The position numbers and the translations under genes were made by a program. From an uncultured Bacteroidales bacterium (lineage in GTDB: Bacteria > Bacteroidota > Bacteroidia > Bacteroidales > Paludibacteraceae), in assembly GCA_903901975.1 (NCBI GenBank), contig CAIUTB010000029.1, positions 1 through 57,759 of the forward strand: a DNA stretch of 57,759 bases, written 5' to 3'. Below the pieces are notes generated by a model. That model was not told the DNA's origin, did not search any database, and saw only the letters and a list, made by a program, of their open reading frames with translations. Positions 1 through 57,759 of this stretch are shown here, piece by piece (position 1 is the first letter of the stretch; each line of letters starts with the position of its first letter).

Positions 1-42
1 TGCTTTTTTCATGGTTTCCAGTACGATTTGTTTTGTTTCCAT
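1..42 (-). CDS. Partial gene, N-terminal 14 residues only
   Basis: An ATG at 42-40 on the minus strand opens a frame METKQIVLETMKKA that runs off the left edge. It lies downstream of tyrA on the same strand, separated by an inverted-repeat element. The stretch looks like the first amphipathic helix of a small protein. Fourteen residues are too few to name a family. The start is the only ATG near the edge with open frame to the boundary. Confidence 0.45.
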   Translation of the reverse strand, partial: METKQIVLETMKKA

Positions 43-57
43 AATGATTTAAAATTT

Positions 58-152
58 ACCCCTAACCCCTAAAGGGGAATCAGGTTTGTTTATAATTATA
101 TAGTTAAAATATGAAGACTAAGTAATTAAATTCCCCTTTAGGGGTTAGGGGT
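58..152. repeat. Inverted heptamer element, CCCCTAA type
   Basis: Two copies of CCCCTAA followed by AGGGGAA occupy 59-79, and the exact reverse complement occupies 131-151. The spacer between them is about 51 nt and AT-rich. The arms could form a 21-bp stem. Related pairs occur at 23486-23567 and 38928-39009, and single copies at 6374-6397 and 29211-29240. It sits between the tyrA stop and the next gene, so it may also act as a transcription terminator. Confidence 0.75.
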
Positions 153-156
153 TGTT

Positions 157-930
157 CTATTCTATATTTTTCCGCACCATTTTCAAAAACTTCTGCATCC
201 TTTCAGCGTCTTTGTCGTCAATGATTTCCATCAGGGTTTTCAGTTCGGCACGTATTTTCTCCACCTGATTATGCGTGTGTGGGTTGAACAAAATTTCTGT
301 CAGCAGGTAATCATCTTCGCTCAGCAGTCCTTTGGCAATGTCCATATGGCGCTTAAAAGTCGTTCCGGGAGCTTCCTGTGGCACCATTACCGAGGCAAAA
401 ACCAGTGTGGAAGCAAATGGAATCGACAGCGAATAAGCAATCGTTTCATCGTGTTCCTCGAAACTGTATTCAAAAATTCGGAGTTTCAGCGAGCCATATA
501 AATCTTTGAAGAACGCTTTGCCCATGTGGTCGGATTCCGATATAATAATGGCGCTTTGTGTGCTCAGGTTATCGAGCGTAGCAAAGGTCGGTCCAAACAT
601 CGGGTGTGTTGAAACATAGCGCATGCCGCTTGCTTCATAGTATTCCTGAATGCCGGTTTTTACCGAAGCAATATCGGAAATGATGCAATTTTTGGGAAGA
701 TAAGGCAGCACGGCCTGAAAAGCTTCGATGGTATATTTCAGCGTTACACAGTTGATAACCAACTCCGGCTCAAAGGCACGAACTTCTTCGTAATCGGTCA
801 TGCGTAGGGTATTGAACACAAAACGCAAACGTTTCGGGTCAGTGTCGAACAGTGCTACTTCGTGATGAATGCACAACACATCGGTAATAAATGTGCCCAT
901 TTTTCCGGCACCAAGAACAAGTATTTTCAT
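157..930 (-). CDS. tyrA: Prephenate dehydrogenase (tyrosine biosynthesis)
   Basis: A 257-residue cytosolic enzyme predicted to convert prephenate to 4-hydroxyphenylpyruvate with NAD(P)+. The N-terminal Rossmann motif ILVLGAGKMGTF is visible, followed by IISDIASVKTG and the substrate-loop motif THPMFGPTFA around residue 108, both typical of TyrA. Length fits the monofunctional form without a chorismate mutase or ACT domain. The ATG is preceded by a four-unit heptamer array (935-962) and a -7 box TACCTTTG at 1015-1008 on the minus strand. The array therefore lies in the 5' untranslated region. In other Bacteroidales this gene closes an aromatic amino acid operon; here its upstream neighbour is an AmpG-like permease, so that linkage is not seen. 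Confidence 0.9.
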   Translation of the reverse strand: MKILVLGAGKMGTFITDVLCIHHEVALFDTDPKRLRFVFNTLRMTDYEEVRAFEPELVINCVTLKYTIEAFQAVLPYLPKNCIISDIASVKTGIQEYYEASGMRYVSTHPMFGPTFATLDNLSTQSAIIISESDHMGKAFFKDLYGSLKLRIFEYSFEEHDETIAYSLSIPFASTLVFASVMVPQEAPGTTFKRHMDIAKGLLSEDDYLLTEILFNPHTHNQVEKIRAELKTLMEIIDDKDAERMQKFLKMVRKNIE

Positions 931-934
931 TGTG

Positions 935-962
935 TAGTTACAAGTTACGAGTTACAAGTTAC
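935..962. repeat. Heptamer tandem array, AAGTTAC type, 4 units
   Basis: The units TAGTTAC, AAGTTAC, GAGTTAC and AAGTTAC follow one another without gaps, five bases upstream of the tyrA start. Only the first base varies. No inverted partner is evident nearby. It is one of several period-7 arrays of different sequence in this window. Confidence 0.7.
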
Positions 963-1038
963 GTGAACATGTCAACACGTAAAAAGTTATGTTGTAATTT
1001 TGAGATGCAAAGGTAAGGAAAATGTGACAATTCTTCTC

Positions 1039-1070
1039 ATTGGCACATTGGTATATTATCAAATTGTCCC
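1039..1070. repeat. Octamer tandem array, ATTGGCAC type, 4 units
   Basis: The units ATTGGCAC, ATTGGTAT, ATTATCAA and ATTGTCCC have a period of 8 and share the ATT start. The AmpG-like gene's stop codon (1061-1059) and its last residues (Gly-Thr-Ile) fall inside the array. The same octamer family recurs at 29903-30031 and 33515-33646. Confidence 0.55.
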
Positions 1071-2345
1071 ATTTTTCTTCTTCCCAAACTCCTTGTCAAT
1101 TTTCAGAAACGGAATAATAGCCAGCGTTGGAATGGCCAGAATCATAATCCAGATAAAGAAATGCTGATAGCCGAACATGTCCTGTAGTTTACCGGCTATC
1201 ATTCCCGGAAGCATCATGCCCAATGCCATAAAACCTGTACACATAGCGTAATGAGCCGTTTTATGTTCGCCGTCGGCAAAATAAATCAGGTAAAGCATGT
1301 AAGCCGTAAAGCCAAACCCATAACCAAACTGCTCCACTGCCACGGCAATATTAATCAGCACAAAATCCGTTGGTACCACCCACGACAGATATACATAAGC
1401 CAAATGTGGCAGGGTTATGCTCAGCGCCATCGGCCAAATCCAGTATTTTAGTCCTTTGCGCGAAGCAGCTATTCCACCTACAATTCCACCCAAAGTCAGG
1501 GCAATAATTCCCACCGTGCCATAAACCAATCCCACCTGCTCAGTGCTCAGTCCAAGTCCGCCGACATTGCGGGCATCGAGTAAAAAGGGTGAGGCCATTT
1601 TCACCAGCATGGCTTCACCAAGCCGGTAGAGCAACATAAAAGTTATTGCCAATCCGATCCCTTTCTTTTGAAAGAACGAAGCAAAAGTCAAACCGAATTC
1701 CCGAAAAATTTCGTTGGGACTGTTTTGTGTTTTGGTAATGTCGGAATCAGGCCGTGGAAGAATAAAGCGGTGATAAATAAAGAAAAGCAGAAATAATCCG
1801 GAAAGAATAAAGAATGTGATACTCCACGCCAGCCGAAGATTTCCCGTGTAATGTTCCAACGCTCCGGCAGCAATAATCAGCAATCCCTGACCGGAAATCA
1901 TGGCCAGTCGGTAAAAAGTGCTGCGGATGCCCACGAAGAACGACTGCTGCGAACTGTCCAGTCCCAGCATATAAAAGCCATCAGCGGCAATATCGTGAGT
2001 CGCCGAGCTGAAAGCAATCAGCCATAGCACGGCCAGCGTTGCCTGAAAGAAAAACGCCATGGGAATAAGAAAAGCCACACCTGCCAGACCGGCACCAATC
2101 AGCAACTGCATGCTTACAATCCACCAACGTTTTGTTTTGATAATATCTACGAATGGACTCCAGAAGGGTTTAATAACCCACGGCAGATACAGCCAACTGG
2201 TATATAGCGCAATATCGGTATTCGAAATGCCAAGCCGTTTATACATAATCACAGCCACCGTCATGGCCACCACGTACGGAAGTCCTTCGGCAAAATACAG
2301 GCTTGGAATCCATGTCCAGGGGGATTTATTTGTTTTATTATTCAT
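1059..2345 (-). CDS. ampG: AmpG-like MFS permease (putative muropeptide transporter)
   Basis: A 428-residue inner-membrane protein with about twelve hydrophobic segments. The opening WIPSLYFAEGLPYVVAMTV is characteristic of the AmpG branch of the major facilitator superfamily, which imports anhydro-muropeptides released during wall turnover. DIAADGFY and the conserved loop before it also fit this branch. It lies downstream of the SpoIID/LytB gene and a RAYT on the same strand, which supports a wall-recycling role. Substrate is inferred from family only. The stop codon lies in an octamer array, so the last few residues may be repeat-derived. A sugar or signalling-peptide transporter of the same superfamily is the alternative. 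Confidence 0.75.
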   Translation of the reverse strand: MNNKTNKSPWTWIPSLYFAEGLPYVVAMTVAVIMYKRLGISNTDIALYTSWLYLPWVIKPFWSPFVDIIKTKRWWIVSMQLLIGAGLAGVAFLIPMAFFFQATLAVLWLIAFSSATHDIAADGFYMLGLDSSQQSFFVGIRSTFYRLAMISGQGLLIIAAGALEHYTGNLRLAWSITFFILSGLFLLFFIYHRFILPRPDSDITKTQNSPNEIFREFGLTFASFFQKKGIGLAITFMLLYRLGEAMLVKMASPFLLDARNVGGLGLSTEQVGLVYGTVGIIALTLGGIVGGIAASRKGLKYWIWPMALSITLPHLAYVYLSWVVPTDFVLINIAVAVEQFGYGFGFTAYMLYLIYFADGEHKTAHYAMCTGFMALGMMLPGMIAGKLQDMFGYQHFFIWIMILAIPTLAIIPFLKIDKEFGKKKNGTI

Positions 2346-2359
2346 TTTTGTATGAGTGT

Positions 2360-2482
2360 GTAGGGACAGGTCGCGACCTGTCCAAAATTGAAAATTGAAT
2401 TGTTTTGTTTTCAGGACAGGTCTCGACCTGCCATCATTGTATTCGTGTTTTTTTTCAGGACAGATCTCGACCTGTCCCTACG
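2360..2482. repeat. REP cluster, three palindromes
   Basis: Three near-perfect palindromes with arms GGACAGGTCG / CGACCTGTCC lie at 2364-2383, 2414-2432 and 2458-2477. The first carries GTAGGG outward on its left and the third carries CCCTACG outward on its right, so the outer pair is inverted like a BIME. The middle copy is degenerate (TCTCGA core, one base lost). The third copy overlaps the stop codon region of the adjacent RAYT gene. Further copies are at 3002-3021, 3855-3874 and 3906-3925. Confidence 0.85.
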
Positions 2483-2958
2483 TGGTTATGTACATCATTG
2501 TGCCATCGTGCCGGATTGTCGGAAATATAATGATAAATATTCTCGTAACTGTTGGCATCCCTTACGATATGATCATGAAACGACCGTTGCCAGTGGAACG
2601 TATTGTGTCCGTTTAAATGAATCATTTTGGAAACGGTTGTTTTGTAAGCTCCCATCAATTCTGAAACCGATTTGATTTTCAGACCCTGATGCTCCTTTTG
2701 TACATCAATTTGACAAAGAATATGAACGTGATTGGGCATAACAACCGCATTGAGAATTTCCACGTATGGATATTGCTCCTCTAACCAATGAATTTGTTCC
2801 TCTGCAATCCTGCCGTTTCCGTTCAATATCATATAATCATTTTCCGCGAACCCGAAATCGTGCGTTTTGTCATTGGTACATATCGTCACGTAATAAATTT
2901 GTTCCGAACTGTAATCAAATCCTTTTTTGCGGTTGCGTTTTCGGGTTTTAAATTCCAT
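2455..2958 (-). CDS. REP-associated tyrosine transposase (RAYT, Y1/HUH)
   Basis: A 167-residue single-strand DNA nuclease of the IS200-like Y1 superfamily. The HUH motif is in VVMPNHVHILCQI, the signature WQRSFHDHIVRD follows, and the likely catalytic tyrosine is in SYENIYHYISDNPARW near the C-terminus. ATG at 2958 is chosen because the family usually opens near MEFKTRKR; a GTG at 3012 inside a REP would add 18 REP-derived residues. The gene is flanked on both sides by the palindromes described here, the arrangement known for RAYTs that mobilise or maintain REPs. The C-terminal residues VGTGRDLS are encoded by the REP itself. Confidence 0.88.
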   Translation of the reverse strand: MEFKTRKRNRKKGFDYSSEQIYYVTICTNDKTHDFGFAENDYMILNGNGRIAEEQIHWLEEQYPYVEILNAVVMPNHVHILCQIDVQKEHQGLKIKSVSELMGAYKTTVSKMIHLNGHNTFHWQRSFHDHIVRDANSYENIYHYISDNPARWHNDVHNHVGTGRDLS

Positions 2959-2999
2959 ATGATGTATATTTTTGGTGTTGAAATGAATTATTTTATTTT

Positions 3000-3026
3000 C
3001 AGGACAGGTCACGACCTGTCCCTACG
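3000..3026. repeat. REP copy upstream of RAYT
   Basis: The palindrome at 3002-3021 has a TCACGA core and carries the outward tail CCTACG. It separates the RAYT start from the SpoIID stop codon, which begins one base after the repeat. Orientation matches the copy at 2458-2477, so the RAYT is bracketed by direct copies. Confidence 0.85.
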
Positions 3027-4385
3027 TCAGTATATTCGGGTTAATACCGCCCCCTTAAAATAATGCAACAAAATTTCATCATACCGATATCCTTTTTCAC
3101 CCATCACAGCAGCACCAATCTGGCAAAGACCCACACCGTGACCCCAGCCCGCACCGGTGAGCGTGAAATGTTGTGGTATACCGTTCACGATTTCCGATTT
3201 AACCACCACAAAAGCCGAACTATAGAGGTGCGAATTCGACAACCATTTGCGGATTTCCAGTTCTTTGCCTACTATAACCGTTTGTTTGGTGCCAACAATT
3301 TTTAGTTCGATAATGCGACTGGATTCTCCACGTTTCACGGGAATTAAATCAACAATTTCGCCAAAATCAATGCCTGAGCGGCGACAAATAATCTCAGAAA
3401 GTTCAGCCTGTGAGTACTCCACTTTCCATCGGTAAAAGTCCGTGGTTTCCTGGTCGTAAATATTCAGCACTTGCAAAAGGATTTTCTTATCAGAAGTATT
3501 ACAGAAAGCTTCCGGACTTTCGCGTATCCATTTCTCAGCATTGACTTCTACGGTCAAGTCCAACTCATAACCTTCGGGTGTAGTGGGGTTGTCAATTACT
3601 TTGCTGAGGTAGGGATGATGCTCGGGTGCCCAGCAATTTTCAAAAGTTTCGGAAGTTCCTCCACAGGATTTAGAGAAACGGGCATCACAAATTTGTTCGT
3701 TGTACATCAGTGTCTCCCCACGGGTAGCCTCTATGGCTTTTTCCACTGCTGCTGTGCTGGCCCGGGTAATGCCCTGATAACGCTGGCAATGATCATCGGC
3801 ACAAACATCAAAATGCGTGTGGGTATCGCGTTCGTAATATTTTTCAATCCGTAGGGACAAGTCGCGACTTGTCCTAATATTTCCGTTGTTATTATTTTTC
3901 ATCATGGACAGGTCGCGACCTGTCCCTACTTGATGGTTTATTATCGGTTTCAACAACCAACTCCTCGAAATCACTGCATGGGCTTTCAATAATTCGTCGG
4001 AGGCGGTGGCGCTCATTTCGCTCGAAATAACGCTGGTGAGGTAATCTTCTACCTTAATCCGATTAATTACTGTCAACTGTCCATTGTCCACTATCAACTT
4101 AATCGCTCTACGGAAACGTTGGGTTTCTCTGCGTTCCCAATGGAATCCGATGCCAATAACTACATCCACCAAATCAAATGATGCATCGTCAGTGGTTGGA
4201 TCAAGGATAAGTTCATCGAAAAGTTGATTGTCAAACCACACTTTCCCATCCTGAATGGCAGCTTGTTGATTGCCTGAAAAAATAGTTCCGGTTGGAGTTG
4301 TGAAACTACCATTCAAAATAAATTCTATCTTTTCTGAAGATAAAATACCGACTTGAATGATGGGTTCTTTTTCAAGCATCTTCAT
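3027..4385 (-). CDS. SpoIID/LytB-domain protein carrying an in-frame REP insertion
   Basis: A 452-residue protein of the SpoIID/LytB family, whose founding members are a sporulation peptidoglycan lytic transglycosylase (SpoIID) and an amidase enhancer (LytB). Visible family features are VEDYLTSVISSEMSA, AHAVISRSWLL, the cysteine-rich FDVCADDHCQRYQG, ARFSKSCGGTSE, and the terminal GAGWGHGVGLCQIGA. No obvious signal peptide is seen. Between AVISRSWLLKPIINHQ and EKYYERDTHTHFD lie about 27 residues encoded by two REP copies (3850-3930), with VGTGRDLS at one end and TSRDLSLR at the other. The frame is preserved, so a full-length product is possible. The ATG overlaps the DUF4922 stop by four bases (ATGA), indicating translational coupling. 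Confidence 0.85.
   Translation of the reverse strand: MKMLEKEPIIQVGILSSEKIEFILNGSFTTPTGTIFSGNQQAAIQDGKVWFDNQLFDELILDPTTDDASFDLVDVVIGIGFHWERRETQRFRRAIKLIVDNGQLTVINRIKVEDYLTSVISSEMSATASDELLKAHAVISRSWLLKPIINHQVGTGRDLSMMKNNNNGNIRTSRDLSLRIEKYYERDTHTHFDVCADDHCQRYQGITRASTAAVEKAIEATRGETLMYNEQICDARFSKSCGGTSETFENCWAPEHHPYLSKVIDNPTTPEGYELDLTVEVNAEKWIRESPEAFCNTSDKKILLQVLNIYDQETTDFYRWKVEYSQAELSEIICRRSGIDFGEIVDLIPVKRGESSRIIELKIVGTKQTVIVGKELEIRKWLSNSHLYSSAFVVVKSEIVNGIPQHFTLTGAGWGHGVGLCQIGAAVMGEKGYRYDEILLHYFKGAVLTRIY
3850..3930. repeat. Inverted REP pair inside the SpoIID gene
   Basis: Two palindromes, 3855-3874 (arms GGACAAGTCG / CGACTTGTCC) and 3906-3925 (arms GGACAGGTCG / CGACCTGTCC), face outward with GTAGGG and CCCTAC tails. 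The whole insert is close to 81 bp, a multiple of three. It contains no stop codon in the SpoIID frame. Copies of this size and tail arrangement are typical of two-palindrome REP units. Confidence 0.85.
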
Positions 4386-5296
4386 AAACTTGCCTGATTA
4401 AAAATACTTACAATATCATCTTTGCAAATCCTTTTGAAATGTGCTTCCACCGGAGTGATAAATATGCCGCACATCTCTACTGTGGCAGGACTTACAAGCA
4501 GTTGTTTGTCATCTTCGGCGCTGTATTGCCACGGACGGAAGGCTTTGCGGGGAAGTATGAAAACGAACCATTTGCCAGACTCATAAGTGCAAACAATATT
4601 CATTAGCGGTTCGATATTTTCATCAGTTTGGAAGTGACCATACAGTTTCTCAAAGGAATCCTGAGCATCTCCCATGTCGGCTGTCTCAATCACATAAACT
4701 GTTCTTCCATAGTTTTTCATTTGGAAGAGTTGCATTTTTTCGGTAGAAACCAGCAGGTTGGTATGCGTGTCTTTCAGTTGGTGATAGTCCTTTACCAACG
4801 GTAGAAAATCCTTTGTACCTGCCTGAAAGTGCATATGGTCGGGGGCGGAAGCACCACATTTTGGACCATTGTAGAAAATCAGATATTCATTCAAAGCTTT
4901 TGCCAACTCAAGCATGTCCGTAAAATAGGGTTTTATTTGTTGCGGAACATGCTCACGGCCTGGAATGGTGAAATGCTCAGGGAAGATAGGGAAGGGGTTG
5001 ACCAGAATCTCATAATCACCAAATTCAATCGCACATTGCTCTGCCGGACGGTTAGCCAAACACAAAAAACACGGACGTGCAGCTATGGTTTTTGCATCCA
5101 CCTTAGCTCCCGACGATACCATACGGGCTGGGTTAAACTGAACTTTTATGCTGTAATCACCAAAGGATATCTCGCGGATTTTTACCTCACTCAGGCTTTC
5201 ATAAGCATTTTTTGCCAGGGGCCAGTTGGTGGTTTGGTCTGTGAAGAGGGATTTTACTTTAGCGTTCGGTGTATTCACTGTTATATTGGATTTCAT
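4382..5296 (-). CDS. DUF4922 protein, GalT/HIT-like nucleotidyltransferase fold
   Basis: A 304-residue cytosolic protein. The motif GASAPDHMHFQAG around residue 158 resembles the His-x-His active site of the GalT/HIT superfamily (sugar-1-phosphate nucleotidylyltransferases and phosphorylases), and RPCFLCLANRPAEQ resembles the Cys-x-x-Cys zinc site of GalT. FPIFPEHFTIP also fits that fold. A nucleotidyl transfer or phosphorylase reaction on a sugar nucleotide is therefore likely, but the substrate cannot be read from sequence. It is coupled to SpoIID by a four-base overlap and preceded by a Y1 transposase insertion. As I recall, annotated Bacteroides genomes place DUF4922 beside SpoIID; I could not verify this here. 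Confidence 0.75.
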   Translation of the reverse strand: MKSNITVNTPNAKVKSLFTDQTTNWPLAKNAYESLSEVKIREISFGDYSIKVQFNPARMVSSGAKVDAKTIAARPCFLCLANRPAEQCAIEFGDYEILVNPFPIFPEHFTIPGREHVPQQIKPYFTDMLELAKALNEYLIFYNGPKCGASAPDHMHFQAGTKDFLPLVKDYHQLKDTHTNLLVSTEKMQLFQMKNYGRTVYVIETADMGDAQDSFEKLYGHFQTDENIEPLMNIVCTYESGKWFVFILPRKAFRPWQYSAEDDKQLLVSPATVEMCGIFITPVEAHFKRICKDDIVSIFNQASL

Positions 5297-5307
5297 TTTT
5301 GAATATG

Positions 5308-5548
5308 CTGCCCTTACAGGGCGTTTGTTATCTTATGGTATGTTTATCCCGGGGCGTTGCCCCGGTTTGATAATAAGTTTCCCTTTCAGGGAATTCTGGT
5401 TTGTTGTTTTCAATACCAGACTTACAAAATTGATAGTTGTCTTCAATGTTTATCATTGAAATACAGGCTGAAAGCCTGATTTATCATTAACCGAACGGCA
5501 ACGCCTTGGGTTAATGCAGATCCCTGTAAAGTTCGCCCTGAAAGGGCT
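5308..5548. repeat. Second palindromic repeat cluster (CCCTGAAAGGG / CCCGGGGCG types)
   Basis: This gene-free stretch is filled with short palindromes: CCCTTACAGGG at 5311-5321, CCCGGGGCGTTGCCCCGG at 5348-5365, CCCTTTCAGGG at 5381-5391, CAGGCTGAAAGCCTG at 5464-5478 and GCCCTGAAAGGGC at 5535-5547. The sequence differs from the GGACAGGTCG REPs. It ends 13 bases from the stop of the adjacent Y1 transposase, so it is probably that protein's repeat partner. Confidence 0.75.
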
Positions 5549-5560
5549 ACATATATCAGT

Positions 5561-6013
5561 TTATGACCAAAGATAATCCTCGTTATAGTCAATGTCATAT
5601 TCCTTTAGAAACCTGATATATTCCTCTTTAAAAGACATGGTTTTATGGTGCTCTTTTTGGTTCTCAATGTAATGTTTTACAACATCAGCCTTGCTCTGAC
5701 TCACAGAAAACCCACCGTAACCTCCCTGCCAGGCAAAGTTCTTATATTTATCCCCTTTAGTTTTTATCCAGCGGCTACTATTTCGTTTTATATCTTCTGT
5801 AAGACCGGCAAGCGAAATGTTTTTCGACATAATACACAGTATATGAATATGATTTTCAATACCATTTATTTTGATTGGTACACATTTTATATCTTTCAAT
5901 AATCCACCAAGATATGCATATAACTCAGATTCAATATCAGTATCGATAAAATTTTCATTGTTTTTCGTGTGAAAAATCAAATGAATATAAAGTTTTGATA
6001 ATGATTGAGACAT
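5561..6013 (-). CDS. Y1 (IS200-like) transposase, stand-alone
   Basis: A 150-residue HUH/Y1 single-strand transposase. The HUH motif is in IENHIHILCIM, the region WQGGYGGFSVSQSKADVV follows, and the catalytic tyrosine is probably in VVKHYIENQKEHHK. The end FLKEYDIDYNEDYLW matches a widespread Bacteroidetes subfamily usually found alone, without an IS605 TnpB. It differs clearly from the RAYT at 2455-2958, so two distinct Y1 lineages lie 3 kb apart. Next to it are palindromes of the GCCCTGAAAGGGC type rather than classical IS200 subterminal hairpins, hence a RAYT-like role is likely. The gene looks intact. Confidence 0.85.
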   Translation of the reverse strand: MSQSLSKLYIHLIFHTKNNENFIDTDIESELYAYLGGLLKDIKCVPIKINGIENHIHILCIMSKNISLAGLTEDIKRNSSRWIKTKGDKYKNFAWQGGYGGFSVSQSKADVVKHYIENQKEHHKTMSFKEEYIRFLKEYDIDYNEDYLWS

Positions 6014-6023
6014 AAATCATTTG

Positions 6024-6281
6024 CTATTTAGATGAATAATAAAAAATATAACCATCCCATGGATATTCACTCCCTCTACCAACAGAAAATCTATAGATTA
6101 GCAATATGATAAGAAAAAACGAGACTAGTAGAACAAAAGTTTGTATGAATTGAATAATCTTTGATTTAGTTGAGAGTTTATATGTGAATATGATGAAACA
6201 TTGTAGTAAGATAAGTACAACTAATATGAATCCAAAAATCATATCTCCAAAACCACGACCAAATTGAATATTCCCATTCAT
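6024..6281 (-). CDS. Small two-segment membrane protein, unknown
   Basis: An 85-residue frame with two hydrophobic segments, about residues 13-33 (MIFGFILVVLILLQCFIIF) and 44-64 (FIQTFVLLVSFFLIILLIY). A polar tail with several aromatic residues follows. No family is recognised. It sits 10 bases upstream of the Y1 transposase and downstream of the glycosyltransferase gene. It may be cargo of the transposase insertion or a resident gene of this block. Its base composition is more AT-rich than its neighbours. Confidence 0.5.
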   Translation of the reverse strand: MNGNIQFGRGFGDMIFGFILVVLILLQCFIIFTYKLSTKSKIIQFIQTFVLLVSFFLIILLIYRFSVGRGSEYPWDGYIFYYSSK

Positions 6282-6373
6282 AGTGAGAAAAAGAATAAGT
6301 ATGGTAAGTGTAGAAAAAAAACACTTAATTTTTTTATTTGTTTCATATGTACATTGATTTAAAAGTTAAATAC

Positions 6374-6397
6374 ACTCCCCTTCAGGTGTTAGAGGTC
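6374..6397. repeat. Single degenerate CCCCTAA-type repeat arm
   Basis: The stretch CTCCCCTTCAGGTGTTAGAG resembles the arms of the inverted elements at 58-152 and 23486-23567. Read on the minus strand it has period-7 units CCTCTAA, CACCTGA and AGGGGAG. It overlaps the stop codon of the glycosyltransferase gene and encodes its last residues. No inverted partner is seen. Confidence 0.45.
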
Positions 6398-7845
6398 ATC
6401 TTCTTTCTCGCCTTCAATTCCACCGTTCGGATTTTATCTTTATACAAATTATGTCCGTTCATTTTCACCACATCCAGCGACGCATCGGAGTTTTCATCCC
6501 AGCGGCGGCAGAGATAAAGTGAGTCGTAAATACGCCCAATCTGATACTCTCGACTAATGCGTAATCCTAGTGCATAATCTTCGCCGTAACTGGTGTTTGG
6601 CACCTTTATGTCGCGCAAAACAGGGGTGTAGAATGCCCGTGGGGCACCCAGTCCATTGATGCGGAGTGCATTGTTTCTGCCGTTTTCGGGTGTCCATTCT
6701 TTATGGTCGATGAGTCCTGGAGGAATGGTTTCCATGGCAAAATTGGTCATGGTGTACGAACCTACCACCATCGCACAGTTTTGTTCATAAAATGCATCAA
6801 CTATTTTTTGCAGTGTATTTTCGTCCTGATACACATCGTCGCTGTCGAGCTGCACTGCAAATTTTCCGCATTGGTCGGAATGCACACCTTCGTTCCAACA
6901 ACCACCGATACCTAAATCGTTGCGGTTAGGAATAATATGAATGATTCGATTGTCCTGTTTGGCATAGCTCTGAATCAGTTCCGTTGTTCCGTCTGTCGAT
7001 AAATTATCCACGATAATAAGGTTGAACGGGAAGGAGGTCTTCTGTATCAGTACCGATTTAATGGCATCTTCCACTGTTTTTATGCGGTTGCGTATTGGGA
7101 TTATCACCGACACTTCCACCGGAAAATTGCTTTCGTTGAATTCTATATTTTTGAAAGTTGGTGCAAGATAACCACCTATTTGTTTCAGATGGTCAGTGCA
7201 GGCAGCCTCCATTTCTATCTGTAGGGCACGGTTGCGTGGGTCAACGTAGTCGAACTGTTTTTCTCCACTTTTACGGATGTCGGTTTCCACTTCGGAGTAA
7301 AGATATTCGTTTATATGAAGCAGTTCGGCTTGTTGCGAAACTTTCAGCCGAAGATTATATAGCCCGGCAAATTGGTAGACTGACGTGGTTTCTTCAACAG
7401 CTTTCTTCAAACATTCTGAGTTGTAAAATAGCACTGAACCAAAATTAAAGTCGTCACGTAATGAGCCTTCCTGATAATCAATCAGCGGATGATTGGATTG
7501 TAAACCCTCTTTAATTTCGGAGTAATCGGAGTAAACTAATCCGGCTTGTGTGTCTTCGGCAAGGTGATAAAATCGTTCGAGCGCAAATTGCCCAAGTTCG
7601 AGTATGCTGTCTTTGGTATAAATCAGGGAATAGGATGTGTCAGATTTGGCAGCAATTTTACGGAAAGTCTCTGAACTTTGTAATGAATCAATTTCCAGGG
7701 TTTTACAACTGTCTATTTGTATATTAGCTGATTTTTTTACTAGCAGATAAATGGTCTGAACGAGTGATGATTGGTTGATTTGTTCCACAGTTTTGGTGGT
7801 TTCAGCAAGGTCGTTACAGGCTAAAAAGCAATTGATTTGTTTCAT
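6382..7845 (-). CDS. Glycosyltransferase family 2 protein
   Basis: A protein of about 487 residues. The C-terminal half is a clear GT2 (GT-A) domain: VSVIIPIRNRIKTVEDAI, LIIVDNLSTDGT, the metal-binding QLDSDDVY, and GEDYALGLRISR. The N-terminal 230 residues contain GLVYSDYSEI and look like a degenerate second GT-A module. No membrane segment is evident, so it probably acts at the cytosolic face. ATG at 7845 (MKQINCF) is preferred over one 30 bases upstream. It heads the minus-strand block with DUF4922 and SpoIID, which suggests a shared envelope-sugar task. Donor and acceptor are unknown. The last residues derive from a repeat arm. Confidence 0.8.
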   Translation of the reverse strand: MKQINCFLACNDLAETTKTVEQINQSSLVQTIYLLVKKSANIQIDSCKTLEIDSLQSSETFRKIAAKSDTSYSLIYTKDSILELGQFALERFYHLAEDTQAGLVYSDYSEIKEGLQSNHPLIDYQEGSLRDDFNFGSVLFYNSECLKKAVEETTSVYQFAGLYNLRLKVSQQAELLHINEYLYSEVETDIRKSGEKQFDYVDPRNRALQIEMEAACTDHLKQIGGYLAPTFKNIEFNESNFPVEVSVIIPIRNRIKTVEDAIKSVLIQKTSFPFNLIIVDNLSTDGTTELIQSYAKQDNRIIHIIPNRNDLGIGGCWNEGVHSDQCGKFAVQLDSDDVYQDENTLQKIVDAFYEQNCAMVVGSYTMTNFAMETIPPGLIDHKEWTPENGRNNALRINGLGAPRAFYTPVLRDIKVPNTSYGEDYALGLRISREYQIGRIYDSLYLCRRWDENSDASLDVVKMNGHNLYKDKIRTVELKARKKMTSNT

Positions 7846-7957
7846 GTTGTTTGAATAGTTGTTTTCGGGAGTCAAAAATACTATTAAATTTTTAAATCAG
7901 CACAAAGACAATAAGCCAAGTTGTTTATAATTTTTTTGTAACTTTGTTTTTTTCATT

Positions 7958-7988
7958 TTGAAAAAAGCTAAAATATATCCTATCTTTG
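7958..7988 (+). promoter_or_regulatory. Promoter for aminopeptidase P gene
   Basis: TTG at 7958-7960 and TATCTTTG at 7981-7988 are separated by 20 nt, matching the Bacteroidetes -33 / -7 consensus. The start codon follows 41 bases downstream. Confidence 0.75.
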
Positions 7989-8028
7989 CAGTACTTCATA
8001 ATTTGAATAAACATAAATTTTTTATACA

Positions 8029-9810
8029 ATGGAACACATAAAATATCGGGTAGCTTCACTTCGTGAGCTAATGAATAAAAAAGGAATTTCAGCTTGTATA
8101 ATTCCCGGAACTGATCCTCATGCCAGCGAATATATTGCAGAATACTGGAAAGAACGTGTTTGGATTTCCGGTTTTAATGGTTCAGCTGGAACAGCTGTTA
8201 TTACACTCAATAAAGCTGGTCTGTGGACCGATTCTCGTTACTTTTTACAAGGAACTGAGCAATTGTCTGGTACCGGAATCGAATTAATCAAACAGGGACT
8301 TCCCGAAACTTTGGAAATAATTCCGTGGTTATCGGATGAGCTTAAAGCCGGTGATAAAGTGGGAGTGAACCCACAAATGTTTTCAGTAAATACTTATGCT
8401 GCTATGAAATCCGAGTTAAAAACGGAGGGAGTAGAGTTAATATCTATAGATTTATTAGCCGAAGTGTGGACTGAACGCCCATCGTTGCCATTGAATCCAA
8501 TCTTTGTTTTCGATACCAAATATAATGGAAAAGTTAGCAAAGAAAAATTGACTGCCCTGCGTGCTGAACTCAAAAAAGCAAAAGCAAATATTTTCGTAAT
8601 GTCGGCGTTGGACGATATTGCATGGTTATTTAATGTCCGCGGAAATGATGTGGATTATAATCCGGTCGTTATTGCGTATGCATTGGTAGCGGAAGAAAAA
8701 GCTACTCTTTTTATTGCTCCCGAAAAACTAACTGCTGAAACCAGATTATATCTCGAAAAGGAAGGAGTATCTGTAGCTGATTATACTGCAATCAATGATA
8801 CTTTGAAGGGAATTTCTGCTTCGAAAGCCGTTTTAATCGATGGATCAAAGCTCAATCAGTCGATGTTTGAAGCTATTCCATCGGTTTGTGCAATCCGCAA
8901 TACTATGTCGCCCGTTTTCAAACTCAAAAGCATCAAAAATGAAGTGGAAATGGCCGGTGTTCGTCGGGCTATGGTAAAAGATGGCGTCGCATTGACTAAG
9001 TTTTTCAAGTGGTTGGAAGAAAATGTGGCTTCAGGCAAACTGACTGAGGTTTCTGTAGATAAAAAATTGTATGAATTTCGCAAGGAACAGGAAAATTTCA
9101 TGGGCGAAAGTTTTGGAACAATTGCCGGATATGGTCCTCACGGAGCAATTGTACATTATAGCGCCACAGAAGAATCAGCTTCTGTTTTGAAACCTGAAGG
9201 TATCTTTTTGCTCGATTCGGGTGGTCAGTACCTTGACGGAACGACTGATATTACCCGCACAGTGGCACTTGGTAAAGTGACTGATAAGCAGAAAACTGAT
9301 TTTACGCTCGTTATGAAAGGTCATATTGCGCTTGGAACGGCTGTTTTTCCAGCCGGAACTCGTGGCACTCAACTTGATATACTGGCTCGCAAAGCTATGT
9401 GGGACTTAGGCCTAAATTACGGACATGGAACAGGTCATGGTGTTGGTCATTTTCTCAATGTTCATGAAGGCCCGCAAAGTATCCGTATGGACGAAAATCC
9501 GACTGTGCTCCAATCAGGCATGTTTATGTCAAACGAACCAGGAATGTATCGCACCGGCGAATATGGTATCCGCATCGAGAATCTGGTTCATATTGTTCCG
9601 GCTATGCAAACCGAATTCGGCCAGTTTTTGCAGTTTGAAACCGTTACACTGTTTCCTATAGACAAGAATCTGATTGCCATTGAAATGCTAAACGAAACTG
9701 AAAAAAACTGGCTAAATGCTTATCATCAAAAGGTATTCGTTAATGTTTCTCCGAGCTTGAATGAGTCAGAAAAAATCTGGCTTGAAAATAAATGTAGTGC
9801 GATAAAATAA
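8029..9810 (+). CDS. pepP: Xaa-Pro aminopeptidase (aminopeptidase P, M24B)
   Basis: A 593-residue cytosolic dinuclear metallopeptidase that removes an N-terminal residue preceding proline. It has the three-domain layout of the long aminopeptidase P form: two creatinase-type N-terminal domains, then the pita-bread catalytic domain. Metal ligands are visible in LLDSGGQYLDGTTDITRTV (two Asp), TGHGVGHFLNVHEGP (His), MSNEPGMY (Glu) and YGIRIEN (Glu). Length matches the roughly 590-residue Bacteroidales and eukaryotic cytosolic enzymes rather than the 440-residue E. coli form. It has its own promoter and is followed closely by queF. Confidence 0.92.
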   Translation: MEHIKYRVASLRELMNKKGISACIIPGTDPHASEYIAEYWKERVWISGFNGSAGTAVITLNKAGLWTDSRYFLQGTEQLSGTGIELIKQGLPETLEIIPWLSDELKAGDKVGVNPQMFSVNTYAAMKSELKTEGVELISIDLLAEVWTERPSLPLNPIFVFDTKYNGKVSKEKLTALRAELKKAKANIFVMSALDDIAWLFNVRGNDVDYNPVVIAYALVAEEKATLFIAPEKLTAETRLYLEKEGVSVADYTAINDTLKGISASKAVLIDGSKLNQSMFEAIPSVCAIRNTMSPVFKLKSIKNEVEMAGVRRAMVKDGVALTKFFKWLEENVASGKLTEVSVDKKLYEFRKEQENFMGESFGTIAGYGPHGAIVHYSATEESASVLKPEGIFLLDSGGQYLDGTTDITRTVALGKVTDKQKTDFTLVMKGHIALGTAVFPAGTRGTQLDILARKAMWDLGLNYGHGTGHGVGHFLNVHEGPQSIRMDENPTVLQSGMFMSNEPGMYRTGEYGIRIENLVHIVPAMQTEFGQFLQFETVTLFPIDKNLIAIEMLNETEKNWLNAYHQKVFVNVSPSLNESEKIWLENKCSAIK

Positions 9811-9821
9811 ATGTGCATTTG

Positions 9822-10724
9822 ATGATTGATGATTTTAATTTGAGTGAAAGTTCATTGGGGAAAAAATCCGGCACGCCAGAACAATACGATCCATCCTTAC
9901 TTTTCCGAATTCCACGTTCTGAAAATAGAATTCTGTATGAAATTTACGATGATAAATTGCCGTTCACAGGTGTTGATGTCTGGAATTGTTATGAAGTCTC
10001 GTTTCTGACGGCTAAAGGCTTGCCCGTTTCACGGATGATGAAGTTGATTTTTCCTTGCCAAAGTGAGTATTTGGTTGAGTCAAAGTCGCTGAAACTATAT
10101 TTGAATTCGTTCAATATGGAGCGTTTTGCTAAATTGATTAGTGAAGCTGAATCGTCGGTTGCTGAAATTATTCAGCGCGATTTAAGCACTTTGCTTGAGA
10201 CCAAAGTAACTGTAATACTTTTTAGCGATAATAGCGAGGAAGAGATTGCTTTTGCCGATTTGAAAAGCAGCCAACTTATTGATTTTATTTCTCCTGAAGC
10301 ACTTGAAAAAAATGAATTTTCTCATTTTCTGGAAACACCTGACTTATTGAAAGGAAATTTGACCAATGAAATTCATGAATATGCTTTCCGAACTGATTTG
10401 TTGCGTTCTAATTGCCGCGTAACCAATCAGCCCGATTGGGGTGATTTATTTGTCCGCATTTCAACGAAATACGATATTGATTTGTCGTCGGTGGTGGCTT
10501 ATTTGGTTTCATTCCGCAAAGAAAATCATTTTCATGAAGAAGTGCTAGAAATGATTTACAAGCGATTCAGCGATATCTTCAACCCTGAAAAAATGATGGT
10601 TGCAGCCATGTACACTCGTCGTGGCGGAATTGATATAAATCCCGTCAGGGTTTCACATACAGAACTGATTGATGAAGCTTTTCTGAGTCTGACAAAAAGG
10701 TTGGGAAAGACCTTGAGGCAATAA
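9822..10724 (+). CDS. queF: NADPH-dependent preQ0 reductase (long-form QueF)
   Basis: Predicted to reduce 7-cyano-7-deazaguanine to 7-aminomethyl-7-deazaguanine for queuosine synthesis. FTGVDVWNCYEVSFL and LVESKSLKLYLNSFN are the N-terminal QueF signatures. SNCRVTNQPDWGDL carries the expected nucleophilic cysteine, and FRKENHFHEE follows. The roughly 300-residue length is the bimodular proteobacterial-type form. ATG at 9822 is chosen; a GTG at 9813 would add three residues, and an ATG at 9811 is out of frame. It lies 11 bases after pepP. queA, a later step of the same pathway, is at 39030. Confidence 0.93.
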   Translation: MIDDFNLSESSLGKKSGTPEQYDPSLLFRIPRSENRILYEIYDDKLPFTGVDVWNCYEVSFLTAKGLPVSRMMKLIFPCQSEYLVESKSLKLYLNSFNMERFAKLISEAESSVAEIIQRDLSTLLETKVTVILFSDNSEEEIAFADLKSSQLIDFISPEALEKNEFSHFLETPDLLKGNLTNEIHEYAFRTDLLRSNCRVTNQPDWGDLFVRISTKYDIDLSSVVAYLVSFRKENHFHEEVLEMIYKRFSDIFNPEKMMVAAMYTRRGGIDINPVRVSHTELIDEAFLSLTKRLGKTLRQ

Positions 10725-10788
10725 GCTCACACCTGACGCCTCAGCTCAAGGAGAGTGGAAATATCTTGTATTATTTTGTAATTTGTGT

Positions 10789-10818
10789 TTGCAGGAACGA
10801 AAAAAGAGTGTATCTTTG
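10789..10818 (+). promoter_or_regulatory. Promoter for tRNA-Leu
   Basis: TTG at 10789-10791 and TATCTTTG at 10811-10818, 19 nt apart, end 20 bases before the tRNA 5' end. This spacing is plausible for a short 5' leader. Confidence 0.7.
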
Positions 10819-10838
10819 CACCCGCTAACAAGCAGTAT

Positions 10839-10920
10839 GCGGCTGTGGCGTAATTGGTAGCCGCGCCAGACTTAGGATCTGGTGCCGAGAGGCGTGGGGG
10901 TTCGAGTCCCTTCAGCCGCA
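10839..10920 (+). tRNA. tRNA-Leu (UAG)
   Basis: The acceptor arms GCGGCTG (10839-10845) and CAGCCGC (10913-10919) pair fully, with discriminator A. The anticodon stem CCAGA/TCTGG encloses the loop CTTAGGA, giving anticodon TAG. A variable arm (GCC GAGA GGC) confirms a class II tRNA such as leucine. The T loop TTCGAGT is present. CCA is not encoded. Confidence 0.95.
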
Positions 10921-10925
10921 CAAAG

Positions 10926-10959
10926 AATCCCGATAATCTAACGATTGTCGGGATTTTTG
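10926..10959 (+). terminator. Intrinsic terminator after tRNA-Leu
   Basis: AATCCCGATAATC pairs with GATTGTCGGGATT across a TAAC loop, followed by a T run. It begins six bases after the tRNA. Confidence 0.85.
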
Positions 10960-11029
10960 ATTTTATTTCGATTAATATAATTACTTTTGTGTTTAATAAT
11001 CTCTCAATAAAAAAAATTTAACAATTAAT

Positions 11030-11338
11030 ATGGAAAATCAGGACAATCAAATCAACATTGAACTTTCGGCTGAAGTAGCTGAAGGAACTTATTCTAATCT
11101 GGCAATCATTTCACACTCAACTTCTGAATTTGTGGTTGATTTTGTTCGTATGATGCCGGGAACTCCCAAAGCAAATGTGAAATCACGTATTATCCTGACT
11201 CCGGAACATGCTAAGCGCCTGCTATTTGCATTGCAGGATAATATTTCTAAATATGAATCTCAAAACGGAAAAATAAAAGTTCCGGATAATGGTTTTGTAC
11301 CTCCTGTACCCATGGCATTTGGTGGAGGAGAAGCGTAA
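11030..11338 (+). CDS. DUF3467 domain protein
   Basis: A 102-residue cytosolic protein matching DUF3467, a small family in many bacteria with no assigned function. Typical elements are EGTYSNLAIISHSTSEFVVDFV, MMPGTPKANVKSRIILTPEHAK and the C-terminal helix LLFALQDNI. The tail PDNGFVPPVPMAFGGGEA is glycine/proline-rich and probably flexible. It stands alone between tRNA-Leu and a terminator shared with the convergent esterase gene. Its stop codon is followed after two bases by a heptamer array. Confidence 0.85.
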   Translation: MENQDNQINIELSAEVAEGTYSNLAIISHSTSEFVVDFVRMMPGTPKANVKSRIILTPEHAKRLLFALQDNISKYESQNGKIKVPDNGFVPPVPMAFGGGEA

Positions 11339-11340
11339 AT

Positions 11341-11368
11341 TAGTTGATAGTTTATAGTTGCTAGTTTA
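11341..11368. repeat. Heptamer tandem array, TAGTTGA type, 4 units
   Basis: TAGTTGA, TAGTTTA, TAGTTGC and TAGTTTA run without gaps right after the DUF3467 stop codon and end one base before a terminator hairpin. Related units occur at 30826-30891 and 56910-56930. Confidence 0.7.
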
Positions 11369-11369
11369 T

Positions 11370-11412
11370 AATAATGAGCTGATTTCGAAAGCCGAAATTA
11401 GCTCATTATTTA
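11370..11412. terminator. Bidirectional terminator
   Basis: AATAATGAGCT (11370-11380) pairs with AGCTCATTATT (11400-11410), with further pairing of TTTCG and CGAAA inside. It sits between the convergent DUF3467 and esterase genes and could serve both. Confidence 0.75.
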
Positions 11413-11416
11413 TTGA

Positions 11417-13186
11417 TTATCTGGCAAGTAGAAATTCCAGTGGTATGTTCAAACGTTTATGCCAGGCGTTTTCGCTGTGGTTGTCGCCGGGGAAGAATTT
11501 AGTGAGCCATGATTTCTCGTTGTAGCCTCTGGACTTCATTATTGAATCTGCTTTTTGTTGATAGGGATGATACATAGCGTCGAGCGTTTTGTCACCGTAA
11601 CCGAAATAGATTTTATGGGTTTTCTGATTGGGTAAATGACTGCTCAGATACTTCAGAAATGCATCGGGAACAGGATTATTCTCCGTAACAAATACTCCCG
11701 TCCAGTGAGTCGACATACACGCTGCACCGCCAAAAACAGTCGGGCATTCACAAATGGCATACATCGAAATTAATCCACCCATGCTGCTACCGGCAATAAA
11801 AGTATGGTCTTTGTCTTTATAAACTGAATATTTACTGTCGATAAAAGGTTTCAACTCTTTAACCAAAAACTTCAGGTAATTATCCGAATTTGGATTGAAA
11901 ACTCCTGTAATTCTACCTGAAGACTGCAACTGTTTGGTCACGAAGTCTTTTTGTTCTGTTGATAGCGTTTCAAAAGGTTTTTGAGGGAAGTAATTCTGAT
12001 GACGGAATTTAGCTGAATTCCAAATCCCGACAATTATAAAATCTTTTACTTTCGCTTCTTTTAAAAGTTTGCTAGCCACTTCGTCAGCATTCCAACTCTG
12101 CTTATTCCAGGTTGTGGAAGCATCGAACAGCATTTGTCCATCGTGCATATAAAGCACAGCATATTTCTTTTTCGGACTATAACCATCAGGCAACCACACT
12201 TCCACATTTCGTTCAGTTACAAATTTCGAAGTGAAATCTTCATAGAAATCAATTTTCCCGGTTGTTGGTTTTTGTCGCGGAGTTTTGGGTAAAAGAAATT
12301 CTATGGGAATGTTTAATCGCTCGCTCCATGCTATTTCGTTGTGTTTGGCTTTTGGATAAACTTTTGTCAGGTAATTGTAATCATTATAGCCTTTCCCTTT
12401 GACAATCAAATCGACAAACGACTGTGTCAACTCATAGGGTTTATCGCTTTCGCCGGTGCCATAGTCCATGTAGATTTTGTGTCCCCACGGAGTAGCCAAA
12501 TTGCTTCGCAGATACTGAAAAACAGCATTTGGAATTTCATAATTTGGTTCTATTGAACTAAACCATGCCGTTGACATACAGGCAGCCCCACCAAAAATAT
12601 CAGGATATTCGGAAATGGCAAAGATTGAAATTAATCCCCCCATACTTGAACCAATGATGGTTGTGTGTTCTTTATCGTCGTAAGTCGAGAAATTATTATC
12701 TATGTAGGGTTTTAACTCACTAACCAGAAATTTTAAGTAGTTATCGCCGGTAGTTCCTTTGCCATTGCAGTATTTATCCGAAAACGATTTGGAGATTTTT
12801 GGATCAATATTATTGAAAATTTTAGTAGGAAAATATTCCGAAATTCGCTCCGAACCATTGTTCCATATCCCCACAACTATGCATCGTTCAATTTTATTTT
12901 CGTAGATAAGTTTTGAAAAAACCTCGTCAGCTTTCCACTCTTTTTTGTTCCAACAAAGCGTACTGTCGAACAGCATTTGTCCATCGTGCATATAAACTAC
13001 GCTGTATTTCTTTTTGCCATCGTATCCCTCGGGTAACCAAACATCAACATTTCTGGAGGCAACGTATTTGGATTGGAAGCTCTCAATTCGTTTGATTGAC
13101 CCGGATGAAACCACAGGGAGATTTTGCGAAAAGCAAACACCCGAACAAAACAAAAATGCTAATGTATTTAAGAATTTTGATTTCAT
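11417..13186 (-). CDS. Exported tandem esterase (two alpha/beta-hydrolase domains)
   Basis: A 589-residue protein with an N-terminal signal peptide (MKSKFLNTLAFLFCSGVCFS) and two homologous esterase-D-like domains. Each domain carries VWLP-GY, YMHDGQMLFD, VGIWN, the nucleophile elbow GSSMGGL (serines near residues 181 and 468), FGGAACMST, and a C-terminal histidine (KHNEIAW and DNHSENAW). The fold is that of ferric-enterobactin and CE1-type esterases. Both active sites look intact. It overlaps the upstream GH13 gene by four bases (ATGA), so a role in removing acyl groups from glucans or other saccharides is possible. An internal duplication is the simplest origin. Substrate is unknown. Confidence 0.82.
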   Translation of the reverse strand: MKSKFLNTLAFLFCSGVCFSQNLPVVSSGSIKRIESFQSKYVASRNVDVWLPEGYDGKKKYSVVYMHDGQMLFDSTLCWNKKEWKADEVFSKLIYENKIERCIVVGIWNNGSERISEYFPTKIFNNIDPKISKSFSDKYCNGKGTTGDNYLKFLVSELKPYIDNNFSTYDDKEHTTIIGSSMGGLISIFAISEYPDIFGGAACMSTAWFSSIEPNYEIPNAVFQYLRSNLATPWGHKIYMDYGTGESDKPYELTQSFVDLIVKGKGYNDYNYLTKVYPKAKHNEIAWSERLNIPIEFLLPKTPRQKPTTGKIDFYEDFTSKFVTERNVEVWLPDGYSPKKKYAVLYMHDGQMLFDASTTWNKQSWNADEVASKLLKEAKVKDFIIVGIWNSAKFRHQNYFPQKPFETLSTEQKDFVTKQLQSSGRITGVFNPNSDNYLKFLVKELKPFIDSKYSVYKDKDHTFIAGSSMGGLISMYAICECPTVFGGAACMSTHWTGVFVTENNPVPDAFLKYLSSHLPNQKTHKIYFGYGDKTLDAMYHPYQQKADSIMKSRGYNEKSWLTKFFPGDNHSENAWHKRLNIPLEFLLAR

Positions 13187-14595
13187 TTTGTTATCAAATG
13201 AGCTGTACTCAAAACGGAGTAGCCCCAGGCTTTCAGTTTGTATTCTGAATTTGTTGAGATAATAAGTTTTTCACCTATGTGAGGGTAGAATTTTTCCTGA
13301 ATTTTATTTTCAATCCTGAATGTTTGTTCTTTGTTGGAAAAATTGAACAAACAGAGAATTTTATCGTCGTCCTTTGAGCGAACAAAACAAAAGATAGTTT
13401 TTGGATTTGTATTTTTCAGAATTGTGAAATCACCACCGTAGTTTAAATTCCAGAGTGTTTTGTTGTTTTTCTTTAACTGGTTTAATTTGGTAAGCAATTC
13501 CTCTCGTTCAAATTTTCCGAATGATACAGTGTCTTTATCAAAGAATTTCAAACGCTTTTTTAATGGCTCTTCCTGACCGGTATAAGTTAGTGGCATGCCC
13601 GGAACAGTGTAAATCAATACATTGAATGCATCCACTGCTTTGTCGCCTAATCGCTCATATTCACTTCCATCCCAGGTGTTTAGGTCATGATTGGTGATAA
13701 ACTGCATTCTTAAATCTTCGGGTTTGAACTTCTTATTCTCGTCTGCAAAATGTTTAACCAATGCTGTTACATTCATTTTTCCTTTGGCAATGGCATTAAT
13801 TGTATCTTTCAGCGGCCAGTCGTAAGTCATATCAAATGCCCTATGAATAATCGGCTCACCTGCCTCAGCAAGGAAAAAGCAATTTGGTTTTAATTCATCA
13901 ATGGCTTTTCGGGCATGTTGCCAGAAACTTATCGGAATCATAAAGGCTACATCGCATCGGAAACCGTCTATATCAGTATTTTTTACCCAGTATTTCATGG
14001 CATCAATCAAAGCTTTACGCAATTCGGGTTTGTCATAATTCAGGTCTGCTGTATCTTCCCAGTCTGTTCCCTTTGGGATAATTATGTTACCAAGACTATC
14101 CTTTGTGTACCAGTCAGAATGAGGTTTTATCCACACATTATCCCACGAAGTGTGGTTGGCTACCCAGTCAATAATTACGTGCATTCCCAGTTTATGCGCT
14201 TCAGCAACTAGGTTTTTAAAGTCAGCTTCCGTACCGTATTCGGGATTGACAGCCGTATAATCTTTTACTGCATAATAACTTCCGAGTTTGCCTTTGCGGT
14301 TTTTCTCACCAATCGGATTAATTGGCATCATCCAGATTATATCCACACCCATGGCTTTCAGTCGTGGTAATTGTTTCTGAAAAGCAGCAAAGGTGCCTTC
14401 GGGAGTGTATTGACGGGTATTTACTTCATAAATATTACAATCTTTGGCCCATTCGGGCATCGATTTTTTGAAGTCAATTGAATCCATCAGATTTTCTGAT
14501 TTGAAAGAATGGCTTTTGCACGAAGACATAAAAATATCAGTCAGACTTAGTGCTAATATTAGGATGATGGCAATTGAATAAACGTATTTTCTCAT
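13183..14595 (-). CDS. Alpha-amylase family (GH13) lipoprotein
   Basis: A 470-residue glycoside hydrolase. The signal sequence MRKYVYSIAIILILALSL is followed by a lipobox-like FMSSC, so it is probably anchored in the cell envelope. GH13 regions are visible: DWVANHTS (I), GFRCDVAF with the nucleophile Asp (II), FLAEAGEP with the acid/base Glu (III) and ITNHDLNTWDG (IV). The C-terminal beta domain has LCLFNFSNKEQTF. It is compact and lacks an obvious carbohydrate-binding module. It is the middle gene of a three-gene run with a cyclomaltodextrinase-like GH13 upstream and a tandem esterase downstream. Exact alpha-glucan specificity is not readable. Confidence 0.87.
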   Translation of the reverse strand: MRKYVYSIAIILILALSLTDIFMSSCKSHSFKSENLMDSIDFKKSMPEWAKDCNIYEVNTRQYTPEGTFAAFQKQLPRLKAMGVDIIWMMPINPIGEKNRKGKLGSYYAVKDYTAVNPEYGTEADFKNLVAEAHKLGMHVIIDWVANHTSWDNVWIKPHSDWYTKDSLGNIIIPKGTDWEDTADLNYDKPELRKALIDAMKYWVKNTDIDGFRCDVAFMIPISFWQHARKAIDELKPNCFFLAEAGEPIIHRAFDMTYDWPLKDTINAIAKGKMNVTALVKHFADENKKFKPEDLRMQFITNHDLNTWDGSEYERLGDKAVDAFNVLIYTVPGMPLTYTGQEEPLKKRLKFFDKDTVSFGKFEREELLTKLNQLKKNNKTLWNLNYGGDFTILKNTNPKTIFCFVRSKDDDKILCLFNFSNKEQTFRIENKIQEKFYPHIGEKLIISTNSEYKLKAWGYSVLSTAHLITK

Positions 14596-14624
14596 AGGTA
14601 TTTTAATTGATTGATTGTGATTTC

Positions 14625-16472
14625 TTATTTTAATTCAAGGATTATTGCGGTTTGTGCCGGAATGCTAAAATCCGATTTTAGATTATAGGTTTTACATGAA
14701 ATAACATCTATCCCCCTGGTTTTATTTTCGATACTTTCAGTATATCGATTGATATTCAGATTAATAGATGATTCATTATTGTTGATTACTACCATTATTT
14801 TTTCAGTGTCATTGTAACGGAAATACACATATACATCTTTCTCAGGGCAATAGTGGGTTAGTGAACCTGTATGAATCACTGTTTTGGTTTTACGCCAGTT
14901 CAGCAGTTTTGCCATGAAATCAAAATACTTTTTCTGAACTTCGTTGCGACTTTTCGGGTTGAAAGCATTGATCGAATCGCCTGCCCAACCTCCGGGAAAG
15001 TCCTGACGAATATCGCCATCACCAACATCTTTATTGCCTCTCATGCCAATTTCAGAGCCATAATAAATCTGAGGAATTCCCCGCATAGTCATCAGAACCG
15101 ACATGGCCATTTTAAATTTATTGAAATCGCCTTTGTAATTTTCATTAATCCGCTGTGTGTCATGATTTTCTGCAAAAATGAGCAAGTTGTTGATGTCGGG
15201 ATACAAATAATCGTTTCCAATGCTATTATAAAGCCTATTCATTCCAAGGTCTTCCCAGAATTTACCATGTTCATTAAAACAACTAAGTAAGCAACGTTGC
15301 AGAATAAAATCCATTACGGTCGGCAATTCAGAATTGTATTTTAGAGAGTTCACGGAATTTTTCTGCCAAAATGCAATATCCATCGAATTTGCAAATGAAG
15401 TCTCGCCAACGATATTAAATTTTGGATATTCATCGGTAATCGCTTTAGACCATTGTGCCATAGCATCACGGTCGTTGTATTGATAAGTATCCATTCTGAT
15501 TCCATCCAGATTTGACGATTCAATCCACCAGATAGAGTTTTGAATATAATACGTCCAGAAATACGGATTTTTCTGGTTCATATCCGGCATCGTTTTATCA
15601 AACCAACCGTCAATAAACAGTTTTTTATCAATCTCAGAAGCATGTGTGTCCTTTATTGTACCGGCCTTGTGGTTAGTGTAGGTCATTGCAGGCCACTGAT
15701 GAATCCAGTCCTCGAATGGTAAATCGGCCATCCACCAACTCCAGATTCCGCAATGGTTGGAAACCATATCCATAATCACTTTCAGACCTTTTTGATGCGA
15801 CGCTTCTACAAAATTTGAATATTCAGCATTGCTGCCAAAGCGTGGATCAATTTTGTAATAATCGCTGATAGCATAACCGTGATAACTAAATTTCTCGTAA
15901 TTATTTTCCTGAACGGGAGTACACCAAATGGCCGTTGCACCCATTTCTTTGATATAATCCAAATGATCAACAATCCCCTTAATATCCCCTCCATGACGAG
16001 CGTAGTCAATTCTACGGTTCAGTTTGTCAGGCTGAGCGTCAATGATATCGTTTTTCGGATCACCGTTGGCAAAGCGGTCAGGCATAAGTAGATAAACCAC
16101 ATCAGCACTTGTAAAACCCTTCCTGTCAGAAGAAGCTGAACGTCGTTTTTTTAATTCGTAAGTAATTGAAATGTCTTGTTTGTTGGGTTGTTTCAAAATA
16201 ATTTGAAACGTCCCTGTTTTAGCTATTTTAGAATCAATATCAAGCGTTACGAACAGATAGTTTGGACTACAGGCACGATTGGTTTTCAACACTTTTATGC
16301 CCGGATAATTGATTATAGGTAAGCAGGTACAAATTTCTGTTCCATGAATCAGCAATTGAAGTTGGGGGTTTTTCATGCCAACCCACCAGAATGAGGGTTC
16401 AACGCGATTAATCTGAGCTGTAAGTGGAAGGATAATGCTACAGAGAAGAATAAATAGTATTTTTTTTAACAT
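14625..16472 (-). CDS. Cyclomaltodextrinase/neopullulanase-like GH13 enzyme, exported
   Basis: A protein of about 615 residues with a signal peptide (MLKKILFILLCSIILPLTAQ). The N-terminal domain (VEPSFWWVGMKNPQLQLLIHG) matches the beta-sandwich of Bacteroidetes cyclomaltodextrinases. Catalytic regions are DMVSNH, GIRMDTYQY, IVGETSF and FAENHDTQR, and the C-terminal beta domain ends in PAQTAIILELK. It should cleave cyclodextrins, pullulan or maltooligosaccharides in the periplasm, like SusA. ATG at 16472 is chosen because it starts the signal peptide directly; upstream ATGs add an atypical leader. It heads the three-gene glucan run. No SusC/SusD pair is present in the window. Confidence 0.88.
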   Translation of the reverse strand: MLKKILFILLCSIILPLTAQINRVEPSFWWVGMKNPQLQLLIHGTEICTCLPIINYPGIKVLKTNRACSPNYLFVTLDIDSKIAKTGTFQIILKQPNKQDISITYELKKRRSASSDRKGFTSADVVYLLMPDRFANGDPKNDIIDAQPDKLNRRIDYARHGGDIKGIVDHLDYIKEMGATAIWCTPVQENNYEKFSYHGYAISDYYKIDPRFGSNAEYSNFVEASHQKGLKVIMDMVSNHCGIWSWWMADLPFEDWIHQWPAMTYTNHKAGTIKDTHASEIDKKLFIDGWFDKTMPDMNQKNPYFWTYYIQNSIWWIESSNLDGIRMDTYQYNDRDAMAQWSKAITDEYPKFNIVGETSFANSMDIAFWQKNSVNSLKYNSELPTVMDFILQRCLLSCFNEHGKFWEDLGMNRLYNSIGNDYLYPDINNLLIFAENHDTQRINENYKGDFNKFKMAMSVLMTMRGIPQIYYGSEIGMRGNKDVGDGDIRQDFPGGWAGDSINAFNPKSRNEVQKKYFDFMAKLLNWRKTKTVIHTGSLTHYCPEKDVYVYFRYNDTEKIMVVINNNESSINLNINRYTESIENKTRGIDVISCKTYNLKSDFSIPAQTAIILELK

Positions 16473-16597
16473 AAACATAAGGATTTGATTTGAGGTTTTC
16501 CACAGCAAAAGTAACAATCAAATGTGCAAACTGAAAGAACTTATTAAATGTTTTGTAAGGGATTAGTCGCAAACGATTGCACTAAGTTGTTCCATTT

Positions 16598-17050
16598 TTA
16601 AAGTCTGGGAAAACATGGAGAAGTAAGAGCGGAAATATTTAACTTTATTTGGTTGAAAGACACAACTATGGGTGAAGATATTTGTCTGAATACAGGTATT
16701 AAATCCAATCGTGTAATTTCAACCTTAGCAATTCCGAAACGAACGATATCTAATTCTTTAGCTGCACAATATGCCAAATCTATGGTCAATCTGCGTTGAA
16801 ATGGTCCACGATCTGTGACTTTGACGATGACTTCACGATCATTTTTTGGATTCCGGACTTTAAGAATTGTTCCAAAAGGGTATGTTCGATGCGCACAGGT
16901 AAGGCTATCGGTATGATATCGACCACCATCGGAAGTATGACGACCGTGTAATTTATTGCTGTAATAAGTTGCGTTTACAAGTTTCTGAGATTGTGCAAAG
17001 CTGCTAAAAATCAGACAAATTAGAATTGATATGAAGAGTGATTTTTTCAT
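16598..17050 (-). CDS. RlpA-like double-psi beta-barrel protein
   Basis: A 150-residue exported protein with a signal peptide (MKKSLFISILICLIFSSFAQ). It has the RlpA-type domain: ATYYSNKLHGRHTSDGGRYH, AHRTYPFGTILKVRNP, VIVKVTDRGPF with the putative catalytic Asp, and LTIDLAYCAAKELDIVRFG. RlpA proteins are septal or wall-associated lytic transglycosylases in some Gram-negatives. The C-terminal SPOR domain found in E. coli RlpA is missing; the 35-residue tail is unrelated. ATG at 17050 is chosen over one 18 bases upstream because it opens the signal peptide. Confidence 0.85.
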   Translation of the reverse strand: MKKSLFISILICLIFSSFAQSQKLVNATYYSNKLHGRHTSDGGRYHTDSLTCAHRTYPFGTILKVRNPKNDREVIVKVTDRGPFQRRLTIDLAYCAAKELDIVRFGIAKVEITRLDLIPVFRQISSPIVVSFNQIKLNISALTSPCFPRL

Positions 17051-17197
17051 TTCAGTAAGTACTTTCATTTACAAATATAGAAAAAAAACATCGACTGTAT
17101 AAAAGTATCATAAAGATTTAAGGTTTTTATAGGCAATTATAACTTTTAAAATTTCACAACGTATTTATTTTATTGGCTCGTATTGAATAATTATTCG

Positions 17198-17228
17198 TTG
17201 TTGGTTTCAACAAAAAATAGTACCTTTG
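17198..17228 (+). promoter_or_regulatory. Promoter for DUF1599-doxX-tpiA run
   Basis: TTG at 17198-17200 and TACCTTTG at 17221-17228 are 20 nt apart. The first start codon is 26 bases downstream. Confidence 0.75.
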
Positions 17229-17253
17229 CAACTCAAAAAATCAGTGATTTATT

Positions 17254-17802
17254 ATGAGCAAAACCGACCAGCAATTCGATCAGGTTACCGCTGTATGCCG
17301 TACTCTTTTTATAAAAAAAATGAAGGATTATGGTGCTTCGTGGCGCATTCTTCGCCAGCAATCAGTTACAGATCAGATTTTTATAAAAGCAAACCGGATT
17401 CGAAGTATCGAAATTAAAGGTGTTTCGAAAGTCGATGAAGGAATACGCTCAGAATTAATTGGAATAGTAAATTATGGTATTATAGGATTGGTTCAATTGG
17501 AACTTGGTTTTTCAGATACTGACGACTTGACTTTTGACAATGGAATGGAACTCTATGATAAATTTCTGTCTGAAGCCAAAAAGCTGATGATGGATAAAAA
17601 TCACGATTATGATGAGGCCTGGCGTTCGATGAGAATACAATCCTTTACAGATTTAATTCTTACTAAAATTTTACGCACCAAACAAATTGAAGATAATCTG
17701 GGCAAAACACTTGCTTCGGAAGGAGTCGATGCTAACTATTTTGATATGATAAATTATGCCGTTTTTGGCTTAATAAAATTGCAAGAAACTGAAACTATTT
17801 AA
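17254..17802 (+). CDS. DUF1599 protein, tandem repeat of one domain
   Basis: A 182-residue cytosolic protein with two copies of the DUF1599 module. Each copy has a K-M-x-DYG/DYDEAW-S motif (MKDYGASWRILRQQSVTDQI and KNHDYDEAWRSMRIQSFTDL) followed by a short helical region ending in INYGIIGL or INYAVFGL. The family has been linked with nucleotide modification by genomic context, but no activity is established. It is the first gene of a run with doxX and tpiA, an order I recall from other Bacteroidales. Confidence 0.85.
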   Translation: MSKTDQQFDQVTAVCRTLFIKKMKDYGASWRILRQQSVTDQIFIKANRIRSIEIKGVSKVDEGIRSELIGIVNYGIIGLVQLELGFSDTDDLTFDNGMELYDKFLSEAKKLMMDKNHDYDEAWRSMRIQSFTDLILTKILRTKQIEDNLGKTLASEGVDANYFDMINYAVFGLIKLQETETI

Positions 17803-17813
17803 TTCAAAAAAAA

Positions 17814-18929
17814 ATGAATAAATCATTGCAGGTTGCCGGAAGTGTTTCATTGGAAATAAGCCGGATAGTTTTTGGAGCTGTTTTTGTTTTTTCGGGATTT
17901 GTAAAAGCAATCGATCCACTTGGTTTTAGTTATAAAATAGAAGATTATCTTCGAACATTTGGTGGTTTTTTTGAATCGTTGGCTGATTATGCGTTGCCGG
18001 TTGCAATAGCTCTTTCAGCTCTTGAATTGCTAATCGGGTTAAATATGATTCTTAAAGTTCACTTAAACTCAACCTCCATAATTGCGTTGCTATTTATGAT
18101 GGTAATGACTCCATTGACCTTATACATTGCCGTGAAAAATCCTGTTACGGATTGCGGTTGTTTCGGTGATGCGTTGATTATAAGCAACTGGGCGACTTTT
18201 GGCAAAAATATAGTCTTGTTTGGGTTGTTAATCCTTATTCTCATTTATAAAATTAAATTCAAGCCTTACTGGTCATCTAAAATCCAAATTTTATCGGCTT
18301 TAGTGTTCATACTTATTGGCATTAGTTTGTCGGTTTCAAGTTTCATGCATTTACCGATGAAGGATTTTCTGCCCTATAAAGTGGGTCTAAACATTACAAA
18401 AGCAATGGAAATTCCTGATAATGCTACAAAAGATCAATATCAGACTACTTTTATTTACGAGCGGGAAGGTGAACAGCGGGAATTTACCCTTGAAAATTAT
18501 CCAAAAAATGATTCAACCTGGATTTTTGTTGATCAAAAATCAAAGTTGCTAAAGAAAGGATTTATGCCTCTTATTCATGACTTTAGTATAGTGAATGAAA
18601 AGTTTGATGATATTACACAAGAGGTTTTAGCGTTTCCGGGCAAAACATATTTACTTATAATGTATGATGTAGATGATGCTTCTACAAAAGGGGCTGAAAA
18701 AGCTGAAATTATCTATCAGAAAGCACTAAAAAATGGAGATAAGTTTTATGCATTAACCGGATCATCTGACACAGAAGTTCAAAAATTTGTTGATAAAACA
18801 GGAGTAACTTACCCTTTTTGGAAAACGGATCCAACCACCTTGAAAACCATGATTCGGGCTAATCCGGGTATTGTGTTGTTGCAGCAGGGAACTATTTTGA
18901 AAAAAATGAATTGGAGAGATTTTGAATAA
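17814..18929 (+). CDS. DoxX-family membrane protein, BT_3928 type
   Basis: A 371-residue inner-membrane protein. The N-terminal 160 residues form a DoxX/MauE-like four-helix membrane domain with VFVFSGFVKAIDPLGF and the cysteine motif DCGCFGDAL. A fifth hydrophobic segment (LSALVFILIGISLSVSS) precedes a soluble C-terminal region of about 190 residues with thioredoxin-like spacing but no CxxC. The family is standard in Bacteroidales next to tpiA. A role in redox or membrane respiration is inferred from DoxX/MauE relatives. Eleven bases separate it from DUF1599. Confidence 0.82.
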   Translation: MNKSLQVAGSVSLEISRIVFGAVFVFSGFVKAIDPLGFSYKIEDYLRTFGGFFESLADYALPVAIALSALELLIGLNMILKVHLNSTSIIALLFMMVMTPLTLYIAVKNPVTDCGCFGDALIISNWATFGKNIVLFGLLILILIYKIKFKPYWSSKIQILSALVFILIGISLSVSSFMHLPMKDFLPYKVGLNITKAMEIPDNATKDQYQTTFIYEREGEQREFTLENYPKNDSTWIFVDQKSKLLKKGFMPLIHDFSIVNEKFDDITQEVLAFPGKTYLLIMYDVDDASTKGAEKAEIIYQKALKNGDKFYALTGSSDTEVQKFVDKTGVTYPFWKTDPTTLKTMIRANPGIVLLQQGTILKKMNWRDFE

Positions 18930-18976
18930 GTACCCGCGTAATTAGAAAATTATCAAACTAAATATTTAAAACAAAA

Positions 18977-19732
18977 ATGAGAAAAAACATTGTTGCAGGA
19001 AACTGGAAAATGAACAAAACCCTGCAGGAAGGGTTGGCGTTGGCTATTGAATTGAACGAGGCATTAGCCGGTGCAAAATTAAAATGTGATGTCGTTATTG
19101 GAACGCCTGCTATTCACTTGGCAACTGTGGCTGTGGCTATTGATACAAAAGTGATTGGCGTGGCTGCTCAAAACTGTGCAGATCACGAGTCAGGTGCATA
19201 TACAGGTGAAATTAGTGCTGCCATGGTAAAATCAACCGGTGCAGAATATGTAATTCTTGGACACTCCGAACGTCGCGAATATTATGGTGAAACAAGTGCT
19301 ATTTTGAACAGCAAAGTTGCTTTGGCTATGGCAAATGGTTTGACCCCGATTTACTGCTGCGGTGAAGCTCTGGATGTTCGTAACGCCAACCAACAAAATG
19401 CTTACGTAAAAAACCAGTTGGAAGAAACTGTTTTCAACCTGAGCGTTGACGATTTCAAGAAAATTGTTATTGCTTACGAACCAATATGGGCAATCGGAAC
19501 CGGTGTAACTGCTTCAACTGAACAAGCTCAGGATACATTAGCATTTATCCGTACTATTATTGCTGAAAAATTCGGACAAGAAGTGGCAGAAGGAACTTCA
19601 ATTCTTTATGGTGGAAGCTGTAATGCTAAAAATGCTCCTGAATTATTCGCACAACCCGATATCGACGGTGGCCTGATTGGTGGTGCTTCATTGAAAGTGG
19701 CTGATTTCAAAGCTATAATTGACGCTTTTTGA
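18977..19732 (+). CDS. tpiA: Triosephosphate isomerase
   Basis: A 251-residue TIM-barrel enzyme interconverting dihydroxyacetone phosphate and glyceraldehyde 3-phosphate. Active-site residues are visible: Lys in AGNWKMNK, His in ILGHSERR, Glu in [11 protein letters not shown], and the phosphate loop [11 protein letters not shown]. Length is standard. It is the last gene of its run; a strong terminator follows. Confidence 0.97.
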
Positions 19733-19785
19733 ATTTAGATAACAGCTAATTTGTTGATCAGTTTAGTTGTTATTCCGAATAAATG

Positions 19786-19816
19786 AATCCTGCATATAAC
19801 TATGCAGGATTTTTTG
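19786..19816 (+). terminator. Intrinsic terminator after tpiA
   Basis: AATCCTGCATA pairs perfectly with TATGCAGGATT across a TAAC loop, followed by five T residues. A -7 like box TACTTTTG (19817-19824) follows immediately and may start transcription of the next gene. Confidence 0.88.
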
Positions 19817-19859
19817 TACTTTTGTGTGTGATTTATAATGCTTAATTAACTATCTAGCC

Positions 19860-20465
19860 TTGTTACTCAAACTTTACGATAACAATCCCAATCCGGCTCA
19901 GATTCGTCATATCGCCGAAGTTTTGCGAAATGGTGGAATCATTATTTTCCCTACCGACACCGTATATGCTTTTGGTTGCAGTATTTTTAATGCTAACGCT
20001 GTGGAGTTTATTTCAAAACTAAAAAACCACGATCTACGAAAATCAAACCTTTCATTTATTTGCTCTGAAATGAGCCAAATTAGTGAATATGCCAAAATGG
20101 ACGATCTGGCTTTTAAACTGATGAAGAAGAATTTGCCTGGTCCTTTCACCTTTATTTTAAATGGTAGTAGCAAATTACCCAAACTTTTCAAAAATAAGAA
20201 TACTGTTGGTATACGTATGCCAAATAATTCAATTGCTTTAAGCATTGTACGTGAATTAGGTAATCCACTTATGACTAGTTCCATTTTTACCACGGAAGAC
20301 AGTGAAGAATATTTTACCGATCCTGAATTGATTGATGAAAAATACGGCAATCAGGTTGATTTGGTGATTGATGGTGGCATCGGTGGCTCTATTCATTCCA
20401 CGATAGTCGATTTTACCGAAGGCGATCCCGAAATAGTGAGGCAAGGAGCGGGGGAACTACGCTAA
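19860..20465 (+). CDS. TsaC/Sua5/YciO-type protein (putative threonylcarbamoyl-AMP synthase)
   Basis: A 201-residue YrdC-domain protein. The N-terminal LRNGGIIIFPTDTVYAFGCS, then FTFILNGSSKLPKLF and GIRMPNN, fit the family. TsaC makes the threonylcarbamoyl-AMP used for t6A at position 37 of ANN-decoding tRNAs. The YciO branch shares the fold without proven t6A activity and cannot be excluded. No ATG is available at the expected N-terminus: the frame begins with TTG at 19860, giving MLLKLYDNNPNP, and the nearest upstream in-frame stop is TAA at 19836. The gene ends in a two-unit heptamer (GCTAAGC, GCTAAGT). Confidence 0.82.
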   Translation: MLLKLYDNNPNPAQIRHIAEVLRNGGIIIFPTDTVYAFGCSIFNANAVEFISKLKNHDLRKSNLSFICSEMSQISEYAKMDDLAFKLMKKNLPGPFTFILNGSSKLPKLFKNKNTVGIRMPNNSIALSIVRELGNPLMTSSIFTTEDSEEYFTDPELIDEKYGNQVDLVIDGGIGGSIHSTIVDFTEGDPEIVRQGAGELR

Positions 20466-20512
20466 GCGCTAAGTGAATTCTTTAAAATCCTCAATCCTTT
20501 TAATTCTTAAAA

Positions 20513-21565
20513 TTATTTTTCAATAAACACAGTTTGTGTTGGATAAGCAAATTTAAGACCAGCAGAACTAAATGCACGTAATATCTCCAGATTTACCTGC
20601 GATGGAGTTTCCATGACATCCGCTTTTTTCTTGATGAAATATACAAAAGTAATAGCCAGTGAAAAATCTGTAAAATCTGTAAAAGCTACCACCAAATCTT
20701 TCTCTGAAACATCGGATACCCGATTTGGCATATCACGAAGAATATTCATAGCCTCATTTATCTTCTCGGGTGTTGTATTATAAGTCAAACTTAACTTTAT
20801 CGAAACCCGGCGCATAGGCTCTTCAGAGATGTTTTCAACCGGCGCATCCACCATTTTGTAATTTGGAATAGTCACCAGTCTTTTTTCTAATGTCCGCAAC
20901 CGAGTGCTGCGTATTCCAATATCTTCAATAAATCCATCGTATTTGTCTACTTTTACCCGGTCACCCATTCGAAACGGACGGTCTGTAAAAATGGTTATTC
21001 CACCGAAAATATTTTTTATTGTGTCCTGTGCTGCCAGAGCAAAAGCTAACCCTCCAATTCCTAAGGTACCAAGCAAAGCACGAACATCCACCCCAATATT
21101 ATTCAATGCCATAACACCACCGATCGACCATATTATCGTCAGAATTGTTCGTCGAATTATGGATATAAGATGTGTGTCAAGGATTTTATGTTTGGTATGT
21201 TCTCCTTTTTCTGGAACCCAATATTCTTCAATTAATGAATTTACCAAGCGGGCAACAAACCAGGTGATATTAATCACTGTAAGGATTTTATAAGACTTGG
21301 CGATAATGGTTTCTACATGAAAACCCAAATCCAACCTTTTAGCTGCAATCCATATGGCAAAAAGTGTAATACCCAATAAAACGGGCGATTCCAACATCTG
21401 AAAAAGTATGTCATCGAGCCGATTCTTTGTTTTGCTTGTCAGTTTTTGAATAACATATTTGTTCAGTAAAACAATAATTTTGTTGAGAATTAAAGCTCCG
21501 AGAATTATAATTAATGATATCATCCAATTATAGAGCGTGTTTCCGTAAAATAGTTGATCGAGCAT
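20513..21565 (-). CDS. Small-conductance mechanosensitive channel, MscS family
   Basis: A 350-residue inner-membrane channel. Hydrophobic segments lie near residues 13-35, 58-75 and 90-110, with another near 140-160. The pore-lining helix and beta domain are in GTLGIGGLAFALAAQDTIKN and FTDRPFRMGDRV, and VTIPNYKMVDAPVEN follows. It opens on membrane tension to release solutes under hypo-osmotic shock. The stop is 15 bases downstream of the start-side neighbour nadE on the same strand, so co-transcription is likely. Confidence 0.9.
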   Translation of the reverse strand: MLDQLFYGNTLYNWMISLIIILGALILNKIIVLLNKYVIQKLTSKTKNRLDDILFQMLESPVLLGITLFAIWIAAKRLDLGFHVETIIAKSYKILTVINITWFVARLVNSLIEEYWVPEKGEHTKHKILDTHLISIIRRTILTIIWSIGGVMALNNIGVDVRALLGTLGIGGLAFALAAQDTIKNIFGGITIFTDRPFRMGDRVKVDKYDGFIEDIGIRSTRLRTLEKRLVTIPNYKMVDAPVENISEEPMRRVSIKLSLTYNTTPEKINEAMNILRDMPNRVSDVSEKDLVVAFTDFTDFSLAITFVYFIKKKADVMETPSQVNLEILRAFSSAGLKFAYPTQTVFIEK

Positions 21566-21580
21566 ATTTAAGTTGTCAGT

Positions 21581-23479
21581 TTAATCGTTAATTGAGAAAG
21601 CAATTGCGTCGCTTGGCATGCGCCAGTCACCGCGTGGCGATAGGTTTATTGAACCTACTTTCGGTCCATCAGGTAGGCAGGAACGTTTAAATTGTTGTGC
21701 AAAAAACCTTTTAATAAAGACTTTCAGCCATTTTTCAATGGTTTCAGTTTCGTAGGTTTCTATAAATGCAATTTTGGCTAAGAAAAGTATTTTTGTCGGA
21801 CTGAATCCAAAGCGAACCATATAATACAGGAAAAAATCGTGTAATTCGTATGGTCCTACAATGTCTTCGGTTTTTTGGGCAATATCTCCGTTTTCGTCAG
21901 CCGGCAGCAACTCAGGACTAACCGGAGTATCGAGCACATCGCGCAGAATTTCTTCCGAAATTTTATCTAATTGATGAGCCGCAAAGTCAACCAAATAACG
22001 AACCAGTGTTTTTGGAACACCTGAATTTACGCCGTACATCGACATGTGATCCCCATTATAAGTCGCCCAGCCCAGCGCAAGTTCCGACAAATCACCGGTG
22101 CCGATTACCAACCCATTATGCTTGTTGGCAATGTCCATCAAAATCTGCGTCCGTTCCCGGGCCTGCGTATTTTCGTAGGTCACGTCGTGTTGGTTCGTAT
22201 CGTGGTTAATGTCTTTAAAATGCTGCAACGAAGCATCTTTAATAGAAATTTCGAGCATGGTAATACCCAGTGAGCTCATTAGGTTTACGGCGTTTGAATA
22301 TGTTCTGTCTGTAGTTCCGAATCCAGGCATGGTAATGCCTATTATGCGTTTTCGGTCGTAACCAAGTTTGTCAGCAGTTTTTACAGATACTAACAATGCC
22401 AGTGTAGAATCCAATCCCCCCGAAATTCCCAACACTACAGTTTCTGCATTCGTATGTTTCCAGCGTTTTGCCAAACCGCCTACTTGTATTGAAAAAATTT
22501 CCTCGCAGCTGGCTTCGCGATTTTGTAAAGGTGGAACAAACGGATGTTTATCAAAACTCCGTTTCAGTTCAAACTGTGTGAAATGTGCATCTTCCAGTTT
22601 CACGGTACGATATATTTCATTTGATTTGTCGTTTGTGAAATTGGTATTTCTCAAACGATCAGCTTGTAATCGTTCAATATCAATTTCGCTGACAATCAGT
22701 TGTGGTTCGAACGAAAAACGTTCGGAACTTGCAATGATCTTTCCATTCTCAGCGATAAGACCATTTCCTGCATAAACAACATCAGTCGTTGATTCTCCGG
22801 CACCGGCCGAAGCATAAACATAACCTGCTACACAGCGCGCAGATTGTTGCTCAATGAGTTGGCGTAAATAGTCATGTTTTCCAATTAATTCATTGGTTGC
22901 CGAAAGGTTGAAAATAACATCAGCACCGTGCAATACGTGTTGCGAACTTGGTGGAATGGGCACCCAAAGGTCTTCGCAAAGTTCAATGGCAAAGGAGAAT
23001 TTTCCATCGCTGAAAAGTAAATTTGTTCCGAAAGGAACATTCTCGCTGCAAATAGTGATAGTCTGAACATCAGTAGATTTTGCCGGAGCAAACCATCGTT
23101 TTTCGTAAAATTCGTTGTTATTCGGTATATGGGTTTTAGGTACAACTCCAAGTATATGACCGCCTTGTAGCACGACTGCCGTGTTGAATAATTGATTTTG
23201 AACTTTTAATGGCATTCCTACAATTATGACAGCTGTGGTTGAAAATGTGAGCATTTGAAGCTCGTTCAATGCTTTTTTTGCATCGTCGAGTAATTGTTGC
23301 TGAAAAAATAAATCGGCACAGCTATAGCTTGTTACCGATAATTCAGGAAAACAGATAAGCTGTACTTTCTCCTCTTCGCCTTTCCGAACCAAATCGGCCA
23401 TTCGGGAAGCATTATATGCACAATCAGCCACCCGAAGTTCGGGTATGGCAGCAGCTACACGTACGAATCCATTATTCAT
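21581..23479 (-). CDS. nadE: Glutamine-hydrolysing NAD+ synthase
   Basis: A 632-residue cytosolic enzyme catalysing the last step of NAD synthesis. The N-terminal nitrilase-type glutaminase domain has the expected Glu (CFPELSVTSYSC), Lys (VVPKTHIPNN) and Cys (AIELCEDLWVP). The C-terminal synthetase domain has the ATP-pyrophosphatase loop LGISGGLDSTLAL and GTGDLSELALGWATYNGDH. Length matches the large two-domain bacterial form. ATG at 23479 (MNNGFVRV) is preferred to one 18 bases upstream. The upstream flank carries an inverted CCCCTAA-type element. Confidence 0.94.
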   Translation of the reverse strand: MNNGFVRVAAAIPELRVADCAYNASRMADLVRKGEEEKVQLICFPELSVTSYSCADLFFQQQLLDDAKKALNELQMLTFSTTAVIIVGMPLKVQNQLFNTAVVLQGGHILGVVPKTHIPNNNEFYEKRWFAPAKSTDVQTITICSENVPFGTNLLFSDGKFSFAIELCEDLWVPIPPSSQHVLHGADVIFNLSATNELIGKHDYLRQLIEQQSARCVAGYVYASAGAGESTTDVVYAGNGLIAENGKIIASSERFSFEPQLIVSEIDIERLQADRLRNTNFTNDKSNEIYRTVKLEDAHFTQFELKRSFDKHPFVPPLQNREASCEEIFSIQVGGLAKRWKHTNAETVVLGISGGLDSTLALLVSVKTADKLGYDRKRIIGITMPGFGTTDRTYSNAVNLMSSLGITMLEISIKDASLQHFKDINHDTNQHDVTYENTQARERTQILMDIANKHNGLVIGTGDLSELALGWATYNGDHMSMYGVNSGVPKTLVRYLVDFAAHQLDKISEEILRDVLDTPVSPELLPADENGDIAQKTEDIVGPYELHDFFLYYMVRFGFSPTKILFLAKIAFIETYETETIEKWLKVFIKRFFAQQFKRSCLPDGPKVGSINLSPRGDWRMPSDAIAFSIND

Positions 23480-23485
23480 ATTTAT

Positions 23486-23567
23486 CCCCAGCCCCAAAAG
23501 GGGAGTTAGATTAGTGTTGTTTTATATCAAAAAGTTATCTTCAAGCCCCTTTAGGGGTTTGGGGTAC
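23486..23567. repeat. Inverted CCCCTAA-type element between nadE and DUF2721
   Basis: The left arm (23486-23505, CCCCAGCCCCAAAAGGGG) and right arm (23545-23566, GCCCCTTTAGGGGTTTGGGG) are inverted relatives separated by about 40 nt. The right arm contains the last codons of the DUF2721 gene. Architecture is the same as 58-152. Confidence 0.7.
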
Positions 23568-23969
23568 ATTCTCTTTTTTATTTTCCATATCACTCAGATA
23601 AATTTCCAGCGAACGGGCTGAAATCTGAATTTCCCACACCGACAAAGAAAGTGAAATTATCAGAAATATCAAAGCAATTCCGAAAACATAAACAGAGATG
23701 ATTTGTAAGCCTATATAAATCAGAAACATAGTAGCTACACAAAGTAGCAGGCTGGCAACACCAAATAATTGCATATTCTTGGTAAGGTAAAGCCGTTTAC
23801 GCAAGTTCATAATTTGAGCATGAGTCATTGCCGAATGGTCATCCATATAACGGTCTTTGAGCGTCCGCACCAGTTGAGCATACGACAAAAACCGATTAGT
23901 AAATGCTAGTAATATTAACGAAATAGCTGAAAATAAGAATGTTGGTGTAATTAATGTTAATTTTTCCAT
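23541..23969 (-). CDS. DUF2721 membrane protein
   Basis: A 142-residue inner-membrane protein with three hydrophobic segments (about residues 7-25, 68-88 and 92-112), matching DUF2721. The polar loop RTLKDRYMDDHSAMTHAQIMNLRKRLYL is typical. No function is established. The last residues, VPQTPKGA, are encoded by the right arm of the repeat element and are therefore probably not ancestral. The start codon is seven bases from the left end of a candidate mobile unit. Confidence 0.82.
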   Translation of the reverse strand: MEKLTLITPTFLFSAISLILLAFTNRFLSYAQLVRTLKDRYMDDHSAMTHAQIMNLRKRLYLTKNMQLFGVASLLLCVATMFLIYIGLQIISVYVFGIALIFLIISLSLSVWEIQISARSLEIYLSDMENKKENVPQTPKGA

Positions 23970-23976
23970 AATTTAG

Positions 23977-24428
23977 TAGTAAGCGGTAAGCGGTAAACAG
24001 CAAGCAAAATACCTTTACTTCTTCATTTTGTTTTTAGTAGCTGTAAAAATCTTAATTAGCTCATCGGCTTCATTTTTAATGTGTTGAAATGTAGAAATAT
24101 CTAACAGATTTGCTTCTTCAATCAATTCAAACCAAAACTGCGTTTCATCTGTTTCTTCAACCACAATACAAAGTTTGGGAAATTTTTCTGCCTCTGACCT
24201 TCCACGGGTAAATGCTCTGAAATTAGCGGCAACAGAAGTCCCCGAGCGAAGTAGCTGCTTACCAATAATCCTTAATTCTTCAGTTTGTTTGCAGTATTTG
24301 GCATAAAATAGGGTGACAGAAACAGCAAATTTTTTTGTTCGTTCTCTGAATTTCTCGTTATAATCTGAATATTGATTCATGAGTTAATTATATGGAATTT
24401 CTTACTGCTTACCGTTTGCTGCTTACCG
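23977..24428. mobile_element. Candidate mobile unit: inverted heptamer arrays around a four-helix-bundle gene
   Basis: The left array (23977-24004) reads TAGTAAG, CGGTAAG, CGGTAAA, CAGCAAG. The right array (24401-24428) reads CTTACTG, CTTACCG, TTTGCTG, CTTACCG, which is the same heptamer inverted. The 452-bp unit contains one gene on the minus strand and lies 7 nt from the DUF2721 start and 6 nt from the flavodiiron stop. Shorter array-spacer-inverted array units without a gene occur elsewhere in the window. Mobility is inferred from architecture only; no known transposase is present. Confidence 0.5.
24015..24380 (-). CDS. Four-helix-bundle protein, S23/IVP family
   Basis: A 121-residue all-helical protein. 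RSGTSVAANFRAFTRGRSEAEK, then KLCIVVEETDETQFWFELI, are hallmarks of the family first found encoded in intervening sequences of 23S rRNA genes (Leptospira, Coxiella). The biochemical role is unknown. Here no rRNA is nearby; the gene is enclosed by inverted heptamer arrays with 10-20 nt margins. The unit seems to be inserted between the flavodiiron gene and DUF2721, all on the minus strand. The frame is intact and the protein full length. Confidence 0.88.
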   Translation of the reverse strand: MNQYSDYNEKFRERTKKFAVSVTLFYAKYCKQTEELRIIGKQLLRSGTSVAANFRAFTRGRSEAEKFPKLCIVVEETDETQFWFELIEEANLLDISTFQHIKNEADELIKIFTATKNKMKK

Positions 24429-24434
24429 CTATAT

Positions 24435-25652
24435 TTACACGCAATGCTCGGGTTCATCAACCAAGTCTTTCATCAAAATCGCTACCTGACGTCCAAGCTC
24501 CAGACAGGCCTTATAATTATCTTCTTTCAAACCCTGTTTTTCATCTACCGATATTTCAGCGGATTGCCATTTCATGGTTTCCACAAATGTTTTTAACCGT
24601 TTTACGGCAGCACTTGCCCAGGTAAACGATCCAAAACATCCAAAAACCCGATTTTTCACCTGACGAATTTCAATTTTACGTAGAATCGAATCAATTTCAG
24701 GAAAAAGTTCGTTGCTGTAGGTCGGACTTCCTACTATCAACGCTTTATATTTGAAAACATCCCGAATTATAATACTCGGATCGCTTTTCGATACATTGTG
24801 AATGATAATGTTTTTCACTCCCATTTCGGCAACACCCTGAGCCACAGTTTCGGCCATTAATTCTGTGTTTCCGTACATCGAACCATAAATGATTACCACA
24901 CCATCATCACCGTGATAACGGCTAAACTGGTCGTACATATCCACCACTTCTGTAATGTATTTTTTCCAAACTGGCCCATGGGTGCTGCAAATATACTTAA
25001 ATTCCAGCGGAGTAAGTTTTTTTAGTGCTTTTTGAATGGCTGAACCGTATTTCCCAACAACGTTCGCATAATAACGTGCCATTTCGTCCCAGTAGCGGTT
25101 TACGTCTAATTTATCGTCCACAACCGAACCATCAAGTGTGCCAAAACTCCCGAAAGCATCTCCCGAAAATAAAACCATTTCAGTCTTATCGTAAGTCATC
25201 ATGGTTTCAGGCCAGTGAACCATCGGTGTCAGGTGAAACTGTAGTTTATGCTTTCCTAGCGATAAAATTTCTCCATCTTTTATTTCGAGCGTGTTATCGG
25301 TAACTCCGTAATAGCCTTCCACCATACTCAGTGTTTTTGAATTACCCACAATAACCATATCAGGATAATATTTCCGGATGGAACGGATAGAACCGGAATG
25401 ATCAGGTTCCATATGGTTGATTATCAAATAGTCGACAGTTCTTCCCTGTAGCTGCGACTGAATTTTATCTATAAAAATATCGCCAAATTGAACTTCGACC
25501 GTATCAACAAGCGCTACTTTTTCATCCACAATCAGATAGGAATTGTACGAAACCCCATTGGGTAACGAAATCATATTTTCAAACTTATGCTTCTGTCTGT
25601 CATTCACACCGACATAAAAAATATCAGCTGCAATTTGTTGATTTTTAAACAT
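24435..25652 (-). CDS. FprA-type flavodiiron protein
   Basis: A 405-residue cytosolic enzyme reducing O2 to water or NO to N2O in anaerobes. The N-terminal metallo-beta-lactamase-like domain carries the diiron ligands in INHMEPDHSGS and FSGDAFGSFG, with HWPETMM and STHGPVW. The C-terminal flavodoxin domain begins VVIIYGSMYGNTELMAE and binds FMN. No rubredoxin domain is fused. A -7 box TATCTTTG lies at 25727-25720 on the minus strand. With superoxide reductase and SodB in the same window it fits an oxygen-defence set. Confidence 0.93.
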   Translation of the reverse strand: MFKNQQIAADIFYVGVNDRQKHKFENMISLPNGVSYNSYLIVDEKVALVDTVEVQFGDIFIDKIQSQLQGRTVDYLIINHMEPDHSGSIRSIRKYYPDMVIVGNSKTLSMVEGYYGVTDNTLEIKDGEILSLGKHKLQFHLTPMVHWPETMMTYDKTEMVLFSGDAFGSFGTLDGSVVDDKLDVNRYWDEMARYYANVVGKYGSAIQKALKKLTPLEFKYICSTHGPVWKKYITEVVDMYDQFSRYHGDDGVVIIYGSMYGNTELMAETVAQGVAEMGVKNIIIHNVSKSDPSIIIRDVFKYKALIVGSPTYSNELFPEIDSILRKIEIRQVKNRVFGCFGSFTWASAAVKRLKTFVETMKWQSAEISVDEKQGLKEDNYKACLELGRQVAILMKDLVDEPEHCV

Positions 25653-25972
25653 TTGATTTATATTCTATAGTTAAATACACAGCTTTTTAATACCTGAAAT
25701 TTTTCTTTAATTGAGAGTACAAAGATAAAACAATTTTAGGAACTGATTAGCACGTATTCACAATTCATATGGCTTATAACCGAATAGAATAACTCTATAT
25801 GCTAAACTAAAAACAATATATTAACTTTTGAAGGGGCTTTCATAGTCGTTCATCAAGGTTTTTTTGAGTACTTTTGTGATTAGTTCATTCAGTTTGAAAG
25901 TTAATAAAGTTTAAACTGATCTTACTTTTTTAGCATTTTACTTTTCCACTTTATAAACTTGTTTCAAAACCT
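25653..25972. promoter_or_regulatory. Divergent promoter region between flavodiiron and topB genes
   Basis: This 320-bp gene-free stretch separates divergent genes. On the minus strand TATCTTTG (25727-25720) is a good -7 box for the flavodiiron gene. On the plus strand TACTTTTG (25869-25876) is a -7 box for topB. Neither has a clear TTG at the usual distance. No repeat or hairpin is evident. Confidence 0.5.
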
Positions 25973-27901
25973 ATGATAGTTTGCATTGCCGAAAAGCCCA
26001 GTGTGGCGCGTGATATAGCCGAAGTTTTAGGAGCAAAAACCCGTAAGGATGGCTATATAGAGGGAAACGGATATCAGGTAACCTGGACATTTGGACATTT
26101 ATGCGGGCTACTCGAACCACACGAATATGCACCTGAATGGAAAGCATGGGCACTCAGTCAGTTGCCTATGATTCCGCAACGTTTTGGTATTAAGGTGATG
26201 AATGATAGCGGGATTCAGAAGCAGTTTAAGGTGATTGAAACCTTGATGGCAAATGCTGATGAAGTAGTGAACTGCGGTGATGCGGGGCAGGAAGGTGAAT
26301 TGATACAGCGCTGGGTGATGCAGAAAGCGCTGTGCAAATGTCCGGTGAAACGTTTGTGGATTTCATCGCTTACCGAAGAAGCCATTCGAGAAGGTTTTAA
26401 CAAACTGAAGGATCAGTCTGACTACCAAAGTCTATACGAAGCCGGCCTTTCTCGTGCCATGGGTGATTGGTTGCTGGGAATGAATGCTACACGGCTTTAT
26501 ACATTGAAATACGGTAAAAATCGTCAGGTACTTTCTATTGGGCGGGTTCAAACCCCGACTTTGGCATTGATTGTAAATCGACAGTTGGAAATAGAGAATT
26601 TCAAACCAGAATCGTATTGGGAATTAAAAACTGTTTACCGAGATACGGTTTTCTCAGCTTCAAAAGGTCGTTTTTCGAGTGTGGAAGAAGGTACCAATTT
26701 TTTGGATACGGTTCGTACTGCCGATTTTTTTGTAACGGATATTAGCACCAAAAAAGGTACGGAATCTGCTCCACGTCTGTTCGATCTGACTTCGTTACAG
26801 GTTGAATGCAATAAAAAATTTGGGTATTCAGCCGACGAAACGCTGAAAATTATCCAAAGTCTATACGAGAAAAAGGTGACAACTTATCCGCGTGTAGATA
26901 CTACCTACCTGAGCGACGATATTTATCCGAAAATACCGGACATTCTGAAAGGAATAAAAGACTACGAATTGTTGACTAAACCCTTACTGGGAACCAAAAT
27001 TCCAAAAACAAAAAAGGTTTTTGATAATTCTAAAGTGACTGATCACCATGCTATTATACCAACCGGTGTTCATCCAACAGCCTTATCAGACCCGGAGAAA
27101 AAGGTTTTTGATTTGGTGGCCAGACGTTTTATAGCCAATTTTTATCCCGAATGTAAAATTTCGACTACTACCATTTTGGGAGAAGTGGAAAAGGTAGAAT
27201 TTAAAGTCACCGGAAAACAAATTTTGGAACAAGGATGGCGTGTGGTTTTTGCTAAAGTGCAGGAAGAAGAAAAAGACAACGAAGAGGAGGAAGAATGGAC
27301 TTTGCCACTTTTTGTAAAAGGGGAAAACGGTCCACACGAACCAACACTGGCGGAAAAATGGACTTCGCCACCAAAACCATATACCGAAGCGACTTTGCTA
27401 AGAGCTATGGAAACAGCCGGAAAACTGGTTGATGACGACGAACTACGCGATGCATTGAAGGAAAACGGTATTGGCAGACCATCCACACGTGCAGCTATTA
27501 TTGAAACACTTTTCAAACGTGATTATGTCCGGCGTGAAAAGAAAAACCTGATTGCCACCAATACCGGTGTGGAACTGATTCAGATTATTCAGGAAGATTT
27601 GCTCAAATCGGCCGAACTGACAGGCCGCTGGGAGAAAAAGCTCAGGCAAGTAGAAAAAGGTGAATATCAGGCAAAAGACTTTCTGGATGAACTCAAAACG
27701 ATGGTTACTGAAATTGTTTTCAATGTAAAAAGCGATAATCGACGACCGGGTGAACAAGCATTGAACATTTCACCCGAAGTGAAGTCTTCAATAGAAGGTT
27801 CTCTTTGTCCGCTTTGTGGCAAAGGCATTCTTCTGAAAGGAAATACGGCTTATGGATGCAGCGAATGGAAAAATGGTTGCACTTTCAGAAAACCTTTTTG
27901 A
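25973..27901 (+). CDS. topB: DNA topoisomerase III (type IA)
   Basis: A 642-residue enzyme that relaxes and decatenates DNA through a 5'-phosphotyrosine. The Toprim domain starts at IVCIAEKPSVARDIAEVLGA, with GDAGQEGELIQRW. The catalytic tyrosine is in VTTYPRVDTTYLSDD, and GIGRPSTRAAIIETL and GRWEKKLRQVEKGE follow. A C-terminal zinc ribbon has two cysteines in CPLCGKGI and two more in GCSEWKNGC. Length and single ribbon fit the TopB branch common on Bacteroidetes chromosomes and their mobile elements. No conjugative genes are nearby. Confidence 0.93.
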   Translation: MIVCIAEKPSVARDIAEVLGAKTRKDGYIEGNGYQVTWTFGHLCGLLEPHEYAPEWKAWALSQLPMIPQRFGIKVMNDSGIQKQFKVIETLMANADEVVNCGDAGQEGELIQRWVMQKALCKCPVKRLWISSLTEEAIREGFNKLKDQSDYQSLYEAGLSRAMGDWLLGMNATRLYTLKYGKNRQVLSIGRVQTPTLALIVNRQLEIENFKPESYWELKTVYRDTVFSASKGRFSSVEEGTNFLDTVRTADFFVTDISTKKGTESAPRLFDLTSLQVECNKKFGYSADETLKIIQSLYEKKVTTYPRVDTTYLSDDIYPKIPDILKGIKDYELLTKPLLGTKIPKTKKVFDNSKVTDHHAIIPTGVHPTALSDPEKKVFDLVARRFIANFYPECKISTTTILGEVEKVEFKVTGKQILEQGWRVVFAKVQEEEKDNEEEEEWTLPLFVKGENGPHEPTLAEKWTSPPKPYTEATLLRAMETAGKLVDDDELRDALKENGIGRPSTRAAIIETLFKRDYVRREKKNLIATNTGVELIQIIQEDLLKSAELTGRWEKKLRQVEKGEYQAKDFLDELKTMVTEIVFNVKSDNRRPGEQALNISPEVKSSIEGSLCPLCGKGILLKGNTAYGCSEWKNGCTFRKPF

Positions 27902-27934
27902 ATCACATTTAAATTTAACTGCAAATTATTAACG

Positions 27935-27965
27935 TTCGACTATCAACTGATTTTTTGTATCTTTG
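27935..27965 (+). promoter_or_regulatory. Promoter for the M16 peptidase gene
   Basis: TTC at 27935-27937 and TATCTTTG at 27958-27965, 20 nt apart. The start codon is 24 bases downstream. Confidence 0.6.
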
Positions 27966-27989
27966 CGCTTCTTTTTTACAAGCTAAGGA

Positions 27990-29210
27990 ATGAAATATCA
28001 AACTCATACACTTTCTAACGGACTTCGAATTATACATAAACCTGATCAATCGGCTGTTGCGTATTGTGGTATAGTCATTAATACGGGCTCACGCGATGAA
28101 ACAGAAGATGAGCAGGGAATGGCCCATTTTCTCGAACACATGCTTTTTAAAGGCACTAAGAAGCGTCGTTCCGGGCATATTATCAATCGCTTGGAACATG
28201 TGGGAGGAGAACTGAATGCCTATACTTCGAAGGAAGAAACAGTAATATATGCTGCAGTGTTGAAAGAGTATTTTGAGCGGGCTATGGAACTGGTATCGGA
28301 TATTGTGCTTAATTCTGTTTTTCCTCAAAAAGAAATTGATAAAGAGGTAGTTATCATTTTGGATGAAATTCAGTCTTACAACGATAGTCCCTCAGAATTA
28401 ATTTACGATGATTTTGAAGAACTGCTTTTTGCAAATCATCCAATTGGTCATAATATCTTGGGAAAATCAGAGTTGTTGCAAAAATACCTAACTGAAGATG
28501 CTGTGAATTTCATTCAGAAGCATTACCGACCGGAAGAAATGGTGTTTTTTGCATTGGGAGATTTAAATTTTAAACAATTAATCCGCTGGGCAGAAAAATA
28601 CTTACTGACTAAAGATACTGAATTAAAAGTAGTTGAACGCTTTTCTCCAACATCCTACAAACCAGTCAAAAAAGAAATAAATAAAGATACTCATCAGGTT
28701 CATTTTATGTTGGGTAACAGGGCGTATGATTTAAACCATCCCAGCCGTATGGGAATGTATTTGCTGAATAATATTCTGGGTGGACCTGGTATGAACAGCC
28801 TGCTAAATTTATCACTTCGTGAAAAGCATGGCTTGGTTTATAATGTGGAATCGAACTTTCAACCTTTTACCGATACCGGTTTGTGGACGGTTTATTTTGG
28901 TTGTGATACCGAAAATGCCGCTCGATGCGAGCAATTGGTGATGAATGAATTACAAAAACTGCGTGAACAGAAATTAACCGACAATGCACTAAAAAAGTAT
29001 AAACTTCAGTTGATGGGACAAATGGCTATTTCGTCGGAACAGAAAGAAAATCTGGCACTTAGCTTAGGTAAAAGTTTTCTCAGATATAATAAAATTGATA
29101 GTCTGGAAGTTGTAAAACAGCATATTGATTCGGTTACTCCCGAACAATTGCAAACGATTGCCAACGAGATTTTTGATCCGGCTAAATTGTCGGTTTTAAA
29201 ATACGTTTAG
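27990..29210 (+). CDS. M16 family zinc metallopeptidase
   Basis: A 406-residue protein of the pitrilysin/processing-peptidase family. The inverted zinc motif HFLEH is in GMAHFLEHMLFKGTKKR, and the third ligand Glu is expected within EKEVVI-LDEIQSY. The C-terminal half has GGPGMNSLLNLSLREKHGLVYNVES, the typical R/Y pair region. No signal peptide is seen, so it is probably cytosolic and degrades peptides. It precedes an O-methyltransferase gene after a repeat arm. Confidence 0.9.
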   Translation: MKYQTHTLSNGLRIIHKPDQSAVAYCGIVINTGSRDETEDEQGMAHFLEHMLFKGTKKRRSGHIINRLEHVGGELNAYTSKEETVIYAAVLKEYFERAMELVSDIVLNSVFPQKEIDKEVVIILDEIQSYNDSPSELIYDDFEELLFANHPIGHNILGKSELLQKYLTEDAVNFIQKHYRPEEMVFFALGDLNFKQLIRWAEKYLLTKDTELKVVERFSPTSYKPVKKEINKDTHQVHFMLGNRAYDLNHPSRMGMYLLNNILGGPGMNSLLNLSLREKHGLVYNVESNFQPFTDTGLWTVYFGCDTENAARCEQLVMNELQKLREQKLTDNALKKYKLQLMGQMAISSEQKENLALSLGKSFLRYNKIDSLEVVKQHIDSVTPEQLQTIANEIFDPAKLSVLKYV

Positions 29211-29240
29211 AAGCCCCCTAACGCCCAAAAAGGGGTATAG
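29211..29240. repeat. Single CCCCTAA-type repeat arm
   Basis: GCCCCCTAACGCCCAAAAAGGGG follows the M16 stop codon directly. It resembles the arms of the inverted elements. No partner is seen within 100 bases. Confidence 0.5.
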
Positions 29241-29278
29241 AGAGCTTAAATTCCAGCTTTGAAAGATTTAATGAGTTT

Positions 29279-29923
29279 ATGAATATAGATAATTATCTGT
29301 TATCTCACTCTGATAAAGAGCCTGAATATCTGGCTCGTATCAATCGTACAACGCATGTGCGAATGTTAAATCCGAGAATGTGTTCCGGCCATTTTCAGGG
29401 TAGAGTTTTGGCTATGTTCTGCCACATGATTCAACCCCTAAAGGTACTTGAAATAGGTACTTTTACCGGATATTCTGCTTTGTGTATGGCCGAGGCTTTG
29501 AATGCTGATGCTGTCTTACACACTATTGAGTGCGATGATGAGCTGGAAGAATTTATTTTGCAAAACTTTAGGGGTTCGGAACATGGACATAAAATCAACT
29601 TGCACATTGGTGATGCGTTGACTGAAATTGAAAAGCTGAACGAAACTTTTGATTTAGTATTCATTGATGCTGATAAACGTGAGTATCTGGCTTATTATGA
29701 AGCTGTTCTACCTAAATTGAAACCTGGTGGTTTTATTCTGGCTGATAATACCCTTTGGGATGGAAAAGTGCTGAAACCGGTTGATGCAAATGATAATCAA
29801 ACCATTGAAATCATGCGGTTTAATGATTTTATTACTACCGACCATCGGGTAGAAAAAGTAATGTTGCCCTTGCGTGATGGATTAACGATAATCAGAAAAA
29901 AATGTGCCAATGTGCCAATATGA
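29279..29923 (+). CDS. SAM-dependent O-methyltransferase (catechol type)
   Basis: A 214-residue class I methyltransferase. The SAM-binding motif is VLEIGTFTGYSALCMAEAL. The metal-binding acidic residues are in DLVFIDADKREYLAYYE, and GGFILADNTLWDGKV follows. These fit the family acting on catechol-like or caffeoyl substrates and on tRNA-hydroxyuridine (TrmR). Substrate here is unknown; TrmR activity is possible. The last residues, CANVPI, are encoded by an octamer array. Confidence 0.87.
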   Translation: MNIDNYLLSHSDKEPEYLARINRTTHVRMLNPRMCSGHFQGRVLAMFCHMIQPLKVLEIGTFTGYSALCMAEALNADAVLHTIECDDELEEFILQNFRGSEHGHKINLHIGDALTEIEKLNETFDLVFIDADKREYLAYYEAVLPKLKPGGFILADNTLWDGKVLKPVDANDNQTIEIMRFNDFITTDHRVEKVMLPLRDGLTIIRKKCANVPI

Positions 29924-30031
29924 TAATTTGCAAATAAAAAAAGTGGCTAAATTGTAGTTTTGAAATTTATTTATCGAGAATAATCTAAGAAAATTTTTTA
30001 TTGGCACATTAATTAATTAGCATATTGAAAA
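29903..30031. repeat. Inverted octamer element, TGTGCCAA type
   Basis: The left array (29903-29934) reads TGTGCCAA, TGTGCCAA, TATGATAA, TTTGCAAA. The right array (30000-30031) reads ATTGGCAC, ATTAATTA, ATTAGCAT, ATTGAAAA, the inverted family. The spacer is about 65 nt. The pair fills the gap between the O-methyltransferase stop and the thioesterase start. Confidence 0.6.
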
Positions 30032-30033
30032 TT

Positions 30034-30444
30034 ATGTATATATTTGAATTAGAACTAAAAGTGCGCGATTACGAGTGTGATATTCAGGGGGTTGTAAATA
30101 ACTCTGTTTATCAGAATTATCTGGAACATACCCGCCATGAGTTTATGGAAGCAAATCATATCAGTTTTGCAGAATTACACGAACGAGCTATTGATCCAAT
30201 GGTTTCGAGCATTGAAATTGCGTATAAAATTCCATTACGACCGGGAGATAATTTTATATCCAAACTCTATGTTACAAAAGAAGGTGTTCGCTATATTTTT
30301 CATCAGGTTATACACCGAAAATCTGATAATAAACTGGCAATCAAAGCAAAAGTACATGCTGTGGTAGTGATTGATGGCAAACTGGCAACTTCACTTCCTG
30401 AATTTGATGAATTGGTTATTCGTAGTGGTTCCAACATTGAATAA
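30034..30444 (+). CDS. Acyl-CoA thioesterase, YbgC/4HBT family
   Basis: A 136-residue hotdog-fold thioesterase. The family signature is near the start: [25 protein letters not shown], where the Asp of YECD corresponds to the catalytic Asp of 4-hydroxybenzoyl-CoA thioesterases. It then has [13 protein letters not shown] and [10 protein letters not shown]. The enzyme would hydrolyse a short acyl- or aryl-CoA in the cytosol. ATG at 30034 is chosen; a TTG at 30025 lies in the octamer array. Substrate cannot be inferred from neighbours. Confidence 0.85.
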
Positions 30445-30507
30445 ACTATTTAGTCGTTTGGCTTGTTTATCAATTTGAATTTGATAATTGTATAATCAGA
30501 AATTGAA

Positions 30508-30822
30508 ATGAACGAATTTTTAGAAAAAGAAGAACAAATAGTCAGAATGCTAAAAACGGTGTTCGACCCTGAAATTCCTGTCAATATTTATGATTTGGGA
30601 TTGATTTATAAAATTGATTTAGCCGACGATGGTCTATTAACGATAGAAATGACACTTACAGCACCCAATTGCCCTGCCGTAGACTTTATTGTAGAAGATG
30701 TACGCATGAAAGTGGCCAGCGTAGAAGGAGTTAAAGAGGTTGATGTGAATATTGTTTTTGAGCCTGCCTGGGATAAAAGTATGATGAGCGAGGAAGCTCA
30801 ACTTGAACTGGGATTCCTTTAA
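30508..30822 (+). CDS. sufT: MIP18/SufT-like Fe-S assembly protein (DUF59)
   Basis: A 104-residue cytosolic protein of the DUF59/MIP18 family, needed for maturation of some Fe-S proteins. DPEIPVNIYDLGLIYKI and TLTAPNCPAVDF with the conserved Cys are the family signatures. sufE and sufS lie 1-2 kb downstream on the other strand, which supports the assignment. It is followed by an inverted heptamer element and lpxH. Confidence 0.88.
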   Translation: MNEFLEKEEQIVRMLKTVFDPEIPVNIYDLGLIYKIDLADDGLLTIEMTLTAPNCPAVDFIVEDVRMKVASVEGVKEVDVNIVFEPAWDKSMMSEEAQLELGFL

Positions 30823-30825
30823 TTT

Positions 30826-30891
30826 GAGTTGACAGTTGATAGTTGTCAGTTGACAACAGCCTCTATCAACTATCAACTTTTAACTATTAAC
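30826..30891. repeat. Inverted heptamer element, AGTTGA type
   Basis: The left array reads GAGTTGA, CAGTTGA, TAGTTGT, CAGTTGA (30826-30853). The right array reads TATCAAC, TATCAAC, TTTTAAC, TATTAAC (30864-30891), the inverted family. The spacer is only 10 nt, so a strong hairpin can form. It starts three bases after the sufT stop and ends five before the lpxH start. Confidence 0.75.
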
Positions 30892-30896
30892 TAAAA

Positions 30897-31640
30897 ATGA
30901 TTTATTTTGTTTCCGACGCCCATTTGGGTTCACTACTGGTAAAAGATAATAGAGCTCACGAGAAAAAACTTGTCGACTGGCTTGAAAAAGTAAGGGTAGA
31001 TGCTACAGCTATTTACTTATTGGGCGATATTTTCGATTTTTGGTTCGAATATGAAACCGTTGTACCAAAGGGATTTGTCCGTGTCTTGGGCAAACTGGCA
31101 GAATTGACTGATGCCGGAATTGAAATTCATTTTTTTATCGGAAATCACGATATATGGACCTTTGGATACCTGGAGAAAGAACTGGGATTAATAGTTCATA
31201 AAGAAGCTTATACCACCAAATTAGGCGATAAAACCTTTTACATGGTTCATGGTGATGGTTTGCATTTAGACCGAAACGGTTTTGCTTTTATCCGCAAGAT
31301 TTTTCACAGCCGATTTGCTCAATGGCTTTTCGGCAATTTTCCACCCCGGCTCGGACAGAGGTTTGGGTATAACTGGTCATACCGAAACAGGCTGAATCTT
31401 ATTTATGAAGAAACTACCTATAAAGGCGAAAATGAGGAGAATATTGTAGTCTTTGCCAAGCAGTATGCCCAAAATCACGATGTTGATTTTATGATATTCG
31501 GACATAGGCACATAGCTCTCGATTTGCTGTTGAAAGATAATAAACGGGTGGTTATTCTCGGCGATTTTGTCGGAATTTTTTCATATGGAGTCTTCGATGG
31601 AAACGAATTCAGATTGGAGTATTTTGAACATGAACAGTAA
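30897..31640 (+). CDS. lpxH: UDP-2,3-diacylglucosamine diphosphatase, LpxH-like
   Basis: A 247-residue calcineurin-like metallophosphoesterase. The metal-site motifs are in order: SDAHLGS, LGDIFDFWFEYE, IGNHDIW, MVHGDGL and FGHRH. The enzyme hydrolyses UDP-diacylglucosamine to lipid X in lipid A synthesis at the inner membrane. FDFWFEY and YRNRLNLIYEE are typical of the Bacteroidetes LpxH-like group. The stop codon TAA belongs to the first heptamer (CAGTAAA) of the following array, and the final Gln is array-encoded. Confidence 0.87.
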   Translation: MIYFVSDAHLGSLLVKDNRAHEKKLVDWLEKVRVDATAIYLLGDIFDFWFEYETVVPKGFVRVLGKLAELTDAGIEIHFFIGNHDIWTFGYLEKELGLIVHKEAYTTKLGDKTFYMVHGDGLHLDRNGFAFIRKIFHSRFAQWLFGNFPPRLGQRFGYNWSYRNRLNLIYEETTYKGENEENIVVFAKQYAQNHDVDFMIFGHRHIALDLLLKDNKRVVILGDFVGIFSYGVFDGNEFRLEYFEHEQ

Positions 31641-31741
31641 ACAGAAAGCACTTCAGAAAACTAAAATCCTTATAGAACCATTGGTTGTATAAGGATTTAT
31701 TTTTTAATGTTTTTTTACCGCTTACTGTTTAGTGCTTACTG
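31635..31741. repeat. Inverted heptamer element, CAGTAAA type, around a terminator
   Basis: The left array CAGTAAA, CAGAAAG (31635-31648) and right array TTTACCG, CTTACTG, TTTAGTG, CTTACTG (31714-31741) are inverted. The 65-nt spacer contains a terminator hairpin. The left array includes the lpxH stop codon and the right array the sufE stop codon, so the element spans the whole gap between convergent genes. It shares its heptamer with the four-helix-bundle unit. Confidence 0.75.
31664..31706. terminator. Terminator between lpxH and sufE
   Basis: AAATCCTTATA pairs with TATAAGGATTT, and inside it AACCA pairs with TGGTT. A T run follows on the plus strand. It can serve lpxH and perhaps sufE. 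Confidence 0.85.
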
Positions 31742-32153
31742 CTGATTTATAGGCTAATGCAAATATTTTCATTTGTTTAACCATTGCCAGTAATCCATTG
31801 GAACGGGTAGGAGAGAGGTGTTCTTTTAATCCTATTTTGTCAATAAAATAGAGTTCAGTGTTTATTATTTCGTCCGCTGTGTGACCCGAAAGAACCTGAA
31901 TAAGCAATGAAACAATTCCTTTTACCAAAACTGCATCGCTTTCGCCCTGATAAGTAATAATTCCATTGTTTAATTCGGCGTTCAGCCATACACGGCTCTG
32001 GCAACCTTCTATAATATTTTGAGGATTTTTGTGCTTCGGGTCAAGTGCTTCAAGTGAATTCCCCAAATCAATGAGTAATGCGTATTTATCCATCCAATCG
32101 TCAAATTGGCTGAATTCTTCAATAATTTCGTCTTGTAATTCGTTGATAGTCAT
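31722..32153 (-). CDS. sufE: SufE-like sulfur acceptor
   Basis: A 143-residue cytosolic protein that takes persulfide sulfur from the SufS cysteine desulfurase. The acceptor cysteine is in IIEGCQSRVWLNAE. FSQFDDWMDKYALLIDLG at the start and SNGLLAMVKQMK near the end fit the family. ATG at 32153 (MTINELQ) is preferred to a TTG at 32168. The C-terminal VSTKQ and stop codon are encoded by a heptamer array. The partner sufS lies just upstream. Confidence 0.9.
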   Translation of the reverse strand: MTINELQDEIIEEFSQFDDWMDKYALLIDLGNSLEALDPKHKNPQNIIEGCQSRVWLNAELNNGIITYQGESDAVLVKGIVSLLIQVLSGHTADEIINTELYFIDKIGLKEHLSPTRSNGLLAMVKQMKIFALAYKSAVSTKQ

Positions 32154-32173
32154 ATATTCAATTTTCAATTATG

Positions 32174-32235
32174 TAATTTCCAATTTCCAATTTCCAATTA
32201 TTTCAGATTTACCGCTTACTGGTTATCGTTTGCTG
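32174..32235. repeat. Two adjacent heptamer arrays (CAATTTC and CAGTAAG types)
   Basis: The first array is TAATTTC, CAATTTC, CAATTTC, CAATTAT (32174-32201). The second, TTTACCG, CTTACTG, GTTATCG, TTTGCTG (32208-32235), is the inverse of CAGTAAG/CGGTAAA. They fill the gap between sufE and the sufS stop codon; the latter abuts the second array as CAG-TAG on the minus strand. Confidence 0.7.
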
Positions 32236-33459
32236 CTACTGTAACATTCCCACCACCCGTTTCAGTGCCACAATAAAATTATCAATTTCTCCTTTTGTAT
32301 TATAAAAAGCAAAGGAAACACGGACAGTCCCGGGAATTTCGAGCGAATCAATCAAGGGTTGAGCGCAATGATGGCCGGTACGAACAGCAATGCCCAATTT
32401 GTCAAGTAACATACCGATATCGTAAGGATGAATAGTTCCAACCAGGAAGGAAATGACTGCACTTTTTTCTTTAGCAGTTCCGATTATGTGCATTCCTTCA
32501 ATCTCGAATAAGCGCTCAGTAGCATAAGTGAGCAAACCATGTTCGTGTATGGCGATGGTATCTAATCCGATACATTGTACATAACGCAAGGCTTCAGCCA
32601 GCGCTGTAGAACCAATATAATCAGGTGTTCCGGCTTCAAACTTAAACGGTAATTCGTTATAAGTTGTCTTCTCAAATGTCACTGTCTGAATCATTTCGCC
32701 ACCACCCTGATACGGCGGAATGGCGTTCAACAAGTTTTCTTTTCCGTAAAGTACACCAATTCCGGTTGGTCCGTAAATTTTATGAGCGGAAAAAACGTAA
32801 AAATCAGCATCAAGTTCAACTACATTTACAGGAATATGCGGAACAGACTGAGCTCCATCCACTAAAACCGGAACATTGTGCTCATGAGCTAATCTGATAA
32901 TTTCTGCAACCGGATTTATTGTGCCTAACACATTAGAAACGTGGGCAATAGAAACGATTTTAGTGTGTTCGTTCAGCAATGATTTATAAATCTCCAAATC
33001 AAGTTCGCCACGTTCATTTATCGGAATCACCCGAAGTCTCATTCCTTTTCGCTCACACAGCATTTGCCATGGAACAATGTTGGAATGGTGCTCCATAACC
33101 GAAACAATTACTTCGTCACCTGCTTTGCAAAAGGCTTCACCAAAAGAAGTTGCCACCAAATTGATTGCCTCAGTGGTGCCACGTGTAAAAATAATTTCTT
33201 CGCGTTTGCCCGCATGAAGAAATTCGGCCACAGTACTTCGGGCTGCTTCATGTGCTTCGGTAGCTTTCTGGCTCAGGTAATGAACACCCCTATGGATATT
33301 GGCATTGAGATGATAATAGCCTTCTTCAATTCGCTCAACAACACAACGTGGTTTTTGAGTCGTGGCACCGTTGTCGAAATAAATCAGGTCTTTAGTATAT
33401 ATTTTTTCAGTCAGAATTGGAAAATCTGCCCGAATCTGTCGTAGTTGTTCGTTAGTCAT
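32236..33459 (-). CDS. sufS: Cysteine desulfurase, SufS type
   Basis: A 407-residue PLP enzyme releasing sulfur from cysteine for Fe-S cluster assembly. The PLP lysine is in FSAHKIYGPTGIGVLYG and the persulfide cysteine in RTGHHCAQPLID. HRGVHYLSQKATEAHEAAR and TRGTTEAINLVA fit the SufS group. It lies upstream of sufE with about 80 bp of repeats between. The promoter is at 33525-33494 on the minus strand, with its TTG inside an octamer array. SufBCD genes are not in the window. Confidence 0.94.
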   Translation of the reverse strand: MTNEQLRQIRADFPILTEKIYTKDLIYFDNGATTQKPRCVVERIEEGYYHLNANIHRGVHYLSQKATEAHEAARSTVAEFLHAGKREEIIFTRGTTEAINLVATSFGEAFCKAGDEVIVSVMEHHSNIVPWQMLCERKGMRLRVIPINERGELDLEIYKSLLNEHTKIVSIAHVSNVLGTINPVAEIIRLAHEHNVPVLVDGAQSVPHIPVNVVELDADFYVFSAHKIYGPTGIGVLYGKENLLNAIPPYQGGGEMIQTVTFEKTTYNELPFKFEAGTPDYIGSTALAEALRYVQCIGLDTIAIHEHGLLTYATERLFEIEGMHIIGTAKEKSAVISFLVGTIHPYDIGMLLDKLGIAVRTGHHCAQPLIDSLEIPGTVRVSFAFYNTKGEIDNFIVALKRVVGMLQ

Positions 33460-33493
33460 GCAATAGAAACTGTTTCAAAGACTTTTTGTTCGA

Positions 33494-33525
33494 CAAAAGT
33501 ACGTTTTTTTTTGTCAATATTCCAA
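33494..33525 (-). promoter_or_regulatory. Promoter for sufS
   Basis: On the minus strand TTG at 33525-33523 and TACTTTTG at 33501-33494 are 21 nt apart. The TTG belongs to the octamer array (unit CAATAAAT read in reverse), so the repeat supplies the -33 element. The start codon is 34 bases downstream. Confidence 0.6.
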
Positions 33526-33646
33526 TAAATCAATGTGCTATTTTGCCAATATTCTAATGATTCAGAAGGGCATCCATAGAGACTAATCGAAAGAATTGTA
33601 TCTTTTATTGGCATATTGACACATTAATCACATTGGTATATTGACT
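33515..33646. repeat. Inverted octamer element between sufS and yfhO
   Basis: The left array has six units: CAATATTC, CAATAAAT, CAATGTGC, TATTTTGC, CAATATTC, TAATGATT (33515-33562). The right array is ATTGGCAT, ATTGACAC, ATTAATCA, CATTGGTA, TATTGACT (33607-33646), the inverted family. The spacer is about 44 nt. It lies between divergent genes, with the yfhO -7 box TACTTTTG at 33707-33714 beyond it. Confidence 0.6.
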
Positions 33647-33760
33647 AATTTCCTGATTTCAACAATATTTAACCGCTTTTCGGATAGCAATTGTGAAATA
33701 ATGATGTACTTTTGTGTGATTTTTCCCAAAAACTGCTTTCCACAAAATAAGCACTTCAAC

Positions 33761-36250
33761 ATGAATAAAACACTTCTTGCTAAATTCACTCCGCACATTG
33801 CTGCTTTTTTCTTATTTATCTGCATTTCGTTATGGTATTTTTCTCCTATTATTGAAGGAAAACAGTTGATCGGACACGATACTGAAAGTTGGATGTGTAT
33901 GGCCAAGGAAACCATTGATTTTAATACTACGCACGACGATGTTACTTTGTGGACAAACTCTATGTTTGGTGGCATGCCCACTTACCAGATATCCTTGATT
34001 CAGCCCTATAATCTGATTAAATATATAGACGATGTAATTCATGTTTTCCCTGGACAGATTGGCAACCTGATGTTGTATCTGGTCGGATTTTATATTCTAC
34101 TGCTTGCATTCAGAGTAAATCCGTGGCTGGCAATTGCGGGTTCTATTGCGTTTAGCTTTGCGTCTTATAATTTTATTATTATGGCGGCGGGGCATAATTC
34201 CAAAGCTATAACTATTGCCTACATGGCACCGCTTATTGGAGCTGTTTTCCTGGCTTTCAGGGATAAGAGATTGTTAGGAAGTATTTTGACTGCATTTTTT
34301 CTGAGTCTGGCTGTTCGTGCCAATCATGTTCAGATTTTATATTATACGGTTTTGATTCTGCTTTCTTTAGTAATTGTCGAATTTGTTTTTAGTGTAAAGG
34401 CAAAAGAAATCAATTCGTTTCTGAAAACAAGTGCTATGTTACTGGCTGCGGTTGCAATTGCTATTGGAATGAATGCCACCACCTTACTCGTAACCAATGA
34501 ATACGGAAAAGCTACTATGCGTGGCGATTCAAATGGCTTAACTGTTGATAGTCAAAACTCACAACACGGGTTGAATAAGGATTATATAACTCAGTGGAGT
34601 TATGGTATCGATGAAACCATGACTTTATTAATCCCAAATTTCAAAGGTGGTGCAAGTGCTGTTAACTTGAATGCTGATAGTGAAACCGGTAAAAAACTTG
34701 CTTCGTTGGGTGCTCCCGACGTAGATAAAATTTTGAAAGAGAATCAATTCCCGCTTTATTGGGGAGCACAGCCTTTTACTTCAGGTCCGGTTTATATTGG
34801 GGCTATTGTTTGCTTTTTGTTTGTTCTTGGTTTATTTTTAGTTGATAAACGGATTAAATGGTGGCTGTTGCCTGTGATTGCCCTGACACTTATGCTTTCG
34901 TGGGGTAAAAACTTTATGTGGCTCACTGATCTATTTATCAACTATATACCACTATACAATAAATTCAGAACGGTTTCGATGACTTTGGTTGCAAGCGGTT
35001 TTGGAATTACATTGATAGCAATATTAGCATTGAAAGAAGTTTTTGCTGAAAAAACGGATAAACAAAAATTGATTAAACCGGTGATGATTAGCGCTTCCAT
35101 TGTAGGTGGAATTGCATTGATTTTCGCATTGATTCCTTCGCTGGCAGGTAATTTTACTGCAGCAGCCGATGCTCAGTTTCAGGGGAATAATGCTTTCCTG
35201 AAAGAAACCTTAGCACTTGACCGTTCTGCTATGTTGCGTATGGATGCCTTGCGTTCACTGGCATTTATACTTGCTTCAGCCGGTTTGATTTGGTTATATG
35301 CTAAGAATTTCCTTAAAATAAAGGTCGCCTATACACTTTTTGCAATTTTGTTTCTGTTTGATTTAGTTCCGGTTGCCTTGCGTTATCTGAACAATGACAA
35401 TTTCAAACGTGCCCGTCACGTCGAAACGCTTATTGAGCCTTCAACAGCTGATAATATAATACTTCAGGATAAATCACAATACCGCGTACTGGACGCCACT
35501 GTTAATGTCTTTAATGATGCTTCACCGTCATATTTCCACAAAAATATTGGGGGTTATCATGCGGCTAAATTACGTCGTTATCAGGAATTGATAAATATGC
35601 ATATTGAAAAGGAAATCGGACAATTGTTTGGAGCTTTTGGTCGTGCCAAAACACCCGATGTGATTACCAACACGATGGATTCGCTGGGCGTGTTGAATAT
35701 GCTGAATATGAAGTATCTTATTTACAACAAACAGTCTGCACCACTTGTGAATCCATATGCTAACGGAAACGCGTGGTTTGTAAATAATATACGTGTTGCG
35801 GCAAATGCAAACGAAGAAATGACTTTGTTGGGCAAAATCAATACAAAAACTGAACTGGTTGTGGATAAGGAATTTGCTTCGCAGCTACCTGCAAAACTAA
35901 CTCCGGACACTTCAGCTCACATTGCATTGACCAGTTATAAACCAAATCATTTGATTTATAATTTTAGCTCAAAAACAGATCAGGTGGCTGTTTTCTCTGA
36001 AATTTATTACAAAAATGGCTGGAATGCCTATATCAATGGACAGAAAATACCTCATGTGCGTGCCGATTATTTGCTCCGTGCTATGCCTTTGAAAGCCGGT
36101 AACTACGAACTTGAGTTCAAATTTGAACCAAAATCGTATAGTATTGGAAATGCCATTGCGCTGACATCGTCCATTTTGCTTATATTGAGTCTGCTTGGTT
36201 TTATTTTCTGGCAATGGAAAAGTTACCGAAAATTGAACGTGAAAGCTTAA
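33761..36250 (+). CDS. YfhO-family membrane protein
   Basis: A large integral membrane protein of about 829 residues matching the YfhO family (GT-C-like). Around a dozen hydrophobic segments fill the first 570 residues, beginning IAAFFLFICISLWYFSP. The motif GHDTESWMCMAKE after the first segment resembles the acidic loop of GT-C enzymes. A soluble region of about 220 residues with a C-terminal beta domain (FSEIYYKNGWNAYINGQ) follows, then a last membrane segment. Relatives act in envelope glycosylation of lipoteichoic acid in Gram-positives; the Bacteroidetes role is unknown. ATG at 33761 is chosen because upstream codons are not hydrophobic and precede the -7 box. Confidence 0.85.
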   Translation: MNKTLLAKFTPHIAAFFLFICISLWYFSPIIEGKQLIGHDTESWMCMAKETIDFNTTHDDVTLWTNSMFGGMPTYQISLIQPYNLIKYIDDVIHVFPGQIGNLMLYLVGFYILLLAFRVNPWLAIAGSIAFSFASYNFIIMAAGHNSKAITIAYMAPLIGAVFLAFRDKRLLGSILTAFFLSLAVRANHVQILYYTVLILLSLVIVEFVFSVKAKEINSFLKTSAMLLAAVAIAIGMNATTLLVTNEYGKATMRGDSNGLTVDSQNSQHGLNKDYITQWSYGIDETMTLLIPNFKGGASAVNLNADSETGKKLASLGAPDVDKILKENQFPLYWGAQPFTSGPVYIGAIVCFLFVLGLFLVDKRIKWWLLPVIALTLMLSWGKNFMWLTDLFINYIPLYNKFRTVSMTLVASGFGITLIAILALKEVFAEKTDKQKLIKPVMISASIVGGIALIFALIPSLAGNFTAAADAQFQGNNAFLKETLALDRSAMLRMDALRSLAFILASAGLIWLYAKNFLKIKVAYTLFAILFLFDLVPVALRYLNNDNFKRARHVETLIEPSTADNIILQDKSQYRVLDATVNVFNDASPSYFHKNIGGYHAAKLRRYQELINMHIEKEIGQLFGAFGRAKTPDVITNTMDSLGVLNMLNMKYLIYNKQSAPLVNPYANGNAWFVNNIRVAANANEEMTLLGKINTKTELVVDKEFASQLPAKLTPDTSAHIALTSYKPNHLIYNFSSKTDQVAVFSEIYYKNGWNAYINGQKIPHVRADYLLRAMPLKAGNYELEFKFEPKSYSIGNAIALTSSILLILSLLGFIFWQWKSYRKLNVKA

Positions 36251-36280
36251 TTCTTTTAATTGATAATTACCAGATAAGAA

Positions 36281-37156
36281 ATGACAAAAGACAATAATGT
36301 AACCAAGCCGGGTTTCTCTACCATACATTTAACCTCCACAATAAGTATGTCACTCGTACTCTTTTTGGTTGGATTGGTTTTTTTACTCCTTTTCGTGGCA
36401 AGGGATATGAGCACATTCGTAAAAGAAAATATTAATCTGTCCATTATTTTGGATGACCATATCAGTAAACCTGATGAGCAACGAATAGAAAAATTTCTCA
36501 CAGCTTCGCCTTATGCAAAAACGGTTGAATATATCTCAAAGACTGATGCTTTGAAGGATCATATCAGTAGTTTGGGTGAAAATCCACAGGAATTTTTGGG
36601 TTACAATCCATTGAAAGCTTCTATTGAAGTCAAGTTGCATGAAACCTACGCCAATAATGACAGTGTGACTAAAATCCAATCGAAACTGAAATCGTTTGAA
36701 CATATTTCTCGCATTGTTTATCAGAAAGATGTTGTAAGTCTGGTAAACGAAAATGTTCGGAAAGTCAGTTTTATCCTGATTGGATTAGCCCTCATTCTGC
36801 TTTTCGTCTCGATAGCGCTTATTAATAATACCATTCGTTTGTCATTGTATTCCAATCGATTTATTATCAACACGATGAAGTTGGTTGGAGCTACACCTTG
36901 GTTTATCCGTAAACCCTATATGATAAGCAGTATGATGAACGGATTAATAGCGTCAGTAATTTCAATTATTCTATTGGTTGGAGTTGTATTCTTCGTTCAG
37001 TATGAATTTGGTATCATCGGGCTAATGTTACATTCGCTAAGTTTCGTATTTGTTGGATTTATAGTCATTCTATCAGGCATTGTACTTACAGCTGCCTCTT
37101 CCTATTTTGCAGTTGGGAAATACCTGAAAATGCACTCCAATGATTTATTCAGCTAA
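36281..37156 (+). CDS. ftsX: FtsX-like permease
   Basis: A 291-residue inner-membrane protein with the FtsX layout: an N-terminal membrane segment (MSLVLFLVGLVFLLLFVA), a periplasmic domain (residues 50-160) with ISLGENPQEFLGYNPLKASIEV, then three membrane segments in the C-terminal third. MKLVGATPWFIRKPYMISSMMNG is the family signature. With FtsE it regulates peptidoglycan hydrolases at division. ftsE is not in the window. It starts a plus-strand run to queA, an order I recall from Bacteroides. Confidence 0.9.
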   Translation: MTKDNNVTKPGFSTIHLTSTISMSLVLFLVGLVFLLLFVARDMSTFVKENINLSIILDDHISKPDEQRIEKFLTASPYAKTVEYISKTDALKDHISSLGENPQEFLGYNPLKASIEVKLHETYANNDSVTKIQSKLKSFEHISRIVYQKDVVSLVNENVRKVSFILIGLALILLFVSIALINNTIRLSLYSNRFIINTMKLVGATPWFIRKPYMISSMMNGLIASVISIILLVGVVFFVQYEFGIIGLMLHSLSFVFVGFIVILSGIVLTAASSYFAVGKYLKMHSNDLFS

Positions 37157-37197
37157 TTACATATTTTCAGTTACAACAATAATTTATTAAAAATAAT

Positions 37198-37428
37198 ATG
37201 GAAAACGACAAAAAATTTATGTTTGGCAAAATCAATATGGTATTGATTGTCATTGGATTTGCCATTATTGTACTTGGTTTTATTTTAATGTCAGGTTCTT
37301 CAACCATAAAGGAATTTAACCCCGACATTTTCAGTTTTCGCAGAATAACAGTTGGTCCTATGATTTCATTGTTTGGATTTATATCTATCATTTTTGCCAT
37401 TTTATATAAACCGAAAACAAAAGGATAA
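37198..37428 (+). CDS. DUF3098 small membrane protein
   Basis: A 76-residue protein with two hydrophobic segments (INMVLIVIGFAIIVLGFILM and ISLFGFISIIFAILY), matching DUF3098. GSSTIKEFNPDIFSFRRITVGP between the segments is the conserved part. Function is unknown. The stop codon overlaps the uppP start (TAATG), indicating coupling. Confidence 0.85.
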   Translation: MENDKKFMFGKINMVLIVIGFAIIVLGFILMSGSSTIKEFNPDIFSFRRITVGPMISLFGFISIIFAILYKPKTKG

Positions 37429-38240
37429 TGAGCATTCTGCATACTATTATTTTGGCGATTGTAGAAGGACTTACCGAGTTTCTCCCAATTTCTTCAACTG
37501 GTCATATGGCACTTGTTTCAGCTTTTATGGGCATCGAAAAAAGCGATTTTACCAAGTTATTTATTGAAAACATCCAGTTCGGAACGATACTTTCGGTTAT
37601 CATTTTATACTGGCGTAAGTTTTTCGATTTCACGAAATTACAATTATATGTAAAGCTGATTATCGCCTTTATTCCTGCTGCAGTATTGGGCATTTTATTC
37701 AAGAAACACATTGATGCAATGATTGGAACGCCTTTATTTATTGCTTGCACCATGTTTTTTGGCGGAATTATTCTGATTTTTGTGGATAACTGGTTCAAAA
37801 ATCCAACCATAGAATCGGAAGAAAAGCTGAGCAATAAAAATGCACTGATGATTGGTCTATTCCAGGTGTTAGCTGTCGTATTGCCGGGTTTAAGCCGAAG
37901 TGCTTCAACCATTATTGGTGGTATGCAACAAAAACTGACCCGTAAAGCAGCAGCTGAGTTTTCTTTTTTTCTGGCTGTTCCGACTTTGGCCGGAGCGTTT
38001 GCCAAGAGTTTATGGGATGCTTATAAAGAAACTCCTGAGATTCTGACAAAACACAATATTTCCATTTTGGCTATAGGAAATGTGATTGGATTTTTAGTAG
38101 CTATTTTGGCTATTAAAGGATTTATTGCATTTTTGACCAAAAATGGCTTTAAGCTTTTTGGGTACTATCGTGTTATTGTTGGAGCTATTATTTTGGGTCT
38201 GATTATTTTCGGTGCCGATTTAAGTGCATTTGCAAAATAA
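37428..38240 (+). CDS. uppP: Undecaprenyl-diphosphate phosphatase
   Basis: A 270-residue integral membrane enzyme recycling undecaprenyl diphosphate to the monophosphate lipid carrier. The BacA/UppP signature is at the start, VEGLTEFLPISSTGHM, and the second is VLPGLSRSASTIIGG with the catalytic Ser/Arg. Eight or so membrane segments fit. Overlap with DUF3098 and a six-base gap to truB indicate one operon. Confidence 0.95.
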   Translation: MSILHTIILAIVEGLTEFLPISSTGHMALVSAFMGIEKSDFTKLFIENIQFGTILSVIILYWRKFFDFTKLQLYVKLIIAFIPAAVLGILFKKHIDAMIGTPLFIACTMFFGGIILIFVDNWFKNPTIESEEKLSNKNALMIGLFQVLAVVLPGLSRSASTIIGGMQQKLTRKAAAEFSFFLAVPTLAGAFAKSLWDAYKETPEILTKHNISILAIGNVIGFLVAILAIKGFIAFLTKNGFKLFGYYRVIVGAIILGLIIFGADLSAFAK

Positions 38241-38246
38241 GAAGAA

Positions 38247-38951
38247 ATGGATTTTGTACAGGGTGAAGTGTTGTATGTAGCGAAACCACTAAACTGGACT
38301 TCGTTTAATTTGGTGAGTAAACTTCGCTGGAGAATGCAAAAAACACTGAATATCAAAAAGTTAAAAGTGGGTCATGCCGGAACGCTCGATCCTTTGGCTA
38401 CCGGTGTAATGATTATTTGTACAGGAAAATCGACGAAACTAATCGAGAGCTTTCAGTATCAGACCAAAGAATATATTGCAACAATGGAACTCGGTGCAAC
38501 TACGCCATCATTCGATTTGGAATTGCCGGTTGACGGTATGTATCCAACCGAACATATTACTCTTGAACTGGTTGAAAATATTATTCCTAAGTTTAAAGGT
38601 GAGATTTGGCAAGTACCGCCGATTTATTCCGCTGTGAAAGTGGATGGCAAACGTGCTTACGATTACGCCCGCGATGGTCAGGATGTTGAACTTAAATCGA
38701 AGCTGTTGGTTATAGATGAGATTGAGGTACTGGATTTTACGCTGCCTGTTCTGAAAATCAGGGTAGTATGTAGTAAAGGAACGTATATTCGTGCATTGGC
38801 CCGAGATATTGGATTAGCATTGGGGAGTGGTGCTCATTTAACAGCATTGGAACGCACCCGAATTGGAGATGTGAAACTCGAAGACTGCTGGCAAATCGAT
38901 AAGTTGGTACAATTTATAGAAGAAGATCCCCTTGCATTAAAAGGGGCATAA
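38247..38951 (+). CDS. truB: tRNA pseudouridine-55 synthase
   Basis: A 234-residue enzyme making pseudouridine at position 55 in the T loop. The catalytic Asp is in KVGHAGTLDPLATGVMIICTG. LGATTPSFDLE, PPIYSAVKVDGKRAYDYAR and CSKGTYIRALARDIG are family motifs. The final residues DPLALKGA are read from the left arm of a repeat element. It lacks the C-terminal PUA extension of longer members. Confidence 0.95.
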   Translation: MDFVQGEVLYVAKPLNWTSFNLVSKLRWRMQKTLNIKKLKVGHAGTLDPLATGVMIICTGKSTKLIESFQYQTKEYIATMELGATTPSFDLELPVDGMYPTEHITLELVENIIPKFKGEIWQVPPIYSAVKVDGKRAYDYARDGQDVELKSKLLVIDEIEVLDFTLPVLKIRVVCSKGTYIRALARDIGLALGSGAHLTALERTRIGDVKLEDCWQIDKLVQFIEEDPLALKGA

Positions 38952-39009
38952 ATATTATTACAGATTTTACTAAATGTTGGTTTTTAAGCCCCTTTAGGGG
39001 TTTGGTACC
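38928..39009. repeat. Inverted CCCCTAA-type element between truB and queA
   Basis: The left arm CCCCTTGCATTAAAAGGGG (38928-38946) and right arm AAGCCCCTTTAGGGGTTTGG (38986 onward) are related to the elements at 58-152 and 23486-23567. The left arm is degenerate. The left arm contains the truB stop codon. Confidence 0.55.
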
Positions 39010-39029
39010 TATTTAAAAAAACAAAAATT

Positions 39030-40079
39030 ATGAAGTTATCTAAGTTTAAATTCAAGTTACCGGAGGAATTAATTGCACAATATCCGGCAAAACATCGTGA
39101 CGAATCACGTTTGATGGTGGTGCATCGCAAAACAGGCGAAATTGAGCACCGTACATTTAAAGATGTGCTTGAGTATTTCAGCGAACATGATTTGTTTGTT
39201 TTTAATGATACCAAAGTATTTCCGGCAAGGTTGTTTGGAAATAAGGAAAAAACCGATGCTCAAATTGAAGTTTTCTTACTTCGTGAATTAAACCACGAGA
39301 TGCGCCTTTGGGATGTCTTGGTTGAACCGGCACGTAAAATTCGTATAGGTAACAAACTTTATTTTGGTGAAGATGACTCTATTGTGGCCGAAGTAATTGA
39401 TAATACAACTTCCCGTGGTCGTACCTTGCGTTTTCTATTCGACGGAACACACGAAGAGTTTAAAAAAGGTTTATTTAATTTAGGCGAAACTCCACTTCCA
39501 AAAAATATTTCCCGACAGGTTGAACCGGAGGATGCTGAGCGTTTTCAAACAATTTTTGCCAAAAACGAAGGTGCTGTTTCCGCTCCTGCAGCCGGTATGC
39601 ATTTCAGTCGTGAATTACTTAAACGCATGGAAATCAAAGGAATTGAATCTGCTTTTGTTACCTCACACATGAGTCTTGGGAATTTCCGTGAGATTGATGT
39701 GGAAGACCTGACCAAACATAAAATGGATTCTGAACAAATGTCTGTTACGGTTGATACAGCTCAGATAGTGAATAAAGCACACGATGAAAATCGGAGTATA
39801 TGCGCTGTAGGAGTAACGGTTATGCGTTCTTTAGAAACGGTGGTTGGAACGGAAGGGAAAATCAAACCTTATGATGGCTGGACCAATAAATTTATTTTTC
39901 CTCCTTATGATTTTACAGTGGCTAATGCCCTGATTACCAATTTCCATTTGCCATATTCTACTTTAATTATGCTTACAGCTGCATTTGGTGATTATGATTT
40001 AATTATGAAAGCCTACGAGTTGGCAATTGCTCAGGAATATAAATTTGGGGTATACGGCGACGCTATGCTGATTATATAA
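39030..40079 (+). CDS. queA: S-adenosylmethionine:tRNA ribosyltransferase-isomerase
   Basis: A 349-residue enzyme transferring the ribosyl part of SAM to preQ1 in tRNA, forming epoxyqueuosine. [15 protein letters not shown] at the start, [24 protein letters not shown] and [17 protein letters not shown] are family signatures. Length is standard. It ends the plus-strand run with ftsX, uppP and truB; a perfect bidirectional terminator follows. QueF of the same pathway is at 9822. Confidence 0.95.
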
Positions 40080-40105
40080 ATTTTTTCCAACTAATATACC
40101 TAAAT

Positions 40106-40141
40106 AAACGGCTGAAATTCAATTAAGAATTTCAGCCGTTT
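40106..40141. terminator. Bidirectional terminator after queA
   Basis: AAACGGCTGAAATTC pairs perfectly with GAATTTCAGCCGTTT across an AATTAA loop. It lies between the convergent queA and superoxide reductase genes. Confidence 0.92.
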
Positions 40142-40162
40142 AATTTAAATGTTTAGAGTTAG

Positions 40163-40546
40163 TTATTCGTTAACTTTTACTGCTTTTGGGTCACTTTGCC
40201 ACAAACCATGTTTGCTGCAGTGTGAAATAGCTACTAAACTCAAATCTTTTGTTGGGACAAGATTAAAAACTACTTCGACATGGCCTGGTTTACCACCAAG
40301 AGTGCCTGGAAGGAAGTTTGCTTCTGCCACCATCAAGTCTCCATTGAATAATTTGATGGATTGAATGAAATGGTCAAAATCGTCAGGGTGAACATATTCG
40401 TTGCCCATAACTACTTTTACTGCTAATTTTTCACCTGCTTTTGCTTCTTCTACTGTGTGAATAAATGGTGAATGACGGTCAATGTAATCTTTTCTTGCTT
40501 CTCTTTCTACCAGACTGATGTCTTGATAACTGTTAACCTTTGGCAT
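40163..40546 (-). CDS. Superoxide reductase (neelaredoxin type)
   Basis: A 127-residue cytosolic non-heme iron enzyme reducing superoxide to peroxide. The Fe ligands are visible: His in RHSPFIHTVEEAKAG, two His in EYVHPDDFDHFI and Cys/His in ISHCSKHGLW. The N-terminal desulforedoxin domain is absent, so this is the one-iron form. It is downstream of sodB on the same strand with an 84-nt gap. Both superoxide enzymes side by side fit an anaerobe. Confidence 0.92.
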   Translation of the reverse strand: MPKVNSYQDISLVEREARKDYIDRHSPFIHTVEEAKAGEKLAVKVVMGNEYVHPDDFDHFIQSIKLFNGDLMVAEANFLPGTLGGKPGHVEVVFNLVPTKDLSLVAISHCSKHGLWQSDPKAVKVNE

Positions 40547-40630
40547 AATTTTAATTTTTTAAATGTAAATAATTTGGTATGTTATAATATTTTGATTTTG
40601 AAATGTTTAATTGTCAGTAAACTTGAAGAT

Positions 40631-41206
40631 TTAGTATCTGCCTGAAACTATATTCCAGTCAACCAGATCCCACAATGCTGTCACATAATCAGCCCGACGA
40701 TTCTGGTAATCAATATAATATGCATGTTCCCAAACGTCAAACGTCAAAATAGGAATAAGTCCACGGGTTAATGGAGTGCCTGCATTACTTTCTTTTACGA
40801 TGGATAGTTTGCCATCTATATCTTTTACTAACCATGCCCAACCTGAACCAAAAACCGTAATAGCAGCTTTATTGAATTCCGCTTTGAAAGCTTCCAACGA
40901 TCCGAAAGCGGCATCAATGGCTTTGCCCAACATATCGCTTGGAGCACTTCCTTTTGTTGGTGTCAGTGACAAAAAATAGAAGGTATGATTCCATATTTGA
41001 GCGGCATTGTTAAACATCGGACCTTCTGCTTTCTTTACGATAGTTTCAAGGTCGGCATTTTCAAATTCTGTTCCTTCAATCATACCATTCAGGTTGTTTA
41101 CATAAGTCTGGTGGTGTTTTCCGTAATGAAAACTAATGGTTTTCTCACTGATAATCGGTTCCAATGCATTGGGTGCATAAGGCAATTCAGGCAAAGAGAA
41201 TTTCAT
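40631..41206 (-). CDS. sodB: Superoxide dismutase, Fe/Mn type
   Basis: A 191-residue enzyme dismutating superoxide. Metal ligands are His in YGKHHQTYVNNLN, His in IWNHTFYFLSL, and Asp and His in TFDVWEHAYYIDYQN. GSGWAWLV is conserved. Residues in the outer sphere suggest the iron form, as in Bacteroides, but the metal cannot be settled by eye. Confidence 0.95.
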   Translation of the reverse strand: MKFSLPELPYAPNALEPIISEKTISFHYGKHHQTYVNNLNGMIEGTEFENADLETIVKKAEGPMFNNAAQIWNHTFYFLSLTPTKGSAPSDMLGKAIDAAFGSLEAFKAEFNKAAITVFGSGWAWLVKDIDGKLSIVKESNAGTPLTRGLIPILTFDVWEHAYYIDYQNRRADYVTALWDLVDWNIVSGRY

Positions 41207-41324
41207 AATTTGCTTTTTATATGTTAATAATTCAATTAGGTTTTCTATTATGACCTATAAACGCCTTTTATATCAGTTTTGTTTGAAAAAACGATATTTT
41301 TTTTTGCAAAATTTGAGCTTATTC

Positions 41325-41355
41325 TTGTTTAACTGCTTTTTTCTTATCATCTTTG
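41325..41355 (+). promoter_or_regulatory. Promoter for the SPOR lipoprotein gene
   Basis: TTG at 41325-41327 and CATCTTTG at 41348-41355, 20 nt apart. The first base of the -7 box is off consensus. Confidence 0.5.
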
Positions 41356-41434
41356 TACTCAAATTCAAATATCGGTTGAACTTTGAGAACAATCAACCGG
41401 ATTGTTTAATGAACTAATAAACAAATAAATAGCG

Positions 41435-41887
41435 ATGAACAAAACAATTAAATTAATTCTTGCATTAGCCGTGGTTATGATGGCCACATCGGCTTGTAAA
41501 ACAAAACAAAAAGTAACTGCAATTCCAGCCGGTGCTAAAATTACTGCAACTGCTCCAAAAGCTGCTCCATTGGCTGCAACCGTAGTGACTCCTGAAGTTA
41601 AGGAGGCAGAAGTTGTACGCAACGAGAATTTTAGTTTGGTAGACGGTGAAAAAGATGCCTTAAAATACAAATATCACGTAGTTGTGGGCAGTTTCACAAA
41701 ACAAACAAATGCACAAGGACTTCAAAAGACCTTGAATGCTGAAGGTAATAAAGCTATTATCGTTCTCAATGAAAAAGGAATGTATCGTGTCTTAATCGCT
41801 TCGTTCAATGATTATGTTCAGGCTCATGTCAAAATTAAAGCAATATCAAACGATTTTGCTGATGCATGGGTATTGGTTCAGAAATAA
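41435..41887 (+). CDS. SPOR-domain lipoprotein
   Basis: A 150-residue lipoprotein: signal peptide MNKTIKLILALAVVMMATSAC with the lipobox Cys at residue 21, an alanine/threonine-rich linker, and a C-terminal SPOR domain (residues 75-150, YKYHVVVGSFTKQTNAQGLQ). SPOR domains bind denuded glycan strands at division septa. It is likely outer-membrane anchored. A strong terminator separates it from the convergent phoH-like gene. Confidence 0.88.
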   Translation: MNKTIKLILALAVVMMATSACKTKQKVTAIPAGAKITATAPKAAPLAATVVTPEVKEAEVVRNENFSLVDGEKDALKYKYHVVVGSFTKQTNAQGLQKTLNAEGNKAIIVLNEKGMYRVLIASFNDYVQAHVKIKAISNDFADAWVLVQK

Positions 41888-41907
41888 AAAAAGAAATTCA
41901 TCTAATT

Positions 41908-41943
41908 AAGCCGGAATGTTGTTGAAACATCCGGCTTTCTTTT
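41908..41943. terminator. Terminator between SPOR and PIN-PhoH genes
   Basis: AAGCCGGAATGTT pairs with AACATCCGGCTT, with one bulged A, followed by TCTTTTTT. Confidence 0.85.
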
Positions 41944-43269
41944 TTATAATAAGTCGCTTGCCAGCTCAGATAAATAGCTACGCTCTCCCTTTACCAGATT
42001 GATATGAGCAAATATATTCTGACCACGCATACGGTCAATCATATAAACCAATCCATTTGAAAACATATCCAGGTAGGGAGAATCAATTTGTTGAATATCA
42101 CCTGTAAAAACGATTTTTGTGCCTTCACCGGCACGGGTAATAATGGTTTTGATTTCGTGAGGAGTTAGGTTTTGTGCTTCATCCACAATGAAGAAAGTGT
42201 CGCTCAGACTTCGCCCACGAATGTAGGCTAGGGCTTCAATTACAAGCTGTCCATTGTGTTGCATTTCATCAATTAACCTGATTTCTTTTCCCTGATAGGA
42301 GAAATTATGTTTTATTACGTTCAGGTTATCAAACAGGGGTTGCATGTATGGGGCAACTTTTTGCTTTTCGTCACCGGGCAGAAACCCAAGATCTTTATTC
42401 CCTAATGCCACAATAGGACGAGCTAATAAAATTTGTTTGTAAGATTCGTTCTTTTGAAGTGCAGCAGCCAGTGCCAGCAAGGTTTTTCCGGTTCCGGATT
42501 TACCCGTTAATGCCACTAATTTTACATCTTCGTCGAGCAAAACACTCATCGCAAAAGCCTGCTCCGCATTGCGCGGTTCAATGCCAAACGAACGTTCTTT
42601 TTCAATCCTCTTCACCATTCCGGTTTCAGGATTATAGCGTGCCATGGCACTTGAACGCATACTTTTTAAAATAAAACATTCCTGTGGTTCAATATCAGAT
42701 GCAAATTCAAGATCTTCCACCGGAATAGTGCCTCCATTGCTGTAAAGACGGTCAATCAGTTCGGGCGGAACGTTTTCATAGATTTCATAATTCTTTTCAA
42801 AGATGTTGAAATCGGTCACTTTATCATTGATATAATCTTCAGCTTCCAGTCCTAACGAAAGGGCTTTCATGCGCAGATTAATGTCTTTGCTTACCAGGAT
42901 GGTTCTGTTTTTCTTGTTTTTTTCGCGAAGGGTGTAAGTAGTAGCCAATATGCGGTGATCCGAAGTTTTTTCGATAAATGATTTGGCAATAATTTCAGGA
43001 TAATCGCCCCCGGTCAGAATAAACAATTTCCCTTTTCCTTCGCCTAAATCTGCTCCTTTGCTAAATAACTTGTCGTCGGCAATTAAATCCAGTTCCCGAG
43101 CAAATTCCCGTGCATTAAAGTTTATTTGTTCATTCCCTTTTTTAAAGTGATCCAACTCTTCCAGTACCACAATGGGGATATATATATCATTTTCTTCAAA
43201 ATTATGAACACATTTATAGTCGTGTAAGATGACATTCGTGTCTAAAACAAAATTTTTCTTAGCTCCCAT
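41944..43269 (-). CDS. PIN-PhoH fusion protein (putative RNase-helicase)
   Basis: A 441-residue protein with an N-terminal PIN nuclease domain (FVLDTNVILHDYKCVHNFEE; acidic residues Asp, Glu and later Asp) and a C-terminal PhoH ATPase domain. The Walker A is LTGKSGTGKTLLALAAALQ and Walker B is FFIVDEAQNLTPHEIKTII, followed by VFTGDIQQIDSPYL. This is the PhoH2 layout, shown in some bacteria to be an RNA helicase with ribonuclease activity. No toxin-antitoxin partner is seen. An array of 21-bp palindromic repeats lies upstream. Confidence 0.9.
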   Translation of the reverse strand: MGAKKNFVLDTNVILHDYKCVHNFEENDIYIPIVVLEELDHFKKGNEQINFNAREFARELDLIADDKLFSKGADLGEGKGKLFILTGGDYPEIIAKSFIEKTSDHRILATTYTLREKNKKNRTILVSKDINLRMKALSLGLEAEDYINDKVTDFNIFEKNYEIYENVPPELIDRLYSNGGTIPVEDLEFASDIEPQECFILKSMRSSAMARYNPETGMVKRIEKERSFGIEPRNAEQAFAMSVLLDEDVKLVALTGKSGTGKTLLALAAALQKNESYKQILLARPIVALGNKDLGFLPGDEKQKVAPYMQPLFDNLNVIKHNFSYQGKEIRLIDEMQHNGQLVIEALAYIRGRSLSDTFFIVDEAQNLTPHEIKTIITRAGEGTKIVFTGDIQQIDSPYLDMFSNGLVYMIDRMRGQNIFAHINLVKGERSYLSELASDLL

Positions 43270-43405
43270 AGCCCTAAATAATTAATAATGAACAAGTAAT
43301 AATTAAACTCTTTGCGCAATAAATATACAAAATTCTACTGGATAAACGTAAATGTTTAGGAAATTGTATGTGTTTTTATAGGTTTTTCAGTTATACAGAA
43401 AACTT

Positions 43406-43489
43406 CAAGTCTTCTTTGGAAAAAGTCAAGTCTTTTCTGAAAAACTTCAAGGCTTTTCTAGAAAAAGTCAAATATTTTTTTGAAACCAG
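43406..43489. repeat. 21-bp tandem repeat, four units, upstream of PIN-PhoH gene
   Basis: Units start at 43406, 43427, 43448 and 43469, each beginning CAA and containing a near-palindrome such as AAGTCTTTTCTGAAAAACTT. The first three are close copies, the fourth degenerate. The period equals two helical turns. The array lies between a terminator and the phoH-like start, about 135 bp upstream of the latter, so it may be a set of protein-binding sites. Confidence 0.75.
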
Positions 43490-43502
43490 TTCTTAAGAAA
43501 AA

Positions 43503-43538
43503 AAATACCTCCGAAAACAGGAGTTTTCGGAGGTATTT
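43503..43538 (-). terminator. Terminator of the T9SS cargo gene
   Basis: AAATACCTCCGAAAAC pairs perfectly with GTTTTCGGAGGTATTT over a four-base loop. On the minus strand a T run follows. Confidence 0.9.
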
Positions 43539-43560
43539 AATATGTTTTTATAAAATTAAG

Positions 43561-44436
43561 TTACAATTTTATTTTAACAGATGCGTTAGCAACACGAACA
43601 ACATACAAACCGTTTGCTAGGTTATTTAATTGAATTGAACCACCAGCCAATTTGTCTGATTGAACTTTAGCGCCTAATGTTGAATAAACATTCACCTCTG
43701 TTCCATCAGCAATACTAGTAACACTTAATTTATTACCTACTAGTGAGACTTCTAATTTGTCAGCTTTAGTAGGTGAAAGTGCATCTAGTGTTCCTTTTAA
43801 ACCAAATTTTAAGTTATCCCAAATTACTGTTGCAGCAGTATATTGTCTTACTGCAAAGTTAAATTGTGTAATCCCTGCAGGGAATTTAACATCACAGGTA
43901 TAAGTATGCCAGGTTGCTGAAGATCTATTGTCTAATAAATAACCATTTAAGTCATTTCCATAAGTTCCTGAAGCTGGAACGATATTTCCGCCTGGGCCAT
44001 GAAATGGAATGTAATACAATAATGAATCTGCATGTGTAGTAGGAACTGCAAAATACGCTGCAGTTGCACCAACAGCACTAGTCAATAAACCACTCCACAC
44101 ACGTGCATCAGTTCCATCACCAGCTGTAACTAAATAACTAACAGATAACTGATAAGTGTCAGTAGTACTAAAGGTAGAAGCTCCTGCAGGTGGTGCTACA
44201 TTTTGTTGAATTGAATATGTTCCTGTTGATCCGGCTACCTGAATCGCATTTCCAGTTTGTCCCGGATTTGTGGTGGTTACCTTGGTTACTGTACCACCAA
44301 CTGTTGTTGTAAGTATCCAACTATCTGGAGCTGTTCCACTTGTCCAAGTTTCAAAACTTGGGTTTAACAATAAATTTTGTCCTTGCGAAGCCAATACACA
44401 TGCAACAAAAGACAATAAAAGAGTAATTTTCTTCAT
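43561..44436 (-). CDS. Secreted protein with type IX sorting tail
   Basis: A 291-residue exported protein: signal peptide MKKITLLLSFVACVLASQGQ, a beta-sandwich region like a carbohydrate-binding module (LLLNPSFETWTSGTAPDSW, with TSATWHTYTCDV-type strands), and a C-terminal sorting domain from about residue 218 (LSVTSIADGTEVNVYSTLGA, NNLANGLYVVRVANASVKIKL). No catalytic domain is visible. The tail implies secretion by the type IX system to the cell surface or medium. ATG at 44436 is preferred to one six bases upstream. A near-consensus promoter suggests strong expression. Confidence 0.85.
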   Translation of the reverse strand: MKKITLLLSFVACVLASQGQNLLLNPSFETWTSGTAPDSWILTTTVGGTVTKVTTTNPGQTGNAIQVAGSTGTYSIQQNVAPPAGASTFSTTDTYQLSVSYLVTAGDGTDARVWSGLLTSAVGATAAYFAVPTTHADSLLYYIPFHGPGGNIVPASGTYGNDLNGYLLDNRSSATWHTYTCDVKFPAGITQFNFAVRQYTAATVIWDNLKFGLKGTLDALSPTKADKLEVSLVGNKLSVTSIADGTEVNVYSTLGAKVQSDKLAGGSIQLNNLANGLYVVRVANASVKIKL

Positions 44437-44487
44437 GTTCATAATTTTTTAAAAGTGAATAATTTGTTTTAATTTTTTTTATGCAGA

Positions 44488-44518
44488 CAAAGATAATGGA
44501 TAATTATTACAAAAACAA
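44488..44518 (-). promoter_or_regulatory. Promoter for the T9SS cargo gene
   Basis: On the minus strand TTG at 44518-44516 and TATCTTTG at 44495-44488 are exactly 20 nt apart. A 50-nt leader follows. The rest of the gap to 44754 shows only a -7 box TACTTTTG at 44725-44732 for the glycogen synthase gene. Confidence 0.8.
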
Positions 44519-44754
44519 TACAAATAATCAAATTTGAGGGGAATTTTGTATTCGCACGCTTACTGAACACATAAAGCGCTGATATTCAAGTTCTACTTCG
44601 CGAACACTTTGAGTACCTGTTGATAAAATTATATATTTGGAAAAAAAATAGAGCTTTTCTTGTCTTTTTGACACAAACTTATCAACAGTAGTTAACTAAA
44701 GCTTTAATTTCGCCAAAAAAGTATTACTTTTGCAATCATTTTAAAATTTGATTC

Positions 44755-46398
44755 ATGTCACAAAAATTGACACCCGAGTATATATTTGAAACCAGCTGGG
44801 AAGTTTGTAATATGGTTGGTGGAATCTACACCGTATTATCTACCCGGGCTGCCACTTTGGTAGAAGCACATTCTGATAAACTGATTTTCATAGGACCGGA
44901 TGTCTGGTTAGGAAAGGATAATCCCTATTTTACTGAACTGGATAATTTAATGCCGGAATGGATTGCTTTTACACAGAAACAATATCAGTTGAAAATCAGA
45001 GTTGGGCGCTGGAAAATTCCCGGAAATCCGTTGGCTGTGTTAGTTGATTTTATGCCATTGATGAGTAAAAAAAATGAGGTTTATGCGTCAATTTGGGAAT
45101 GGGCTGCTGTAGATTCAATTGCAGCATATGGTGATTATGATGAGTCTTCCATGTTTGGTTATGCCACCGGAATCATTATTGAAAGTTACTATCGCTTTTT
45201 CAATCTCTCGAAAGAAAATCAGGTCATTGCCCACTTTAATGAGTGGATGACAACCTTCGGTGCATTTTATATAAAACAAAAGTTGCCTGAAGTAGCTACC
45301 GTATTCACTACCCACGCCACTTCCATTGGACGTTCCATTGCCGGAAATCACAAACCATTGTATGATTATCTGAATGAATACAATGGTGACCAAATGGCTC
45401 ATGAATTGAACATGATTTCCAAACATTCTACCGAAAAGAAGGCGGCGCATTTAGTGGATTGTTTCACTACAGTGAGTGAAATAACAGGTATTGAATGTGA
45501 GCAATTGTTAGATAAAAAGCCTGATATTATCACTCCCAATGGTTTTGAGGATGATTTTGTGCCCAAAGGGAAAGTTTTTACTTCCAAACGAAAAGAAGCC
45601 CGTACTATTCTGAAGAAAACGGCTGAAACGCTACTTGGGTATAAACTGAAAGATAATGCATTATTTGTTTCTACAGCAGGACGTTACGAATATAAGAATA
45701 AAGGAATTGATACTTTTCTTGAATCGTTGAAATTATTAAGTAATTATCCCGATTTAAAACGGGAAATTGTTGTATTTATAATGGTCCCGGCTCATATCAA
45801 AGGATTCAGAGTAGATTTAGCCTCGGCATTACTGCATCCTGAAACCACCCTCGATTCCTGGAATAAATTTACAACTCACGAATTGTGGGATTATTATACT
45901 GATAATGTAATGTCGGCCATTCACTGGTTTCATTTCACGAATCAACCATCGCAAAAAGTGAAAATTATTTTTGTACCATCGTATTTAAATGGTTCGGATG
46001 GAATTTTCAATAAAACATACTACGATTTATTGATTGGTATGGATTTATCGGTATTTCCATCGTATTATGAACCCTGGGGTTACACCCCTTTAGAAAGTGT
46101 AGCTTTTTCAGTTCCAACCATAACCACCGACCTGTCCGGTTTTGGACAATGGGTTTCGCATAAACTTCATGATATTGAAAAGGGTGTGGGAGTGATTCAC
46201 CGGTCTGATTATAATGCTTTTATCGTAGCAGAACATATTGCGGAAATGATTTATAGATTTTCGAACTTCAATGCTGAAGAACTGAAGAATGTACGTAAAA
46301 AGGCTGCTTTAATTGCTGAAAAAGCCCTTTGGAAGCATTTTATTCACTTCTACGACAAAGCCTATGCTATTGCACTTAAAAATAAGAATAAGAGGTAA
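44755..46398 (+). CDS. Glycogen synthase, GT3 (eukaryotic-like) family
   Basis: A 547-residue cytosolic glycosyltransferase. The opening FETSWEVCNMVGGIYTVLSTR, then HFNEWMTTFGAFYIK, TTHATSIGRSIAG and FPSYYEPWGYTPLESVAFS, are signatures of GT3 glycogen synthases, which use UDP-glucose in eukaryotes. Bacterial GlgA belongs to GT5, so this is a distinct type, though common in Bacteroidales. It is followed after 180 bp by a glucan phosphorylase, giving a synthesis/degradation pair. No GlgB or GlgC is in the window. Confidence 0.93.
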   Translation: MSQKLTPEYIFETSWEVCNMVGGIYTVLSTRAATLVEAHSDKLIFIGPDVWLGKDNPYFTELDNLMPEWIAFTQKQYQLKIRVGRWKIPGNPLAVLVDFMPLMSKKNEVYASIWEWAAVDSIAAYGDYDESSMFGYATGIIIESYYRFFNLSKENQVIAHFNEWMTTFGAFYIKQKLPEVATVFTTHATSIGRSIAGNHKPLYDYLNEYNGDQMAHELNMISKHSTEKKAAHLVDCFTTVSEITGIECEQLLDKKPDIITPNGFEDDFVPKGKVFTSKRKEARTILKKTAETLLGYKLKDNALFVSTAGRYEYKNKGIDTFLESLKLLSNYPDLKREIVVFIMVPAHIKGFRVDLASALLHPETTLDSWNKFTTHELWDYYTDNVMSAIHWFHFTNQPSQKVKIIFVPSYLNGSDGIFNKTYYDLLIGMDLSVFPSYYEPWGYTPLESVAFSVPTITTDLSGFGQWVSHKLHDIEKGVGVIHRSDYNAFIVAEHIAEMIYRFSNFNAEELKNVRKKAALIAEKALWKHFIHFYDKAYAIALKNKNKR

Positions 46399-46580
46399 TT
46401 TTAATTCGAGAGCATCAAATTGCAAACGTTTGAAATTTTTTAAAACGTTTTTAAACTTTTAAACGACAATGTGTGCTCCTTTTTGATTATTTTTGTATCT
46501 GAGAATCATTCAAATGACATAATTATTTTACTTAGAATATAGAATTGGTATTAGTTAATAAAAAGATTTTTTTAAAGCGT

Positions 46581-49145
46581 ATGAAAATTAAAGTTAATAA
46601 CGTAAATGACTCAAACTTAAAGGAGATTAATGTAAAATCAAATTTGCCTGCCAGCTTGAGTAAATTAGAGGAAATTGCTCAAAATATATGGTGGACATGG
46701 GACAGTAATGCCAAAAATCTCTTTCGCCACATAGATGCAGATGCCTGGATAGAAGCTGCATCCAACCCGGTGTTGTTGTTAAATATCCTGAATTACGACA
46801 AATTGGTGGCTTTGGGTCAGGATAAAGAGTTTATCAAAAAAGTAGATACTGTTTATGACGACTTTCAAGCCTATCTGAACGTTGAAAAAAATATCAAAAA
46901 TCCTTCTCTGGCATATTTCAGTATGGAATATGGACTGACCGAAGTGTTGAAAATATATTCCGGTGGGTTGGGAGTTCTTGCCGGTGATTACCTGAAAGAA
47001 GCCAGCGATTGTAATATTGATATGGCTGCCATCGGTTTCTTGTATCGTTATGGATATTTCACTCAATCACTTTCGGTTGATGGTCAGCAGGTTGCCGTGT
47101 ATGAAGCTCAGAATTTCAACAATCTTCCTATCACTCAGTTGAAAGATGAGAATGATCAACCGCTTGTGGTTGAAGTTCCATATCCGGGTAGAACCGTTTA
47201 TGCCTATATCTGGAAAGTTTCTGTAGGTCGTATTCCATTGTATTTGCTTGATACGGACACTGATATGAACAGTGAGTACGACCGTTCAATAACGCACCAA
47301 CTTTATGGTGGCGATTGGGAAAACCGCATGAAACAAGAGATTATGTTGGGTATTGGTGGTATTCTGACGCTGAAAAAACTCGGAATCCAAAAACAGGTTT
47401 ATCATTGCAACGAAGGGCATGCAGCATTAATTAATGCTCAGCGATTGGTTGATCTGATCTCTGACAAAAATCTTTCATTCAACGAAGCATTAGAAGTTGT
47501 TCGTGCCAGCTCTTTATATACAGTTCACACTCCTGTTCCTGCGGGACACGATAGTTTTGACGAAACATTATTCAAGAAATACATGAGTGATTTTCCCTAC
47601 AAACTCAAACTTAGTTGGGATGAATTTATTGATATGGGACGTGAACATCCGGGCGATCACGATGAAAAATTCAGCATGAGTACTTTTGCCTGCAATACCT
47701 GTCAGGAAGTAAATGGCGTGAGTTGGTTGCACGGAAAAGTTTCACAGGAAATGTTTCAACCAATATGGAAAGGCTATTTTCCTGAAGAACTGCATGTTAG
47801 TTATGTTACGAATGGTGTTCACCTGCCAACCTGGACTTCGTCCGATTGGAAAGCTATTTATGAAAAGTATTTCACAAAAGCCTTCTATGCCGATCAATCG
47901 AATATGAAAATATGGGAAGGTGTTTATAAAATTCCTGATGAGGAAATCTGGAACACCCGCATGCATTTGAAAAACAAACTGGTTGAATATATTAAGGTAC
48001 AATTTCGCGAAAACTGGTTGAAAAATCAAGGTGATCCTTCTCGTATTGTTTCAGTATTGGAAGCTATTAATCCGAATGCATTGATCATCGGATTTGGACG
48101 ACGGTTTGCGACTTACAAACGTGCTCATTTATTGTTTACCGATTTGGAACGTTTGGAACGTATTGTGAATGATCCTCTTAATCCGGTTCAGTTCTTGTTT
48201 ACCGGAAAAGCACACCCGGCTGATGGAGGTGGACAGGGCCTGATAAAACGTATTATTGAAATTTCGCGTATGCCTCAGTTTTTAGGAAAAGTTATTTTTC
48301 TTGAAAATTACGATATGCGCTTGGCCAAACGCCTGGTTTCAGGTGTTGATATTTGGTTAAATACACCAACCCGACCACTTGAAGCTTCCGGAACATCCGG
48401 AGAAAAAGCACAAATGAATGGTGTTTTAAATTTTTCAGTACTTGATGGCTGGTGGCTTGAGGGCTATGTAAAAGGAGCCGGTTGGGCATTGACCGAAAAA
48501 CGAACTTATGAAGTTCAGGAATATCAGGATCAGTTGGATGCCGCTACGATTTACAGTCTGCTGGAAAATGAAATTATACCGCTTTATTACGCTAAGAATG
48601 CCAAAGGCTATTCTCCTGATTGGATTCAGGTTATTAAGAATTCGATTGCTCAGATTACGCCCCGATTCACAACTAAGCGAATGATTGACGATTATATATC
48701 CCGTTTTTACACGAAACTGGCAAGTCGTTCGGCCATTTTGAATGCAGACAACTATGCTAAAGCAAAAGAAATTGCTGCCTGGAAAGAAAAGATTGCTTTA
48801 GGTTGGGATCGGATTCATGTTTTATCGGTAGATATACCTGAAAAACTGCTTCACAATCCGCAAGTTGGTGAAATGTATAATATTAATATAGCAATTGATA
48901 TTGATGGACTGAATGATAAAGGTTTAGGTATTGAGCTTGTTGCCACTAAATTGGATAAAAACAATGTTGATACACTTTATGATGTTGATGAGCTTAAACT
49001 CGTTAAAACGGAAGGATCAAAAATGTTTTTTAGTATTGATTATCAGTTGAATAAAGCCGGTTCGTTTAAATATGGCTTCCGTATGTTCCCTAAAAATGAA
49101 GATTTACCACACCGTCAGGATTTCTGCTACGTGCGTTGGATTTAA
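46581..49145 (+). CDS. glgP: Alpha-glucan phosphorylase (GT35)
   Basis: An 854-residue PLP enzyme releasing glucose 1-phosphate from glycogen or maltodextrin. The N-terminal [20 protein letters not shown] is the DUF3417 extension of the short-type phosphorylase, followed by [32 protein letters not shown] and [18 protein letters not shown] fit the catalytic core. A C-terminal extension of about 120 residues follows. ATG at 46581 is preferred to a start 36 bases upstream. It pairs with the GT3 synthase. Confidence 0.93.
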
Positions 49146-49202
49146 GAATCTTACTGTTCAGACGGTGACTCAAAGTCATCCCCTGAATAAAAATGTTTTC
49201 AA

Positions 49203-49245
49203 ACAAAATTGGGCTGATTCAATTTGAATCAGCCCATTTTGTTGT
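49203..49245. terminator. Bidirectional terminator between glgP and glmM
   Basis: GGGCTGATTCAA pairs perfectly with TTGAATCAGCCC across one base, extended by AAAAT/ATTTT. It separates convergent genes. Confidence 0.9.
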
Positions 49246-49257
49246 GTGTTTGTTCAT

Positions 49258-50649
49258 TTAGATATTCGCTATGTGTTTTATTTCGGTAATAATGGCTTTA
49301 GCAAAACCATCCGCTTGCTCAGGAGTACCTGATTCGGAGTAAATGCGGATAATAGGTTCAGTATTCGATTTGCGCAAATGAACCCAACCGGTTGGGAAGT
49401 CAATTTTTACTCCATCAATATCATTTACTTCATATTGTTTATAAATGCCTTTAATCGCTATTAAAATGGCGTCCACATCTATTGCCGGTGTCAGTTGAAT
49501 TTTGTTTTTAGAAATATAGTATTCCGGATATGTTTTTCTGAGTTCGGAAACTTTCAGTTTTGATTTGGCTAAATGCGTCAAAAATAAGGCAATACCAACC
49601 AGTGAATCTCTGCCATAATGACTTTCGGGATAAATAACGCCACCGTTTCCTTCACCACCTATAATAGCATTAGTCGCTTTCATGGCAGTCACCACATTTA
49701 CTTCGCCCACAGCTGCTGCAGTATATTTTCCTCCATGATTTAGTGTTACGTCACGCAAGGCACGGGTAGAACTAAGATTTGAAACCGTGTTTCCCGGGGT
49801 ATGTTGTAACACATAGTCGGCAATGGATACCAGAGTATATTCTTCGCCAAACATACTTCCATCTTCGCAAATGATGGCCAAACGATCCACATCCGGATCA
49901 ACCACAAAACCGACATCGGCTTTTCCTTGCTTCATGACTGACGAAATTTCAGTCAGGTGCTCCGGTAGTGGTTCAGGATTGTGTGGGAAATGTCCATTCG
50001 GTTCACAATATAGTTTTTCTATTTTAGTTACACCTAATGCATTCAATAATTCAGGAATGGCAATGCCGCCCACTGAATTTACACAGTCAATAGCCACGCT
50101 AAAATCAGCCGCTTTAATGGCTTCAACATCAACCAGTTTAAGTGCTAATACACTTTCTATATGTTTTTTTGTATAACTAAAATCTTCCGTAAGTTTTCCC
50201 AAACAGTCAACTTCTGAGAATATAAAAGACTCTTCAGCAGCAATTTTAAGTACATTTTCGCCTTCCACAGCATTCAGAAATTCACCTTTTTCGTTCAATA
50301 ATTTTAGGGCATTCCATTGTTTCGGGTTGTGACTGGCAGTGAGAATAATACCACCGGCAGCTTTTTCCATGGTTACAGCCAGTTCGGTTGTAGGTGTTGA
50401 GGCAAGTCCGATATTAACCACATCGAAACCCATGCCCAACAAAGTGCCGATAACTACCTGATTAACCATTTCGCCCGAAATACGAGCATCACGACCCACC
50501 ACAATTTTAGTAGAATCAGTCTTTTTTGTAGCTTTAATTTGTGTGGCATAAGCAGCAGTAAACCGCACAATGTCAAGGGGATTCAGACCTTCGCCGGAAG
50601 TTCCGCCTATGGTACCCCGTATGCCTGAGATAGACTTGATTAATGTCAT
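49258..50649 (-). CDS. glmM: Phosphoglucosamine mutase (alpha-D-phosphohexomutase)
   Basis: A 463-residue enzyme interconverting glucosamine 6- and 1-phosphate for UDP-GlcNAc. The phosphoserine is in LTASHNPKQWNALK, the Mg site in VDPDVDRLA, the sugar loop in GGEGNGGVIYP, and the phosphate loop in RKSNTEPIIRIY. GGEGNGG differs slightly from the GEQSGH of E. coli GlmM, so a phosphoglucomutase or phosphomannomutase role cannot be excluded. It starts the run toward the two lipoproteins. Confidence 0.87.
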   Translation of the reverse strand: MTLIKSISGIRGTIGGTSGEGLNPLDIVRFTAAYATQIKATKKTDSTKIVVGRDARISGEMVNQVVIGTLLGMGFDVVNIGLASTPTTELAVTMEKAAGGIILTASHNPKQWNALKLLNEKGEFLNAVEGENVLKIAAEESFIFSEVDCLGKLTEDFSYTKKHIESVLALKLVDVEAIKAADFSVAIDCVNSVGGIAIPELLNALGVTKIEKLYCEPNGHFPHNPEPLPEHLTEISSVMKQGKADVGFVVDPDVDRLAIICEDGSMFGEEYTLVSIADYVLQHTPGNTVSNLSSTRALRDVTLNHGGKYTAAAVGEVNVVTAMKATNAIIGGEGNGGVIYPESHYGRDSLVGIALFLTHLAKSKLKVSELRKTYPEYYISKNKIQLTPAIDVDAILIAIKGIYKQYEVNDIDGVKIDFPTGWVHLRKSNTEPIIRIYSESGTPEQADGFAKAIITEIKHIANI

Positions 50650-50721
50650 ATTAAATAAAAATTTGATAGAATGATTTAATTTTCAGAAGAGAAGAAAATG
50701 GCTTAACTGACAATATAGCCT

Positions 50722-51267
50722 TTATTTTAATATCTTGATTCTCAGAGTGAAACCGTAAGGAGTTGAGCTGTTTGAGTCGAATCCCAACAAAAATGGTACG
50801 ATTATTTTCGCCTCTGAATCATTGCGTTTCATGTAGGTAACAGCTTCCTGAAATGCTTTGCTGGATTGTGTCATATCGAGATACACGAATTCGGGTGGGT
50901 AAGGATAATCAATTGTATTCCAATTACTAATAGTGTCGGAACTAACTGCCAGGTCATACTGTTTGTAGCGTGGAATCACTGTGTTTTTTGGTAAAAGTGT
51001 ATCAGCTTTTATGCTTCTGTCGCCAGAATCCACCAAATGGAAATACAAGCCACTACCGGTTTTAACATAGATATCTTTATTATCTTTTACCCATTTTCTA
51101 TCGGTAGGGAAAGAGCTTAATACAGTGATATTGTTTCGCTTAACATAAGCGCTAATGGTCGTTTGCTCGTCGTCCAATTGTTGTGCGAAGGTTTTCACAT
51201 TACTGCAGGAGGTTGAAATTAATACAACCAAAAAGGATAGAAATAAGAAATAAGAAATCTGTTTCAT
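50722..51267 (-). CDS. DUF4827 lipoprotein (FKBP-like)
   Basis: A 181-residue lipoprotein with signal peptide and lipobox Cys near residue 21 (STSCSNVKTFAQ). The rest matches DUF4827: DDEQTTISAYVKRNNITVL, GSGLYFHLVDSGD, PYGFTLRIKIL at the end. The domain looks like a degenerate FKBP fold. No catalytic residues are certain. It lies beside an FKBP lipoprotein, which supports a shared folding role in the periplasm. Confidence 0.8.
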   Translation of the reverse strand: MKQISYFLFLSFLVVLISTSCSNVKTFAQQLDDEQTTISAYVKRNNITVLSSFPTDRKWVKDNKDIYVKTGSGLYFHLVDSGDRSIKADTLLPKNTVIPRYKQYDLAVSSDTISNWNTIDYPYPPEFVYLDMTQSSKAFQEAVTYMKRNDSEAKIIVPFLLGFDSNSSTPYGFTLRIKILK

Positions 51268-51381
51268 TTCAATAATAAATTTAATTGCAAATATCCGATT
51301 AAATAGTGGAAATTCAAAGTTAAGAAAATGAATAAAGTTATAAGAATTGTGCTTAAAACTTGAAAATAAACCGATTAATGA

Positions 51382-51894
51382 TCAATTGTTCAGTTTTAGC
51401 TTGTAAATGAGCGATGTATAAGGTGGAATCAACTCACCGTCGCCAGTCATTCCGTAAGCCAAATACCAGGGAATAATAAAGATTGCACTGTCGCCTTTGT
51501 GCATCATTTTTAATCCTTCTTCCAATCCGGTTACTGATTGCTTTTTGCCAATAATGATTACTTTATGACCTAGCTGAATCTGTTTTTCATCTAATTTGCT
51601 CAGTTGAAAATCGATGCTACATCTAACTGAGTCCGTAACCAAGGCCCCTTTCCCTGAGCTGTAAATCCGATACCAGAACCCTATGTTATTTTTTTTGAAA
51701 GATTTTTTTCTTTCAGCAATAATTTTAATAAGACTGTCTTCCCTGTTTGTTAAGTTTTTGTTTATTCTGAGTAAGGCTGCATTATCAGTATTAATCACAA
51801 TCACTTTATTCGATGGCAATTGCGGACTTTGTTTAATACAGGAAATAAATCCGACACAAAACAGGGCGATTAATAAAAACTTTTTTTTTCTCAT
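51382..51894 (-). CDS. FKBP-type peptidyl-prolyl isomerase lipoprotein
   Basis: A 170-residue lipoprotein: signal MRKKKFLLIALFCVGFISC with the lipobox Cys at residue 19, then an FKBP domain with VTGLEEGLKMMHKGDSAIFI and PWYLAYGMTGDGELIPPYTS near the C-terminus. It should assist folding of exported proteins and resembles GldI-type proteins associated with gliding. It is 21 bases downstream of thrA on the same strand. Confidence 0.87.
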   Translation of the reverse strand: MRKKKFLLIALFCVGFISCIKQSPQLPSNKVIVINTDNAALLRINKNLTNREDSLIKIIAERKKSFKKNNIGFWYRIYSSGKGALVTDSVRCSIDFQLSKLDEKQIQLGHKVIIIGKKQSVTGLEEGLKMMHKGDSAIFIIPWYLAYGMTGDGELIPPYTSLIYKLKLNN

Positions 51895-51915
51895 CTATCA
51901 ACTGCAAACAATGAA

Positions 51916-54351
51916 CTAACGTATATTAGCAATGCTCATTATGTCCGAAAATACACCGGCTGCCGTTACTCCAGCTCCGGCTCCATAACCTTTAATCATC
52001 ATCGGGAATTCATTGTAACGTTCAGTCGTTATAAGAATAATATTGTTGCTTCCCTGCAAATCGAAGAACGGATGCATATTGTCAACCTCTTGTAAGCCAA
52101 CACTGCAATTCCCATTTTCCATTTTGGCAACGAAACGCCAGCGTTTATTTTGTGCAGTCAGTGCCAACCGTTTTTGTTCAAATTCAGCATCCAATTCGGG
52201 AACTGATTTCCAAAAATCATCCAGACTTCCGGCAAAAAACTTTTCAGGAATAAACAAATTTTTTACAACGTCTGTTTGTTCAACTTTATAACCTGCTTCA
52301 CGTGCCAAAATTACCAGTTTGCGGATAACGTCTTTTCCACTCAGGTCAATGCGAGGATCGGGTTCGGCAAAACCGGCTTCTTTTGCCATCAAAATGGCTT
52401 TACTGATTGGGATTTCACTGCTGATGGTGTTGAAAATAAAATTCAATGTTCCGGATAAAACGGCTTCCATTTTCTGAATGTGGTCGCCACTGTTTATCAG
52501 GCTATTCATGGTACTGATAATAGGAAGCCCGGCACCAACATTGGTCTCAAACAAAAATTTAACGCCACGACGACGTGAAGTTTCTTTCAGATTGGCATAT
52601 TTTTCGTAAGCCGATGAGGCGGCCAGCTTATTGGCAGTGACCACCGAAGTGTTATTTTCGAGCAAAGTCTGGTATAAATCCGATACATGTTCATTAGCAG
52701 TACAATCAACAAAAACCGAATTGAAAATATTCATTGCCACAATTTCTTTGCAAATCAGATGAGGAGTTGCATCCATTCCTTTTACACTCAATTCTTCCCT
52801 GAGATTCTCGAGATTTATTCCTGCACGGTCGAACAGCATTTTTTTACTCGACGCTATACCCACCACGTTGAGTTTCAGGCCATTTTGTGACATCAGTTTT
52901 TGTTGTTGTTTTTTGATTTGGTCGAGCAAGCTACTCCCAACCAACCCTACTCCAACCACAAAAATATTCAGTACCTGATATTCTGACAAGAAAAATGAGT
53001 CGTGAATTACATTCAGTGCCTTGCGCAAAGACTTGCGATCGGTAACAAATGAGATATTGGTTTCGGAAGCTCCCTGCGCACATGCCACCACATTGATACC
53101 GTTTTTGCCCAAAGTACCAAAAAGTTTACCGGCAATACCCGGTGTCCGTTTCATATTATCACCTACAATGGCCACGGTAGCCAACTCATCTTCCGAGAAA
53201 ATATTATCAATTTCACCGAGTGCAATTTCAGCGGCAAATTCCTCACGTAATGCTTTAACAGCCAACTCACTGTCGACATTTCGCACCCCAATCGAAGTGG
53301 TGTTTTCGGATGAAGCCTGTGATACGAGGAATACACTTATACCATTTTTAGCCAATATACGGAAAATGCGGTAGTTTACTCCAATAACCCCCACCATTCC
53401 TAAACCTTGAATGGTAATTAATGATGTATCGTTTATTGACGAAATGCCTTTAATTGCTTTGGAAACTTCAGTTACTTTTTCGTTTGAAATGTAGGTTCCT
53501 GCAGCTTCGGGATTGAAGGTGTTTTTAATTACTACCGGTATATTCTTGTGGAAAACAGGGAAAATTGTCGGTGGATAAATTACTTTTGCACCAAAATTGC
53601 AAAGTTCCATGGCTTCACTAAAACTCAGTTTTTCGATTACATAAGTATTGCTGATAATACGTGGGTCGGCAGTCATAAAACCATCCACGTCGGTCCATAT
53701 TTCAAGTAGATGCGCATTCAAAGCTGCTGCCAGAATAGCGGCAGTGTAATCAGAACCACCACGACCCAGATTGGTCACAAAATTAGTTTTACTGTCGGTA
53801 GAAATGAAACCGGCACAAACACTTATTGCAGCTGAGCTTTTAAATTTATCAACAATTAATGCATTTGTTTTTTCGAAATCTACTATGTGTTTATCAAACT
53901 GATTATTCGTTTTGATAATGCTTTTCGAATCCAGGTGAACAGCTCCTTCAATAACGTTTGCAACAATAATTGACGAAATACTTTCGCCATAACTTACAAT
54001 CGTATCGATAATTTTGGCCGAAGAATCTTTAATTAAATAGATGCCACGAAGGATATTAGATAAGTCACCGAACTGAATTTTGACCAATTCCGTTACCTGT
54101 TCCGTTTTTTCAGTCAAAACCACCGCCTCAACCATTTCCAAATGGCGCGAAAGCATATTTTGATACTCGGTAAGATAGGCATCATCACCTTCTGAAGCAA
54201 GTTTTGAAAGCTTATAAAGTTGATCGGTAACACCCGAAAGTGCCGAAACAACTACAATTACAGGCTCATTTTGTGCCTCTACAATTTTCTTTACGTTTAA
54301 AATACCCTGGACAGAACCTACGGATGTTCCGCCGAATTTTAATACCTTCAT
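51916..54351 (-). CDS. thrA: Bifunctional aspartate kinase / homoserine dehydrogenase
   Basis: An 811-residue enzyme catalysing the first and third steps from aspartate to threonine. The kinase domain begins MKVLKFGGTSVGS, with VVVSALSGVTDQL and GRGGSDYTAAILAAAL. Two ACT regulatory domains lie around residues 310-460 (GLGMVGVIGVNYRIF, VGDNMKRTPGIAGKLF). The dehydrogenase domain begins FVVGVGLVGSSLLDQ and has LSGTLNFIFNTIS and SGKDVIRKLVILAREAG. A -7 like TAATTTTG lies on the minus strand near 54400. No threonine attenuator is seen. Confidence 0.95.
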   Translation of the reverse strand: MKVLKFGGTSVGSVQGILNVKKIVEAQNEPVIVVVSALSGVTDQLYKLSKLASEGDDAYLTEYQNMLSRHLEMVEAVVLTEKTEQVTELVKIQFGDLSNILRGIYLIKDSSAKIIDTIVSYGESISSIIVANVIEGAVHLDSKSIIKTNNQFDKHIVDFEKTNALIVDKFKSSAAISVCAGFISTDSKTNFVTNLGRGGSDYTAAILAAALNAHLLEIWTDVDGFMTADPRIISNTYVIEKLSFSEAMELCNFGAKVIYPPTIFPVFHKNIPVVIKNTFNPEAAGTYISNEKVTEVSKAIKGISSINDTSLITIQGLGMVGVIGVNYRIFRILAKNGISVFLVSQASSENTTSIGVRNVDSELAVKALREEFAAEIALGEIDNIFSEDELATVAIVGDNMKRTPGIAGKLFGTLGKNGINVVACAQGASETNISFVTDRKSLRKALNVIHDSFFLSEYQVLNIFVVGVGLVGSSLLDQIKKQQQKLMSQNGLKLNVVGIASSKKMLFDRAGINLENLREELSVKGMDATPHLICKEIVAMNIFNSVFVDCTANEHVSDLYQTLLENNTSVVTANKLAASSAYEKYANLKETSRRRGVKFLFETNVGAGLPIISTMNSLINSGDHIQKMEAVLSGTLNFIFNTISSEIPISKAILMAKEAGFAEPDPRIDLSGKDVIRKLVILAREAGYKVEQTDVVKNLFIPEKFFAGSLDDFWKSVPELDAEFEQKRLALTAQNKRWRFVAKMENGNCSVGLQEVDNMHPFFDLQGSNNIILITTERYNEFPMMIKGYGAGAGVTAAGVFSDIMSIANIR

Positions 54352-54455
54352 CCCGGTGAGTAATATTAGTTAGTAGCAGTTGATTTATAATCCTGCAAAA
54401 TTAGCGTTTTTTCCCCGAATAAACGCCACATTTAAAGCAATTTCCTGAAAAACTG

Positions 54456-54486
54456 TTGGATTATAGCGAAAAATGAACTACTTTTG
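54456..54486 (+). promoter_or_regulatory. Promoter for tRNA-Arg
   Basis: TTG at 54456-54458 and TACTTTTG at 54479-54486, 20 nt apart. The tRNA begins 67 bases further on. Confidence 0.7.
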
Positions 54487-54552
54487 CAACTCAATTTTTG
54501 AAATCATAAGAACAAGTATAATTTGTGAATTATGAAGTCTGAATTGAAGTTT

Positions 54553-54626
<74 letters not shown>

Positions 54627-54634
54627 CTTATATT

Positions 54635-54674
54635 AATGCTATTAATCTGACAAACAGATTAGTAGCATTTTTGT
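54635..54674 (+). terminator. Intrinsic terminator after tRNA-Arg
   Basis: AATGCTATTAATCTG pairs with CAGATTAGTAGCATT across ACAAA, followed by a T-rich run. Confidence 0.88.
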
Positions 54675-54767
54675 TTTTGGGAGTGATCGAAAGTAGTTTA
54701 GGTTGAAAATCTGTTTATTGCTAATGCCTAGCGTATGGAAGGTATGTTGTTTTGAAGTCACCGTTTT

Positions 54768-55058
54768 TTAGCGGAACATAATATCAATAATAACCTCAGC
54801 ACCAACTTGTTTATTGAGTGAATTTTTAATTTCTTCACGTGAAAGAAATAAATCGTGACGAAGTACCGATGAGGTGAGTTTAACGTAGAGTATTCTGTTT
54901 TTTATGCTCAGTTCGGAAGTGTATTGCACAATATTATTTCCAAGAACGACAGGCCAGGAATCAATCAACCTTTTTTCGTTCAAAGGACGGTCTAAATGCT
55001 GTTCCTTCAAAACCTGAAGGATAACTTCACTCAGTAATTCAGTGTTTTTTTTTCGCAT
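54768..55058 (-). CDS. DUF721 (DciA-like) protein
   Basis: A 96-residue protein matching DUF721, whose proteobacterial relative DciA helps load the replicative helicase. LIDSWPVVLGNNIVQYTSELSIKNRILYVKLTSSVLRHDLF is the conserved core, ending in DIMFR. The C-terminal zinc-ribbon or helical extension is missing. Whether it loads DnaB in Bacteroidetes is inferred. Confidence 0.82.
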   Translation of the reverse strand: MRKKNTELLSEVILQVLKEQHLDRPLNEKRLIDSWPVVLGNNIVQYTSELSIKNRILYVKLTSSVLRHDLFLSREEIKNSLNKQVGAEVIIDIMFR

Positions 55059-55074
55059 AATTCAATTTTTAAAA

Positions 55075-55095
55075 CAGGAAACAGGAAACAGGGAA
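55075..55095. repeat. Heptamer tandem array, CAGGAAA type, 3 units
   Basis: CAGGAAA, CAGGAAA and CAGGGAA lie between the DciA-like start and the glucosaminidase stop at 55100. No inverted partner is seen. Confidence 0.6.
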
Positions 55096-55099
55096 GCAT

Positions 55100-56029
55100 T
55101 TATCTCAATTTCAATATCTGGCCAAACGAAACACCTTCGGTATAGGGAATTTTATTTAACTGATACAGATTTTCAATTTTTATTGCATAATCCTGCGAAA
55201 TGCTATACATTGATTCAGCTTCCTGCACTACATGGGTTTCACATTCTTTCGGTGCTTTGCTTTTCTTTTGCTCAATAAATACCCTGATTCCTACAGCAAG
55301 GGAAGCTTTGAAATCAACCTCGTTGTACTCGCAGACTCTTTCCGAATCCATATTGAATTCTTCTGCAATTTTGGCATACGTATCACCATCGAGTGAAATG
55401 ACGAATTTCACAGCATTTACCCGGAAAACCGAATGACTCGATTTTGCCTCAATAGTTCCCATAGATGCCGTATAGGCTGACGAATTATCACGAATCATTG
55501 AAGTTGCTGCATAATTTCCAATATCTAAACGATGCAGATTATAATCTTCAATAATTGAAATAAGCTTAAATGGATAGCTTGGATCGGTGGCATAACCTGC
55601 TTTTTTAAGTCCGTGAGCCCAAGCTTCGTAATCAATCGGACTTAACTTGAATAAAAAAGCGTAACGGGGACGGTTTTTAAGAAAAGAAGCATGATCTTCG
55701 TACGAATCAATCACCTGATCGTATTTTCGAAAACATTCCCCTTTTTCGTCATCATCGTGAAAAATACGATCACCTTTCCAGTCAGTATTACATTTTATCC
55801 CAAAATGGTTGTTCGATTGCCGTGCAAAGTCACTTTTACCGGCACCCGATTCAAGCAAACCCTGAGCCAACACGATACTGGCAGGTATATTGTGTTCTTT
55901 TTGTTGTTTTACGGCAAGCGGGTAATATTGCTCAATATACGAAAGGTAAGCCTGATTTCGTATTTGGGCAAAGGAAAAAAGATTAAAAACCAGGTATAGG
56001 TAAAAAATGCTGCGTTTATTTCCGGTCAT
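55100..56029 (-). CDS. Glucosaminidase (GH73) with LysM domains
   Basis: A 309-residue exported peptidoglycan hydrolase. A weak signal peptide (YLYLVFNLFSFAQ) precedes the GH73 domain, with the putative catalytic Glu in VLAQGLLESGAGKS, then SNNHFGIKCNTDWKG and PRYAFLFKLSP. Two LysM modules follow: around residues 210-255 (GDTYAKIAEEFNMDSERVCEYNEV, ending VFIEQKK) and 263-309 (HVVQEAESMYSISQDYAIKI). LysM binds N-acetylglucosamine in the wall. Confidence 0.9.
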   Translation of the reverse strand: MTGNKRSIFYLYLVFNLFSFAQIRNQAYLSYIEQYYPLAVKQQKEHNIPASIVLAQGLLESGAGKSDFARQSNNHFGIKCNTDWKGDRIFHDDDEKGECFRKYDQVIDSYEDHASFLKNRPRYAFLFKLSPIDYEAWAHGLKKAGYATDPSYPFKLISIIEDYNLHRLDIGNYAATSMIRDNSSAYTASMGTIEAKSSHSVFRVNAVKFVISLDGDTYAKIAEEFNMDSERVCEYNEVDFKASLAVGIRVFIEQKKSKAPKECETHVVQEAESMYSISQDYAIKIENLYQLNKIPYTEGVSFGQILKLR

Positions 56030-56426
56030 TATTTTGGTTGACTTAATATTGTTATTGGGCTGAATGGTCTGTTTTACTGAAATCGATGCTTATGTGTTAA
56101 TATATTGTTATTCAAAACTTTATTTCTTAAAAAGCTTATAAATGACAATGAATAAAAATTATTAGATTAAATTTTTGAATCAAGTTTCGCAAATACAGTT
56201 TTTAATTTGTTGTTAATTATTGTAGACTAATGAGTTATGATTTCAATGTATGCCAAACAAAAATTAGTTAAAGAAAATTTTGTTTTTTCCGATTGTCTTC
56301 AAATCATTTATTTTGCTACAAAATTAAAACTATTTAGTCAATTAGGCTATTTTGATTGGAAAATTTTATATTTTTGTGCAAAACGATTTAAAAGATTTAC
56401 GTTCAACAAAGAGAAAAAGTCAGGAA
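56030..56426. other. Gene-free stretch between divergent glucosaminidase and cdd genes
   Basis: About 400 bp of very AT-rich sequence. A possible -7 box TATTTTTG lies at 56369-56376. Short open frames on the plus strand (for example 56237-56437) have no recognisable features and run into cdd out of frame. No repeat array or hairpin is evident. Confidence 0.5.
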
Positions 56427-56906
56427 ATGAATACTAAAATAATTGAAACCAAAGTAACTGTATCCAGTTTTGAAGAACTGGACCCCTCAAATCAAAACTT
56501 AATCAATAAAGCCAAGGAAGAAGTTAGTAAAGCCTATGCTCCCTATTCCGGATTTCAGGTTGGAGCTGCTGTGGAATTGGAGAATGGGTTGATTTTTACC
56601 GGAAATAACCAGGAAAATTCTGCTTATCCTTCCGGGCTTTGTGCTGAACGGGTTGCTATGTTTTATGCTAATTCGCAATATCCCGATGTAGCCGTAAAAT
56701 CTATCGCAATTGCTGCTTATACAAATGGACAATTTCTTGAGTACCCGGTGACACCCTGTGGCTCGTGTCGTCAGGTTTTATTGGAAACTGAAATGCGATA
56801 TGACAAACCCATTAATATTCTGCTATATGGAATAAAGGAGGTATTCCTAATCGATAATGTCAGGCAATTGTTGCCCTTGTGCTTTGAAAAAAGCAGCTTA
56901 AAATAG
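56427..56906 (+). CDS. cdd: Cytidine deaminase
   Basis: A 159-residue tetrameric-type enzyme deaminating cytidine and deoxycytidine. The zinc site is formed by Cys in SGLCAERVAM, with the proton-shuttle Glu, and the two Cys in TPCGSCRQVL. APYSGFQVGAAVELENG is the N-terminal signature. The first ligand is Cys rather than His, as expected for tetramers. ATG at 56427 is chosen over frames opening upstream. A heptamer array follows the stop. Confidence 0.94.
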   Translation: MNTKIIETKVTVSSFEELDPSNQNLINKAKEEVSKAYAPYSGFQVGAAVELENGLIFTGNNQENSAYPSGLCAERVAMFYANSQYPDVAVKSIAIAAYTNGQFLEYPVTPCGSCRQVLLETEMRYDKPINILLYGIKEVFLIDNVRQLLPLCFEKSSLK

Positions 56907-56909
56907 AAC

Positions 56910-56930
56910 TGTTTGATAGTTTACAGTTGA
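56910..56930. repeat. Heptamer tandem array, TAGTTGA type, 3 units
   Basis: TGTTTGA, TAGTTTA and CAGTTGA follow the cdd stop codon by three bases. They belong to the family of 11341-11368 and 30826-30891. Confidence 0.6.
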
Positions 56931-56950
56931 TAAATATCCAAAACAAAAAA

Positions 56951-57334
56951 ATGAAAAAGACTAAAATAAATATTGAGTATCAATTAAATTCAGCATCACT
57001 CAATGTGCTGTGGAACTCTATCAGTACTGCTTTAGGACTGGCCGAATGGTTTGCTGAAACTGTTACCGTGAAGGGGACTGAATATACTTTCAGCTGGGAT
57101 GAACATGAGCAAACGGCTTTGTTAATTCATTCCAAACTGAATAATTATGTTCGGTTTCAATGGGAAGAAGATAAAGATACTGAATATTATTTCGAATTGA
57201 AAATTATTGCACTGGAAATCACCGGAGATCTGGCACTGGTTGTTACTGATTTTGCTGAACCGAAGGAACAAGAGGATTTGATTTTACTTTGGAACAAACA
57301 AATTGAAGTATTAAGAAGAAAATCAGGGATTTAA
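56951..57334 (+). CDS. START-like domain protein
   Basis: A 127-residue cytosolic protein of the START/SRPBCC fold. INIEYQLNSASLNVLWNSIS, then GLAEWFAETVTV and YVRFQWEED, are typical, ending in a long helix LILLWNKQIEVLRR. These proteins form a hydrophobic ligand pocket; the ligand is unknown. ATG at 56951 is preferred to a start 24 bases upstream. It is the last gene in the window. Confidence 0.82.
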   Translation: MKKTKINIEYQLNSASLNVLWNSISTALGLAEWFAETVTVKGTEYTFSWDEHEQTALLIHSKLNNYVRFQWEEDKDTEYYFELKIIALEITGDLALVVTDFAEPKEQEDLILLWNKQIEVLRRKSGI

Positions 57335-57487
57335 AGAATTTAACCGACCAGGCAACTAATGATATATATTTTTTTTATAAAATCTGTGTAATACATTTGT
57401 AGCATTTACTACAAAATTCTTTGAAATATGTAGATTTTTTTTGTTCAACTGCCATAAAGTTAATAAAAAATATGTATCTTTGTGGCC

Positions 57488-57588
57488 TTAATTGAAATTT
57501 TGTTATCCTTACATTCTTGTTACAAGCCTGCTGACATTATTCTTGTAATTTGTTAATTGCATTTGATAGTATTTAAGCAGGTTTTTTG
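57488..57588 (+). ncRNA. Candidate small RNA with terminator-like stem
   Basis: A -7 box TATCTTTG at 57475-57482 is followed by about 100 nt of non-coding sequence ending in AGCAGG (57576-57581) and six T residues. CCTGCT at 57527-57532 pairs with AGCAGG over a loop of about 43 nt that could pair further. No TTG is at the usual distance upstream. The stretch holds no start codon with a meaningful frame. It could instead be the leader of a gene beyond the window. Confidence 0.3.
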
Positions 57589-57605
57589 ATAGGAAACAGT
57601 TAAGG

Positions 57606-57759
57606 CAGTGAACAGTAAACAGTAAACAGTAAACAGTAAACAGTAAGCGGTAAACAGTAAGCAGTAAACAGTAAACAGTAAGCGGTAAACAGCAAGCAGT
57701 AAACAGTAAGCAGTAAACAGTAAGCAGTAAACAGTAAGCAGTAAACAGTAAGCAGTAAA
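57606..57759. repeat. Heptamer tandem array, CAGTAA(A/G), at least 22 units
   Basis: Twenty-two gapless heptamers fill 57606-57759 exactly and run off the window edge. Most are CAGTAAA or CAGTAAG, which alternate over the last units to give a 14-bp higher-order repeat. Variants are CAGTGAA, CGGTAAA and CAGCAAG. TAA in each unit prevents translation in all forward frames. The same heptamer flanks the four-helix-bundle gene at 23977-24428. Confidence 0.9.

Follow-up and report, generated by a model that had tools for sequence, protein, structure and literature searches.

A probable mobile unit in an uncultured Bacteroidales bacterium: an S23/IVP-type gene enclosed by inverted heptamer arrays

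The intervening sequence (IVS) in the 23S rRNA of Coxiella has been described as a selfish element of 428 nt with an S23 open reading frame (ORF) and a 28-bp terminal stem (PMC4990558). The same account gives IVS sizes of 428 to 444 nt, reports that the stem around the S23 ORF is cut by RNase III, and considers the IVS to be horizontally acquired, with its functionality and origin called unclear. According to older proposals cited there, such IVSs are remnants of transposition or former mobile elements. Tandem repeats of heptamers have also been described in bacteria. TAACTGA arrays occur in Beggiatoaceae, Cyanobacteria, and Bacteroidetes, often near start codons, and no mechanism is evident from their description (PMC4679880). 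GGGAATC and GGGGA(C/T)T repeats were reported for Xanthomonas and Nostoc, with 70 inverted GGGAATC pairs in Xcc and 75 in Xac (PMC4692102). As described there, GGGAATC repeats are generally not associated with mobile elements, and 90% of them lie between the same ORFs in two Xanthomonas species; such arrays can therefore be stable. In the trnL P6b intron of Nostoc, heptanucleotides pair into a hairpin (PMC3488679). The BrickBuilt MITE of Porphyromonas gingivalis carries 23-nt tandem repeats in its middle, whereas its ends resemble those of known IS elements (PMC4596501).

A link of S23/IVP genes to heptamer arrays was not found in the parts of the journal literature searched, and a recent description, in a preprint for example, may exist. 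In REPIN/RAYT systems, the few gene copies are flanked on either side by the end motif, gene-less copies are numerous in the same genome, and the motifs are lineage specific. RAYT belongs to the Y1 transposases, and the REP ends are palindromic.

The DNA analyzed here, referred to as the window, is a stretch of 57,759 nt from an uncultured Bacteroidales bacterium of the Paludibacteraceae (GCA_903901975.1, contig CAIUTB010000029.1, positions 1 to 57,759). The unit of interest fills the gap (23970..24434) between the start codon of a DUF2721 gene (23541-23969, minus strand) and the stop codon of a flavodiiron-type gene (24435-25652, minus strand), which encodes ODP and flavodoxin domains. It contains an intact ORF on the minus strand (24015..24380) for a four-helix-bundle protein of 121 amino acids. 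The left array (23979..24006), which is the downstream arm of this gene, consists of GTAAGCG, GTAAGCG, GTAAACA, and GCAAGCA; the right array (24402..24429), its upstream arm, is the inverse of the left and consists of TTACTGC, TTACCGT, TTGCTGC, and TTACCGC. A preliminary description of this DNA had reported four heptamers on the left and four inverted ones on the right, enclosing one intact S23/IVP-type gene, which our analysis confirmed. The inverted local match (score of 19) was reached by none of 2,000 dinucleotide shuffles of the two gaps. Period-7 scores were reached by 0 of 2,000 shuffles for the gap downstream of the gene and by 8 of 2,000 for the gap upstream. Two inverted pairs were computed at the unit, of 38 nt at 76% (I1) and of 25 nt at 84% (I2). 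The distances given earlier were close but not exact: the gene-to-array margins, described as 10 to 20 nt, measure 8 and 21 nt, and the spacing between the unit ends and the neighboring codons, given as 6 to 7 nt, is 9 nt on the side of the DUF2721 start codon (23969) and 5 nt on that of the flavodiiron stop codon (24435). The earlier suggestion of a self-propagating or domesticated unit was partly supported, in that gene and arrays behave as one movable unit ended by the arrays, but not the view that the arrays replace inverted repeats, as the arms are themselves inverted repeats built of heptamers. Unit ends can be placed to within a few nucleotides, and TAAAT is found at both edges of the gap.

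The protein matches TIGR02436 at 69.4 bits (cutoff, 24) and PF05635 (23S_rRNA_IVP) at 47.2 bits (cutoff, 33.8). Its structure, modeled as a single chain, shows four helices with a pLDDT of 91.9. The best fold matches obtained with Foldseek were 2RLD (TM, 0.78 to 0.88) and 2GSC (TM, 0.71 to 0.80), each of which holds five chains, and a sequence search returned these two structures only. They were followed by Avd (4DWL_D; TM, 0.68/0.76) and by chains of reverse transcriptase complexes of diversity-generating retroelements (DGRs; 8UB7 and others). A likeness between PF05635 and Avd is stated in PMC10053308, which also refers to the publication on 2GSC, with five four-helix bundles named in its title. 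No catalytic domain of the protein was named by Pfam, NCBIfam, or the fold search. Analysis of the unit by ORF, Pfam, and NCBIfam revealed no transposase, nor was a nuclease, a recombinase, or a reverse transcriptase found in it. An Rfam scan of positions 20000-33000 gave no match to rRNA.

The unit resembles the 23S rRNA IVS, as described, in the name of its protein family, in size (about 430 to 470 nt for the units reported here), and in its terminal inverted repeats around an S23 ORF. Unlike the IVS, which is located in rRNA, the present units occupy intergenic gaps and protein genes, and the one in the window sits between the DUF2721 and flavodiiron genes and not in a 23S rRNA helix. Furthermore, their ends are tandem heptamer arrays that change from copy to copy, and gene-less relatives exist. 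Because the likeness to the IVS extends to gene, size, and inverted ends while the location differs, we did not file them as IVS members. Tandem 7-nt units, a mostly intergenic position, and common inverted pairs are shared with the known heptamer repeats; in contrast to these as described, the arrays here are tied to S23/IVP genes and to the ends of a unit that appears movable. As with MITEs, BrickBuilt included, the units are short, possess inverted ends, and have gene-less copies, and BrickBuilt also contains inner tandem repeats. However, the heptamer arrays represent the ends themselves, the target is lost instead of duplicated, and no partner transposase is known. The occurrence of few gene-bearing copies with the motif on both sides and of many gene-less copies, and the lineage specificity of the motifs, are reminiscent of REPIN/RAYT, but the IVP protein has no Y1 transposase domain and the motif match between gene-bearing and gene-less copies is incomplete. 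Its predicted fold is that of the DGR protein Avd; unlike for DGR Avd, no reverse transcriptase is encoded by the two typed neighbors of the window gene (DUF2721 and flavodiiron).

Heptamer arrays are far more common than IVP genes, a fact left out of the preliminary description. With one mismatch allowed, the heptamer type of the window unit gave 99 + 90 matches in its own genome, compared to 17 + 6 for the control. The exact double unit occurs 103 times in this genome, 25 to 33 times in three relatives, and no more than 5 times in each of the remaining 26 of 30 genomes; for a different heptamer family, genome G005 has the highest count (182). Two solo arrays of the window unit's type are found in the window, one at 31715..31743 (TTACCGC/TTACTGC) and one of about 22 heptamers (CAGTAAA/CAGTAAG/CGGTAAA) at 57606..57758, the contig end. 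Contig C37 of the same genome (G000:C37:5-172) starts with an array of the type that ends the window (57606-57759), and the assembly probably breaks at this shared array. Some IVP contigs (L072, L077, and L100) stop shortly past the gene. Among the exact heptamer places listed for the window's genome, only the window unit lies within 1 kb of a TIGR02436 match, and arrays alone therefore do not mark the gene. Arrays were present in 7 of 10 sampled 20-kb stretches of the window's genome (G000) and in 4 of 10 of genome G016. In the window and these 20 stretches, 30 of 33 arrays were located outside predicted ORFs, mostly near start or stop codons. We also noticed an ACTGTCA-type array at 4069-4099, inside the ORF at 3027-4385.

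The gap upstream (30823-30896) of an lpxH-like gene (30897-31640), between two genes, contains a gene-less hairpin of the AGTTGAC type, another heptamer than that of the window unit. Its inverted arrays (30827-30855 and 30863-30893) are separated by 7 nt. A match of region 30818-30900 to MIR781 in Rfam was below the gathering score on both strands and was taken as chance. Period-7 arrays were found in the corresponding gap in the window's genome and at 6 of 29 other loci, three with the same flanking gene pair as the window (L200, L201, and L208) and three more (L196, L207, and L216), all with unlike heptamers. Eleven loci with the window's lpxH gene pair had gaps of -4 to 78 nt and no array above the threshold. 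Arrays in this gap thus turn over fast, a variation among relatives that the preliminary description had also not included. Together with the abundance of arrays and the existence of gene-less hairpins, these unlike or missing arrays speak for an explanation in which arrays and hairpins turn over by themselves in intergenic slots, by slippage or foldback copying, and the position of IVP genes between the arms is incidental.

Whether other copies of the gene have arrays, a check suggested at the outset, could be answered with a first set of 120 loci, which hold 124 gene matches, including a few weak ones that are second in their locus; L012, which duplicates L011, had been removed. TIGR02436-type genes are numerous, with at least 584 of 587 listed pattern matches confirmed in one scan of named genomes. 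At least one match was present in 33 of 40 genomes, including that of the window, which contains 12, two of them halves of one gene. The first-set loci are a part of the listed matches and were not picked by their flanks, although better-scoring matches are overrepresented. Full flanks were available for 114 of the 124 genes (10 left out), and a second comparison used 118 genes (6 left out). As a control, we used 584 mechanical ORFs of at least 90 amino acids, whose sources were the window plus 40 20-kb stretches belonging to seven genomes of one genus; the 114 IVP genes represent a larger number of genomes, including those of other families. Within 220 nt, period-7 scores of 11 or higher were obtained upstream of 51 IVP genes, downstream of 65, on both sides of 42, and on either side of 74. 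Windows about 980 to 1,200 nt away from the IVP genes reached this score in 2 of 106 and 1 of 107 cases. Period 14, a multiple of 7, was detected on either side of 58 of the 114 genes and period 8 at 20, while periods 4 to 6, 9 to 13, and 15 gave 0 to 12.

Control ORFs showed arrays upstream in 25 cases, downstream in 34, and on both sides in 2. An inverted match of at least 20 between the flanks was found for 78 of 114 IVP genes but for only 2 of 584 ordinary ORFs (Fisher P = 2.5e-72). Both arms with a period-7 score of at least 11 combined with such an inverted match were found for 34 of 114 IVP genes and for no control ORF (Fisher P = 1.6e-29). Both comparisons speak against IVP genes merely having come to lie between independent arrays. 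When the upstream flank was compared to the inverse of the downstream flank, 81 of 118 genes scored 20 or more, in contrast to 1.9% of mismatched pairs. The association has its exceptions: the inverted match was absent from 36 of 114 IVP genes of the first set and from 41 of 79 named loci, and a direct match of at least 20 exceeded the inverted one at 12 of 118 genes and 9 of the 79 named loci. Array pairs that match better in direct orientation were seen at L304, L278, L261, L283/L015, L115, and L073. Some IVP genes without period 7 possess inverted arrays of another unit length, e.g., 6, 8, or about 15 to 16 nt. The inverted arrays of L104, L140, L129, and L025 consist of longer or mixed units (about 15 to 17 nt with small inner palindromes, or mixtures of 7 and 8).

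The same relationship was evaluated at loci of named genomes. One scan yielded 80 loci, and with L303 left out on account of its short flank, 79 remained. L283 (Bacteroidetes bacterium ADurb.Bin174, MWCX01000086.1) is identical to L015 (2077/2077 nt) and represents the same place in genome G006, which was assigned to the window's genus and gives a hint at the window's kin; L283 was kept in the named-locus, arm-agreement, and heptamer-versus-identity analyses and dropped from the wobble analysis. Judged by their titles, the loci belong to Bacteroidota, Desulfobacterota, Cloacimonadota, candidate phyla, Clostridia, Cyanobacteria, Proteobacteria, and others. Period-7 arrays were present upstream of 29, downstream of 36, and on both sides of 24 of the 79, compared to 5 of 72 and 2 of 71 distal windows. 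An inverted match of at least 20 was found at 38 of the 79 loci and in 1.1% of mismatched pairs. The heptamer itself varies from locus to locus, being CGGAACT in Geobacter, for example. Nevertheless, the heptamer profiles of the two arms exceeded the 95% point of the null in inverted sense for 65 of 96 units and in direct sense for 13 of 96. Gene and matched inverted arms thus go together across phyla.

Twenty of the 80 named loci, picked for weak or no period 7 and scanned for a link to rRNA, gave no match in Rfam. The IVP protein of L001 had no match in 50,697 phage records. Where IVP genes carry an annotation in the plasmid records inspected, they are mostly called "four helix bundle protein," "S23 ribosomal protein," or hypothetical. 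The units on cyanobacterial plasmids L332, L333, and L342 lie beside defense-type genes (DISARM drmD and MmeI-like or DNA methyltransferase genes). At L329 (Nostoc ATCC 53789 pNsp_b), the unit adjoins xisH/xisI and has more than 35 heptamers in the array on one side; similar distributions of TAACTGA repeats and XisH/XisI have been stated in PMC4679880.

Comparison of copies at nonorthologous places delimited the unit. Homology covers the gene and at most the arms, ending at or inside the arms in 55 of 57 query-side records, many of them inside, and extending past the arms by more than 15 nt in only 2. Two copies at separate places of a single genome, L142 and L143, share 80% identity between -94 and +51 relative to the gene, and their arms end at these limits. 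That such copies have gene and arms in common and hardly anything beyond speaks against arrays that arise at each place by themselves. The same applies to the relationship between heptamers and proteins. At nonorthologous places, heptamer similarity stays at background level until protein identity exceeds 50% and then rises, from 0.50 (<50%) through 0.535 and 0.615 to 0.741 (≥70%). The highest class comprises 24 pairs, which are not independent, as many share L076 or L105 and one pair is the same locus twice. Since heptamer similarity follows protein identity, the ends move along with the gene, and they change quickly and in both arms at once. Mismatches within arms comprise 687 transitions and 633 transversions. 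In a trio of units in a Nostoc methyltransferase gene, described below, L330 and L335 have one heptamer more than L331 in each arm, which is a single event. Arm lengths correlate weakly (rho = 0.21; P = 0.036), and equal arm length was dropped as a rule because of this weak correlation. These patterns suggest that foldback or conversion copies the sequence of one arm onto the other, and we consider it probable that the arms are functional ends.

A comparison of the DUF2721/flavodiiron gap in close strains had been proposed as a way of finding empty sites, and such sites are present. A search of 39 relatives located the DUF2721 gene in 21, of which 11 had the flavodiiron gene next to it within the fetched flank. 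By tblastn, the IVP gene was absent from the gap in all 11. The empty gaps range from 6 nt (L044) to 593 nt (L055). At the window unit, the 5-nt TAAAT may be a target site duplication. For a second unit of the window's genome (L008), 9 of 9 relatives with both flanks close among the matches listed had empty sites. Their gaps of 47 to 280 nt, in comparison to about 550 nt in L008, are too short for the gene. At this site, a short stretch resembling the right arm is retained in L398, and repeats of other kinds are present in L401 and L402.

Insertion events could be followed more closely on Nostoc plasmids. Plasmid pC052_A of Nostoc sp. C052 carries a unit of about 431 nt (L417) with perfect 36-nt inverted ends of TAATTCG heptamers, whereas the sequence is uninterrupted in pC052_D of the same strain and in three further plasmids. 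The right flank is identical between pC052_A and pC052_D (338/338), and the left flank is about 93% identical over 424 nt. The unit replaces 197 nt of pC052_D sequence. In the empty alleles (L418-L421), no period-7 array with a score of 9 or more was detected; this difference between gene-bearing and empty versions of near-identical DNA weighs against IVP genes merely ending up between independent arrays. In three Nostoc plasmids, a DNA cytosine methyltransferase gene that is annotated at 759 to 765 bp in five other plasmids is split by a second unit, which measures about 466 nt and has CAATTCG ends. Here, 328 nt were replaced relative to L336, L337, and L338 and 331 relative to L339. The third event is a gene-less CAATTCG hairpin about 0.6 kb downstream of the L330 unit, which interrupts the 3' part of a DUF1392 gene. 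It is absent from L335, L336, and L341 and occurs at the matching place in L422, another plasmid of the same strain. Six comparisons gave target losses of 24, 26, 29, 47, 52, and 73 nt. We took the loss as 24 to 29 nt from the first three, because in those with 47 to 73 nt the right-hand match resumes downstream, past a 24-nt length difference between the plasmids. No target duplication was visible by eye in any of the three events. CAATTCG also occurs near the left break of the methyltransferase target; copying of the heptamer from the target is not claimed, because CAATTCG is likewise found in the second hairpin elsewhere. Planktothrix plasmids were also inspected for empty sites, and all three matching records carry the unit.

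From these observations, gene and arrays are very probably a mobile unit, and a mere accumulation of IVP genes between independently changing arrays is rather improbable. Near-identical gene-bearing copies with different flanks in one genome were not found among the loci compared, the closest being L142/L143 with 80% of their DNA shared, and gene-bearing units therefore seem to move rarely.

The evidence for a coupling of gene-less and gene-bearing units was mixed. Gene-less copies share their motif with a gene-bearing unit in the window's genome, in Nostoc ATCC 53789, and in Geobacter AOG1, where four of five TIGR02436 matches were examined. When the arms of a genome's own IVP units were compared with its solo arrays, the own set ranked first of 14 in the window's genome and third of 14 in G016. 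The rumen Clostridia genome G049, the source of L253, has 165 matches to the CGGRACT double heptamer, and nine hairpins fetched from it (L403-L411) have CGGGACT arms and a similar center and occur in both orientations, as aligned by eye. However, CGGGACT was not found in the best flank array of any of the 16 TIGR02436 matches of G049. The hairpins mostly span 131 to 155 nt between the outermost heptamers. Their outer flanks look alike as well (AAATTCTGATTT and its inverse), and the true ends may therefore lie further out. The heptamer of L261 gave two matches, in 1 of 16 genomes (its own), both probably within the unit itself. We rejected the strict rule by which gene-less arrays should match an IVP unit of their own genome, as it fails in G049, is weak in G016, and finds no extra copies for L261. 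Solo-array density does not follow the number of IVP genes either, with nine matches and a single solo array in 140 kb in genome G001.

A different possibility is that the arms act in RNA, pairing in the transcript with the gene in the loop and forming a stem for processing, stability, or autoregulation, and that movement is incidental. Precedents are the S23 ORF of Coxiella in its RNase III-cut stem (PMC4990558) and the Nostoc trnL intron heptamers that form a hairpin (PMC3488679), as far as these are described. In line with this, the Nostoc unit folds far better than its shuffles (z = -8.4; 0 of 100 as good), but the window unit folds no better than shuffled sequence (z = -1.0; 15 of 100 as good). 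Selection on sense-strand RNA was rejected by the mismatches in the arms of 136 units, which show no wobble asymmetry, 295 being G-U-compatible transitions and 281 incompatible ones (P = 0.59). The two orientations of the gene-less CGGGACT hairpins, as seen by eye, also argue against it. Folded RNA as the selected form of the arms is not supported, and we regard a primarily RNA-level function as quite improbable.

It is more improbable still that the unit is an ordinary miniature element, with the arms serving as terminal inverted repeats of an unrecognized insertion sequence family, the transposase acting in trans, and the IVP gene as a passenger. In favor of this reading are the gene-less copies with shared termini and center, the terminal inverted repeats, the empty sites, and the TAAAT on both sides of the window unit, of which removal of one copy would leave a 6-nt gap as in L044; TAAAT at both edges may, however, be chance, because TAA is the stop codon. 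Against it are the loss of target with no visible duplication in the three Nostoc events and the end sequences that differ among unrelated units, which a sequence-specific transposase would hardly allow.

The reading that we prefer, with some reserve, is that of a small mobile cassette, in which one S23/IVP (Avd-like) gene is bounded by matched inverted heptamer arrays acting as its ends. Such a cassette would measure about 430 to 470 nt, the size in three measured cases, and its arrays would mostly comprise a few heptamers, with twenty or more in some units. It would settle in short intergenic slots, or inside genes on plasmids, take the place of a piece of the target rather than duplicate the target site, and have gene-less relatives with the same kind of ends. 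The arms may serve as recognition ends that are read severalfold by the IVP protein, whose solved relatives hold five chains, and their likeness could be maintained if, during movement, one arm served as the template for the other through foldback or conversion. As no catalytic domain is named in the protein, we propose that it recognizes the ends or handles an intermediate, and that breakage and joining come from elsewhere. It may carry, anneal, or protect a nucleic acid intermediate, with cutting and joining, or reverse transcription, supplied by the host or another element. Target replacement without duplication fits annealing or template-switching recombination better than a DDE transposase. 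That the IVP protein is needed for movement can be put forward only tentatively, and a route through RNA and reverse transcription appears unlikely.

This movable combination of gene and repeats seems to be widespread and little described. It is conceivable, if speculative, that these units form an element class of many phyla without a transposase of its own, in which a pentameric Avd-like protein acts on heptamer ends, the target is replaced, and the heptamer can change provided that both arms do. The 23S rRNA IVS would then be the branch that dwells in rRNA, and heptamer hairpins such as those of GGGAATC in Xanthomonas, trnL P6b in Nostoc, and TAACTGA would be gene-less offspring. Heptamer ends that vary and still agree between the arms point to a copying step, and we know of no described transposon with a step of this kind. 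The origin of S23/IVP intervening sequences and the role of their protein, together with the spread of heptamer arrays, would become one testable question.
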